From: Serripes groenlandicus
Lineage: Eukaryota > Mollusca > Bivalvia > Cardiida > Cardiidae
DNA length: 64,000 nt
Direction of reading: 5' to 3'
NCBI GenBank assembly: GCA_031761405.1
Contig: JASEVX010000011.1
Span: 18,335,106 to 18,399,105 of the forward strand
The notes beneath the pieces are model-generated. The model was not told where the DNA came from, did no database searches, and was given only the letters and a program-made list of their open reading frames with translations. Below are positions 1-64,000 of this stretch, piece by piece; the first letter of the stretch is position 1, and every line of letters begins with the position of its first letter. The position numbers were made by a program, and so were the translations under genes.

Positions 1-354
1 AGAAGCGCATTTGATTTTAGTAACATAATTTAGATTTGTAAATAAGAATCATTTATGTCATAAACGTGTATAATTGCAATGCAATGCAATGTATTTCTAA
101 TGCAATATTCTATAATTATTATTTTATAAGAGGATGTGAAATACTAATAAACGAAGGGATCATAATTGTTTTTCCCTATAATATTATGATTATATGAAAT
201 AGGGCGTCAACGTACAACCTGCTTGAAACCAGACACACCTTGTCTTTCCATAAATTTTGGACTTCCTACTTTCACTTTTGTTTTCTAACTGGGACGTGAT
301 TATAATTTATGCTTATGTCACTCACAGCAACTTGAGCGAACATTTTGTAATGAA
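1..354. other. upstream region of the PARP12-like gene
   Basis: AT-rich sequence with no recognisable repeat or reading frame. It should hold the promoter and 5' leader of the gene starting at 355, but I see no clear TATA box or initiator that I would assign. Confidence 0.3.
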
Positions 355-1097
355 ATGGAGTCTTCTACAGACGATCGTCCAAGAAGAGCGGCTAGTAACA
401 TCATCCGTTATCTCTTGAACAAGAAGGCGCCTGTCAGAATAAAAGAACTGAAAACATTATTTCAAAAAGTAAATGTTGATGAACTGTGTGCCTTTTGCGA
501 CAATTACCCAAGCACTTTTGAGAGATTCAACGATGGTCAAGGGAGATGCGTTAAGCTTGTTACAAGTCTGTCATTGTGTGATACTCATTGCTCGAAGAAT
601 ACATGCTCGGGCCAGCTGCCAGACTGCACTGGTTTACACGTTTGTAAGTTCTACATAATGTCAAACTGTCGCTTTGGTGGAACGTGTGTGTATGGACATG
701 ACCTCACAACATCACACAACAAGCGACTCCTTCACCAGAATCTGCTTGATGATGCTAGTCCATCTGACATTTGTTTTTTACTTACCAATTCCAACAGCCG
801 ATCAGAGGTTTTAATTCCTAGAATATGTAAATTTTACAACACACTGACTGGATGTAGTAAAAAAAACTGCGAAAATGTAACATTACATGTATGTAAACAT
901 TATATAACTAACACATGCAAATTTGGAAAAGGATGCAAGAGAAGTCACAATATGGTAGACCCAGCTATTCAAGAGCTACTGACAAAATACGGTATAGATG
1001 CCAAGAGATCTCCAAAGGAAGTTCTTGCTGTGCTAAGAACTATGATGTCAAAAGAAGAGGATGATGGGGATAGCATGGATAGTCTTCAAAGTCGCAG
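355..1097 (+). CDS. PARP12: exon 1: winged-helix-like segment and four CCCH fingers
   Basis: Start ATG at 355; the donor GTAACC follows 1097 and the exon ends in phase 2. CCCH residues seen: C79/C84/C91/H95, C97/C105/C111/H115, C158/C167/C172/H178 and C180/C188/C194/H198. The second and fourth fingers have ideal C-x7-C-x5-C-x3-H spacing. Residues 12-60 resemble the N-terminal helical segment of ZAP. In PARP13 these fingers bind CG-rich RNA; that this protein does so is inferred. An acidic tail (EEDDGDSMDS) closes the exon. Confidence 0.85.
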
Positions 1098-4000
1098 GTA
1101 ACCTGGGGTCTACCAGCATGCAGAATTATGGGCCATATCACTGCAGACATGTTATATATATATTGGGGTTCTAAATTAGCAGTATGAAGAAGCAAATTGG
1201 TTTACTTAAAATGGGAACCTGCTACCTGCCCAAAAAGCAGAATTTGCTACGTACAAAAAAAAAATGCCTAGTTTCGTTTTTCGCTCGATGTTTCTGTTCC
1301 TAACAAAATTGATTACACACTCTTTGATAAATTTGTTCAGACAAAGAAGTTGTCAAGGTGATTGCTTTACACATAACATTACACCAGACTAGAACTCCAT
1401 CATTTTAGTGGATGCGCGTTAATTATTGATTTTAAACAAGTATACTAATCTCAAGTCATTACATAAGTTTAATCAAAGGATATAAAGCTTGCTTATATTA
1501 TTGTTTATCTTGCTAATGCTTCCTGAAAGATCAATTTGCTACCAGGCAAGAAAGTTTATTTTGAGAGCTGTATGTATATAAACAGAGCTCTAGATCAGAA
1601 TAGTATTTCACATCCCCAAATCCCCCTTTCCCTCATATAGACGCTTTCTGATGCCTCTGCAGCAGACAGCTTTTTGAAAACATAGTGACAAAAGAAGAAA
1701 TTGCACAGAACGTGCAATTTCTCCTTTTGCCACAATGTTTTCCACTTTTTGTCATAGGTTATCCATTCAGTTATGGAGATTTTCTATGTTTTGACAAAAT
1801 ACGTTCAAAGTCGTCTGCTGCAGAATTGTCGTATGAGGGAAAGGGTTAAATAACGCTCAAGCTTTTTGTTGTGGGCTTTCAAAAGAATTATTTCACTGAG
1901 ACGATTCTTTTGAATACCCACAGTCAATTTATATTTTTTACTTTATATTACAATTGCCTAGAACATTCACCTTCATCAAATCTGAATCAAGTTCAAAACT
2001 AAATTGCATGGGGTTATTAGATCACAATTTTAGACAAATCTTGCGAAAAGTTTAGAGGTAACATTTTTTATCATCACCAAATCGAATCTATGTCATATGG
2101 GGTCAAACTTCAGATAAACCTTCTTCACACTCTAGAGGTCACAGTTTTGTCTCATTAGAATATTAGCCTATTAGACATCAAATATGTCAACTTGTTCATG
2201 CAGGGTTAAAAAATAGGTCACTAAGTCAAATTTAGAAAAACAATTATGATCATTGTAGATGCAACACATTTCATTCAAATTTCATGAAATATTTTCAGAA
2301 GATTTTTTTCTATTGCATCTTGTTTAAGTTTATAACCAATACATCGACGTTACATATTGCATTGTAACTGGATGTGAACAAGCAAAATATAAAATCGTAT
2401 TCTATTCTAAGTACAGAAACCTGAACTAAGATTGAAACTAGCACATGTGGGGTCAACAACTAGGTCAATTTGTCATATCTTAGAAAAACCTTGTGAAATG
2501 TCCTAGTTTAATAACTGGGATTACAAAGGTGCTCCAAGCGTTCTTTTTTGTCCTTTTTGGCAGGGGAACTTGAACCCTTTCCACATACAATGAATCTTTT
2601 TATAAGAAAGTATTATTATTGCTAAGTTCCCTCAAGGTTAATAAGTTTAAAGGTTAAGACATTGAAAGTATTGAAACCTTAACAAGAGTGACCAAATTCT
2701 TGTTAATCCTTTTCCACGTACACCAAAGCTGCAGCAGACAACTGTAAAAACATAGTGACAAAAACCTGAAAAATCTCCATAAAAGACAGCTTTAATGTTA
2801 AACAAATTTGAAAACATGAGCAATTCCACCTTCTGTCATAGCGTTTCTAAAGTCGTCTCATGATATTGCGTCAAAATTTGTGCAAGCTGGAAAGGGTTAA
2901 GTTACCCCAGGTCTCCATAAAACATTATTTAGAGTAGACTGTCATTCATCAAATCTGCAGCAGACGACTTTGAAAACATATACTTATGATCTGGAAAATC
3001 TCTTGAAATGAAGTTGAAAACATTGTGGCAAAAGGAGAAAGTTGCTCATTTTGAGCAATTTCACCTTTTGTCATATTAATGTAATGTTATCAAAAATCGT
3101 TTGCTTTATATGCCACAAAATGCATCTTTAGGTGGGACAAGGCTTAACTGTATTCAGAGCTCTAGATAAGGAGCATTCATCATGCTCTAAAATCCTTATT
3201 TTACATTCAAACTCTATGTTGTTGGTACTCAAAAGAATCGTCTCAGTTAGAGGATTATTTTGAGTACCCGTAACATAGGATTTGGTTAAGTAATAAGATA
3301 AATATTGTGGGGAAAAGACAGGTGTTCACTACTTCTTATCTAGTCCTCTGCTGTATTCACTGTTCTTGTTTTACAGGTTACGGCAGTTGAGTTTGAATGA
3401 TGTTAATGTCACACAGAGACCAGGTTTGTCTTTTTACCTTTACCCTTAACCCTTTACCTCATACGACAATTCTGCAGCAGACGACTTTGAACATGTTTTG
3501 TCAAATAATGGAAAATCTCCATAATTAAATGGATAACCTATGACAAAAAGTGGAAAACATTGTGGCAAAAGGAGAAATTGCACGTTCTGAGCAATTTCTT
3601 CTTTTGTCACTATGTTTTCAAAAAGATGTCTGCTGCAGAGGCGTCAGAAAGCGTCTATATGAGGGAAAGGGTTAATTAAACATAATATGTTTGTCGAATA
3701 ACCCTTTCCCGCAAACAATAAATCTGCACAAAACAACTCTGAAAACTTTTTGGCAAAAACAAGGAAAACCTCTGTAAATGAAATAATTATAATTGAATAC
3801 ATTGTGGCAAAAGGAGAAATTGCATATAGGCGCAACTTCACCTTTTTGTCACAATGTTTTCAACAGTCATCTGCCCCAGAGGCGTCATAATGTGTCTGTT
3901 TAAGGGAATGGGAAAACTTGACACGCGGGATGCACAGGAATCACTCCGCCATGCATTGCATGTCTGTTATTACACATATTGAGCAATTTCTCCTTTCACC

Positions 4001-7000
4001 ACAATGTTTTCATTTCGATTCAACAATTATGGTTTCAATTTAAGAGATTTTGTCATACTTTTTCTTCAAAAAGTTTAAGTATACTTATTAAGAACATTTT
4101 AAAACTAAAGAATTAGTCTAAGAATCTTAGGCAAACATTTAGACTCCGAATTTAGAACTTATACTTTTGAAATTATCATGTTTATATTTGGAATTGAAAT
4201 AGTAAATGTAATTCTTGAACAACATGTTACCATATGTACATTTTAATTCCAGGAAACAGAAATCCTCCTGGGAGAATGTCAAGAGCTGCTTCAGTTTGCA
4301 ATGTGTCCAGAATAAATCCTCAAAGTTAGAAATGATTATTTTATCTATTTTAAAGGGACTGAACACCATAATGGTCCAAAATCGTTATATTTTATACTTA
4401 TTCTAATTAATCCAAAATACGTCTATATATATGTAACGGAATGTTGTAGAAGGTCGTACAAGTCTTGTTTTTCATTATTTCATAGGAAATAAGCAGTTAA
4501 AAAAACGTCCGCTCCGTGTTTTCCCGTTTAGAAATACCGTGAAATTTCCTCTTGCTCATTTGAATTTGTGGATTCAATTCGGCATTCTCTAACACTATCG
4601 ACTCATTACATTCATGTATGCATGAGTGTAAGGAACAACAACTCTGGGAAGGAGATAGTCAATTCGGTTGTAGTGATCACGTGATAAATATACAGCGATA
4701 TTTTTAGATTTACTGGGTTACTAACCCAGTAGATTTTACAATGCAAATAACGAAAAATCTCCACAATATTAATAGTGTGCATATATTGTAGTACATCAGT
4801 CAGCAAATCTCAATGCCTTACATGCAAAAACATCAAGGTAATAGCAATATTGACAATATTAAGGGAAAAAGGAGAACATTGCTTGTTTTGAAAAATATCT
4901 CATTTCCCATAATGTTTTCAAAAGCTATCTGCTGGACAGGCATCTTAATTTGTTTATATGAAGGAAAGATTTATCCCTTCCAACATTATAACACAGACAA
5001 CATTTGAAAACATTGCAGCAAAAAGTAACATTGCTCATAATGATAAATTTCTACTTTTGCCACAATGTTTTCAACTCTATTATATAACTTAATTTTTTTT
5101 TTTTTAGAGCTATTCCACAATTCTTCTTACATGTGATCAAAGTTGACTCAGATTTGTTGTGTGTGGAAAAGGGTTTAGTTATGAAAAGTAAACCAGCAAA
5201 AGCATATCAGCCGTGCCGCGAGAATACCAACATTATGTATCGACCTGGATCAGCCTTAGCATGTTGGCAGGCTTATCTGGAGAGACACTTTTCGTCTACT
5301 GTGGATTTTCTGTTTCAGGAATCATTACTCTATACCCCTGAGACGTAATGTCTCCGCCCGGTTCAGACTGCGCGGACTGCTAATCTGGTCGATATATTAC
5401 GCAGAGGCCATAACAATGGTTTTCTCGCGGGATGGCTCATATGCTTATGATGGTTTACTTGGCAAAAGAAGAAATTGCTTATAATGTGAAAAAATTTGAT
5501 CTGCTAATGTTTGTTTTTTTTTCTCTCAATTTACTATAATACGTCTTAACCATTTTCCTCATATAGACGCTTTCTGACGCCTGCAGCTGAAGGCTTTTTG
5601 AAAACATGGCGACAAAAGAAGAAATTGCTCCCGACGAGCAATTTCTCTTTTTGTCACCATAATTTCAACTCTTTTCTATTATTGTACTTTCATTTAAATG
5701 GAGTTTCCAAACAATTGCAGGTATGTTTTCAAAGTTGTCTGCTGCAGATTCGATGTATGTTTGAAAATCTTAAAACAGTAAACAGAGATAAAAATGCCAC
5801 ATCTTTTAAAAGATTGGTTTGTATTTTTCTTTGATAATTTTATAGGTTAGTCATATACCATGAACAATCATGTTTGCAGTTCTAGTTCCGGTGTTTTGCC
5901 AAGTTGTTTTCAAAGTTGTCTACTGGAGATTTGTTGCATGTGGGAAAGGGTTAATGATTTGCCCCACATTTTCAGACCAGGAGCAAGAATCAACTAGAAA
6001 CATTCCAATGTCCTACCAAGGTGCCAGACCTAAAACCACAGCAGGTACTTTTGTCTGATATTTTTACTCCCTGAACATTTCTAGAAAGATTAAAGTAACT
6101 ACAGTCCAATCTGTTTAACCCTTTCCCTCATATAGACGCTTTCTGACGCCTCTGCAGCAGACGGCTTTTTGAAAACATAGTGACAAAAGAAGAAATTGCA
6201 CAAAACGTGCAATTTCTCCTTTTGCCACAATGTTTTCCACTTTTTGTCAATAGGTTATCCATTCAATTATGGAGATTTTCTATGTTTTGACAAAATACGT
6301 TCAAAGTCGTCTGCTGCAGAATTGGCGTATGAGGGAAAGGGTTAAAGACCACCCATGGGAAGAGAACAATTCTAGAAAGATTAAAGTATCTACAGTCGAT
6401 CCAACCTGTGTTTAAAGACCACCCATGGGAAGAGAACAATCTGGTCTTTGTTCACAGGTGGTCTTTGTTCACAGGTGGTCTTTGTTCACAAGTTGTCTTT
6501 GTTCACAGGTGGTCTTTGTTCACGGGTGGTCTTTGTTCACAGGTGGTCTTTGTTCACAGGTGGTCTTTCACATTGTGGGATAAATATAAATTGCTCATGA
6601 TGCTCATGCAATTTTCTCCTGCTGTCACAATATTTTCGAAAGTTGTCTTCTGCATTTGCATCAAAAGGCGTCTGCATGTGGGAAAGGGATACCAGATAAA
6701 GGGTAAAATGATGGATTACAAGTTGCTTGGCTTCTTTGAATGTTAAACCAATATGACCTATGAATTCATTCAAATTTGAGATATTTTTTTCCTTCGAAAA
6801 ACAATCCTTTTAAAGGTCTTGAATTTCACCTTGAAAAATAGATTGCTCTGCTTCTTTGAATATTAAACCAATATGAGCTATGAATTCATAAACTTTGAGA
6901 TATTTTTGTTCCTCCGAAAAATGATCCTTGAAAAGGTCTTGAATTTCACCTTGAAAATAGATTGCCCTGCTTCTTTGAATGTTAAACCAATATGGCCTAT

Positions 7001-10000
7001 GAATTCATCAACTTTGAGATCTTTTTGTTCATCTGAAAAATAATCCTTGAAAAGGTCTTGAATTTGACCTTGAAACTAGACTGGAAGCCCTACTATAATA
7101 TTTATAAAAAATTCAACATTGTATATTATGTTATTAACCTTTTCCTGTACATTCATAAAATCTGCAGCACACAACTTTGAAAAAGTCTTCACAAAAATAT
7201 GGAAAATCTGACCTATGAATTCATCAACTTTTAGATATGTTTGTTCCCTTGAAAAACAATCCTTGTAAAGGTCTTGAATTTCACCTTGAAAATAGATTGC
7301 CCTGCTTCTTTGAATATTAAACCAATATGAGCTATGAATTTATAAACTTTGAGATCTTTTTGTTCCTCCGATAAATGATCCTTGAAAAGGTCTTGAATTT
7401 GACTTTGAAACTAGACTGGAAGCCCTATTATAATATTGTCAAAAATTCAACTTTGTTTATTATGTTATTAACCTTTTCCTGTACATCCATAAAATCTGCA
7501 GCAGACAACTTTGAAAAAGTCTTCTTAAAAATATGGAAAATCTAACTTATGAATTCATCAACTTTTAGATATGTTTGTTCCTTCGAAAAACAATCCTTGT
7601 AAAGGTCTTGAATTTCACCTTAGAAATAGATTGGAAGCCCTGCTAGAATATTATCAAAAAAGCAACATTGTATATTATGTTATTAACCTTTTCCTACATT
7701 CATAAAATCTGCGGCAGTCGAATTTGAAAAAATCTACAAAAAAATACGGAAAATCTTTCTAAATGAAAGTATAATCATTTGATAGAGTTGAAAACATTGT
7801 GGGAAATGGAGACATTGATGGCTATTTATCCTTTTTCTCACAATGTTTTCAACAGTAGTTTGTTGCAAAGACTTAAAAAACGCATCTGCATGTGGGAAGG
7901 GGTTATTATGACTGAATCGATGTAATTATGTTATAATTGCATATCTTGTAGGGAACAAAACTATTCAAGGGCGAATGGGAAGAGGAATCTCAGGGAGTAA
8001 GTACTTTAACCCTTTCCCTCATACGACAATTCTGCATATGTCATATATGTTATATGTCATCTGTCCGTCTGATCTGTCTGTCCTTCATTCTTTCAAATAA
8101 TGACATGCTGACAAGTGATGCATGTGTTTCACTGAATCCTTTCCCACAAACAACATATCTGCAGCCGATGACTTGGAAATCCTACAAGTAAAAAAATGGA
8201 AAACTCTTGAAATGAAAGTATAATCACTGCATATATTTGAAAACATTGTGGCCAATGGAGAGATTGCTCATAATAATTTTCTCCTTTTGCCACAGTGTTT
8301 TCAAAAGTAGTCTGCTGCAGAGGCGTCAAAATGTGTCTACAAGAGAAAATCTCTTTTCACTTTCAGGTGCATTTTGCCTAAACCCTTTCCCTCATACGAC
8401 AATTCTGCAGCAGACGACTGAACATATTTTGTCAAAAAATGGAAAATCTCTATCATTGAATGGATAACCTATGACTAAAAGTGGAAAACTTTTTGGCAAA
8501 AGGAGAAATTGCTCGTTATGACCAATTTCTTCTTTTGTTACTATGTTTTCAAGAAGCTGTCTGCTACCGAGGCATCAGAAGGCATCTACATGAGGGAAAG
8601 GGTTAATGTTATCAAACCTATTCAATAATTATCCCGTCATTTACAGAGGTTCTCCATATTTCAGCCTCTGCGTGTGTTTACCTATGTGTTTACCTATGTG
8701 CGTGTTTACCTATGTGTTTACCCGTGTTTTCAAGGTGGTCTGCTGCAGATTTGATTTATGTGCTGTGGTCGAAAATAACTTTTTTGGCTGATAGCAAGTA
8801 CTTGCATATTTCAGGTAGTATTAGCAAGATAAACAATAACATAAGCAAGGTTTACCTTTAATTAATTTATCTAATGACTTGGGATTACTTAATTAACATG
8901 CATCCACTAACACGGTTGGTGGGGTTCTTATTGTCTGATGTAATGCTATGTGTAAACCATATCTTGACTATCTATTTGTTTCTACAAAGTGATAAAAGAG
9001 TGTGTAGTTAAACTTGATTACACCCAGATAGGAACAGAAAAATCCAGCGAAAACGTAAACGAAATTGAGCCATTTTTTTTTTTCAAGAAGCAGTTTGCTA
9101 CTGACATTTTGGGCAGGTAGCAAATTCCCATTTTAAGTAGCAAATTTGCTACTTGCTACTGTTAATTACGAACCCTGTGTATGCAGAATTGTCGTATGAG
9201 GGAAGAGGGTTAACCCTTTCCCAGTTAGAGAATTGGCTATTTTACTACCTTATCTCCATATAAGGCTATGCTATCTGATAACAGTATTCCCATAGACATT
9301 ATTGGAAAAGTGTAGTGATTTGATACCTGTCTATTTTATACCACTTTTACTATATCAAACATTGTTTAAACCTTTTTTGTATAAGAATGAAGCCAATTAA
9401 ATTGTCTTTCTAATGGTATAAAAAAAGTATATCATTGGAAGAGTAGTTACATGTAGGACATGAAAGGAAGAAAGGGGGATAGATGTTTTTTGTGTTTTTT
9501 ACTGTAATAAATTACATGGACATTTGTGTTTGTAATTATTTTTATAAATAAAAACACAATACTAAATATATTATTTAAATGCCTTTAAATCTCAATAAGG
9601 AAAGACATAAATGAACGAGTTTGGATGATTGGATAGTTGATGAATGATAACAATTAATCAGAAAAGACTCATCATCAGAATCGAAAATGTCCAATAAAAC
9701 AAAATCAGCCATCATTAACACACTTGTGTTCATTTTAGGTGTTCCAAACCTTCAGCACGCTGTATCTATAGAGGGGGAGATGGAGCAATGGATATGTCTA
9801 TACAACTTGTGCGGTAGATGCTTGTTTAACAATGGATGCTTCAATGTACACTATCCCTTACCGTATCAGTGGGTCTATCGGAAAAATTCTAGTGACCAAT
9901 GGATGGAATTCAAAGCAGGGAGGCAAAATCATGAGTTAGAACTCACTTTCTGCGATCCAGTAAATGATAATTGCTTTTTGGCGATTAGGTGAGATGTCAA

Positions 10001-13000
10001 TTTTAAATAGTATGGTTATATTTATATTTGGGATTTAAATTCATAAACTTGTATGAAAGCACGCAAACCTACTTGAAAGCCTACGTCCCCAAGTTTTGAA
10101 ACTAGCAGCAATTACGATCAAAATAAATACTTGTAAAAATATTACTATAGATAAATATGAAAAATCTCTTCAAATTTGTGAGTAATTAACTCTTTCGCTG
10201 CCAAACGCAACAAAATGTCATTTGCAAACAGTTTGTAATGACCTGTTTCTCCTGAAATCAGCATTGTTTGACACTTCAACATTAAATAATGCCAAATTTC
10301 CTGTTGGACGAAAAATGGGAGTTGTCCAATTTTCAACATGGAAGAGTCGTCTTTATGAAATAAGGCAGTGAAAGGGTTAATGAAAACAGAAGAAATCATT
10401 GTGACAAAAGTCCTCTGCTGCAGATGCTTCAAAATGTGTCTGCATACCAACCATACAGAGGCTACAATGATGGGGCATGGCTAGATAGCAAACAGGGATG
10501 ATCCTGATCAGACTGTATGGTGCTTGCTAATGTAGATCATCGCTGTTAACTTATTCAGGATTTTCACTTTCCGCTTGAAATATTGGGAGAAAATGAGAAA
10601 ATGCTGATGGTAAACCAATCGCTCCTTCTGCAACACTTTTTCCAACTCTTTATCAGAAATAAACTTCAAATATTCCGGCAGATATTACACTTTTTCAACA
10701 CTGACAAGGTTTAGTTAACCCTTTCCAGTTGTCTTGTGATTTACGCTGCTTTAAACAATTTTTCAGTTATATCACAGCGTCTTCTGGGTAAGTTACCTGT
10801 ACTACTGGTCCATTTATTGCGATACCAGCCAGTCAGTCAAAAAGATAACCCTGCAGCCCTAAGCTCCAAGGAGGGCAGCCATTACGACCTTTTTCAAAGT
10901 CTTTGGTATGACTTGGGCGGGATCAAACCTGCAACCTCCCTCACCAGATGGGCGCTCTACTTCTACAAGACTGAGGCGGTTAAACCTTTCCCAACTGCAG
11001 GTGGCTGTCAGGGGGTTGGTCTGTTTTGTCTTATAGTAAAAACTTTAAACATCTTTTCCTCTGAAACTAATGGGCTGATTGACAAATAATATGGCAGAAA
11101 TGTTCATTTGGTGACCCTCTACCAGATTCCTTCAAGCCATGTTGATTGGTCATAAATCATGGCCAACAGGGGGCAGGTGGTTTTGCAGTAATAAAAGCTT
11201 TAAAAATCTTCTCCTTGTAAAGGATTTGGCCGATATTCAAAGTATTTTGTAGAAATGTTTCCCTGGGTGATATAAAATGTTGATTGGTCCTGGGCTTCGA
11301 GCTTCGCAGACTAATTAAGAATAAAGTTAAACACTTACCTATTGTAACTATCGTAAAAATAAAACTATAATATCCATTTCAAGCAAAACCAGTAAATATT
11401 GTTTCGACTTCGACTTCTGCTTTCTAAATTTTAAAAATGACACGCCGGAAGTTAAAGACATGCGCAGTGGAAGGTTTTGTAAAAACAACAGTCAATTGCC
11501 AATTATTGTACTAGTTTCCTATCCCCTCATCAGTGGCCCAGATTGGTCTTAATACATGGCAACCAGATGGCAGGGCTATTTTGCTTTATATGACTTTAGT
11601 AAAAACTAATCTCCAATGAATAATCACAGTATTTCTATGGGTCTAAGGGTGATAACCGCTGTGGAACTTATTAGTTTATTATTTGGTTTTGTTTCCTTGG
11701 AAACTCTTTAAGTGTAGGGTTTGGCGGTTAAATAAATGCTTACGTTTCAGTGATGTCGTAGTTATTTTAATTCAATCTCTGTGCTATCAAGTATGTGGTC
11801 GACTTTTTCTTCTGTCTTATGGCAGTGGATCGAAACAGGGCCTCTTGTTTACTTAATATTTCAAAAGAAGTCTTCTGCTTATTTGTTGTAAGTGGGAAAG
11901 AGTTAAGGTTGAAATGTTAGAGATTATTAAACCTTTCCCTCATATAGACACTTTCTGACATCTCTACAGTAGACGTTTTTGAAAACATGGCGACAAAAGA
12001 AGAAATTGCTCAAAACAAGCAATATTTGTCGTATGTTGGAAAGGGTTAAATTTTAAAACTAAACTGTAAGTGGATGTTATTGCTTCTTTTATTCCTACTG
12101 ATTGATGTATAAGAAAAATATTTATTTTTTAGCGAAGATCATATATGGGATGTGAATTTCAAGACAATGACAGCCAAAGCTGGACATTATGAGATAAAGC
12201 GGCTGTCGACAAAATCAAGTTCCGACGATGAGAGACATCCTCTGGCGACAATCTGGAAGTGGCATTGGAAGGATCAGATGGGAAACTGGAAAGAATATGG
12301 GGACGTGAGTAAGCTGTGCTCAAGGTCATTATGTTTCGAGCTCACCTAAGCACAAAGTGCTCAAAGTAAGCTTTTGTGATCACCCTATAGATGTCTTTGT
12401 GCATCAATAATTATTATTTTAAATAGCATCTGCTTCTTATCAACAGGGCAATTTCATGAGCAATTTCTTCTTTTGCAACAACGTTTTCAAACATCCTCTG
12501 CTATAGAGGGGTCAGAAAAACGTCTGTATGTGGGAAAGGGTTTCATCATAGACCTCTTGTTTGATTGTTTCAGGGTGATCACGGATAGAAAACATTGTGG
12601 CAAAAGGAGAAATTGCTCTTCATGAGCAATTTCTTCTTTTGCAACAATGTTTTCAAAAGTCATCTGCTATAGAGGCGTCAGAAAAACGTCTGTATGTGGG
12701 AAAGGGTTTCATCATAGTCCTCTTGTTTGATTGTTTCAGGGTGATCACGGATACCATTCAACAATACTCAGCGAAAATATCGAACAGGAGTATTTAGCGA
12801 AACCTGAAGGACAAATGGCTTTTGCAACCCAGGGTCATGAATACATACTGGACTTTCAAAAAATGGTTCAAAGTAATATACATTACGCAACAAGTAGGCC
12901 TGTCTCACGACGTCCCGAATTTATCGATCAACACACTCTGGAGCAGAAAAAGAGGTACCATAAACCTTTGTCAGTCGGTCACCCACAGTTATTCACGCTT

Positions 13001-16000
13001 TCCCTCATTCTACAAATCTGCAGACGACGACTTTGAACATACTTTGTCAAAGAAAAAATCTCTATAATTGAATGGATAACCTATGACTAAAAGTGGAAAA
13101 CATTGTGGCAAAAGGAGAAATTGCTTGTTTTGAGCAATTTCTTCTTTTGTCACTATGTTTTCAAAAAGCAATCTGCTGCAGAGGCGTCAGAAAGCGTCTA
13201 TATGAGGGAAAGGGTTAAATCCCAATAATCCAAACACGATGACAGACGATACAGGTAAACCAACCTCAGGAGGTCTTTGGATGATTTCTTTCTCACTTAC
13301 AGGAAATCTGCAGCAGACGGCATTGAGAAAGTGTCTAGGCAAAAATATAGAAAATAAATTATTAAAAATCTCATCATGAAAGTTATCTACTGCAGATGTG
13401 TCAAATGGCATCTTTATACGGGAAATTGTTAATGATGTGTTTAGCCTGTTTCTGATCAAAAGCATTCTCCAGAACTTTCAATGATGCTTGGATGATTAGA
13501 TTCGAAAATGGGAAGAGCCCGATCAGACTGTTCAAGGTGCAGGCCTAACTTTTACTTCCCTGATTTCTCAGCGTCTGTTCTGGTGTTTCGCTGCTATATC
13601 ATCAATTTTGAAATTTTGGCAAAAGTCGTTTTGACCAGTGCTTTTTTTCTGCCACGAAAGGGCTGACGAGTCTATATGTGGAAGACAGCGGTGCAGGGGC
13701 AGAGTGTTTGCGTCTCATACCAAAGGTCCAGGGTTCTAATCCTGCAATGAGTGGGTGCTGCCTTTGAGATTTCTCCACACAAACGACGGGAGTACTGGTT
13801 ATGTCTCCAGGAAGCTGAGTGTTTATTTAATATAAGCTTAAAAAAAAAATATTAACAGTATTTAAGTCATATACTTGCACGTTTATCATGTCCTGACACA
13901 AGTGTATCAGTTGTAATGCATTTCTTAGCATAAAGAAGGAAAGCCACGTCTACCATTTCTTAACTCATTCCCACATACAACAAATCTGCAGGAGACGACT
14001 TTGAAAAACATAGCGACACAAACCTGAAAAGTCTCCATAAAAGATAGGCTTAATTGTTAGATAAAGTTGAAAACATTGTGGCCAAAGGAGAAATTGCTCA
14101 TCATGAGCAATTTCACCTTTGGCCACAATGTTTTCAAAAATCGTCTGCTGCTATTTCGTAAAAATGCATCTGCGTCTGGGAAGGGGTTAACCCTTTCCCT
14201 CATATAGACGCTTTCTGACGCCTCTGCAGCAGAGAAAGAAGACCACCCCTAACGTCATGAATAACGAGCAATTTCTCCTTTTGCCACAATGTTTTCCACT
14301 TTGAGTCATAGGTCATCAATTTAATTATAGAGATTTTCTATTTTTTGACAACATTTGTTCAAAGTCGTCTGCTGCAGAATTGTTGTATGAGGGAAAGGGT
14401 TAATACTGATAAAACACAGTAAGGCATTGACTCGGCTCCTATAGAGTACAAGCACAAAATAGCAGTTAACCCTTTCCCTCATACGACAATTCTGCAGCAG
14501 ACGACTTTGAACGTATTTTGTCAACACATAGAAAAAAATTGTTTGTGCAATTTCTTCTTTTGTCACTGTTTTCAAAAAGCTGTCTGCCTGCTGCAGAGGC
14601 GTCAGAAAGCGTTTATATGAGGGAAAGGGTTAACAAGATAAGGGGCTAATATTATTTTATTATTGTTTTATTATTTCAGTTAAATTACAGTGAATGAACA
14701 CTTAACTCTTTCCCACATACAACAAATCTGAAGCAGACAACTTTGAAAACAAATAGCCAAAAAAGAGGATAATAAATGAAAGAACACGTATTGAATAAAG
14801 TTGAAAACATTGTAGCAAAAAGGAGAAATTGCTAATTATGGGTAATTTATCCTTTTGCAACAATGTCTTAAAAAAGTTGTCTGCTGCAGAGGTGTCAGAC
14901 AGCGTCTGTTTGTGGTCTTAAGTCTTTGGTATATTTTGACCATGCTTTGAGGTGAAATCTCTAAGGGCTGTTCAAGGAAAAATTGTCTAGAGGGGAGGAA
15001 CAACGAGCTTTTTTTATTTGGTGGGTGGGGGGTATTTTGTAATTAAACTTTTCTTGGAGTGCCCAAAAAATAATTGAAATTTGATGGGTGACATCCTCAA
15101 AATTGCAGGTCGTTCCACCACTGGACCCCCCTCCTGACATAATATTTTCCTGGAACAGCCCTAACCATGACATTGAGTTGGTCATACAATTTTGTATATT
15201 ATAGACTGGCCGGCCAGAGAAAGAAGAGCACCCCTAACGACACGGATACTCAAGACAATGTCCCGCCCACTTGGCTTGGCGTGGATGGGGATCTGTCGGA
15301 TCATTGTCAACTAGTACACGTAGGGGGAACCTTAAACCTTTTTCACCGCAGCAGACGACATTTTGAAAACATTGAGGCGAAACTATGGAAATCTCTATAA
15401 ATGATAGTTGAATGATTGAATTAAGTTGAAAACATTGTGACGAAATGAGAAATTGCTCACAATGAATTTGATCAAGCCTTTGCCACGTAAAGATGCTTTC
15501 TGACCTTTTTACTGAGATATTTTAATAGTCGTCTGCTGCAGATTTGTTGTATGTGTAATTTATAAATTCCCCAATTGGTCACATAGGAATCCAAGAAGCT
15601 TCTCACAATTAGTTTTATTGTGTTATTGGGGTTTTACATGTTTTATTATTTAGTTATATCACGGCGACAGTGCATCTTATTGATGATCCCTGGGCTAGGA
15701 AATGTGCCTTGACCATTACCTTGGCAACGCAACTGGGGATGGAACCTGGGGCACCTGGTTCCAAATCCCCAACGCTAACTACTCAGTCAAGGCAAATTCC
15801 TCTGACAAACATTGACTTAGTGCATGGAAATGCAACTTCAATCTTTATTTTAAAGAATTTGCTTTGACCAAGTGTTAAGCATTTGGATATTGGACTGGGG
15901 TTCCCTGATTTATTCTTAAACCTTTCGCACATACAGCAAATCTGCAGTAGCCCACTTCGAAAACATGTTGTATAAAACACAAAAAATCTCTATAAATGAA

Positions 16001-19000
16001 ATAACGGCTAAAAAACGGGGGATTTTTACTTAAAAAAGTTGAAAACGTTTTGGCAAAAGGGGAAATTGCAAATTTTGATGGCAGATGTTGAGCAATTTCC
16101 CTTTTTGTCACAATGTTTTCAACCTTTTCAGCTTGACAATTTGAAGAGTATGAGAGCTATACTACTCATCCTGGTGTCGACGTTGGTTAAGGTTTTGCAT
16201 GCTAGTACTGAAGTACTACATATATTGCATTGAAACTTTCTACAACCCTACCCAACTATCACACCTATGTGGATTATCAAGTAAGAGAACTCTATCCTGA
16301 ATTGAATGCAAGTTATGGCCCTTTTTTATCTTAGAAATTATGGTTAAAGTTTTGCGTGCAACTAAATTAAAAGAGTCCATATCGCAGTATTTACTTATTG
16401 CATTGCATTGAAACTTAATACAACTCTACCCAACTATCATACCTATGTAGATTATGAAGTTAGATAAATCTATCCTGCATTTTATGCAAGTTATGGCCCT
16501 TTTTTTACTTGGAAATTCTGGTTAAAGTTTTGCACGCAACTAAATATCCAGTATTTACTTGATGCATTGCATTGAAACGTTATACAACCCTACCCAACTA
16601 TCACATATTATTAAGTTAGATAACACTATTCTGTGTTTTATGCAAGTTATGGCCCTTTTTCAAATTCAGGTGATCGATTTAAGGCCATCTTGGCCCTCTT
16701 GTTTAACTTAGAAATTCTGGTTAAAGTTTTGTGTGCAACTTAAATTAAGAGTCAATATCTCAGTATTTACTTGATGCATTACATTGAAACTTTCTACAAT
16801 GCTTCCCAACTACCACACCTTAAATAAGCGGTGGAATAGTCGAGCGCACTGTCCTCCGACAGTTCTTGTTTAATAAGTCTTCTTTTAATTATACAGTTTC
16901 CGTATTTTTGACTTAAGTTTTCAAAGTGGTCTGCAGCAGATTTGTTGTATGTGGGAAAGGGTGAGTAACAGAAGGTTTCAGGGATCTTCTGACCAATATT
17001 GTAGATTTGGGTCGTATTGCATGGATTGTATGGTGTTTTACGCCGCTTTCAACAATATTTATTGCTCAGTTATATCACAGCATTTCCTGGATAAGTTACC
17101 AGTACTACTGGTCCGTATATCCTGACACCGGCCAGTAAGTCGTATGGCTCACCCCGCAACCCTGAGCGCCAAGGGAGGCAAACATTACTACCATTTTTTA
17201 AAGTCTTTTGTATGATCCGGCTGTGGGGATCGGACCTGCACCCGAGGCAACGCTCTACCACTACACCAACGAGGCGGTCATATTACACAGAATGGCAGAC
17301 ATGCTTGTCTAAAAAGGAATCATGTCCTGCGTATACTAAATTATAGTTTGTCAACCACTTTGTTGATTGCCCTACACAATTATTAATGAGAACCATAGCC
17401 TCCTTTTAAATTGGATATGGATATTTAAAACCATTTCCCACATATACATGCTTTCTAACGCCTATGCAGCAAACGAATGATCAATTTCTCCATTTAACAC
17501 AATGATTTCAACTCTTTTCAATGATAAAGAGATTTTCTATATTTTGGACCTCATAGTTTCAAAGTCATCTGCTGCAGAAACATTATATGTGGGAAAGGGT
17601 TGAAGGTGAAGTCCCTATAATGAATCAGGGAATTACCTGAAGCAATTTACCATTTCACACCTATACATGCATTTAGACGCATCTGCAGCAGAGGACTCTT
17701 TAAAATCATTATGACAAAAGGCGAACTTGCTTAAAACGAGAATTTCTCCTTTTGCCACAGAGATTTCCATATTTTTTTACTAAATGTCTTCAAAGTTGTC
17801 TGCTGCAGATTTGCTATATGTGGGAAAGGGTTAACCTTTACTTAACCTGTGTTAGTGAAGGGAAAGGCACTACTCACTTCATAATACTGTCTTTATGAAA
17901 ATTTAATTTATAACCATTTCCCACTTACAGCAAACCTGCAGCAGATGTCTTCGAAAGCATGTTGTCAAAAACACGGAAAATCTCTATAAATGAAGGTTTA
18001 TTTACTGGAAAATGCCGAAAGGGAAACTTGCTTTTTTGGAACAATAGCTCCTTTTGACATCATGTCTCCAAGAGTTGTCTGCTGCAGAGTGGGAAAAGGG
18101 TTAATGAAAATATGATTACAGTGGCGCATCAATATTATTATATTTTGTATATATGATGTATAGATTATCTTGCTATCAACCATGCACTGTGGTATGTCCA
18201 GCAATGATGCAAAGATTTGATTTTATAATACCACAGCTACTTTTTTTATACAGGTTGATAAGAGAAGGTCTCGAGTAGAGTATTCAGATATAGAGAACTT
18301 GTTCTTTGAGAGCATGCCCAATACTTTCTCAATAACATCAATAGAGAGGGTGGAAAATGGAGATCTTTGGTTGTCATACATTAGGTACGTGGACATTTTC
18401 TTCTTTCTTTTGAATAAAAGTAAATCCTGAGTTCAATTAACCCTTTCCCTCATACCACAATCTCCAGCAGACGACTTTGAAAACATACCTGAAAACATTT
18501 GGGAACTCCCTTTAAATGAAAGTACAATAATTGAATAGAGTTGAAAACACGGTGACGAAAAGAGGAATTGTTCAAAAAGTTATCTGCAGCAGAGGCGTCA
18601 GAAATAATTTGTATGTGGGAAAGTGTTATTAAAGTTAACACATTTGTACATGATCAGTCCCGGATTGTATTTTTGTTTACCTAACAGTGTATTCAAACTT
18701 ATTTAACACAGTATTTGTTAGGTTGTTGTTAGTTTTGATAGTGTATTCAGTTTTACTTAACCCTTTCCCCCATACGACAATTCTGCAGCAGACGACTTTG
18801 AACATATTTTGTAAAAAAGTAGAAAATCTCTATAATTGAATGGATAACCTATGACTAAAAGTGGAAAATATTTTGTCACTATGTTTTCAAATAGCCTTCT
18901 GCTGCAGAGGCGTCAGAAAGCGTCTATATCAGGGAAAGGGTTAACAGAATTCTAAGGTCATTGTTATTTCTGACAGTTTATTATTCAGATTTATTTAACA

Positions 19001-21058
19001 CAGTACTTGTAAGGTCATTGTTAGTTCTGTTGTTAGTTCTGACAGATGATTTTTAACAAAATGTTAGCAAAACAGCAAACAACTGTTCAAATAACAACCA
19101 AAGGCCTTACACTTTGTTATTATAATCTGAATAAATCCCTTCCTTTTATGCTTTTCAATTAAATTAACTACTTCCTTGACCCTTTCTAACGTATGTCAAA
19201 TCCCTCAAAGAACCACTTTATAATCATCTGATAAGAAATATAGAAAATCACTAAAAAAAAGTAGTTTTATTGAAGGAAGTTAACCCTTTCCCTCATATAG
19301 ACGTTTTAGAGGTTGGAAAATGCATATATTTGGGGAAGCGTCAATAATGAGAAATGTGTACATCTATTTCTATTAGTAAGCAGAGAAAAATGAAGAAAAG
19401 GAACCCTGGGAAGGAAGTAAACGAGTTGAAGCTGTTTCACGGAACGTCGAGTGAATTCTACCAAGCCATTTGTCGTCAAGGCTTCGACTTTCGTTTGTCA
19501 GGAACATCTACAGGTTTGTTTACGACAATTCATCCCATCACTTACTTTTTGTGTCACCCTGCGTAGCATGGTAGGCACTTAGGGATTACTTTTTTTTTTG
19601 TCCAGCGTCTCTCCGTCCGTCTGTCCATCCGTCTGTCAGTCCGTCTGTCTGTCCGTCACACTTTCAATGAGCAGGTGCAGGTGACACACGTGCACCGCGG
19701 AGCACTCCATTCTAGTTTTATTTCATTGATATATTTGCATTTTGATACCATTTAATATTCAGTTTTCAAAGAAGGGTGAGACATCCTCAGTTCGATATTT
19801 TAATTGTTAGTCATTGGTTTAGTACAAACATTCTTTTACACATTTCTGTTAACCCTTTCCCTCATACGACAATTCTGCAGCAGACGACTTTGAACATGTT
19901 TTTGTCAAAAAAAAAAATGGAAAATCTCAATAATTGAATGGATAACATAGGACTTAAAGTGGAAAGCATAGTGGCAAAAGGAGAAATTGCACGTTTTGTG
20001 TAATTTCTTCTTTTGTCACTATCTTTTCAAAAAGCTGTCTGCTGCAGAGGCATCAGAAAGCGTCTATATGAGGGAAAGGGTTAAATAGGGGATCACAATT
20101 CAACAAATATACTTTTTAAGTAACATGTTCTACAATGAAAGACTTAAAACTACATTTACAAACAATATAGACCAAGACAGCCTGCAATATTTGCTTCTCT
20201 TTTTTTTCGATTTGCAGCAAATCCATTAATTTTGTAAGATATCATTAACACTTTCCCACATATACGGAGGAATTTTCACAGGATCTGCAACAGAAGAAAT
20301 CGTAACGAAAAATGTCTACATTGGTGCCACAACGTTTTCAACAATCAATGATTCTATTTATAGAGATTTTCAATATTTTCAAAGTTGTCTGCTAAAGGTA
20401 TGTTGTATATGGAATAGGTTTATCGCTTTCGCTCATACCAACAAATCTGCAGCAGACAACTTTGAAAACATACCCTAACAAATTTGAAATTTCCTTTAAG
20501 GTACTAACTCCCCCATATTCCTCTTCTCATTCGCCCATGAATGTTTTGTTGCCTACAAGATATGTTATTACGACATATGTAAATGAAAGAACAATAATTG
20601 AATAGAGTTGAAAACATGGTGACAAAAGAAGAAATTGCTTTCAAACTGATTCAGAAAGCCACCTGCTGCAGAGGCATCAGAAGGGTCTATATGAGGGAAA
20701 GGGTTCAATGTGATACCAGTTAGCAGAAATAAAGCAGGTTAAGCGTTAAAAGTTATTGTTTCTATTTACAGGCTCTTTATATGGGAAAGGAAGCTACTTT
20801 GCGAAGACAGCCAAGTATTCTGATGCCTATGCCAAATCATCTGAGAGAATTATCTTTGTTGTACGCGTTCTGATAGGAGAGTACACAGAGGGTAAATCCC
20901 GATATGTCCGACCACCGAGTAAAGATCTATCAAACCCTTGTAGCGATCTGTATGATTCATGTGTAGACAGTGTTGAAAATCCAAAAATATTTGTTATTTT
21001 TGACAATAGTGGGCAGGTCTACCCCGAGTATGTGATAAAATATACGAATACAATGTAA
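355..21058 (+). CDS. PARP12: PARP12/ZAP-like CCCH zinc-finger, WWE and PARP-catalytic protein (12 exons)
   Basis: Predicted mono-ADP-ribosyltransferase of the PARP12/PARP13 (ZC3HAV1) group, whose vertebrate members bind RNA and act in antiviral and stress responses. Exons by my splice reading: 355-1097, 3377-3423, 4253-4324, 5976-6044, 7952-7996, 9739-9988, 12133-12304, 12740-12954, 15205-15319, 18254-18384, 19377-19513, 20772-21058. Together they make 2283 nt, or 760 codons plus stop, and all phases join. Order of domains: N-terminal winged-helix-like segment (about 12-60), four CCCH fingers (79-198), a linker of small exons, a degenerate fifth finger plus WWE1 (about 335-440), WWE2 (about 445-530), and the PARP fold (about 575-760). 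His641 (FHGTS) and Tyr674 (GKGSYF) are present, so unlike human PARP13 the NAD site looks intact. The third triad position lies in YPEYVI near the end, a form seen in mono-transferases. Human PARP12 has 701 residues. Orthology to PARP12 as opposed to other members is an inference; exons 3 and 5 are the least certain. Confidence 0.85.
1168..1530 (+). repeat. interspersed repeat, copy 1 (intron 1)
   Basis: About 360 bp, clearly related (roughly 70 percent by eye) to the reverse complement of 8803-9176. Shared landmarks: GCTACCTGCCCAAAA, TCTGTTCCTA, TTACACATA and ATTGTTTATCTTGCTAAT. Family not named. Confidence 0.6.
1624..1849 (-). mobile_element. TTAA-ended MITE copy (intron 1)
   Basis: Non-autonomous element of about 230 bp. 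Ends are TTAACCCTTTCCCTCATA and its complement (the left end here is slightly eroded). Inside are CTGCAGCAGAC arms and a central palindrome in which GGCAAAAGGAGAAATTGC faces its complement. No coding capacity. The TTAA ends fit a piggyBac-like mover; this is an inference. Confidence 0.8.
2703..2905 (+). mobile_element. degenerate MITE copy (intron 1)
   Basis: Same family, diverged: TTAATCCTTTTCCACGTAC at the left end and GGAAAGGGTTAA at the right. A further eroded copy follows at about 2945-3147. Confidence 0.6.
3377..3423 (+). CDS. PARP12: exon 2: short linker
   Basis: 47 nt between TTTTACAG and GTTTGT, entered in phase 2 and left in phase 1. It joins exon 1 without a stop and encodes LRQLSLNDVNVTQRP. 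A MITE starts 22 bases downstream. No domain is visible. Confidence 0.65.
3446..3675 (+). mobile_element. near full-length MITE copy (intron 2)
   Basis: TTAA at both ends, full arms and central palindrome. A second, more diverged copy follows at about 3699-3913. Confidence 0.85.
4253..4324 (+). CDS. PARP12: exon 3: linker (tentative)
   Basis: 72 nt after AATTCCAG, phase 1 to phase 1, encoding NRNPPGRMSRAASVCNVS and a few more residues. The donor GTTAGA is weak. It is supported by the phase and by its likeness to exon 5 (N-x-GRM-x-R). It may be an alternative cassette. Confidence 0.5.
5205..5455. mobile_element. foldback element (intron 3)
   Basis: GCCGTGCCGCGAGAATACCA at the left faces TGGTTTTCTCGCGGGATGGC at the right, with GACCTGGATCAG against its complement further in. 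Same family as 43974-44230 and 49660-49916. An open frame inside it is not a gene. Confidence 0.6.
5547..5775 (-). mobile_element. diverged MITE copy (intron 3)
   Basis: Left end TTAACCATTTTCCTCATATA, central palindrome present, right end decayed to TTTGAAAATCTTAA. Confidence 0.6.
5976..6044 (+). CDS. PARP12: exon 4: linker
   Basis: 69 nt between ATTTTCAG and GTACTT, phase 1 to phase 1, encoding QEQESTRNIPMSYQGARPK and TTA. A MITE end (GGGAAAGGGTTAA) lies about 20 bases upstream of the acceptor. Confidence 0.65.
6115..6345 (-). mobile_element. full-length MITE copy (intron 4)
   Basis: TTAA at both ends with perfect 18-bp terminal repeats. Very close to the copies at 1624 and 14187. Confidence 0.85.
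6346..6575. repeat. 17-bp minisatellite within a GTTTAAAGACCA element
   Basis: About eight units of GGTCTTTGTTCACAGGT, preceded by CCTGTGTTTAAAGACCACCC in two copies. The flanks match the palindromic element at 56844-57022, so the minisatellite probably grew from one arm of such an element. Confidence 0.7.
6720..7740. repeat. compound tandem repeat including MITE halves (intron 4)
   Basis: Units of about 130 bp (landmarks AGGTCTTGAATTTCACCTTG and AACCAATATGAGCTATGAAT), three in a row to 7080. They are then interleaved with a segment bearing a MITE left half (ATTAACCTTTTCCTGTACAT, AAATCTGCAGCA) repeated at about 7135, 7465 and 7680. The last MITE half continues as a copy to about 7905. Confidence 0.7.
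7952..7996 (+). CDS. PARP12: exon 5: 15-codon microexon
   Basis: 45 nt between ATCTTGTAG and GTAAGT, phase 1 to phase 1, encoding NKTIQGRMGRGISG. Both splice sites are strong. A diverged, inverted copy of this exon with its flanking intron sits inside a MITE at 20500-20580. Confidence 0.65.
8136..8348 (+). mobile_element. diverged MITE copy (intron 5)
   Basis: Start GAATCCTTTCCCACAAACAA, central palindrome GCCAATGGAGAGATTGCTCA, end GTCTACAAGAGAA. A solo MITE end of about 30 bp lies at 8007-8036. Confidence 0.6.
8379..8606 (+). mobile_element. full-length MITE copy (intron 5)
   Basis: CTAAACCCTTTCCCTCATAC to ATGAGGGAAAGGGTTAA. Only the left TTAA is altered. Confidence 0.8.
8803..9176 (-). 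repeat. interspersed repeat, copy 2 (intron 5)
   Basis: Opposite-strand copy of the 1168-1530 repeat. The two bracket exons 2-5. Confidence 0.6.
9739..9988 (+). CDS. PARP12: exon 6: fifth zinc finger and start of WWE1
   Basis: 250 nt between ATTTTAG and GTGAGA, phase 1 to 2. It encodes a CCCH-like finger (ICLYNLCGRCLFNNGCFNVH) followed by LPYQW and the first WWE strands (QWMEF). This finger-then-WWE order is that of the ZAP/PARP12 central domain, which in ZAP binds poly-ADP-ribose. Confidence 0.8.
10725..10990 (-). mobile_element. tRNA-derived SINE (intron 6)
   Basis: On the minus strand it begins with a tRNA-like head containing GTAGAGCGCCC and the B-box-like GCAGGTTTGATCCCG. It is closely related to 17030-17285, both ending in GTGATATAACTGA and CAGTAGTAC motifs. 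An open frame across it is not a gene. Confidence 0.65.
11928..12048 (-). mobile_element. internally deleted MITE copy (intron 6)
   Basis: Left end ACCTTTCCCTCATATAGACA through GAAATTGCTC, then straight to TCGTATGTTGGAAAGGGTTAA. Confidence 0.65.
12133..12304 (+). CDS. PARP12: exon 7: end of WWE1, start of WWE2
   Basis: 172 nt after TTTTTTAG, before GTGAGT, phase 2 to 0. WWE1 closes with VNFKTMTAKAGHYEIKRLST; WWE2 opens with IWKWHWKDQMGNWKEYG, carrying the family's W-x-W-x2-D and W-x-E-Y pattern. Confidence 0.85.
12461..12756. repeat. 166-bp-period duplication of a MITE half plus the exon 8 acceptor
   Basis: 12461-12590 and 12627-12756 are near-identical. Each contains a MITE right half, the sequence CTCTTGTTTGATTGTTTCAG and the first exon bases GGTGATCACGGATA. 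The second is the real exon 8 boundary; the first is a decoy. Confidence 0.8.
12740..12954 (+). CDS. PARP12: exon 8: rest of WWE2 and basic linker
   Basis: 215 nt between TTGTTTCAG and GTACCA, phase 0 to 2. It encodes the second half of WWE2 (EYILDFQKMVQSNIHY) and the RRPEF linker typical of PARP12. A duplicated false copy of its acceptor lies 166 bases upstream. Confidence 0.85.
12998..13218 (+). mobile_element. MITE copy (intron 8)
   Basis: Left end CTTTCCCTCATTCTAC, right end TATGAGGGAAAGGGTTAA. A more decayed copy follows at about 13290-13432. Confidence 0.75.
13680..13835 (+). mobile_element. tRNA-derived SINE with shared 3' domain
   Basis: B-box-like CCAGGGTTCTAATCCTGC followed by CACACAAACGACGGGAGTAC and CTCCAGGAAGC, the same tail as the SINEs at 34262-34570. 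Confidence 0.65.
13970..14190 (+). mobile_element. MITE copy, left member of an abutting pair
   Basis: TTAACTCATTCCCACATACA to GGGAAGGGGTTAA. Its right TTAA is also the left TTAA of the next element. Confidence 0.8.
14187..14403 (-). mobile_element. MITE copy carrying a piece of exon 9
   Basis: TTAA at both ends. Between GCCTCTGCAGCAG and CGAGCAATTTCTCC the usual arm is replaced by a segment. Bases 14230-14254 match 15215-15239 of exon 9 with one mismatch in 25. Confidence 0.75.
14466..14633 (+). mobile_element. MITE copy with internal deletion (intron 8)
   Basis: Intact TTAA ends and termini; part of the left arm and the left half of the centre are missing. Another copy with eroded ends follows at about 14701-14920. 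Confidence 0.75.
15205..15319 (+). CDS. PARP12: exon 9: entry to the PARP domain
   Basis: 115 nt after TATTATAG, before GTAGGG, phase 2 to 0. It encodes RKKSTPNDTDTQDNVPPTW and ends CQLVH, which joins VDKRRSRVEYSDI of exon 10 as expected for the start of the catalytic domain. A donor six bases earlier (GTACAC) would also keep frame. A 25-bp piece of this exon recurs in the MITE at 14187-14403. Confidence 0.75.
15335..16130. mobile_element. two degenerate MITE copies (intron 9)
   Basis: About 15335-15556 and about 15918-16125. Both keep the CTGCAG arms and the central GGCAAAAG(G)GGAAATTGC palindrome; ends are eroded. The sequence between them shows no exon. Confidence 0.6.
16140..16850. repeat. 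tandem repeat, units of about 180 bp (intron 9)
   Basis: Three to four units sharing TGCAAGTTATGGCCCTTTTT, GGTTAAAGTTTTGC and GCATTGAAACTTTCTACAA. Confidence 0.75.
17030..17285 (-). mobile_element. tRNA-derived SINE (intron 9)
   Basis: Minus-strand tRNA-like head (GTAGTGGTAGAGCGTTGCC, then GCAGGTCCGATCCCC) at the right end, body shared with 10725-10990. Confidence 0.7.
17430..18104. mobile_element. three diverged MITE copies (intron 9)
   Basis: About 17430-17602, 17650-17834 and 17913-18104, each with CTGCAGCAGA arms and a GTGGGAAA(A)GGGTT right end of the CATACA/TATGTGGG subfamily. Confidence 0.65.
18254..18384 (+). CDS. PARP12: exon 10: PARP domain, helix and first strands
   Basis: 131 nt between TTATACAG and GTACGT, phase 0 to 2. 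Encodes VEYSDIENLFFESMPNTF and SITSIERVEN, matching the conserved start of PARP12-type catalytic domains. Confidence 0.85.
18437..18630 (+). mobile_element. MITE copy (intron 10)
   Basis: TTAACCCTTTCCCTCATACC start; the right end is decayed to GTGGGAAAGTGTTA. Confidence 0.7.
18757..18944 (+). mobile_element. MITE copy with short central deletion (intron 10)
   Basis: TTAA at both ends; the left half of the central palindrome is lost. A fragment with only a left end lies at 19281-19310. Confidence 0.8.
19377..19513 (+). CDS. PARP12: exon 11: PARP domain with the catalytic histidine
   Basis: 137 nt between TCTATTAG and GTTTGT, phase 2 to 1. It contains ELKLFHGTSSEFYQAIC; the His of HGTS is the first residue of the NAD-binding triad. 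Confidence 0.9.
19849..20084 (+). mobile_element. full-length MITE copy (intron 11)
   Basis: TTAA at both ends, all arms and central palindrome present. Confidence 0.85.
20240..20420 (-). mobile_element. degenerate MITE copy (intron 11)
   Basis: CACTTTCCCACATATAC left end, AAGTTGTCTGCT right arm; ends eroded. Confidence 0.55.
20421..20706 (+). mobile_element. MITE copy carrying an inverted copy of exon 5 (intron 11)
   Basis: MITE arms run GCTTTCGCTCATACCAAC to TTTCCTTTAA and resume at AAATGAAAGAACAATAATTG. The roughly 81 bases between (20500-20580) are the reverse complement of a diverged copy of exon 5 and its flanking intron. Confidence 0.8.
20772..21058 (+). CDS. PARP12: exon 12: PARP domain C-terminus, catalytic tyrosine, stop
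   Basis: 287 nt after ATTTACAG, ending in TAA at 21056-21058. It contains YGKGSYFAKTAKYSDAYA (catalytic Tyr) and the closing strand VYPEYVIKY. The segment VRVLIGEYTEGKSRY is the usual core strand before the acceptor loop. Confidence 0.9.
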
Positions 21059-21202
21059 ACCTAGACTTCCAGTTCCTGAAAAAGGTCAAAGGTCAGGTCC
21101 GGTCATATAGATCTGGTATAGAAAAAAAAAGTTCTTTAATTTATGATTATATTTTTAGTTGTTTTTTGTACATTGCTATGTACTTGATTTTTGTTTTTCT
21201 TT

Positions 21203-21335
21203 TAACCCTTTTCCACATATATATTAATCTGCAGCAGACAATTTTTAAAAACTAATGAAAGTATTATTATTGAATAGAGTGTGGCATTTTGTCACAATGT
21301 TTATAAAGTCTCTACTGCGGATTGGAAAGTGTTAA
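21203..21335 (+). mobile_element. decayed MITE in the 3' flank
   Basis: TTAACCCTTTTCCACATATA start, CTGCAGCAGACAA arm, truncated right end GGAAAGTGTTAA. Confidence 0.6.
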
Positions 21336-21458
21336 CCAAATGTATAATTATCAGATAGCGTGTATACATCTTTTTGGTTGATTTTTTTTCAATCCGTTTC
21401 CCGTTGCAAGATAATCTGAAGAAAAAATATGTTCATTTTATTTATATAGTCGCCAATC

Positions 21459-21464
21459 AATAAA
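21459..21464 (+). promoter_or_regulatory. candidate poly(A) signal for the PARP12-like gene
   Basis: AATAAA about 400 bases past the stop codon. A decayed MITE (about 21203-21335) lies between, so it would be part of the 3' UTR if this signal is used. Confidence 0.4.
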
Positions 21465-21785
21465 ACTTTACCCACCCTTTACAGGCCAGGGTTAGTACTA
21501 GGGATTGGCGAGCTGTAAATTCCTGTGCAATCAAGTATTTATATGATGTATTCTTGCCTTCTTGCAAAGGGAGGTAGTTATTTCTATATATGAAAATTAA
21601 TATTATTTAAAAACACAAAGATTTTGTTCCAACGACCGTCACTTTATAACAAAAATAATCTGAATTAAACAACAAACAGCAGGACCTATACAATGATCTT
21701 TGTACAAAATGTATGTGACATTTGGTAGTTCAAGAGACACAATTTACATGTTTATTTATATTAGATTTCAATGTTTGTGGTGTTT

Positions 21786-22360
21786 TTAGCTCACCAGAGT
21801 ACCAAGTGGTCAAGGTGAGTTATTGTGATCGCCTTTTGTCCATCGTCCGTCAGTCGTCGTCAATATTGGCTTGTTAACAATCTAGAGGCAACATTTTGCA
21901 TCCAATCTTCATTAAAATTTATCAGAACATACATCCCAATCAAATCTAGGCCAAGTTCGAAACTGGGTCATGTGGGGTCTCAAACTAGGTCACTAGATGA
22001 AATTAAATGAAAATCTTGTTAACACTCTGGAAGCCGCATTTTAAGCCTGAGCATGTTGAAACTGTCAGAATGTTTGTCTTAGTAATATCTAGGCCAAGTT
22101 CAAATAAAGGTCATGTCGGGTCAAAAACTAGGTCACTAGGCCAAATTGAAGGACAATCTTGATAACACTCTGGAAGCCGTGTTTTTAACGTGATCATGTT
22201 GAAACTTTACTAAAATGTTTGTCTTGATGATATCTAGGCTGAGTTCAAATATGTGTCATGTCCGGTCAAAAACTTGTTAACACTATACAGACGGCATTTT
22301 TGACTTGAGCAGCTAGATACTTTTTCATATCCTTAAATTTGGCCTTGTGACCTAGTTTTT
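21786..22360 (+). repeat. AGCTCACC-headed interspersed repeat
   Basis: Head hairpin AGCTCACCAGAGTACC / GGTCAAGGTGAG, followed by units of about 110 bp with landmarks ACTAGGTCACTAGGCCAAAT and TTAACACTCTGGAAGCCG. Same family at 23733-24425, 54190-54755 and 56030-56380, with head-only pieces at 12336 and 22813. Confidence 0.7.
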
Positions 22361-22499
22361 GACCATACATGACCAATATTCAAACTTGGTCTACATATCA
22401 TCAAGACAAACATTCCGAAGAGGTTTCAATATTTTTAAGTTTAAAATGCAGCCTCATGATATTTATGAGAAACTTTTTATCTACATTAAAAAAGAAGTT

Positions 22500-22760
22500 C
22501 CACATGTTAAGTCTTTTCTGCATACAGCAAATCTGCAACAGCAACTTTGAAAATATATGGAAAATATTAACAAAAGACGGTAATGATCATTGAATTGAGC
22601 TGAAAAGATATTGCTCATGGTCATCATCTTGTCTGCTGCAGTGGCATTTAAAACTTTCCTACATGCAACACATCTGGTGCAGATGACTTTGAAAACATCC
22701 AGGCAAAAATAAAGAAAGTCTCTATAAATGAGTATAATTATTAAATAGAAGGTCTGTTTT
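22500..22760 (+). mobile_element. two decayed MITE pieces
   Basis: CTTTTCTGCATACAGCAAAT at 22511 and TTTCCTACATGCAACACATC at 22656, both followed by GATGACTTTGAAAA-like arms. No complete element. Confidence 0.5.
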
Positions 22761-22886
22761 CTTTTTTCATCACAAGGTCCTATATTTGTCTTTGATTGTA
22801 TGGTATATTATTTTAGCTCACCTGAGCACAGAGTACCCAAGATAAGCTATTTTGATCACCCTGTGTCAGTATCTGTGTGTGTCCAT

Positions 22887-23105
22887 TTAACACTACCCCT
22901 CATACGACAATTCTGCAGCAGATGACTTTGAACATATGTTGTCCAAAATTAGAAAATCTCTAGAATTGAATGGATAACCTATGACTAAAAGTGGAAAACA
23001 TTGTGGCAAAAGGATAAATTGCTCGTTTGAGGAATTTCTTCTTTTGTCACTATGTTTTCAAAAAGCTGTCTACTGTAGAGGCGTCTATATGAGGGAAAGG
23101 GTTAA
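22887..23105 (+). mobile_element. MITE copy
   Basis: TTAACACTACCCCTCATACG to TATGAGGGAAAGGGTTAA with central palindrome. It sits inside the head of an AGCTCACC-type repeat (22813). Confidence 0.8.
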
Positions 23106-23732
23106 TCATGTATTGATATTTAATTCTTTTGAATTACATTTTATATTTTGTTATTACGAGGGCTGATCCAAAAGTAATTGGACTTTTTTTATAACTATTG
23201 TAGTTGCTTTAACTTAAAGAAGTTCATCCCATATATACATTTGTTTATGCTCTACTTTATGTTGACTTACAATTTAGAAGATTGTCATATATTTTGTTGT
23301 AAGCTGTTTTCATAGAAACAATATGACTATGATTCCCTACATAATGGTAAAATTGAATATCAAAGTGAAAGAATGTCATCTACCCGTTGATAAAAAAAAT
23401 GCTAAATCATATACAATCTCAATGCGCTGACAGTAACAAAACTTAATTCATTTGAGTTGCCCAGGAGTCCAGCGACCACTCATGATGTATACATGCAATT
23501 TGGTAACAGGAGAGAAATGAATGAAAAATTGATGTCACCTTGCAAGAGAGAACTTTAAAACACTATGCTATAAGAAATTTCATATGTTACACACCATAAT
23601 TTACCAATTTTGTTATTCTTGAGGGTGTTTTGGCTTACCGAAACAAATTCCCTTTTATCGGCAACATCAAAATGGCGTTACTATCAAGTCTCCTTTCACA
23701 ATATATTATCAGAATTTTCACAGAATTTGTAT
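23106..23732. other. no gene seen
   Basis: AT-rich sequence with no reading frame, splice pattern or repeat that I recognise. Confidence 0.4.
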
Positions 23733-24425
23733 TATCTCACCTGTGCACGAAGTGCTCAAGGTGAGCTATTGTGATCACAATTTGTCTTGTTAACATTCTA
23801 CAATCTGATCTTCATGAACATTTATCAGAACATTAATCTCTACAAAAACTTGGGACAAGTTCGAAACTTGGTCACTAGGTCAAATTGAAGGGAAATCTTG
23901 TTAACACTCTGGAGGCCACATTTTCAACTTGAATTATCAGAATAATTGTCTTGATGATATGTAAGTCAAGTTAGAACATAGGTCATGACAGGTCAAATTT
24001 GAGGAAAATCTTTTTTCAGCAGTTTGAAATTTTGGCAGAATGTTTCTCCTAATGATATCTAGGTGAAGTTCAAACATGGGTCACGCCGGGTCAAAAACTA
24101 GGTCACTATGCCAACTTGAAGGAAATGAAAATCTTGTTAACACTGGAGGCCACATTTTTCACTTCAGCAACTTGATTTTTTCCAGAATGTTTGTCTGAAT
24201 GATATCTAGGTCAAGTCCGAATAGGGTCATATTGGGTCAGAAACTAGGTCACTAGGTTAAATGGCTGCATTTTTAACTTGAGCATATGTCTTTATGCTAT
24301 GTAGGCCAAGTTTGAATATTTTAACTGTAGAAGCCGCATTTCTTGCTTCAGCAGCTTTCAATTTTGTCAGAATGTTTCTCTTAATGATATCTAGGTCACT
24401 AGGCCAAATTAAAGGAAAATATTGT
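23733..24425 (+). repeat. AGCTCACC-headed interspersed repeat, long copy
   Basis: Head TCACCTGTGCACGAAGTGCT / CAAGGTGAGC, then five or six units carrying AGGTCACTAGGTCAAATTGA and GATGATATCTAGG variants. Confidence 0.7.
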
Positions 24426-24956
24426 TTGATGAATGAATTGTTTTTATAATGAGAAAGGTGATGCAAGGCAACAATTTCGACAGAAGACAGAAGACTGCAC
24501 TAATTTCTTTTAATCACACATCATAAATGAAAAAGTGTACAAATGAGTCATCGTGACATTCATTAGTCTAAATATATATATGGTGCTTTCATTAAGGACT
24601 AATTTCAGGAGTTTTGTTTTTATCGATAAAACCAAAAAAAATAAAAAATTGGATTTACATGCAATAAAAAAGCAGCAGTCCACTTTTGAAACATTGTTGG
24701 GTAAAAGGTTAAAATGCTGAAGACATGAACTTTCTCCTTTTCTCAAAATAATATTACTTTTGCATAGGTATAATAATCATACATTTCACAGATGTTGCTT
24801 AAAAGGTAGATCACCTTTGTAAAACTATTTGAGCTAAGCAGTTAATTTACATTTAAAGTGTTGTTCTATTTTTCTATTTTAAACATTAACAGTAGTCTAG
24901 GCCTACATACTATGTAAATTCATAATTATTTTTTATTAATCCGTTTTAAAAAGTGG

Positions 24957-24992
24957 AACAAATCAGGGACTTATCTACGTCCCTGAAAAAAT
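24957..24992. mobile_element. 22-bp fused-terminus remnant of a CAGGGACGTAGATAAG element
   Basis: 24964-24985 consists of the first seven bases of the left terminus joined directly to 15 bases of the right terminus (TTATCTACGTCCCTG). It is flanked by AACAAAT and AAAAAAT, a 7-bp target duplication with one mismatch. Confidence 0.55.
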
Positions 24993-25045
24993 GCAAAGAA
25001 AGACCAATAAAAATGTTTTCAGAATGAGCGCCGTCGGTCATTGAT

Positions 25046-25412
25046 GCATACAATACAATACAATACAATACAAAATATTTTATTTGCAATCATGTACAAG
25101 CAGTACAAATAACAAAATACAGATAATATAATGTGATGGTATAGTTTCAACAAGTCAGATAGTGTTGAGAAGGTTTGTTATTAAATGATCTAAAAATCAA
25201 TATGGATAGCACAATGTGTATGCTACAGGCTAGCTATGATAACTATTAAACTATGTTGAATTCTATTAATTGTGTATAGAGATTGTTAGTATATAAGAAC
25301 AGAATGTATTTTTAATTATTTGTGATAGCTTCATTTCTTCTTTTATTAGCATAATAGATGAATTTAGCAATATCAAAGATTTCTTTTTTATTTAAGAAAT
25401 TGCATACAATAC
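25046..25412 (-). mobile_element. 5'-truncated LINE 3' end
   Basis: On the minus strand a reading frame ends FIYYANKRRNEAITNN then stop, like the C-terminus of a LINE ORF2. It is followed by a 3' UTR with AATAAA and a (TTGTA)n tail. GCATACAATAC at 25046-25056 and 25402-25412 may be the target duplication. Confidence 0.55.
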
Positions 25413-25920
25413 CAGGGACGTAGATAAGAGGGATAGGCAACTCCACCTGTACACCTGTTATCTCGTTGAAATATCACACATAGAAATAACATTTTCCAAA
25501 TTTTCACATTTTGTAGCAAATAAAACTTTGAAGTCACAATTGGCACATAAACAAAACATACATATTCTGAAAGCTTAACATTTCCACTAAGGTTAGAGAT
25601 ACAATGCATAACTGGAATTTCTTTGTATATTGAACAATGACTGGTTTAAAAAAACACAGATATTGGGATTTCTGAATTATATTATGTTTTACCAAACATG
25701 AATAGACTGACATTTTTCATACGGATAACATATTATCAAAACCTGTAATATATTAAAATATTGTTATCTACTGCAATAGAAGAATGTTTAAACTTTCAGA
25801 AAATACTTTTTTTTATTTTCATATCTTGAATGTTTTTTGAGTTTTACTTGCTACAAATGTCGGCACGGGTGATATTTTAGTATATAATTTAGTTACTTAT
25901 CACTCTTATCTACGTCCCTG
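25413..25920. mobile_element. 508-bp TIR transposon with 7-bp target duplication
   Basis: Termini CAGGGACGTAGATAAGAG and its exact complement, flanked by ACAATAC on both sides (25406-25412 and 25921-25927). No transposase frame, so non-autonomous. Two minimal relatives lie at 24964 and 59215. Confidence 0.8.
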
Positions 25921-26617
25921 ACAATACATGATGCAAGCAAAGTGACTGTTGTGAGCCGAATTACAAATTAATAAAATGTTTTACGAAATTTATTAGGTGC
26001 GAAAGAACATATTTGTTTAATTTCTGTTGGTTTGTTTGATCAGAGTTTGTTCTTTTTTAAATTTGTTTCAATAATCAATATCCAAAGCAGCTATATTTCA
26101 TCTTTTTATGGCGTTTTTGAGTTTTTGAGCATCTTTGGAAGTTTTCAACTCGTGTAAAGGCAGAGACATATGTCTCTGGTAAAGGCCAAGTGTCATCGTA
26201 ATGTTACGATCGTTCATCATCGAACATGAATAAGAAATCAAGCAAAGTGCTATGCATGTTTTCCAAACAACATTGCATTGTTGAGACAAAAAAAGCAAAA
26301 CGTATTTTGTTTCATGTAAATTATATATTCTGTGCGGAATAACATTATTTTAGACGTTGTTGTTGTTGTTTCTTGTAGTTTCCCCCGTTCTCCTCGAGGC
26401 ACTCCTATTGGAGCATTGAAACACATGCAGGTGATCATATTTACGCAAACATATGTACAGTCATTCTGCGGCTTATATACTAAGACTGTTGATATTAATG
26501 TTAAGGGTCAAGCCTATGTACGCATATTTTGTTTAGCTAAGAAGGACCATATAAACGGTAGTGTAAAGCGTATGCAAGGCCTCATTAAGAAATATGGGTT
26601 TAAGGTACTTATTGTGC

Positions 26618-27025
26618 TTAACTTGTCAGGAGAAGGGATCTGGAGCGGTGCAGCTTGTAGCAGAGGACTTGTGAGCATCGCTCGATATCTTCCTTCTGTT
26701 TTGATGACAGTGGAATCAGAGAGGAGATTCTGGTATGAGTGCAATCTAGTATTAGTTGCACAAGCATGACGTCGCTAATACTTGTTACTGGAGTATTTGA
26801 GGGTAGCTCTTCCAGGATCCTGTTTAGTCTTCTGATACCGACACCTCTTGTATCTGTCAGGGATGAGCATTTTATAAGAAAGTGCTTCGATGTTTCATCT
26901 CCATCATGGCAGAGTTTACATGTTGCTTCAATTTCTTTACCGTTGAACCGTGCATAATTTGTCTGTATAATATATGTTCCTGTTAGTAGTCTCGCCTTGA
27001 CCTCGATCAGCTCTTTGGGTTTCAT
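26618..27025 (-). pseudogene. LINE ORF2 C-terminus with zinc knuckle
   Basis: 135 codons ending in a stop at 26618-26620. Contains CKLCHDGDETSKHFLIKC, a CCHC-type knuckle common at the end of LINE ORF2. Frame-shifted relative to the segment before it. Confidence 0.7.
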
Positions 27026-27980
27026 GTAATTTTGGCTTGGTTACTTTCCATATGTTGTGTGGAGTAACAGTTGTTTTTTCTTGTATTTGGAGGTATTGCA
27101 ACGTTGTTTTCACTTTGGTTTCTTCTGTCCATTTTGGGGACCAGAATTCGCTGATAGCTGTCTGTATCATTGGTTTCCATGTTGTTTTAGTAGGAGGGTA
27201 GACAAGAAGTTCTTCAGGAGTCGGTAGTGGGTATTTTTGTAGCATCTTTCTTACTGCAGGTGCAAATGAGTTATTTTCTGCATCTACTAAAGTTAACTGG
27301 CGTTGGAGAATGCCGTATTCAACTGAAGTTGGTAATCTGGCTATGTTAAGGAACAGTGAGAGTAAGTTTCTGTCAATGACTGATTCGACTGGTTCGCATC
27401 CAATCAGGGCGTAGACTGCTGCAGAAGCTGTTCTGTCTGGTAATCCTTGTAGATGTTTCAGGACTTTCCTTTGATAGGTTTCTAGCTTTTTAAGATCAGT
27501 TTTTGTGAAATGTAATACTTCTATGCCATATAAGAATCTGGGAATGACATATGTTTTCCAGATTTGTGATACTATTAGAGGTGATAGGCCGCGCCTAGCG
27601 TGTAATGCAGGGCCAAGCAGGGAGTAAATTGTCTTTCGTGCGGTTTGGAGCCTGCTATCGACATCTACAGAGTTCTTGTTGTTTCTATTGATTCCCAAAT
27701 GCTTTATGTTTGTTACAACCGCAATTTCTTGTCCGTCAAAAGTTGCGATGCGTGTATCTTTGCATTTGTAGTTCATAATTTCTGACTTGTCGGGGTTAAT
27801 TTTCACTAGGTCTCTTTTTGTGTTAAAATCCACTATGTTAAGCATAGCTTGAAGTTCTCCGATATTATTTGCGAGTAGAGCCGTGTCGTCAGCACACGTA
27901 GGTGTAGCCACACAGATGTGTCCTATAGATGCACCTAGCCCAATGTTTGTATGGAGTTTAGTAGGTGATTGTGGTAACAT
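26937..27980 (-). pseudogene. LINE reverse transcriptase, active-site and thumb part
   Basis: Open frame of 347 codons. The catalytic box reads TCADDTALLA, where most elements have Y/FADD; both aspartates remain. INPDKSEIMNY and IKHLGI are the following motifs. It belongs directly after the segment 27935-29557 but lies in another frame. Confidence 0.75.
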
Positions 27981-29557
27981 TTATAGAGGGTTGTAGACAG
28001 CTTCGCACCTTGCTTCGTGCCTTGAAGAAGTTCAAATTCTGTTGATAAGTCATTTTCCCATTTTACTTTAACCGTTGTGTTTCTATAAAGGTTTCTCATA
28101 AGTAGCCAGAACGGGCCTTGTACGCCGATGTGATATTGTTTATTGAAAAGAATTTCATGGTTTACGGTGTCGAATGCTTTTTGTGCATCTAAAGTGGCCA
28201 TGAGTAATGGCTTCTTTACATCTTTATGATGGGCTATTGCTTCACTAATGATGATTGCTGCGTTCGTTGATGAGCTCCTTTCAGTAAAACCTCTCTGGAG
28301 TGGATTTTGTTTTTGATCAAAAATATAGTCTAATCTGTCTTTCAGTACACTTTCTAGGATTCTTGCAAAAACATTTGAGACTACTATTCCTCTATAGCTA
28401 TTGGTTAAACATTTATCTGTTCCTTTCTTATGGATTGGAGTTGGACTCCCACACTTGAGGAATGCTGGTACATCTAAATATTTGAAGATATATATATAGT
28501 CTATAATATCGGTTAAAACTGGCACAATTTCATTTTTTGCATATTTTAAGTGTTCTCCCGAGATGCCGTCGATATCCGGCGCTTTACCACTGTTCAATTT
28601 AGTAACTGCTTTTTCGATTTCAGATTCTAGTACTGGTTCCATTGTAAGTTGGTTCTTTATGATCAATTCTTCGATAATTCTATTCTGTTCTGTAGCTAGG
28701 CTAAGTTTCTCATTGTCTGCATATTCCATTGGCGACGGTGTTGCTAACCCTTTAAAATGGACACGCCATATTTCCAGGATTTTTTCTGGTTCTGAGATTT
28801 CATGTCCATCTACTCTGAGCATTTGTACGTGTTCGTTTACTGATTTTCTTTGTTTATTTACCATTTTGTAGAAGAGCTTATTGTCGGATTCGTAGGCGTT
28901 CATTATTTCATCCATATGTTTGTTTTTCTGACTAGCATAGGATTGTCTTTGAAGTTGTCTTAGTTCCTTCTTTTTCTGTTTCAGCTTATGTTTGATGTGA
29001 ACACAGATTTTGCCAGACTCTTTCCATTTCTTAAACAATGACTTGGCGTCTTTTGATATCTGCCCAATATGTTTATTCCATATGCTACTTCCTGATTGTT
29101 TCAATGTCTTTAGACATCTGTAGCTGGGAATAGACTTCTTTGCAGCTCTGTGTAGGGATTTGATGACTGTTTCAATTTTGAATTTCACTTGTGCATCGTT
29201 TTTATAAATATTGTTTGGATTCATCATATTTTGTAGTTCTAGTCTGTAGCTGATCACATCACATTCTGACCATTTAGTTTTTGTGAGGACTTTGCGTGGT
29301 TCGCATCGCACCTTCGCAATAGTGGTCTTCGCCGTGAAGGTTAGAGATACAAGAGTGTGATCTGAACAGTTCAGGCCATTCATTTCAAATGTATTAATTG
29401 TCCTGAAGTTAGGAATGGCATTGCCTGTTACAAGGAAATAATCGATTTTTGAACTATGTTTTCCGTTATGATGGAAAAATGATCGTCTGACGACTGTTGT
29501 TCTGTTGTATGGAGAATATTGTCTGTTACAACATCCTGGAACAATCTGTCTCTGCAT
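27935..29557 (-). pseudogene. LINE endonuclease end and reverse transcriptase palm
   Basis: 540 codons. SDHTLVSLTF is the last endonuclease motif. Reverse transcriptase motifs seen: LNSGKAPDIDGISGE, PIHKKG, YRGIVVSN, LDAQKAFDTV (first catalytic Asp) and QGTKQGAKLS. Confidence 0.8.
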
Positions 29558-30072
29558 GTATGGCGTTGCAGGGATGCATTCATGTCTCCACAGAGGATTA
29601 CGTTATGTGTATGTTGGTATATGTGTACCATTTCTGAAAGTTCAATGAGACGGTCTTTATATTCCTCATCAGAATTTATGCTAGTTGAGGGCATATAAGC
29701 GTTTATTAGGCATATTGGTTTGGAGGTTGTGGTTATTTCAAGTACGATAATCCGTTCATTTCCTAGATCAGGTGTTCGTATGCTAGGCGTAAGTGACTTT
29801 TTCCAGAATGTACATACTCCACTATATCCTCAAATGTTCTTATAGTCTAATCTCGGATTTGCGTCGTCTACCGATTTAGCGAGTACTTCATAATTACTAT
29901 CAAAGTCTTTTAAAAGTTCTTTGTCAAAGTTCATTAACCAATGTTCTTGAACACACAGAATATCATGTTGTTTTAAAATAGTTTTAAGATAAACACCATT
30001 GCTCTTTACATTCTGAATGTTGATGGTTCCTATATGTATTATATCCGTATTGCCTCCGAGGAGGCCTGACAT
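29428..30072 (-). pseudogene. LINE AP-endonuclease domain in two frames
   Basis: 30072-29830 starts with GTINIQNVKSNG and includes LCVQEHWL (catalytic Glu). After a frame break, 29829-29428 carries LINAYMPS and ILCGDMNA. These are the usual APE motifs. Confidence 0.75.
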
Positions 30073-30130
30073 AAAAAATGCTGATCAGTATTTGATGGGT
30101 TTGTTTGACTTCGTTGTAGTTTTTTCTGTT

Positions 30131-30415
30131 CTATTTGAGCTGTATTTCTTTGTCTTTTTGGATTTGGTCTGGACTTATTGTATTTCTGAGGTGACTTTGT
30201 TGTACTATGTTCTCTGGCATGTTATCTTGTCGTTGTGACTGTCGTATATCAGGTAGGTTCGTCTCGTTATGTTTGTGACTAATTTCATTATTAGTGCCTA
30301 AATCTGGTTTCGGTACTTTTTTATGGTGGTTTTGTGGTAGATCGAACGACTGTGCTTTGCTTTGTGGCTGGGAAGAAGCATACTGTTGATTTGCATGTAC
30401 GGGTGTCGTTGTGGT
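30131..30415 (-). pseudogene. tail of a LINE ORF1-like protein
   Basis: Open frame of about 93 codons ending in TAG, rich in Gln, Asn and Lys (VHANQQYASSQPQSKAQSF), just upstream of the endonuclease. The 5' end of the insertion appears to be near 30415. Confidence 0.4.
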
Positions 30416-31729
30416 GAATCAGAAGACTTGTAAACAAACGGATTTATTTGTGTAAAATATTTAACCAATCAGAGAGCAGCCTGCTATCGACTAGATATAG
30501 AGTAGAAATAGTCCACACATTTAACTATTTTTGAAATAAAGGATTTTACATTTTCTGAACTTTACACGAATCAAAACGTTTCTTTTAACTTGAAAAGAAC
30601 TTTTAGTAACGAGAAGCTACTACTCAAAAGACAAAATGACGTTATGTAATGCTGATATTGTAATGGTACTTCAACATTATCGTTTGCTGCATGTCTAATC
30701 AGGGACGCGTGAATAATCGCAAAGAGCTTGTAATAAAATGAAATACGAGGTTAATGAATAACAAAAATAAAACATTGGAAACACGAATTTCTTTTCAATT
30801 GTTTCATAACTTACAGTATTTAAACAATTGCAACCGTATTGTTTTCGAGACATTTACATTTAGTTTAACCTAATAACAACTTGTCCTCCCATGTGAATTC
30901 TGAAAAGCTTTTTGTATGAAGGAAAGGGTTACTCGAGTTAAAGAAATATCAACTCTATCATATATATATATATATATGAATTTTATTTAAATGATACATT
31001 TGCCCAAATTGGGGTAGATAGATATTGCATAGTTTGACGATGACTCCTTTTCCCATGATGTTTCTAAAATGGTTCGATTATTGACGACGTCTTAACGCAT
31101 TTCAATCATGGACAATCATGGACAAAGGTAAACTATAAATCTACGATAATTGATTAAGTATGTGACAAAACGAAAAGGCAGACGGCCAGTCTATTTTTAG
31201 ACATTATTCATTTTCAATCAATGGGGGTAAACTTAACCCTTGTCCGATTGGAGCGCCAAATGTTCGAAATATCACCAACTGTATTTATATCATAAATATC
31301 AATAATAAAGGCAGTAATATCACAAGCTCATTGTGCATTACAGTGATGTATTTCGTGGTCAATCCAAAATGAATCTGAAGAAATAACAATGTATACTATA
31401 CATATTACCTTTCGGTCTTTCAATGTTAAAGTAACGTAAATGTTTATTTGTTTTAGGAAGCGTGATTTTAAGACGGGTGTATATTTGAAAAGGTTTAAAA
31501 CCTCCGCTTTTGAATTCATATTATATTCACAAAGTTAACATTCTTCAATATTTAATAGTTGGGGTACTAAACTGGATATAAACCTTTTCTTCAGTGGAAT
31601 ATGTAGTTTCAACACCCACACGGATAACACGTGTAAGTAAAGCTACTTTACAACAACGATAGTTTCATTATGTTATTAAGTATAAGTATGGGCTAAATGC
31701 CACCAACACTACTTAGCGCTAAGTAACAC
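30416..31729. other. no gene seen
   Basis: AT-rich sequence with a short (AT)n run near 30960 and a solo MITE end near 30905. No exon recognised. It could hold the promoter of the downstream gene, but nothing shows it. Confidence 0.4.
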
Positions 31730-31959
31730 TTAACCCTTTCCCTCATACGACAATTCTGCAGCAGACAACTTTGAACATATTTTGTCAAAAAATAGAAAAT
31801 CTCTATAATTGAATGGATAACCTATGACAAAAAGTAGAAAACATTGTGGCAAAAGGAGAAATTGCACGTTTTGTGCAATTTCTTCTTTTGTCACCATGTC
31901 TTCAAAAAGCCGTCTGCTTCAGAAGCGTCCGAAAGCGTCTATATGAGGGAAAGGGTTAA
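31730..31959 (+). mobile_element. well-preserved MITE copy
   Basis: TTAA at both ends, 18-bp terminal repeats, complete arms and centre. It is the only clear copy between 23.2 and 50 kb and a good reference for the family. Confidence 0.85.
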
Positions 31960-32595
31960 ATACTCAAGAGCGTATTTTATCATTTTGTTGATCTAATAAA
32001 AATACCAAAATATTTAATTCCTTAACAAGTATTTTTTAGTAAGCAAGGATACTAATTTATCGTCAACTTAGTCATTTATTTAGATATATTCCACCATTTG
32101 TGTTTTACAAAATATTAGCGAAACAAAAATGATGAAAAATAGCTTTTACGATATTTAAGGTATACGTAACGCTCAGTAATATTTGTGGAATTGGACCCTA
32201 GTACTTTTTATCGTCTATACAGAAAAATTAACCTTTCACAATATTCTTCATATCTGGACAAACTTTTGCATTAAAGTGCATCACTTTATTGCTAATTGTC
32301 TGCATCATTCGACATAAATTGTTATTAAACTATTTAACTAATATGTTATCTGAACCTAGCTTAGGAACTTACATGTTTAATGCTTCGTTACACAGGAAAA
32401 TATATATACATGTTAGTTGTATATACTGCAATGATATATACGGATATAATAACCGCAACATTTCACATTTAAAATTACAGATAACATAACGCAATCTTAA
32501 TATGACTTATTTCGATGGGGAAATCAAATTCATCAATCTGTCTTCAATATAAAAGAAACAAATTGAACTGTATATGTGCATTCGATCTTGATAAA
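31960..32595. other. no gene seen
   Basis: AT-rich sequence without exon-like structure. Confidence 0.4.
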
Positions 32596-32599
32596 AATA

Positions 32600-33385
<786 letters not shown>

Positions 33386-33639
33386 AGACAGACATAGACA
33401 CAGACAGGCATACATGCAAACATATAAATATATACATAAATATATACGTACATACATATAAACTTACGTAGAGACAGGCAGAAAAAACAAAGATAGAGAG
33501 ACAGACAGCCATCTATACATACATACACACATACATAAATAAATACTTATAACATATACATCTAAACATACATACATACATTCACACATACATACATACA
33601 TAAACATACACATACATACATACATAAAACATACTTAGA

Positions 33640-34095
<456 letters not shown>

Positions 34096-34261
34096 CCGTA
34101 TATGGACACGAACTGAGGGTGACTGTTGAATTGATTTGCAAACATTGCCAAAAAAGTATGGTTTAAACGCGGGAAAATGACGTCATCCGAAGGCCGTAAA
34201 ACATTTTTCTACTTCTTTATAACGATGTCAATTGGAACACGTGAACACATGGTCATTCTCT

Positions 34262-34420
34262 ACAGTGAAGAGATAGAGCGTCAGACTCACGTATCAACAG
34301 TTCCGGGTTCGATTCCCGTGACGAGCGGGTTCCGAGTACTGGTTACGTCTCCAGGAAGCAGACATCGAGTGTGATAATATGAGCTGAAAGCTTGTTTTGC
34401 AATCGATGTAAGATAATAAG
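34262..34420 (+). mobile_element. tRNA-derived SINE
   Basis: tRNA-like head with GATAGAGCGTCAGACTC and CCGGGTTCGATTCCCG, then GAGTACTGGTTACGTCTCCA and GGAAGC. Confidence 0.7.
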
Positions 34421-37400
34421 ATTAAACTAACGGTCATTGGCCTCTGGTACCAAAAGGACCCGGGTTCGAATCCATGATGAGGTTCTGCATTAGAGATTAT
34501 TCACACAAACGGCGCGAGTACTGTTAGTCTGCAGGAAGCAGACATTGGAATAGATAAGTTTTAAACTCAAGGTTCATCTGCTACGCAGCCTGTTGCATGC
34601 GGTAAGGGTTAATAGCTGAAACATGAGTAAGAACTAACATGACCAAAACATAAAACTCCGGCAATTAACCAAGACTTCTTTTCACCTAACATTGTTTCCA
34701 CAACAACTGACTAATGTTACAATGACCTTGACTAATAACAGCAATGTGATTTGGCTCAATTGTGCAACTTACAGAAGAAAGAATATTAACGCTTCAGCGC
34801 CCACAGGCAATATTGAGAGTTTTGCAAACAATGCAGATTTCAGGCGAGTCAGCTCGTAACGAAATGTCTTACCTAAAATCAGCATTGTTTGCCTTTTAGT
34901 TACGAAAATAGTCCGAAACTTCATAAATTGAGAAAAATTTCAAACTTAATATGATTGTTTTAGTTGTTTAGCTTGGATCGTCGTTAGAATGGGTTAATAT
35001 TATTCTACATAAATATATCAAGAAGAAAATCACGGACAAGAAGATCTGAAGAACAAATGCCACAAGAACAAAACAAATGAAAAGCAAACTACCTGTAATT
35101 CTGATATACTTAATCCTGATGTTACTGATTTTCCCACACTGATAAACGTGTCAAGATGATGATGAATGACCAGTTGATCTGGAGGAGAACATTGCTGTGA
35201 ACTATGAGCCACCAGAAGAGGGTAATTATCAGAGTCAAGACAAAGGGGTAACTAATCCTTACCCCACAATGTCTCTTGTATTGCAAACAACAAGTATAAT
35301 GTTGAAGTGCTGGCTGCTTTGATAACACTATGTTAAAGAGTCATAAGCTTAAATATAAACTGGAAGTATCATTATAATAATGAATTGAAAACATTCTGTG
35401 AAAGACGGTAAATTGCTCACGTTTAGACATTTTTTCTTGCAATGTTTTCAAGGTGCCCCTGTCACAAGGCAATGAAATGCAATCCATATCAGGCCGAGGT
35501 TTCATTCTTATTTGAACTCTCAAAAGGTTTATATATTAAAAAGTAATGTCTCATTTAGTAACATAGCATGATAGGGTCTGAGTGCAACATAGTTGAAATA
35601 ATATCCCAGTTTAACTGAATCTTTTATTATTTAGGCCTCTGATCTTACATTATGACATTTATTTTGTATGTCGTGGTAAACAAAGGATTTATCTCTGATG
35701 TGTAAAAGTAATCTTAAACAGAAAGGGTTTGTTAATGGACAACATTTCTTTTATAAAGTATTTACCTTTATAAGAATTACTTATAGAGGTTGAAATGTTT
35801 CATGAGGACATTTTGCAATAAAAAGAATTGCAGCATTGCAAACGATTTCTTTAAATAATTGTAAGGAAACATATGTACTTGTACATCTCTGTTAATTGAT
35901 CTGTATTAGTGATTTACTTCTGATTTATTGTAGAAATGTGTGAGTATGCCAAGTGGATTGGCATAGACCTGATACAGAAACACTACCTATGTTTATAGCC
36001 AGAGGAATAAATGCCCCACTACCAGAACACTGGAAACCATGGTAAGTGCAAATTCAACATGGGCCAGTCAAGTCAAGCCAGGATAACTACTCTGTACTGC
36101 AATAACAGCTTTCTACTTTTAAAAAGAAATGCACTGATCTAAAATAATTGCTATTTACTTAAGAATTAAAACTCTGTTCTGAAATAAATGTTCACTCTGG
36201 AGTTATCAACTACACCCAGCTGGGCCATTCAGTTTTAGCTCCAAAATGGATGTTTTTTGTCTCAAATATGGCTATAGTAAAACTTTTTAATTATCCTCTC
36301 CTCCGAAAGGTATAGTGCATTATAATATTTAAATGATGCTTTGGTGATCTTACGAATTTCTTTCAAGCAAATCTTAATGAATCTAAAAGAATGGTCGCCA
36401 ATCGGCAGGGCTGATTTGCCTTAAGATATAGTTATTAATTGTTATCTAATAGCAGTGGAGCGATACTGGCGTTTCAATAAATGACAAAGGTCATGATTGA
36501 ATAGTGTCACTTGTTTTCCACTTTCAGCTTTAATGGTCTATATGGTAAGTATTAAGTTGCCTGTATGAGTATTAAATGGATAACTAATGCCAGAAAGCTA
36601 GAAAGCACATATAAAATGTATAGCCCATCGTAAATAACATCAAAATTGCATTAATTTAAATCAATCATCTAAAAGAAGTCCTTGTATAACGTAACAGCTT
36701 TGACTATTTCAGCCAAGATCCCAATAAGGACATATATACTTCAACTTTCCACAGGAGAGACTAGCTGGGACCATCCCTGTGATGAGATCTACACACAAAT
36801 GTCATTGAGGAAAGGGAGAAATATAGGAAAGCTCCACAAAGTAAGGAAATAGTTTTTTCGTATTGTCAGCCTCGGCATGATACTCTTAGTCTTTTCTTCT
36901 CTGTTGTATATCCATCCAATCATTTGTCAATCACTCTTCTATTCTCTGTTGTATATCCATCAAGCATTTGTCCATCACTATGTGTAGTATATCCATCCAA
37001 TCATTTGTCCATCACACTTCTCTTCTCTGTTCTATATCCATCCCAGCATTTGTTCCATCACACTTCTCTTCTCTGTTCTATATCCATCCAAGCATTTGTC
37101 CATTCACACTTCTCTTCTCTGATTTATATCCATCCAATCGTTTGTTCATCACAATTACAGTTGCTGATATTTGGCTGACGACACTGTTAAACCTGGTAAG
37201 ATGATGATCAATGAACAGGTTGATTCTGAAGAGGACTATTATGAAACTATGAGCCAACAGAAGATGGTAATTATCAGAGTTCTAGACAAAGATGGTTATC
37301 TAAACCTTACTCCGCAATGGGCAGGCTGATCTGGGTCGATACATTACGCAGGGGCCATAATGTGGTTTTCTCTCGGACGGCTCCCATGTTGTGTGTACTC

Positions 37401-38256
37401 AAAGAATCGGCTCAGTGAGGCGATTCTTATGATTACTGACAACATAGGGTTTTAAAGGTCAAATAAAGACTTGAGAATATGAGGTTCGACGTAGGGCTGT
37501 AGTTCATGCCCTTAAGCTTCAAAATACCTGGGAGTATAAGTTTAAGTGCTGTCTGCGTTGATTACATCTATGTTAAAGAGTACATTAGCTTAACAAAACT
37601 GGAAGTATCATTCATAATATGAATTGAAAACATTCTGTGAAAGGTGGCAAAATGCTCACTTTTAGGCATTTTTCCCCGCAATGTTTTCAAAGTGCCCCTG
37701 TCACAAGGGAATGAAATGCTATCCATATCATCCAAGGGTTGATTCTTTATTTGACCTCTTTAAACCATCCCTGTGATGATTTCTACAAACAAATGGTCAT
37801 TAAGGAAAGGATAAATATAAGAGAGCTCCACAACGTAAGGAATATTTTGTGTATAGTTATCCTCTTCATTGGTCTTCTCTTCTCAGTTGGCTACGGTCAT
37901 GGTGGAGTAACCCTTGGGTAAGGCACAATTTCTAGCCTTGTAATGTTTGTTTACCAGAGATAATAAAAAGTGAACTGTCGCCGTGATATAACTGAACTAT
38001 GTTGAAAAACACAATAAGCAAAACTTCTCTGTGTATATCCATCCAATTGTTGTCCATCACACTCCTCGTCTCTGTTGTATATCCATCCAAGCATTTGTCC
38101 ATCACGATGTTCTTCTCTGTTTGTATATCCATCCAAGCATTTGTCCTTGTTATTCTCTCTACTAGTATATCAAGCCAAGCATTTGTCCACCACAGTTCTC
38201 TCTCTGGTGTATATCCATCTAAGCATCACACTTCTATTCTCTGTTGTATATCCATC
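34421..38256. other. unmerged contig end duplicating 38457-42357
   Basis: This stretch matches 38457-42357 base for base apart from scattered one-base gains and losses, mainly in homopolymers, and it stops exactly at the N run. The right copy keeps the exons in frame while this one breaks them. It is best read as the unpolished end of a contig overlapping the next contig. Confidence 0.85.
35155..37266 (+). pseudogene. CEP164: CEP164 exons A0, B1, C1, A1, low-quality duplicate
   Basis: Exon images at 35155-35221, 35934-36041, 36713-36840 and 37161-37266 correspond to the exons at 39198-41350. They carry single-base deletions or insertions that break frame (for example a missing C in GATCCTGGAG at 35178). 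These are probably sequencing errors, not real mutations. Confidence 0.75.
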
Positions 38257-38456
38257 NNNNNNNNNNNNNNNNNNNNNNNNNNNNNNNNNNNNNNNNNNNN
38301 NNNNNNNNNNNNNNNNNNNNNNNNNNNNNNNNNNNNNNNNNNNNNNNNNNNNNNNNNNNNNNNNNNNNNNNNNNNNNNNNNNNNNNNNNNNNNNNNNNNN
38401 NNNNNNNNNNNNNNNNNNNNNNNNNNNNNNNNNNNNNNNNNNNNNNNNNNNNNNNN
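38257..38456. other. assembly gap, exactly 200 N
   Basis: A fixed-length run of N, so a scaffolding gap of unknown true size. Given the flanking overlap its true size may be negative. Confidence 0.98.
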
Positions 38457-38605
38457 ATTAAACTAACGGTCATTGGCCTCTGGTACAAAGGACCCGGGTT
38501 CGAATCCCATGATGAGGGTTCTGCATTAGAGATATTTCCACACAAACGGCGCGAGTACTGGTTTAGTCTGCAGGAAGCAGACATTGGAATAGATAAGTTT
38601 TAAAC
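38457..38605 (+). mobile_element. tRNA-derived SINE at the start of the right contig
   Basis: Head GGCCTCTGGTACAAAGGACC, GGGTTCGAATCCC, then CACACAAACGGCGCGAGTAC. Same as 34421-34570. Confidence 0.7.
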
Positions 38606-39197
38606 TCAAGGTTATCTGCTACGCAGCCTTGTTGCATGCGGTAAGGGTTAATAGCTGGAAACATGAGTAAGAACTAAGCATGACCAAACATAAAACTCCG
38701 GCAATTAACCAAGACTTCTTTTCACCTAACATTGTTTCACAACAACTGACTAATGGTTACAATGACCTTGACTAATAACAGCAATGTGATTTGGCTCAAT
38801 TGTGCAACTTACAGAAGAAAGAATATTAACTCTTTCAGCGCCACAGGCAATATTGAGATTTTGCAAACAATGCAGATTCAGGCGAGTCAGCTCGTAACGA
38901 AATGTCTTACCTAAAATCAGCATTGTTTGCCTTTAGTTACGAAAATAGTCCGAAAACTTTCATAAATTGAGAAAAATTTCAAACTTAATATGATTGTTTT
39001 AGTTGTTTAGCTTGGATCGTCGTTTAGAATGGGTTAATATTATTCTACATAAAATATATCAAGAAGAAAATCACGACAAGAAGATCTGAAGAACAAATGC
39101 CACCAAGAACAAAACAAATGAAAGTCAAACCTACCTGTAATTCTGATATACTTAATCCTGATGTTACTGATTTTCCCACACTGATAAACGTGTCAAG

Positions 39198-39264
39198 ATG
39201 ATGATGAATGACCAGTTGATCCTGGAGGAGAACATTGCTGTGAACTATGAGCCACCAGAAGAGG
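39198..39264 (+). CDS. CEP164: exon A0, original first coding exon
   Basis: ATG at 39198 (two more follow at once); donor GTAATT after 39264; phase 1 out; 22 codons, [20 protein letters not shown] and EE. An in-frame TGA lies about 30 bases upstream with no acceptor AG between, so this exon carries its own start. Most diverged of the A copies. Confidence 0.75.
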
Positions 39265-42200
39265 GTAATTATCAGAGTTCAAGACAAAGGGGGGTAATCT
39301 AATCCTTACCCCACAATGTCTCTTGTATTGCAAACAACAAGTATAATGTTTAAGTGCTGGCTGCTTTGATAACATCTATGTTAAAGAGTACATAAGCTTA
39401 AATATAAAACTGGAAGTATCATTTATAATAATGAATTGAAAACATTCTGTGAAAGACGGTAAATTGCTCACGTTTAGCATTTTTTCTTGCAATGTTTTCA
39501 AGGTGCCCCTGTCACAAGGCAATGAAATGCAATCCATATCAGGCCGAGGGTTTCATTCTTATTTGAACTCTCAAAAGGTTTATATTATTAAAAAGTAATG
39601 TCTCATTTAGTAACATAGCATGATAGGGTCTGAGTGCAACATAGTTGGAAATAATATCCCAGTTTAACTGAATCTTTTTATTATTTAGGCCTCTGATTCT
39701 TACATTATGACATTTATTTTGTATGTCGTTGGTAAACAAAGGATTTTATCTCTGATGTGTAAAAGTAATCTTAAACAGAAAGGGTTTTGTTAATGACAAC
39801 ATTTCTTTTATAAAGTATTTACCTTTATAAGAATTACTTATAGAGGTTGAAATGTTTCATGAGGGACATTTTGCAATAAAAAGAATTGCAGCATTGCAAA
39901 CGATTTCTTTTAAATAATTGTAAGGGAAACATAATGTACTTGTAACATTCTCTGTTAAATTGTATCTGTATTTAGTGATTTACTTCTGATTTATTGTAGA
40001 AATGTGTGAGTATGCCAAGTGGATTGGCATAGACCCTGATACAGAACACTACCTTATGTTTATAGCCAAGAAGGGAATAAATGCCCCACTACCAGAACAC
40101 TGGAAACCATGGTAAGTGCAAATTCAACATGGGCCAGTCAAGTCAAGCCAGGATAACTACTCTGTACTGCAATAACTGCTTTCTACTTTTAAAAAGAAAT
40201 GCACTGATCTAAAATAATTGCTATTTACTTAAGAATTAAAACTCTGTTCTGAAATAAATGTTCACTCCTGGAGTTATCAACTACAACCCAGCTGGGCCAT
40301 TCAGTTTTAGCTCCAAAATGGATGTTTTTTGTCTCAAATAATGGCTATAGTAAAACTTTTAATTATCCTCTCCTCCGAAAGTATAGTGCATTATAATATT
40401 TAAATGATGCTTTGGTGATTCTTTACGAATTTCTTTCAAGCAAATCTTAATGAATCAAAAGGAATGGTCGCCAATCGGCAGGGCTGATTTGCCTTAAGAT
40501 ATAGTTAATTAATTGTTATCTAATAGCAGTGGAGCGATACTGGCGTTTCCAATAAATGACAAAGGTCATGATGAATAGTGTCACTTGTTTTCCACTTTCA
40601 GCTTTAATGGTCTATATGGGTAAGTATTAAGTTGCCTGGTATGAGTATTAAATGGATAACTAATGCCAGAAAGCTAGAAAGCACATATAAAATGTATAGC
40701 CCATCGTAAAATAACATTCAAAATTGCATTAATTTAAATCAATCAATCTAAAAGAAGTCCTGTATTAACGTAACAGCTTTGACTATTTCAGCCAAGATCC
40801 CAATAAGGACATATATTACTTCAACTTTGCCACAGGAGAGACTAGCTGGGACCATCCCTGTGATGAGATCTACACACAAATGGTCATTGAGGAAAGGGAG
40901 AAATATAGGAAAGCTCCACAAAGTAAGGAAATAGTTTTTTCGTATTGTCAGCCTCGGCATGGATACTCTTAGTCTTTTCTTCTCTGTTGTATATCCATCC
41001 AATCATTTGTCAATCACTCTTCTATTCTCTGTTGTATATCCATCCAAGCATTTGTCCATCACTATGTGTAGTATATCCATCCAATCATTTGTCCATCACA
41101 CTTCTCTTCTCTGTTCTATATCCATCCAAGCATTTGTCCATCACACTTCTCTTCTCTGTTCTATATCCATCCAAGCATTTGTCCATCACACTTCTCTTCT
41201 CTGATTTATATCCATCCAATCGTTTGTTCATCACAATTACAGTTGCTGATATTTTGGCTGACGACACTGTTAAACCTGGTAAGATGATGATCAATGAACA
41301 GTTGATTCTGAAGGAGGACTATTATGAGAACTATGAGCCAACAGAAGATGGTAATTATCAGAGTTCTAGACAAAGATTGGTTATCTAAACCTTACTCCGC
41401 AATGGGCAGGCTGATCTGGGTCGATACATTACGCAGGGGCCATAATGTTGGTTTTCTCTCGGGACGGCTCCCATGTTGTGTGTACTCAAAAGAATCGGCT
41501 CAGTGAGGCGATTCTTATGATTACTGACAACATAGGGTTTAAAGGTCAAATAAAGACTTGAGAATATGAGGTTCGACGTAAGGGCTGTAGTTCATGCCCT
41601 TAAAGCTTCAAAATACCTGGGAGTATAATGTTTAAGTGCTGTCTGCGTTGATTACATCTATGTTAAAGAGTACATTAGCTTAACAAAACTGGAAGTATCA
41701 TTCATAATAATGAATTGAAAACATTCTGTGAAAGGTGGCAAAATGCTCACTTTTAGCATTTTTCCCCGCAATGTTTTCAAAGTGCCCCTGTCACAAGGGA
41801 ATGAAATGCTATCCATATCAATCCAAGGGTTTGATTCTTATTTGACCTCTTAAACCATCCCTGTGATGATTTCTACAAACAAATGGTCATTAAGGAAAGG
41901 GATAAATATAAGAGAGCTCCACAACGTAAGGAAATATTTTGTGTATAGTTATCCTCTTCATTGAGTCTTCTCTTCTCAGTTGGCTACGGTCATGGTGGAG
42001 TACCCTTGGGTAAGGCACATTTTCTAGCCTTGTACTGGTTTGTTTACCCAGAGATAATAAATAAGTGAACTGTCGCCGTGATATAACTGAACTAATGTTG
42101 AAAACACCAATAAAGCAAAACTTCTCTGTTGTATATCCATCCAATTGTTTGTCCATCACACTCCTCTTCTCTGTTGTATATCCATCCAAGCATTTGTCCA

Positions 42201-45200
42201 TCACGATGTTCTTCTCTGTTGTATATCCATCCAAGCATTTGTCCCTTGTTATTCTCTTCTACTAGTATATCAAGCCAAGCATTTGTCCACCACAGTTCTC
42301 TTCTCTGGTGTATATCCATCTAAGCATCACACTTCTATTCTCTGTTGTATATCCATCCAATCGTTTGTCTCTCTCACTTCTCTTCTCTGTTGTTTGTCCA
42401 TCCGATCAGTTGTCCATCACACTTCTCTTATCTGTTGTATATCCATCCAATCATTCGTCCATCACACTTCTCTTATCTGTTGTATATCCACCCAATCATT
42501 TTTCCACTACACTTCTCTTCCCTGTTGTATATCCATCCTATCGTGTGTTCATCACACTTCTCTTATCTTACGATGTTCTTCTCTGTTGTATATCAATCCA
42601 AGCATTTGTCCCTCGTTATTCTCTTCTACTAGTATATCAAGCCAAGCATTTGTCCACCACAGTTCTCTTCTCTGGTGTATATCCATCTAAGCATCACACT
42701 TCTATTCTCTGTTGTATATCCATCCAATCGTTTGTCTCTCTCACTTCTCTTCTCTGTTGTTTGTCCATCCGATCAGTTGTCCATCACACTTCTCTTATCT
42801 GTTGTATATCCATCCAATCATTCGTCCATCACACTTCTCTTATCTGTTGTATATCCATCCAATCATTTTTTCACTACACTTCTCTTACCTGTTGTATATC
42901 CATCCTATCGTGTGTTCATCACACTTCTTTCTCTTATCTGTTGTATATCCATCCAAGTATTCGTCCATCACCCTTCTCTTCTCTGTTTAATACCCATCGA
43001 ATCATTTGTCCATCACACTTCTCTTAGCAATCGTTTGTCCATCACACTTATCCTCTCTGGTGTTTATTCATCTAATGATTTGTTCATTTAACTTCTTTTG
43101 TCTGCTGTATATCCATCCAATCATTTGTCCATGACACTTCTCTTCTCTGTTGTATATCCGTCTAATTATTTGTCCATTACACTTCTCCTCTGTGGTGTGT
43201 ATCCATCTAATCATGTGTCCATTACACTTCTCCTCTGTGTTGTATATACATCGAATCATTTGTCCATCACACTTCTCTTCTCTTTTGTATATCCATCCAA
43301 TCATTTGTCCATCACTATTCTCTTATCTGTTGTGTATCTATCCAATCATTCGCCATCACACTGCTCTTCTCTGTTGTATATCCACCCAATCATTTATCCA
43401 TCACACTTCTCTGCTCTGCTGTATATCCATCAGTGGTATATCCATCCAAAAATGTGTTCATCACACTTCTCTTCTCTGTTTTAATCATTTGTCCATGTCA
43501 CTTCTCTTCGCTGTTGTATATCCATCCAAAAATGTGTCCATCACATTTCTCTTCTCTGTTGTATATCCATCCAATCATTTGTCAATCAAACTTCTCTTGT
43601 CTATTGTATATAAATCAAATCGTGTGTCCATCACACTTCTTTTGTCTGTTGTATATGCATTCAGTCAGTTATCCATCACACTTCTCTTTTCTGTTGTATA
43701 TCTATCCAACCGTTTGTCCATCACAATTCTCTGCTGTGTTGTTTATCAATCCAATCGTTTGTTCATCACAGTTCCACTTGCTGATAGTTTGGCTGACGAC
43801 ACTATTAAACCTGTCAAGATGATTACCAATGAACAGTTGATTCTGGAGGAGGACTATGATGAGAACTATGAGCCAACAGAAGATGGTAATTATCAGAGTT
43901 CTAAACCAAGATGGGTAATCTAAACCTTACTCCGCAATGTCTCTGTTATTGCAATCAAAACCCTTATAATAATTGAGCCGTCCCACGAGAAAACTAACAT
44001 TACGGTCTCTATGGTATGTATCGACCCGGATCAGCTAAAGCATGCCGCACATGCTTACCCAGTCAGACACTTTTAGCTAGGATTTTCTGTTTCAGGAATC
44101 ATAACTCTATACCTCTATCCCCCTGATACGGAATGTATCGGCCCGCATAAGTATGCACGGACTGCGCAGGCTGATCTGGGTCGATATACGCAGAGGCCAT
44201 AATGTTGGTTTTCCCGCGGGGCGGCTCCCATGTTTTGTGTTCTCAAAAGAGCCAGCCCGGTGAGACAAATAGTGTGAGTACCTGCAACATTGGGTTTAAA
44301 GGTAAAATAAAGATGTACGAATATTCTACGTCTGTAAGGGCTGTAGTTCATTCCCTTAAACCTTCACAATACCTGGAAGTATAATGTTTAAGTTCTGTCT
44401 GCTTTGATAACATCTATGTTTAAGAGTACATTAGCTAAAGAGAAAACTTGAAGTATCATTCATAATAATGAATTGAAAACATTCTGTGAAAGGCGGTAAA
44501 TTCCTCACGTATAGCATTTTTTCCTGCAATGATTTCAAAGAGCCCCTTTACAAGGGAATGTAATCAATCCATATCAGGCCGACGGTCTAATTCTTATTTA
44601 ACCTTCAAAAAGGTTTATTTTATCTACTTAAATGATGAATCCTGTCCAACGTTGATTCTTAGACCCTTAAACCATGTTGTGTGGGTACATATTTAAAAGA
44701 AATATCTCATTTAGTACACAAAACATAGCATGCTAGGGTCTGAGTACAACATAGTTGGAATAATATCCAGTTTAACTGTATTTTTTTTTATTTAGATGTT
44801 AATATTCTTACATAATGACATTTATTTTGTATGTCAAATATTTACGTTTATAAATAATAATTTGTTCTCACATAGGTTGAAATGTTTCAGTAGGGACATT
44901 TTGCAATAAAAAGAATTGCAGCATTGCCAACGATTTAGCTTAAATAATAAGGGAAATGTCGTACTGTCATCATAATGTACTTGTAACATTCTCTGTTAAA
45001 TTGTATCTGTATTTAGTGATTTACTTCTGATTTATTGTAGAAATGTGTGAGTATGCCAAGTGGATTGGCATAGACCCTGATACAGAACACTACCTTATGT
45101 TTATAGCCAAGGAGGGAATAAATGCCCCACTACCAGAACACTGGAAACCATGGTAAGTGCAAATTCAACATGGGCCAGTCAAGTCAAGCCTGTATAACTA

Positions 45201-48200
45201 CTCTGTACTGCAATAACTGCTTTCTACTTTTAAAAAAATGCACTGATCTAAAATAATTGCTCTTCACTTTAGACTTAAAATTCTGTTCTAAAATAAATGT
45301 TCATTCCGGGGGTTATTAATTACAACCCAGCCGGGTCATTCATTTTTTAGCCCCAAAATGGATGATTGTTGTCTCATAGAATAGCTAAATAGCTGATTTG
45401 CCTTAAACTATAGTTATTTAATTGTTAATTAATAGCAGCTGAGCGATACTGGTCCTCTTGAGCCTCTTGTTTCCAATACATGACAAAAGTCATGATGAAT
45501 AGCGTCACTGGTTTTCCACTATCAGCTTAAATGGTTGATGTGGGTAAGTATCACGTTGCCTGGTAATAATTGTATGAATAATTAATGCGAGAAAGCAATA
45601 AATCACATATAAAGTGTACTGCCCATCGTGAAATAACATTCAAAATTGTAACAAATTGCAATCAAGCAATCTAAAAGAAATCCTGTATTTACGTAACTGC
45701 TTTGACTATTTCAGCCAAGATCCCAAGAAGGACATATATTACTTCAACTTTGCCACAGGGGAGACTAGCTGGGACCATCCCTGTGATGAGATCTACACAA
45801 AAATGGTCATTGAAGAAAGGGAGAAATATAGGAAAGCTCCACAAAGTAAGAAATAGTTGTAGTATTGTCAGTCTCGGCATGGAGACTCTTAGTCTTCTCT
45901 TCTCTGTTGTATATCCATCCAATAATTTGCCCATCACTCTCTGTAGTATATCCATCCAATCATTTGTCCATCACACTTCTCTTCTCTGTTTTGTATCCAT
46001 CCAATCGATTGTTCATCACAATTACAGATGCTGATACTTTGGCTGACGACACTGTTAAACCTGTCAAGATGATGGTCAATGAACAGCTGATTCTGGAGGA
46101 GGACTATGAGCCAACAGAAGATGGTAATTATCTGAGTTCTAGACAAAGATAGGTACTCTAATTGAGCCGTCCCTCGAGAAAACCAACATTATGGATTCTG
46201 CGTAATGTACGAGGGTATAGCCAGAAATTCGCGGAATTGTTCAATAAAATTAAAACCTTTGGCAGCATGTCTTAAAAACATTCATACAATAATCATAAGC
46301 TAATTTGTAATGCGGAAGGCTGATTTCACCGTATAGCATGAAATAATGGCAATAGTTTTTGTATTGTCAGTCTCGGCATGGAGACTCTTAGTCTTCTCTT
46401 TTCTGTTGTATATCTATCCAATCATTTGTCAATCACACTTCTATTCTCTGTTGTATATCCATCCAAGCATTTGTCCATCACTCTTTGTAGTATATCCATC
46501 CAATCATTGGTCCATCACACTCCTCTTCTCTGCTGTATATCCACCCAAGCATTTGTCCACCAATCTCTGTAGTATATCCATCTAATCATTTGTCCATCAC
46601 ACTTCTCTTCTCTGTAGTATATCCATCAAAGCATTTGTCCATCATGTTTCTCTTCTCTGATTTATATCCATCCAATCGATTGTCCATCACAATTACAGTA
46701 GCTGATATTTTGGCAGACGACACTCTTAAACCTGTCAAGCTGATGATCAATGAACAGTTGATCCTGGAGGAGGACTATGATGAGAAATATGAGCCAACAG
46801 AAGATGGTAATAATCAGAGTTCTAGACACAGATTGGTTATCTAAACCTTACCCCACAATGTGCAGGCTGATCTGGGTCGATACATTACGCAGGGGCCATA
46901 ATGTTGGTTTTCTCGCGGGACGGCTCAAATGTTGTGTGTACTCAAAAGAACCGGCTCAGTGAGACAATTCATATGAGTTCCCGCAACATAGGGTTTAAAG
47001 GCTGTAGTTAATGCCCTTAAACCTTCGAAATACCTGAAGTATAACATCTATGCTAAAGAGTACACTAGCTTTAAAAAACAACTAGAAGTATCATTCATAA
47101 TAATGAATTGAAAATATTTTGTGAAAGGTGACAAAAAGCTCACTTTTAGCATTTTTTCTTGCAATGTTTTCAAAGTGCCCCTGTCACAAGGGAATGAAAT
47201 GCAATTCATATACATCCGAGGGTTTCATTCTTATTTGACCTCTAAAAAGTTTTTTTTAATCTTCTGAACTTATGAATCCTGTCCAACTTTGGTCCATATT
47301 AGACCCTCAAAGCATGATGTGTGGGTACATATTCAAAATATCATTTAGTACTCATAACATAGCATGCTAGTCCGAGTACAACATAGTTGGAATAATATCC
47401 AGTTTCATATAGGCCTCTGATTTTGATGTTAATATTCTTACATTATGACATTTATTTTGTATGTCGTTGGTCAACAAAGGTTTTTATCTCTGATGAGTAA
47501 AGGTGATCTTAAACAGAGAAGGTTTTGTTAATGACAACATTTCTTTTATAAAATATTTACCTTTATAAATAATAATTTGTTTTCACAGAGGTTGAAATGT
47601 TTCAGTTGGGACATTTTGCAATAAAAAGAATTACAGCATTGCAAAAGATTTCTTTTAAATAACTGTAAGGGGAACATAATGTGCTTGTAATATTCTCTGT
47701 TAAATTGTATCTGTATTAGTGATTTTCCTCTGATTTATTGTAGAAATGTGTGAGTATGCCCAGTGGATTGGCATAGACCCTGATACAGAACACTACCTTA
47801 TGTTTATAGCCAAGGAGGGAATAAATGCCCCACTACCAGAATACTGGAAACCATGGTAAGTGCAAATCCAACATGGGCCAGTCAAGTCAAGCCAGTATGA
47901 CTACTCTGTACTGCAATAACTGCTTTCTACTTTAAAAAAAATATGCACTGATCTAAAATAATTGCTCTTTACTTAAGATTTAAAATTGTGTTCTAAAATA
48001 AATGTTCATTCCGGAGGTTATTAATTACAACCCAGCTGGGCCATTCATTTTTTAGCTCCAAAATGGATGATTATTGTCTCATATAATGGCTATAGTAAAA
48101 CTGTTAATAATCCTCTCCTCTGAAAGTATAGTGCTGATTTTTAAAAAATAATTGTTCAAATGTTCCTTTGGTGATTCTCTACGAATTTCCTACAAGCAAA

Positions 48201-51200
48201 TCTTAATAATTCAAAGGAATGGCCGCAAAGTGGCCGAGCTGATTTGCCTTAAACTATAGTTATTTAATTGTTAATTAATAGCAGCTGAGCGATACTGGTC
48301 CTCTTGAGCCTCTTGTTTCCAATACATGACAAAAGTCATGATGAATAGCGTCACTTGTTTTCCACTATCAGCTTAAATGGTTGATGTGGGTAAGTATCAC
48401 GTTGCCTGGTAATAATTGTATGAATAATTAATGTGAGAAAGCAAGAAATCACATATAAAGCGTACTGCCCATCGTGAAATAACATTCAAAATTGTAATCA
48501 ATTGCAATCAAGCAATCTAAAAGAAATCCTGTATTCACGTAACTGCTTTGACTATTTCAGCCAAGATCCCAATAAGGACATCTATTACTTCAACTTTGCC
48601 ACAGGGGAGACTAGCTGGGACCATCCCTGTGATGAGATCTACAAAAATATGGTCATTGAGGAAAGGGAGAAAGATAGGAAAGCTCCACAAAGTAAGAAAT
48701 AGTTTTAGTATTGTCAGTCTCGGCATGGAGACTCTTGGTCTTCTCTTCTCTGTTGTATATCCATCCAATAATTTGTTCATCACTCTCTGTAGTATATCCA
48801 TCCAATCATTTGTCCATCACACTTCTCTTCTCTGTTTTATATCCATCCAATCGATTATTCATCACAATTACAGTTGCTGATACTTTGGCTGACGACACTG
48901 TTAAACCTGTCAAGATGATGGTCAATGAACAGCTGATTCTGGAGGAGGACTATGATCAGAACTATGAGCGAACAGAAGATGGTAATTATCAGAGTTCTAG
49001 ACAAAGATGGGTAATCTAATTGAGCCGTCCCTCGAGAAAACCAACATTATGGTTTCTGCGTAATGTACGATGATATAGCCAGAAATTCGCGGAATTGTTC
49101 AATAAAATTTAAACCTTTGGCAGCATGTCTTGAAAACATTCATACAATAATCATAAGGTAATTCGGAAGGCTGATTTCACCGTATAGCATGTAATAATGG
49201 CAATAGTTTTTGTATTGTCAGTCTCGGCATGGAGACTCTTAGTCTTCTCTTCTATGTTGTATATCCATCCAATCATTTGTCCATCACAATTCTATTCTCT
49301 GTTGTATATCCATCTAAACATTGGTCCATCACTCTCTGTAGTATATCCATCCAATCATTTGTCCATTACACTTTTCTTCTCATTTGCATATCCATCCAAG
49401 CATTTGTCCATCACACTTCTCTTCTCTAATGTATATACATCCAATCGTTTGTTCATCACAATTACAGTTGCTGATTTGTTTGCAGACGGTACTGTTAAAC
49501 CTGTCAAGATGACGATCAATGAACAGCTGATTCTGGAGGAGGACTATGATAAGAACTATGAACCAACAGAAGATGGTAATGATCAGAGTTCTAGACAAAG
49601 ATGGATACTCTAAACCTTACCCCACAATGTCTCTTTTATTGCAAACGAAAACCCTAATTGAGCCGTCTCGCGAGAAAACCAACAAAATGGTATCTGCGTA
49701 ATGTATCGACCTGGATCGTCTTAAGCTTGCCGCGCAGGCTAACCCGGACAGACCTTTTTCGTCTCCTGTTGATTTTCTGTTTCACGAAATATTACTCTAT
49801 ACCTCTATTCCCCTGAGACGGAATATGTCGGCCCGTATCAGTCTGCGCAGGCTGATCTGGGTGGATACATTACGCAGAGGCGATACTGTTGGTTTTTTCG
49901 GCGGGACGGCTCCTATGTTATGTGTACTCAAAAGAACCAGCTGAGTAAGACAATTCTTTTGAGTACCCCCAACATTTGGTTTGAAAGTCAAATAAAGATA
50001 TAAGACTATGATATTCAACCTTCATCTCAAGGTCGGTATGGGCTGTAGTTAATGCCCTTAACCCTTTCACACATACAAGTAATCTGCAGCAGGTGAATTT
50101 GAACATAATGTTATTTTAAATTGAATGGCTAACCAATGTTTTCAAAAGTAGTCTACTTCAGAGACGCCAGAAAGCGTCTATAAGTGGGAAAGACTTATTG
50201 TCACAAGATAATAAAATGTTTTGAGTTCTTTACAGCTTATCTATGATACCATGTGTATTATTGCTTTAACCCTTTCCTGCATACAAAATATCTGCAGCAG
50301 AAGACGTTGAAAACATCTGAACACAAATATGGAAAACCTCGAAAATTGAAAAAAGTTTTCATACTGTTACAGAAGGAGAAATTGCTCATAATGAGTTGCA
50401 TGTTGCTAAATGCATGTGCAAGAGGGGAAGGGTTAATTTTAGTATTCATGAAATATTGAACTGATATGAGACATTTTTCTCTTCATTTAGATGAGCTTCT
50501 GTTTACAATGTAATGTTTTTAATCTATTTGTAAAGCTTTAAAGAAAACAGGCAATCCATTAAATGTTGATGGGAAAAAGAAAAAGGAAATAATGGGAACA
50601 GAAACGGTATGTGTTTTTTTCTGAAACTGAATGACTTAACTATGTTTAGCTCCTCTTACTAAAATCCAATCAAGCCTATGGCATGGGGGTGTCCGTCTGT
50701 GATTTTAAACTGGGTCAATTGTGATGAAATCCACTCGTTCCCTTCAAAATGTTTTAATCCGTTGAGAACTGTTGTTGTAATGGCATGAAAAATGTGGTGT
50801 AAAAAAACATTTCAAAAGTTTTCTTTTAAGATACCATTTGCCTTATTATGTCTCCCCTTCTCCGAAAGGGAGACATACTTTATTTGTCATTATTCTTATT
50901 CTTCTTATTAGTATTACGATTCCCCGACCTTTGGTTGGGAATCGTATTGTTTTTATACTGTTTTTCTTTCTTTCTTTCTTTCTTTCTTTCTCTATTTTTT
51001 TTCTCCTATCCAATCGTTGTCCGAGCGATATCTTGTGAACGAATGGTCAGATAATATTAAAACTTGAAACATAGATAGATGGCAATGTGAAGTTGTGCAG
51101 CTTGCAAGAATTATAACTCGGGGCCACTTTGTTGCAAGGTTATCTCCCCTTGTTCAATATTTTAATAGTGTAAACTTTATCCAGAGCAGAACTCAAAAAC

Positions 51201-53092
51201 TACCCGATGAAATTGATTGAAACTTGAAACACAGATAGATGGCAATGTGAAGTTGTTATTATTACTCTAGGCCAATTTGTTGCAAAGTTGTCTCCCCTTG
51301 TTCAATATTTTAATAGTGTAAACTTTGTCCATAAACTACCTGATGGAATTGATTGAAACAGATGGCAATGTGAAGTTGTGCACCTTGCAATAATTATAAC
51401 TCTGGGCCACTTTGTTGCAAAGTTGTCTCCCCTTGTTCAATATTTTAATAGTGTAAACTTTGTCCATAAACTACCTGATGGAATTGATTGAAACTTGTAA
51501 CATAGATAGATGGCAATGTGAAGTTGTGCACCTTGTAATAATTATAACTCTGGGCCACTTTTTTGCAAAGTTATCTCCCCTTGTTCAATATCTTAATAAT
51601 GTAAACTTTGTTCAGAGCATAACTCGTAAACTACTTGATTGAATTGATTGAAACTTGGATCATAGATAGATAGCAATGTGAAGTTGTACACCTTGCAAGA
51701 ATTATAACTCTGAGCCACTTATCTCCCCTTGTTCAATAAAAAAGTTTTTTAGGGGAGACATTACTACTAGTTTTTATATAATTTCACACGGATGTATCTT
51801 TAGTGACCATTACGATATGACTTTATTTCATTTTGATTGGTAAAAAAACAAAGCTATCAGAGGATGTATTTTCTTCTGATATGGCAAAAGTGAAATTTTT
51901 AGAGCATAGAAATCGATATTATTTTACAGGAATGTGCTCTGGTGACTTTCTACTAGATTCCTTCATTTAATTTATAATTTTGGTAAAAAAAAACAGGAAT
52001 TCCAAGGGAAGGAACTGTCTTGCCTTATATGGATCTTGTGAAAAATCCTCTCCTGAATATATATATATATATATTTTAAGTTCTATCATTTTTCTTTAAG
52101 TCACGGTGATTTGCCTAAAAGTATGTAGGTCTTGCTGTTTAACTCTTTGTGAAAACCTTATTCTCCTCAAAACATATTGGTTTGATTTTTTCAATTTATT
52201 TCACAGAAAGCGACCTTCCTATAAATGACATATTCAACAGAGGATAATGTTGTTTTTTTGGCAAAATTGTAGTCCTATCTGACTGTGGCAACTGTATCAA
52301 ACATGAGTGCTAAGCTCAATGTTCAAGTTTAGATTATTTACTTTTCCACAACATGTACAAGTGCTAAAGCTTTCAAACTAAGATCATAATTATATCTTTC
52401 TCACATTGCACCCAGTAAGTAATGAGTGTCATCTATTTTGGGGATACAACACATGAATTTCAGTTCATTTTGAGAATAAGACATAGCTTCTTCATGTTTT
52501 GTTTGATGGATTTTAAAATATTTATTTTTTCGATTAAACTTGCATGTTTGGTCAAAACACAGAATGGTGAGACATATACTTACGTATATTTATAGTTTGT
52601 CAAAACTAATTCAAGATCAAACATTTCGAAAAATAATTTCCATTGTTTTCTTCTTCCAACTTGAGCAAACTTGTCTGTGAGAAGTCAAAGAATTTCGTTT
52701 AAAAAAACAAATACTCTTTGATGTGCTTTATATGGAAAATCTTTAAAATGAAAGTATAACTATTTTATAGAAATGAAAACATTGTGGCAAAAGGATAAAT
52801 GGCTCATCATGAGCCATTTCACCTTTTATTACAATATTTTTAAAACTCGTTTGCTGCAGATACATCACTTTGTCTGAATGTAGGAAAGGGTTTCAGTTCA
52901 GGCATCTACTTTTCCAGCAACGGGGTCCATTGAAGGCAGATCCGAGTCTAGGTACTCCAGCCATGCATAAACAGGCCTCCCTCGAGCCAATGACGGTATC
53001 CGTTCAACAACCAGGACAGCTCGCCACTCTGAGGAACTCCCCAGGGGCAGTTCCACCCTTTGCCACAACTAAATCATCTCCATTTAAGAGAT
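39198..53092 (+). CDS. CEP164: CEP164, 5' part, with tandemly amplified N-terminal exon cassettes
   Basis: CEP164 is a distal-appendage protein of the mother centriole; its N-terminal region with the WW domain recruits TTBK2 for ciliogenesis. The ancestral layout A-B-C is clear: [12 protein letters not shown] (A0), [18 protein letters not shown] to EHWKPC (B), and [20 protein letters not shown] (C), matching the start of human CEP164. After C1 come A1, A2, B2, C2, A3, A4, B3, C3, A5, A6, then D and E. All A copies begin and end in phase 1, B runs 1 to 2 and C runs 2 to 1, so any run of cassettes, or direct use of D after C or A6, stays in frame. If all are used, the protein has three WW domains separated by about 35-residue linkers. 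No exon beyond E is recognised, and an HSPA12 gene lies opposite at 63.4 kb, so the locus may be partial or have very long introns. Confidence 0.8.
40000..40111 (+). CDS. CEP164: exon B1
   Basis: 112 nt between TTATTGTAG and GTAAGT, phase 1 to 2. Encodes [18 protein letters not shown], then [16 protein letters not shown]. The last Trp is the first W of the WW domain. About 110 bases after the donor the intron matches the introns after B2 and B3. Confidence 0.85.
40792..40922 (+). CDS. CEP164: exon C1 (WW domain core)
   Basis: 131 nt between CTATTTCAG and GTAAGG, phase 2 to 1: [20 protein letters not shown], then [20 protein letters not shown] and APQ. [16 protein letters not shown] is the WW core with its second Trp and the Pro. 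Confidence 0.88.
40970..41242 (+). repeat. 45-bp minisatellite before exon A1
   Basis: About six units of the type TATATCCATCCAATCATTTG followed by TCCATCACACTTCTCTTCTC, the last running into the exon acceptor. Confidence 0.9.
41243..41350 (+). CDS. CEP164: exon A1
   Basis: 108 nt between TCACAATTACAG and GTAATT, phase 1 to 1: [19 protein letters not shown], then [16 protein letters not shown]. The part before MM corresponds to the untranslated leader of A0. No B exon follows before A2. Confidence 0.7.
41851..41925 (+). pseudogene. CEP164: 5'-truncated exon C copy
   Basis: [20 protein letters not shown] then APQ, with the donor GTAAGG kept but the first 55 or so bases and the acceptor missing. 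It lacks the WW core and cannot splice as exon C. The A1-to-A2 interval has thus lost B and half of C. Confidence 0.7.
41980..42009 (+). CDS. candidate 30-nt microexon (speculative)
   Basis: 30 nt between TCTTCTCTTCTCAG and GTAAGG, phase 1 to 1, encoding GYGHGGVPL plus split codons. Good splice sites and the local phase; no family support and no second copy at the other cassettes. Confidence 0.2.
42120..43771 (+). repeat. 45-bp minisatellite, expanded block before exon A2
   Basis: About 36 units. The 45-bp period is a multiple of three and the unit has no stop in three frames, so long reading frames occur in all forward frames ([15 protein letters not shown] type repeats). A 367-bp higher-order unit occurs twice (42205-42571, 42572-42938). 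Confidence 0.9.
43772..43885 (+). CDS. CEP164: exon A2
   Basis: 114 nt. Its acceptor (GTTCATCACAG) lies six bases earlier than in the other copies, adding two codons and keeping frame: [20 protein letters not shown], then [17 protein letters not shown]. The reading frame continues upstream through the minisatellite without a stop. Confidence 0.7.
43974..44230. mobile_element. foldback element downstream of exon A2
   Basis: GAGCCGTCCCACGAGAAAAC and ATCGACCCGGATCAGC face CTGATCTGGGTCGATA and GGTTTTCCCGCGGGGCGGCT. About 60-bp arms. Half-elements recur after A1, A3, A4 and A5. Confidence 0.75.
45041..45152 (+). CDS. CEP164: exon B2
   Basis: 112 nt, splice sites as in B1; differs in protein only at KEG for KKG. 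Confidence 0.85.
45715..45845 (+). CDS. CEP164: exon C2
   Basis: 131 nt, splice sites as in C1; [12 protein letters not shown] and [13 protein letters not shown] core unchanged. Confidence 0.85.
46028..46123 (+). CDS. CEP164: exon A3
   Basis: 96 nt, phase 1 to 1, with a 12-nt in-frame deletion that removes four residues (DENY) before [37 protein letters not shown]. Confidence 0.7.
46699..46806 (+). CDS. CEP164: exon A4
   Basis: 108 nt, phase 1 to 1: [35 protein letters not shown]. The first Met of the pair is Leu. It is preceded by a copy of the intron that normally follows C, without a C exon. Confidence 0.7.
47744..47855 (+). CDS. CEP164: exon B3
   Basis: 112 nt; changes EYAQWIG for EYAKWIG and PEYWKP for PEHWKP. 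Splice sites intact. Confidence 0.85.
48561..48691 (+). CDS. CEP164: exon C3
   Basis: 131 nt; [19 protein letters not shown] core unchanged, splice sites intact. Confidence 0.85.
48874..48981 (+). CDS. CEP164: exon A5
   Basis: 108 nt: [35 protein letters not shown]. Acceptor in the minisatellite as for A1. Confidence 0.7.
49468..49575 (+). CDS. CEP164: exon A6
   Basis: 108 nt: [35 protein letters not shown]; donor GTAATG. Like A4 it follows an intron copy without a C exon. Confidence 0.7.
49660..49916. mobile_element. foldback element downstream of exon A6
   Basis: Same family and arms as 43974-44230 (GAGCCGTCTCGCGAGAAAAC against GGTTTTTTCGGCGGGACGGC). Confidence 0.75.
50059..50440. mobile_element. 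two degenerate MITE copies before exon D
   Basis: About 50059-50200 (TTAACCCTTTCACACATACA to AGTGGGAAAG) and 50266-50440 (TTAACCCTTTCCTGCATACA to GGGGAAGGGTTAA). Confidence 0.65.
50551..50606 (+). CDS. CEP164: exon D, lysine-rich segment
   Basis: 56 nt between GAAAACAG and GTATGT, phase 1 to 0: [19 protein letters not shown] Lys-rich run directly after the WW domain is what CEP164 has. An earlier acceptor (GTAAAG, 50535) would also keep frame and add LKKTG. Confidence 0.6.
50848..51770. repeat. GTCTCCCCTT element with internal tandem units
   Basis: GTCTCCCCTTCTCCGAAAGGGAGACATA at the left includes a hairpin; AGGGGAGACATTAC ends it. Inside, five units of about 125-160 bp share GATGGCAATGTGAAGTTGT and ATCTCCCCTTGTTCAATATT. 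Confidence 0.7.
52739..52895 (+). mobile_element. MITE fragment abutting exon E
   Basis: Central palindrome GGCAAAAGGATAAATGGCTC / GAGCCATTTCACCTTT and right end GTAGGAAAGGGTT, about 23 bases before the exon E acceptor. Confidence 0.65.
52918..53092 (+). CDS. CEP164: exon E, Ser/Pro-rich segment (3' end uncertain)
   Basis: Acceptor CTACTTTTCCAG, phase 0: [52 protein letters not shown]164 has a low-complexity region here. A MITE right end lies just upstream of the acceptor and a MITE fragment follows from about 53095, so the donor is unclear (GTGCAT at 53093 is one choice). Confidence 0.5.
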
Positions 53093-54189
53093 GTGCATGT
53101 TGCTTCAATGTTTTTAATGTTCTCTGCTGCAGATTTGTTGTATGGGTGAAAAAGAGGTGTAGTACTTTATAGCAGTTGTCTATGAACACTAAACTAGACG
53201 TCTTTTGTAAGTGCAAAATTGTTTTAATTGGTTAAGGACCTTGTAATAGTGTGGATGTTGGAATTGAGGTGAAATGTCAACATATATTGGCATTTAAAAC
53301 AATACTAGATATGCTGTTATGTTAACAAAACTAAAACGTCTGTCTTATGTTAACATTAATTAACCCTTTTCTTTGAAACTCACGGCAGCAGACGAGTTTT
53401 GTAAACGATAAAAGAAGAAACTGCTCATGATGATCCATTTTCCTTGATAAATAATTGCAGAAATCAGTTTAAAAGATATGACATTGGAGAAAACATCTAC
53501 GAACAAAGAGGAGAAATTACTCGCGAATAATGATTAAATTTCTGATGTCTTTCATAGCTTTAGATAACGGACATTTGTCATGTTCTTTAATTTTGTTTGA
53601 CACTCAAACCCTATGTTGTGGGTACTCAAACGAATCGTCTCACTGAGAAGATTTGTTTAATTGCCACATAATTTATCATTGGGGTTTTATTTTGTAATAA
53701 GAGAGATATTTTCTGGGAACGATTTGTTTACTTGCTCTAGATAACGGACATTGTTCATGTTCTTTAATTTTGTTTGACACGCAAACCCTATAATAGAGTA
53801 CTCAAAATAATCGTCTCACTGAGAAGGCTTGTTTAAGTGCCACATCATTGGGGTTTATTGTGTAATAAGAGATATATTTGCGGGGAATGATTTTCCCCCT
53901 TATGTAGTCCTTGAGATCTGGTCTTAATCCAAAGAAGCCTACTGCAAAAGACATCTGTATCAGAAAAACTTATAAATGAATGTCATTTCTGATCTTTTTG
54001 TCTAATTCTAATTTACAATGGATCTATAATCATTTAGCACAAAGCCAAAAACAAATTTGTTTTTAGAATTCCTTCAAATTCATATGACACATAGTAATTT
54101 GAGCCGTCCAGCGAGAAAACCAACAGTGTGGACTCCGCGTAAAGTATCGATCCGGATCAGTCTTGTATGGCCTTCACATTTTGAATGAA
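53093..54189. other. repeat-rich, no gene seen
   Basis: MITE fragments (53095-53150, 53365-53460), two copies of a CTAGATAACGGACATT ... ACCCTATGTTGTGGGTACTC repeat (53560, 53735), and a half foldback element at 54108-54165. Confidence 0.5.
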
Positions 54190-54755
54190 ACTCATCTAAG
54201 CAAGAAGTGCTTAGACGAGCTATTGGTATCCCTCTTCGATCTGTCCATCTAACCGTTTACATTTTCCTTTTTTTAACAAATGGACCAATTACAAAATATT
54301 TTTAAACAAATTGTCCTTTAATGACCCTCTACCAAAATTGTTCAATCTGTTCAACTTAACTACACAAGAGGGTCATCAGACTTAGAAATAAAAACATCTT
54401 TATACCATATCTCGACCGTAATCACTGACATAATTTCAAAATAAATTCACATTAGTTTTCCTTTAGTGACACTCTTCCGAAATTGATTACGCCATTCTGC
54501 TCCACTGCACTAGATTGCTGCTTAATAAGCTAAAAATAGGAAAACATTTAAATGACATCTGATCCAAATAAAAAAGAAGCATGTTAATTGACTGGCCCTC
54601 TACCAAAAGTGGTCAATCGGTTTTGATGTACTGCACAAAATGGCTGCTATGTCTTAAGTTAGACAAATATATAACCAGCATCGTTTCTAACTTATTCAAT
54701 TACAACAATAAATATATGGTAAGCGATACAGGACCAACATGGTCCTCTTGTTATG
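54190..54755 (+). repeat. AGCTCACC-type interspersed repeat
   Basis: Diverged head CTCATCTAAGCAAGAAGTGC / TTAGACGAGC and tail CATGGTCCTCTTGTT. Confidence 0.55.
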
Positions 54756-56029
54756 GATTTTATACATGAGGATTTGCAGTGTGTTAGCCCATGTTTTTTA
54801 CATATTAAATATTGTATGTTTATTGTTGCTTTACTAGGGTCCCCCGGGTTCTGTAAGTGTGTTATAGCAAGAATATAAAACATCTCATACCATACACAAT
54901 AATTAAACCCTTTCCCTGACATGTTTAGTTGGTCCACTCTGTTTTTAATACTCAAATACATGTATTCAGTGTTCAGTGATTGGAGGACGGGTTTCATGTT
55001 CTAGATGTAGCTGATGGAAGTTCAACACATGCTTTACCTTTATCAGAAACATGTATATCTCTTTAGATTTTACAAAATTGAAAGTGTCTGCAGAAAGTAA
55101 TGGACGATCAATGTATAGGATATTTTGAGTCTGAGTTGAAATAGTTATGTAAAGAGGAAACCGTGTTCATTAATACATGAAATGTATCCTTTCACCGTGT
55201 TTTTAATCCTTTCCCACTTGCTGAAGTATTTTTAAGCATCTGCATCATATGACTTTTGAAAACATTGTGGCAATAGTAGAAATTACTGATAATGAGCTAT
55301 TTCTTCTTTTGTAAGAGAATTTTCAATTCTATTCAGTAATTATAAATTCTTTCAAAGTTTTCAAAGTTGTCTCCTGTTAATTTGTTAAGTTAAGTATCCA
55401 AGCTTTATTTGAGAGGTTCTAAAAATGACCTATCAAGTGAATAAAGGGAAAATTGATATTTCAGTGAATGGATTTTAACTAGACATATATTTTGTGCACA
55501 ACACTAATATTATTATGCCCTCCTTTAGAGCACAAAAAGCTTGTCCGATTGATTACTGCAGAATGCTTGGGCATAATGTCCTCAAATTTGTCAAATTTGG
55601 CAGGGAACTATATTGTTTGCATGCCCCTTTTAAAAAAAACGAAAGATAGCTGGCCTCCCTGAACGATGTACCCAGATCTAAGTGCATTTGTTTTGCCAAT
55701 AAGTGTTCATCCTAGGTTTCAAGTTATTCAAAATGACTGTTGAATGTGTATCAGTACGGAGGAATGGCAACCAGTATAGCATTGCAACCACCCATTTGCA
55801 ACCACTCATTTGGGCATAATAAATAAAGACATGAAAGGGTACATGTTAACTGAGATGATGCAGTTTAATTTGATACATTTGAGCAGTTTCTTCATTTCCC
55901 ACAACATGAGCTTTACTTCCAAAGCTTCGAGATATTACTTTTTACTTCCTTGGATGTTTTCAAAGAAGAGTACATTAAAAGGATAATATCAGTTAAACTG
56001 TTAACTCTTTCATACATGCAGATGCATAT
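54756..56029. other. no gene seen
   Basis: AT-rich, with a decayed MITE centre near 55255-55400. I found no exon that continues CEP164 here. Confidence 0.4.
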
Positions 56030-56380
56030 ACATATACATCTTGATGATATGTAGGTCAAGTTCGAATATGGGTCATGTCGGGTCAAAAAATAGGTCACTA
56101 TGCCAAATTGAAGGAAAATCTTGTTAACACTCTAGAGGCCGCAATTTTTGCTTCAGCATCTTGAGATTGTGTCAGAATATTTGTCTTAATGATATCTAGG
56201 TTAAGTTCGAATATTGGTCATATTGACTAGGTCACTAGGCCAAATTGATGGAAAATCTTGTTAACACTCTGGAGACTGCATTTTTTATTTCGGCAGTTTT
56301 AGACTTTGTCATGTGTTTTGCATTATAAATCTCATTGCATAACTCATGTGAGCAATCAGGGCCATCATGGCCCTCTTGTT
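56030..56380 (+). repeat. AGCTCACC-type repeat, 3' part
   Basis: Units with GGTCACTAGGCCAAATTGAT and the tail TCAGGGCCATCATGGCCCTC followed by TTGTTT, which holds a short hairpin. Confidence 0.65.
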
Positions 56381-56548
56381 TTATAATGGCTTTTTACAAT
56401 TATTTTTGAACTGTATTGGTGTATCTTGTTTTATATTATGTAATATGTACAAAGATGAGACTTTAATAAAGAATATATATATATATATATTTATATATCT
56501 CTGTCAAAGAAAACCCATATTGTTAATCCTTTAATTATGTATTTGTTT

Positions 56549-56762
56549 GTTTAACTATTTCTCACATACAGACGTTTTCTGACGCATCTGCAGCAGACAA
56601 CGTTTGAAAACAGTGTGGCAAAAGAAGGAATTGCTCAAAACGAGCAATTTCCCCTTTTGTCAGACTGTTTTCAACTTCTTTCAGTAATAATACTTTTATT
56701 TGTAGAGATAGTCCATACTCTTGTCTAGATGTTCTAAACGTCGTCTGTTGTGGGAATGGGTT
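56549..56762 (-). mobile_element. MITE copy, CATACA subfamily
   Basis: TTAACTATTTCTCACATACA to TGTGGGAATGGGTTAA with the central palindrome. Confidence 0.7.
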
Positions 56763-56843
56763 AAATGTATATTCTTTTATTAACTGTTTGATTATACGAA
56801 ATTGAGCAAAGATGACAATTACAAAGGTCCATCAGTTTGGATA

Positions 56844-57022
56844 TACAGTCAAACCTGTGTTTAAAGACCAGCCATGTGAAGTGATTACTCTGGTCTCTTC
56901 ACATGTGGTCTTTAGTTGCAGGGGGTCATTTATACAGTTGACTATTTGGGAAACTAATCGTATGGTCGCTATAGACAGGGAACTGCCATTCCAATGTGGT
57001 CTTTAGCACAGGTTCGACTGTA
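56844..57022. mobile_element. palindromic ACAGTCAAACCTGTGTTTAA element
   Basis: TACAGTCAAACCTGTG and TTTAAAGACCA face TGGTCTTTAGCACAGG and TTCGACTGTA. About 180 bp; no coding capacity. The element at 6346-6575 is related. Confidence 0.7.
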
Positions 57023-57063
57023 ATTCAAGTGCTTTGTCCTCTTTAAAAGTCTGTATTCATCGT

Positions 57064-57290
57064 TAATCCCTTTCCCACATACAACACAACTGCTGCCGAC
57101 GACTTTAAGAACATCTTGATGATAATTATGTAAACACCTATAATCATGAAAGTTTAATAATTGAATAGAGTTGAAAAACATTGTGGCTAAAAGAGAAATT
57201 GCCCACATTGTGAGCAATTTCTCCTTTTGCCAGAATGTTTTCAAATATCGTCTGCTACAGATGTGTCAAAATGCGGCTAAGTGTTATTAT
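57064..57290 (+). mobile_element. MITE copy
   Basis: TTAATCCCTTTCCCACATAC start, full central palindrome, eroded right end. Further decayed copies at 57410-57588, 57600-57815 and 57815-58003. Confidence 0.65.
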
Positions 57291-58084
57291 ATACCTGTCA
57301 TATTGTTATAGGAACCGGTTTTCAATTTCCTTTAATTGTTTTTTATGCTCCTAGCTTCAAAGAAGTTGGATGAGCTTATTTTATTTTTATATGTGTTTGT
57401 TCGTTATTCCTATCCCTCAGAAGAAATTGCTCTAAACTAATAATTTACTAATTTAATTTATCCTTCTGTCACCCTGTTTTCAACTCTATTCAGTTAATTA
57501 ACTTTCATTTAAAGGCAGTTTCCAAAAATAAATGGGTATGTTTTCGAAGTCGTCTGCTGCAGTGTTGTTGTATGAGGGAAAGGGTTATATGTCCTTCATA
57601 CAACTACTTTAATTAAATCACCTATGCAGAAGATGACTTCTGAAAACACTGTGACAAAAGGAGATATGTATCATAATGAGAAACTGTTCCTTTTGCAACA
57701 ATGATTTAAACTCTTATTCAATGATTATACTTTCATTTACAGAGATGTTTCTACACTTAAGCTAGACATTTTCAAAGTCGCCTGCTGGAGTTGTGTTGTA
57801 TGTGGGAAAGGACGTCTTTGAAAACATCTGCTGACAAATGTAGTAAATTTCTATAAATGGAAGTATATTTATTGAATCAAGTTGAAAACATTGCGATCAT
57901 GTGAGAAATTTCTCATAATAAGCAATTTCTTCTTTTGTCACAATGTTTTCATAAGTCGTCTGCTGATGCATGAACATGTGTATGTAAGTGTGAAAGGGTT
58001 TAAGCTGCTTTTGGTACGGTCTTGAAATTTTATATGTGTGTGTCATGAAAGCAAAGAGCTTACTAGTATGTATTTCTTTTAAAA

Positions 58085-58165
58085 GCCGAGCTCCTGTAGC
58101 TCAGTAGGTAGCAGAGCGGGCTGTCAATCCGGGGGTTATGAGTTCGAATCGAATCCCAGCTCGGC
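58085..58165 (+). tRNA. tRNA-like sequence, anticodon GTC, probably a pseudogene
   Basis: Acceptor arms GCCGAGC and GCTCGGC pair perfectly; D-arm-like GCTCAGTAGGTAGCAGAGC; an anticodon arm with loop CTGTCAA would read Asp; T loop TTCGAAT. Two extra bases in the D region and a repeated GAATC after the T loop make it 81 nt and spoil the T stem, which pairs poorly anyway. Confidence 0.4.
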
Positions 58166-59207
58166 ATACATTATTTCCGTAATTTGACAAACGACACTGT
58201 GACAAACGTCATTCGTCTTACACAAATGGGCTCGCAGTCTATGTGGAAAAGCAGCCGGTTGCTTGTAAAGTATGTTGTGTAGAGTACTGATGTGAGAACG
58301 CTAGGAAACACATAATTGGAGACATCGGTCAGTTATCTCCCTTTAAAACTCTCTACATCTAGCTAGGTCCTATCATTTGGTTTCCTCTGTTTTTATCTTT
58401 GGTTTCTTTGCACTGAATAGTGCACTTATAATTGCATTTTTTGGCCAACTAGTATTAGATTGATTAGTAATTCCACATTTGTTTTCTTTAAACACTGCTA
58501 TGTAATTTTTTTCTTTTGAATCATCACTTTAATTAACACATTTATGATTAATGTGTACAGAGTAATTGCAATATCTCATTGCGAAATAGCGATAAAGACA
58601 AAGGATTCCAACTAAAAGGACCTACCAACTATTTGGTCTTCCTTGGTCTTTTTCTGACAAGGGAGATAATATAATTATCATTAATGTCCCTCATTATATA
58701 AAATGGCCACCGTGATATGACTGAAACATTGTTTATCATGGCGGTAAGCTTCAATATATTTTAGAAACCATTAAGTTTCCTTGGGTGATAAACTTTTTTA
58801 TCAAAACTCAAAATGTTTTTGGAACTTCCTACATCTTTTCTACCATCAGTGCTATGGTCTTGAAGTTTCCTTGAAAACCACTGTCCCAATTTCGAAATAA
58901 ATTTAGAAAAATATCTCCATTTGACAGAATGTTTTCAAAAGGGGTCTGTTGCATCAAAAACAAAAAAAAGCGATATTTTGTAATTACGCTTAAAATGTGA
59001 AATTTGATGTTAGAATTCTGTCTTATCAATTTTAAAAAGTTCTAATTCACATTGTTGCTACCTTGCAATAAGTATAGATTAAATTATCGAAATTATAATG
59101 AAGTTAAATCAATAAAACGAATTGAACATCTCTATTTAAAACGAAGTTGCTTTATCTAACAAGGTTAAGCATACAAAGTTTTTATATACAAAAAGCGAAC
59201 GCTATGT
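58166..59207. other. no gene seen
   Basis: AT-rich; a piece near 58700 resembles other intronic repeats. No exon recognised. Confidence 0.4.
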
Positions 59208-59250
59208 ATTGAGCCAGGAACATAGATAGGATCTACGTTCCTGATTGAGC
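59208..59250. mobile_element. 29-bp fused-terminus remnant with 7-bp target duplication
   Basis: 59215-59243 starts CAGGAACATAGATA and ends TCTACGTTCCTG, the two termini of the family at 25413-25920 with three bases between them. ATTGAGC flanks both sides exactly. Confidence 0.65.
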
Positions 59251-59269
59251 TCAGCAGCCAACAGTATCG

Positions 59270-61575
59270 AGTCTGGTCATACTGTGACAGATGAGCTGGC
59301 TGGCCTGGATCTATATTCTGATGAGCTGGTTGGCCTGTGTCTATATTCTGGATGAGCCGGCTAGCCTGGGTCTATATTCTGGATGAGCTGGCTAGCCTGG
59401 GTCTATATTATGGATGAGCTGGCTGGCTTGGGTCTATAATCTGGATGAGCTGGCTTGCCTGGGTCTATATTCTGGATGAGCTGGCTGGCCTGGGTCTATA
59501 TTCTGGATGAGCTGGCTGGCCTGGGTCTATATTCTGGATAGGCTGGCTGGCCTGGGTCTATATTCTGGATGGGCTGGCTGGCCTGTGTTTATATTCTAAT
59601 GAGCTGGCTGGCCTTGGTCTATATTCTGGATGAGCTGGCTGGCCTGGGTCTATATTCTGGATGAGCTGGCTGGCCTGGGTCTATATTCTGGATGAGCTGG
59701 CTGGCCTGGGTCTATATTTTTGATGGGCTGGCTGGCTTGTGTTTATATTCTAATGAGCTTGCTAGCCTGGGTCTATATTTTGATGAGCTGGCTGACCTGG
59801 GTCTATATTCTTGATGAGCTGGCTGGCCTGGTCATATATTATTGATGAGCTGGCTGGCCTTGGTATATATGCCTGGGTCTATATTATGGATGAGTTGGCT
59901 GGCCTGGATCTATATTATTGATGAGCTGGCTGACCTAGGATTATATTCTGGATGAGCTAGCTGGCCTTGGTCTATATGCCTGAGTCTATATTCTGGATGA
60001 GCTGGCTGACCTGGGTCTATATGCCGTGGTCTATATTCTAGATGAGCTGGCTGACCTGGGTCTATATGCCGTGGTCTATATTCTAGATGAGCTGGCTGAC
60101 CTGGGTCTATATGCCTGGGTCTATATTCTAGATGAGCTGGCTGACTGAAGTCTATATTCTAGATGAGCTGGCTGGCCTAGGATTATATTCTGGGTGAGCT
60201 AGCTGACTTTGGTCTATATACCTGGGTATATATTCTGGATGAGCTGGCTGGCCTTGGTCTATATGCATGGGTCTATATTCTGAATAATCTGGCTGACCTG
60301 GGTTAATTTTCTGGATGTGCTGGCTGACCTGGGTCTATATGCCTGGGTCTATATTATGATGAGCTGGCTGACATTGGTCTATATTCTGGATGATCTTGCA
60401 AGCCTGGGTCTATATTATGGATAAGCTGGCTGGTCTATGTTTATCTTCTGAAAGAGCTGGCTGACCTAGGTCTATATTCGGATGAGCTAGCTAACCTGGG
60501 TCTATATTCTGGATGAGCTTGCTTGCCTGGATCTATATTCTGGATGAGCTGGCTTACCTTGGTCTATATTCTGGATGATCTGGCTAGCCTTGGTCTATAT
60601 TGTGGATAAGCTGGCTGGTCTATGTTTATCTTCTGAAAGAGCTGGCTGACCTAGATCTATATTCGGATGAGCTGGCTTACCTGGGTCTACATTCTGCCTG
60701 AGCCGGCTGACCTGATCTATATTCGGATGAGCTGGCTGACTTAGGTATTTATTCTGGATGAGCTGGCTGGCCTGGGTCTATATGCCTGGGTCTATATTCT
60801 AGATGAGGTGGCTGACCTGAGTCTATATTATGGATGAGCTGGCTGGCCTAGGATTATATTCTGGATGATCTGGCTATCCTGGGTTTATATCATTGATGAG
60901 CTGGCTGGTCTAGGTCTATCTTCTGGATAAGCTGGCTGACCTGGATCTATATTCTGGATGAGCTGGCTGACCTGGATCTATATTCTGGATGAGCTGGCTA
61001 ACATGAGTATATATTCTGGATGAGCTGGCTTGCCTAGGATTTTATTCTTGATGAGCTAGCTGGACTGGGTCTATATTCTAGATGAGCTGGCTGACTTGAG
61101 TCTATATATTGGATGAGCTGGCAGGCCTAGGCTTATATTCTTAATGAGCTAGCTGGCCTTTGTATATATGCCTGGGTCTATATTCTAGATGAGCTGGCTG
61201 ACTTGAGTCTATATTCTGGATGAGCTGGCTGGCCTATGATTATATTCTTGATGAGCTAGCTGGCCTTGGTCTATATGCCTGGGTCTATATTCTAGATGAG
61301 CTGGCTGACTTGACTATATCCTGCATGAGCTGGCTGGTCTAGGTCTTTCTTTTGAATAAGCTGGCTGACCTTGGTCTATTTTATGGCTGAGCTGGCTGAC
61401 CTGAGTCTATCTTCTGAATGAGCTGGCTGACCTGGGGTCTATTTTCTGGATGAGCTGGCTGACATGAGTCTATAGTCTGGATGAGCTTGTTTACCTGGTC
61501 TATATTCTGGCTGAGCCGGCTGACCTGGGTCTTGTTCGGATGAGCTGGCTGACCTGGGTCTATATTCTGATGAAA
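59270..61575 (+). repeat. 31-bp minisatellite, 2.3 kb
   Basis: About 70 units of GATGAGCTGGCTGGCCTGGG plus TCTATATTCTG, with longer units where TCTATATGCC is inserted. Two trailing units sit at 61680-61745 after a partial copy of the flanking sequence. Confidence 0.95.
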
Positions 61576-61782
61576 CAAGCTTCCATAAATTCGCTTTCAG
61601 CAGCCAAAGGGTAAATCGAATGTTTTTGTTAACGTACTGAAGCTACGCAGCAAACAGTATCAAGTCTGGTCAGACTGCGACAGATGAGCGCTGGCTGACA
61701 TGGATCTATGTTCTGGTGAGCTGGCTGGCTTGGGTCTATATTTTGATGACACAAACTTCCATAAAATCGCTATCGAATGGGT

Positions 61783-62331
61783 TTTTACGTACAGCAGCAG
61801 ACGACTTTTGAAAACATTGTGACAAAAGAAGCAATTTCTCCTTTTGTCACGATGTTTTCAACTTTTATTTCATCCTTATACAATAATTTATATATTTTTT
61901 CTAAAGTCTTCACAAGACGTTTACAAAGTTGTTAGGTGCATAAGTGTCGTATGTTTTGGGAAGACTTAACCTTTTCCCACATACAGACGCTTTTTGACGT
62001 TTTTTGTCACGATGTTTTCAACTCTATTTGATCATTATTCTTTCATATATATTTTCTATAGTCTTGACAAGATGTTTACAAAAATGTCAGCTGCAGATTT
62101 GTCGTATGTGGGGAAGACTTAACTTTTTCCCACATACAGACACTTTTTGACGCCTCTGCAGGAGACGACTTTTGAAAACATAGTGGCAAAAGAAGAAATT
62201 ACTAATCATGAGCAATATCTCCTTTTGCCATAATGTTTTCAACAACTTTTTATCAATAGAGATTTATTATGTTTTTCCAAAGGTTTACAAAGTCGTCAGC
62301 TGCAGATTTGTCGTATGTGTGGAAGACTTAA
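61783..62331 (-). mobile_element. three head-to-tail MITE copies
   Basis: About 61783-61967, 61965-62117 and 62116-62331. The junctions read GGGAAGACTTAACCTTTTCC and GGGAAGACTTAACTTTTTCC, so neighbours share one TTAA. The first copy begins in degenerate minisatellite flank. Confidence 0.7.
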
Positions 62332-62897
62332 TAGTAAAATAGCTGAAGGAAAATAGCATTAAATCTTTAAATTATTTATAAAATTAAGAATATAGTAATT
62401 ATAAAATATTCTTATTTCATACCTTGTGTGTTTTGGTTTGATACACAACCTAAATGCGTCAAAAACAAAAATAGGTCCAGTTTATCTGTCACAAAAAAAA
62501 ATAAAAGTAGCAAGTTGAACTTTTCTTTGGCCAATTTAACTTGTTCCCTGCTATGCAGTCTTAACAGGATCTTCACTGTTTATCGGTCAAGCATTGTTGA
62601 TGCTTATGTAGAAACAATAGTTGGTCTCAAGAATAATGGGTTAAAATACAACTTGATCAGGATTATCATTAATCATACCCTTTCCCATTTTCGGCAAATA
62701 TGCAGCTTCGAAATCGTCTATGCAACAATATGGAAAATTACTATAAATGGAAATTTAAATAAATTTCTTGAACTCGTTTAATAAAACTTTATATGAAATG
62801 ACAACTCATGTCAGATCCTATATACATGTCCCCATTTTCAATTAGATTTTTTTATCATTTGAGCCATCTCACATCAAAAAAACCATTTCGAGGTTTT
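62332..62897. other. no gene seen
   Basis: AT-rich, with a decayed MITE left end near 62676. An open frame at 62428-62781 has no recognisable domain. Confidence 0.4.
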
Positions 62898-63127
62898 TAA
62901 CCCTTCCCCGCATACAGCGAATCAGCAACAGACGACTTTGAAAGTATCTAGGCAAACACACGGAAAAGCTCTAGAAATGTAAGTAATTTTTTTGAAAATA
63001 GTTTAAAATATTATGGGCAAAAGGAAAACTTTCCCGTTTTGAGCAATTTCGACTTTTGTCATATTGTTTTCAAACGTCGACTGCTGCAGAGGCGTCAAAA
63101 TGCTTCTATATGTGGGACAGGGTTAAA
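62898..63127 (+). mobile_element. MITE copy
   Basis: TTAACCCTTCCCCGCATACA to TATGTGGGACAGGGTTAA; complete arms and centre. Confidence 0.75.
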
Positions 63128-63388
63128 ATAAATGGCAATTAAACTTTAATTGCATAATTGTATTGTTTATATTCGTGTCGCATCTCTGAGCAGTACGACA
63201 CATATATTCTAAGTCGTCTTTCTGTCGATATTTCATTTACTGACCTATTGGCAGACGACACGAGTGTTCCTTCATAACCTTTCCCTGAAATCTTCGAATT
63301 GCTTATGTATTACTACATAGCAAACAAGGAAAGGAGCGGGATGACTAAATTCGAATACAAAACATCGTATGACATACGAGACCCCAAT

Positions 63389-64000
63389 TTACAAAGCGTC
63401 AAAGATGGCGGTCGTTAGGTTTCCTGTACTCAGCTCAAGAGCTTTGAGCTCAATTTCAGTTTTACCAAATATACCACTAACGCGAAACATTCTCCTTTCC
63501 CTCGGCACGGACATGTTTGTAATTTTGGCTTTTAAAACTCCGATTTTGAATGTATCGTCAGACCACGTTCCGACAGGATTCTTTTGCTTGGATCCATACA
63601 GAGGGAATGTAATAACATCCTTGTCATCCGCAGGAACTCTGTTTTTTCCCCACTCCCGACGCTCGCCAATTCCGACAGGTTCTCCTATTTCTACCAGTTT
63701 GATAAAGGCATCTTTCAGTTTTGCTGTGCCTCGAACGAGCACTGACTTGTTTAAGGAATGCGTCCCTTCTATAAAGTCCGTAAATCCAATGAACCCGTAG
63801 GTAAGCTTACTCACTCTCACTGATATGGCCTGGTCGTAATGACCAAAAATGGCTGCACCTTTGAGAACAACTAAACCTGCTTCTGGTGGTATAATGATTC
63901 TCAGGTCAGGGAATGTCTGTTTAATGTTCTCTTGTAGGTAAACGGATTCTGAAAACCCCCCAACCATGAGCATAAATTTGGATTTCCTGATCACTGGATC
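63389..64000 (-). CDS. HSPA12: HSPA12-like Hsp70-family protein, C-terminal exon (partial)
   Basis: The reading frame is open from the window edge to TAA at 63389-63391, at least 203 codons. FMLMVGGFSESVYLQENIK is the ATP-binding GGFS-x-S-x-YL motif of HSPA12A/B. IIPPEAGLVVLKGAAIFGH and SVRVSKLTYGF follow in the usual order. HSPA12 proteins have an atypical Hsp70 ATPase domain, and bivalves are known for a large expansion of them. The start, earlier exons and exact paralogue lie outside the window. The gene runs against CEP164. Confidence 0.85.
   Translation of the reverse strand, partial: DPVIRKSKFMLMVGGFSESVYLQENIKQTFPDLRIIIPPEAGLVVLKGAAIFGHYDQAISVRVSKLTYGFIGFTDFIEGTHSLNKSVLVRGTAKLKDAFIKLVEIGEPVGIGERREWGKNRVPADDKDVITFPLYGSKQKNPVGTWSDDTFKIGVLKAKITNMSVPRERRMFRVSGIFGKTEIELKALELSTGNLTTAIFDAL

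Follow-up and report, generated by a model that had tools for sequence, protein, structure and literature searches.

The window analysed here, a 64,000-nucleotide stretch of the Serripes groenlandicus genome, carries three tandem copies of the exons for the N-terminal headpiece of CEP164, and we put the probability at about one half that this locus is a headpiece-only, polyvalent CEP164 paralog, formed by copying and tandem duplication and encoding a putative multi-headpiece binder of TTBK2 or another partner. The CEP164 gene of the usual kind lies on another contig (C963).

An intact array of headpiece exons

All 14 exons of the predicted order A0 B1 C1 A1 A2 B2 C2 A3 A4 B3 C3 A5 A6 D are found between 39198 and 50606, and their coordinates bear out the copy numbers originally proposed (three for the B+C pair, seven for exon A). 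The phases were also read correctly, since the internal A exons and every A-B-C set enter and leave in phase 1, so that any combination is joinable in frame. Each exon is open (14/14) and followed directly by GT (14/14), AG directly precedes the 13/13 exons after A0, and no disabling lesion was found in any of them (0/14). The acceptor found on the internal A exons is missing from A0, where an in-frame TGA stands 30 nt 5' of the ATG, and A0 was therefore taken as the start exon; the A0-B1-C1 product gives a Pfam WW match (E 8e-11). The features of the array and its surroundings are as follows:

34421..38256, + strand, duplicate of 38457-42357 left by an unmerged contig end (assembly artefact; end-to-end alignment)
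38257..38456, no strand, 200-N scaffold gap, the sole run of at least 5 N in the window
38457..56027, + strand, incomplete copy of the 5' region of CEP164, lengthened by tandem cassettes (collinear with C963 ~134.0340-134.0456 Mb, minus strand)
39198..39264, + strand, A0, start exon (splice/ORF check)
40000..40111, + strand, B1, helix exon of cassette 1 (splice/ORF check)
40792..40922, + strand, C1, WW exon of cassette 1 (splice/ORF check)
40974..41235, + strand, 45-bp minisatellite before A1
41243..41350, + strand, A1, internal A copy, 3' splice site newly gained (splice/ORF check)
41854..41925, + strand, 3' fragment of exon C, donor kept, no acceptor
42121-43774, 46393-46691 and 49245-49463, other 45-bp minisatellite arrays
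43772..43885, + strand, A2, internal A copy (its acceptor lies 6 nt 5' of those of the other A exons, frame kept)
45041..45152, + strand, B2
45715..45845, + strand, C2 (WW)
46028..46123, + strand, A3 (12-bp in-frame deletion)
46699..46806, + strand, A4
47744..47855, + strand, B3
48561..48691, + strand, C3 (WW)
48874..48981, + strand, A5
49468..49575, + strand, A6
50536..50606, + strand, D, lysine-rich exon
52918..53172, + strand, exon E, possible last exon (homology to C963 exon E up to ~53048)

Exon E of the window lacks the donor seen in the single-copy C963 gene and is open to a TAG at 53170-53172. The 45-bp minisatellite unit of the window also occurs in intron C-D of C963.

A partial duplicate of CEP164

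The original prediction took the array to be CEP164 itself. This identification does not hold, as C963 is where the coiled-coil and C-terminal exons lie, in a gene with a single cassette; the narrower claim of a CEP164 N-terminal helix plus WW domain does, the single-copy C963 version matching human CEP164 1-109 at E 1e-39 (sequence match to structures 7nwj/7o3b, E 1e-39). On C963, exons A-E occur once each, followed by downstream exons in order and on the same strand. The seven downstream exons that were searched (three coil and four others; a further candidate at C963rc 66263 was left out) all match C963, and none matched the window's contig (C113). CEP164 as known from human and from Mercenaria (P0124), Ruditapes (P0123), Mya (P0126) and Dreissena (P0165) shares the N-terminal helix-WW domain with the window locus, and the C963 gene is of this usual kind, with one headpiece and a long coiled-coil and C-terminal part in the same gene, whereas the window has three A-B-C sets and no match to the seven exons.

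Collinearity between the window and C963, traced as a chain of filtered blastn/tblastx matches (unfiltered whole-region comparisons being swamped by dispersed repeats), stops before exon F, in the intron after exon E. C963 was also considered as a haplotig of the window locus and rejected, being a 150.8-Mb contig with further CEP164 exons and with introns that differ by 22-24%. Broadly, these sequence comparisons identify the window locus as a partial CEP164 duplicate and not as the animal's own CEP164.

Such a duplicate would have arisen when ~11.5 kb of CEP164, starting ~1 kb 5' of the ATG and extending past exon E into the next intron, was inserted as a copy in a second large contig. Tandem duplication at the new site would have fused intron C-D to the 5'UTR of exon A, and a 3' splice site gained at the junction would have made what had been the first exon internal, with added codons that were once intron and 5'UTR; repeated duplication would then have yielded the three A-B-C sets. 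The sequence, the junction, the absence of the seven searched exons from the window's contig and the divergence of the B and C exons below that of the introns are observed.

Divergence and constraint

Between cassettes, the B+C exons differ at 5/243, 9/243 and 8/243 sites (2.1-3.7%) and the introns at 126/903, 156/1116 and 104/992 (10.5-14%), the exons thus being 3-7x less diverged than the introns (Fisher 5e-9, 1e-6 and 2.5e-4). This much lower divergence suggests that the exons have been under coding constraint ever since they were duplicated in tandem. For B+C, the ratio of non-synonymous to synonymous differences between cassettes (pN 0.015-0.036, pS 0.047-0.048, with 2 synonymous changes per pair) is by itself no proof of constraint, and part of the low divergence may be due to local gene conversion, since among cassettes the 60-nt flanks of B differ by little more (0.017-0.050) than B does. 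For the A exons, no clear slowing relative to the surrounding sequence is seen.

Compared with C963, pN is 0.072-0.092 and pS 0.057-0.113 for A+B+C, exon E gives 0.094 and 0.090, and exon D has 9 nonsynonymous and 0 synonymous changes; in the tree, the stem branch to the window cassettes measures 0.16 vs. 0.029 for C963. With pN close to pS against C963, the stem of the window copy has changed fast or under relaxed constraint. In a neutral-decay simulation under four settings, all 13 tested exons stayed intact in 0, 0, 1 and 0 of 4000 runs, numbers that serve as a guide only, given independent exons, present sequences as the start and assumed rates (branch lengths chosen near half the intron distances, indel rate assumed at one tenth of that).

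These figures bear on whether the array is simply a copied 5' piece of the gene, untranslated or in decay, that is still intact by chance and yields no multi-domain protein. The missing downstream exons (seven searched) and exon E donor would fit such decay, as would the near-equality of pN and pS against C963, the dead C fragment and the unequal A copies; the gap between exon and intron divergence among cassettes speaks against it, as do the 14/14 intact exons, an outcome that neutral runs almost never give, and we consider it unlikely.

Tandem headpieces in other animals

The predicted Pacific oyster (C. gigas) gene LOC105317981 encodes P0001 (663 aa, four headpieces; its cluster represents 8 member sequences) and P0002 (491 aa, three headpieces), without a long coiled coil, and its structure model contains four folded CEP164-type domains. 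It resembles the putative product of the window locus as a headpiece-only CEP164-like predicted protein with tandem domains; it differs in that it is uncharacterised, originated inside oyster CEP164, and has interdomain linkers of ~55-66 residues, whereas the window linkers derive from A exons. The cichlid Pelmatolapia mariae has a 467-aa protein (P0003, annotated NEDD4-like isoform X6) that likewise carries three tandem CEP164 headpieces, but it belongs to a fish lineage and its repeats are near-identical, which may reflect very recent duplication or a gene-model error. In a tree of 40 chosen rows, 39 of them different (divergent tandem proteins P0005, P0012 and P0220-P0224 left out), the window cassettes group with C963 (99/96) and the oyster repeats fall inside oyster CEP164 (99/93). 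The tree places the tandem forms of the window, C. gigas and the cichlid each in its own lineage; those of the window and of C. gigas do not share a common descent there, and the C. gigas gene of the window's build seems to have a separate origin.

Two or more headpieces at >=30 bits were found in at least 11 proteins among the 250 matches listed (about 8000 candidates scored per search), and none of the best 120 matches listed was a tandem form from an oyster other than C. gigas. No paper describing a tandem CEP164 form was among the open-literature matches listed, subscription journals and preprints being outside the scope of that search. Chains with several WW domains are otherwise found in the NEDD4 family, YAP1, KIBRA and PRPF40A, and tandem-WW proteins use avidity; theirs are bare WW domains, whereas each WW of the window sits within the CEP164 helical bundle. 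Trypanosoma has three CEP164 proteins in one species, CEP164A/B/C, that differ in location (PMC7833213).

Of the multi-WW CEP164 first predicted from this locus, the identity as CEP164 is lost; in-frame joining remains, and a predicted oyster gene has such a build. A multi-domain product is plausible, and a single transcript may join two or three cassettes. It could instead be that one B-C pair is spliced per transcript, giving several single-headpiece proteins that differ at few residues. In favour of this, the sets do not differ in phase, any B could follow A0 or an internal A, and the B exons differ only at sites that change an amino acid, with 0 synonymous differences in 3/3 pairs where the C exons have 2 in each pair. 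However, the open linker of former intron and 5'UTR in 6/6 internal A exons suits joining after an upstream C, both of two different A acceptors keep the frame, and the prediction for the oyster counterpart is a single chain with several domains, so that alternative use of cassettes appears rather improbable.

TTBK2-contact residues

The contacts of human CEP164 with TTBK2 include D10, Q11, Y73, F75, F77 and W84 (PMC8752127). Q11 is kept in 7/7 A exons of the window, and Y73, F75, F77 and W84 in 3/3 C exons; D10 is E in 6/6 internal A exons (6/7 of all A), R93 is T, T and K in C1, C2 and C3, and S82 to T, I83 to S and F91 to I are changes relative to C963 beside the binding face. The predicted contact residues are thus mostly kept. 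A multi-headpiece protein that has switched to a new partner unrelated to TTBK2 would be in line with the stem acceleration and with these changes beside the face (including D10 to E in internal A), but we hold it doubtful, as Y73, F75, F77, W84 and Q11 are retained in every exon carrying them and the human S82A change left TTBK2 binding unaffected in the account of PMC8752127.

Reality of the cassettes

The segment 38457-42357 opens directly behind the 200-N gap, and 34421-38256 aligns to it at 96.6% over 3927 columns (18 mismatches, 111 gap openings). A possible fourth cassette at 35900-38256, a degenerate set left of the gap, was rejected as this unmerged contig overlap. For the partial duplicate at 38457-56027, similarity also reaches back to 34265 on the left contig. 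That the additional cassettes are assembly echoes of a single one is very hard to credit, even with a genuine echo of such kind adjoining the array left of the gap, since all cassettes lie inside one gap-free stretch and their introns, alignable too, differ by the 10.5-14% given above.

Putative function and significance

As a headpiece-only paralog, the locus would encode a soluble product, at most about 590 aa long, that lacks a centriole anchor, carries as many as three CEP164 headpieces and would bind TTBK2 or another proline-rich partner with avidity. It would then either compete with full-length CEP164, as a natural decoy or brake, or cluster its partner at a distance from the centriole. 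Among the early steps in starting a cilium is the recruitment of TTBK2 by CEP164, and the overexpressed human N-terminal region is reported to be dominant-negative for cilia (both from PMC8752127), which is why the window paralog is possibly a TTBK2 decoy. It is tempting to speculate, although we think it improbable on present evidence, that animals repeatedly make polyvalent CEP164 decoys, with an anchor-less copy and multiplied TTBK2-binding headpiece arising separately in heterodont clam, Pacific oyster and cichlid; if so, the timing and site of cilium formation would be under a genetically encoded brake.

A headpiece-only tandem version with signs of constraint, together with a separate predicted oyster counterpart, would amount to a natural use of the dominant-negative effect, and the window paralog would offer a ready system for how TTBK2 avidity sets ciliogenesis. 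The locus also records how a first exon can become internal, by gaining a splice site at the border of an intron that bears a minisatellite.

Organization of the exon array

Copies of the exons that encode the CEP164 headpiece, i.e., the N-terminal helix region and WW domain (exon A, helix exon B and WW exon C), were found together with the lysine-rich exon D at the coordinates and in the order given by the original prediction:

39198-50606, forward strand: exon series A0 B1 C1 A1 A2 B2 C2 A3 A4 B3 C3 A5 A6 D
41243-41350, forward strand: exon A1, with an internal GGTAAG that could serve as donor and shorten it
41854-41925: exon C fragment with a donor and no acceptor (excluded from counts)

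All 14 exons are open and followed by GT, and AG precedes each of the 13 downstream of A0. A0 has no counterpart of the acceptor found in the internal A exons, and an in-frame TGA stands 30 nt 5' of its ATG; it was thus taken as the start exon. Since all internal A exons, all A-B-C sets (cassettes) and D start in phase 1, cassettes can indeed be joined in frame in any number, as had been proposed. The predicted product of all exons joined through D is 503 aa long, and exon E, read past its lost donor as far as the TAG at 53170-53172, would add 84 residues. A4 and A6 each contain an additional in-frame CAG that could serve as acceptor.

An extra set at 34421-38256 proved false, as it repeats 38457-42357 end to end (3927 alignment columns, 18 mismatches, 111 gap openings), the match in the latter beginning at the first base 3' of a 200-N gap. 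It looks like an unpolished contig end left unmerged with its neighbor, i.e., 34421-38456 is a false gap in which contig ends overlapping by 3.8-3.9 kb were joined by 200 N, and its exon copies were excluded from every count. Elsewhere, a further short tandem repeat lies at ~59665-61600, with frames that read like repeated DELADLGLYAWVYIL, and past the window (window-relative ~68900-113750) matches recur four times at a spacing of ~14.9 kb, suggesting a large tandem repeat.

CEP164 proper on another contig

The locus had been taken for CEP164 itself, which it is not. A whole-genome search (1.76 Gb, 1739 contigs) with a query from exon C2 gave seven matching places at E ≤ 0.001, six in the window cluster and one on a 150.8-Mb contig, hereafter C963. 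The first 60 kb of C963 examined held one strong match each for A, B, C and D, with E next, and its headpiece matched human CEP164 residues 1-109 at E 1e-39. Candidate exons picked out by their composition and splice signals follow on that strand, with similarity to the middle, coiled-coil and C-terminal portions of CEP164 from bivalves. Seven of these (three coil and four other exons; one more candidate lies outside this set) were searched against the whole genome by a method that scores its best candidates; all seven matched C963 and none the contig carrying the window, and three further matches fell on other contigs at E above 4. Exon E matched both loci.

Collinear similarity between the loci spans C963rc ~16929-28453 (reverse-strand coordinates, where position p equals C963 134062500 - p) and window positions 38457-56027, or from 34265 on the left contig. 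The copied piece thus runs from ~1 kb 5' of the ATG to inside the intron preceding exon F (C963rc 30126), and at window 53048-53206 ~0.95 kb of C963, including the exon E donor, is missing or replaced.

Formation of the array

The sequence suggests how the array may have formed, in order and steps. Internal A exons begin ...CAATTACAG-TTGCTGATATTTTGGCTGACGACAC-TGTTAAACCTGTCAAG ATG..., of which the second part is exon A 5'UTR, and the C963 intron C-D near C963rc 21335 reads ...AAAATTCCACGTGCTGACATTTGGCAGATGACAC..., corresponding to the internal A exon start. A tandem duplication thus seems to have fused intron C-D to the exon A 5'UTR at a short ACAC match. The acceptor TTACAG is common to A1 and A3-A6, that of A2 lies 6 nt upstream, and both preserve the frame, so that former intron and 5'UTR would have become a linker 14 codons long (16 codons for A2). 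At the site of the window acceptor C963 has no AG; one occurs a short distance beyond it, in a GGCAG that A4 and A6 share. A 45-bp minisatellite 5' of the internal A exons is also present in the C963 intron C-D (C963rc ~20040-21320), and may therefore have driven later unequal exchanges.

Evidence for and against constraint on the cassettes

Between cassette pairs, B+C exons differ at 5/243, 9/243 and 8/243 positions vs. 126/903, 156/1116 and 104/992 for introns (Fisher 5e-9, 1e-6 and 2.5e-4). Nonsynonymous sites are far under the intron rate (P 1e-9, 1e-6 and 1e-4), and synonymous sites weakly so (P 0.055, 0.055 and 0.17). In neutral simulations with independent exons, rates that we chose from intron distances and an assumed indel rate, all 13 exons stayed intact in 0, 0, 1 and 0 of 4000 runs. 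However, several observations count against constraint: pN is close to pS between C963 and the window copy, pS between cassettes is based on two changes per pair, B flanks are conserved almost as well as B itself (which could reflect local gene conversion), and the internal A exons, which differ by 7-13% in 14 of the 15 pairs (A3-A5, 2%), do not clearly evolve more slowly than the sequence around them. With a window stem length of 0.16 vs. 0.029 for C963 in the tree described below, we read this pattern as an initial burst of changes following the duplication and later constraint on B and C.

Tandem headpieces in other lineages

With the predicted product as query, the top protein among the matches listed was Crassostrea gigas LOC105317981 (663 aa, 42% identity, 80% of the query), which carries four headpieces (three in the isoform X1 entry) and lacks a long coiled coil. 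Its AlphaFold model (mean pLDDT 63, pTM 0.24) predicts four domains that are folded (pLDDT by block mostly 75-91) and joined by disordered linkers, and all five structures matching it at E < 0.001 were CEP164 N-terminal structures. At least two headpieces occur in 11 of the 250 proteins among the matches listed, including a cichlid protein annotated NEDD4-like (three headpieces), with Eutreptiella among the sources of the other eight. No paper on tandem CEP164 headpieces was found among the matches listed in a literature search.

A tree built from 40 selected rows unites the window cassettes in one group (100/98) adjoining C963 (99/96), the closest rows outside this genome being Ruditapes and Mercenaria; oyster repeats form one group (97/94) within oyster CEP164 (99/93), and cichlid repeats lie beside cichlid CEP164 (99/93). 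Each tandem form grouping with the CEP164 of its own lineage suggests separate origins.

In Pfam annotations the headpiece also shares a chain with SAM/U-box domains in Mya arenaria (protein-search rows P0010, P0013) and, in rotifers (P0065, P0066, P0075), with PARP or ADP-ribosyltransferase domains, so that it may have been reused as a module. CEP164-like proteins under seven LOC names in the electric fish Brachyhypopomus gauderio (P0107, P0116, P0119, P0120, P0230, P0235, P0244) suggest a possible family expansion.

The putative TTBK2-binding face and its possible implications

According to PMC8752127, Y73, F75, F77, W84 and D10/Q11 of human CEP164 take part in TTBK2 binding, and R93 supports the fold. 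The single human domain binds the TTBK2 peptide weakly (~60 uM). The window retains Y73, F75, F77 and W84 in 3/3 C exons and Q11 in 7/7 A exons; it differs from the human residues by D10E (all six internal A exons), S82T and M83S, and position 93 carries T, T and K instead of R in C1, C2 and C3, respectively (C963 has S, I and K at 82, 83 and 93). Given the weak single-domain affinity, several domains per chain could matter. If made, the window protein would carry the putative TTBK2-binding headpiece without the remainder of CEP164, and would thus probably act as a decoy or cluster its partner in solution, instead of serving as the centriolar docking protein first proposed.
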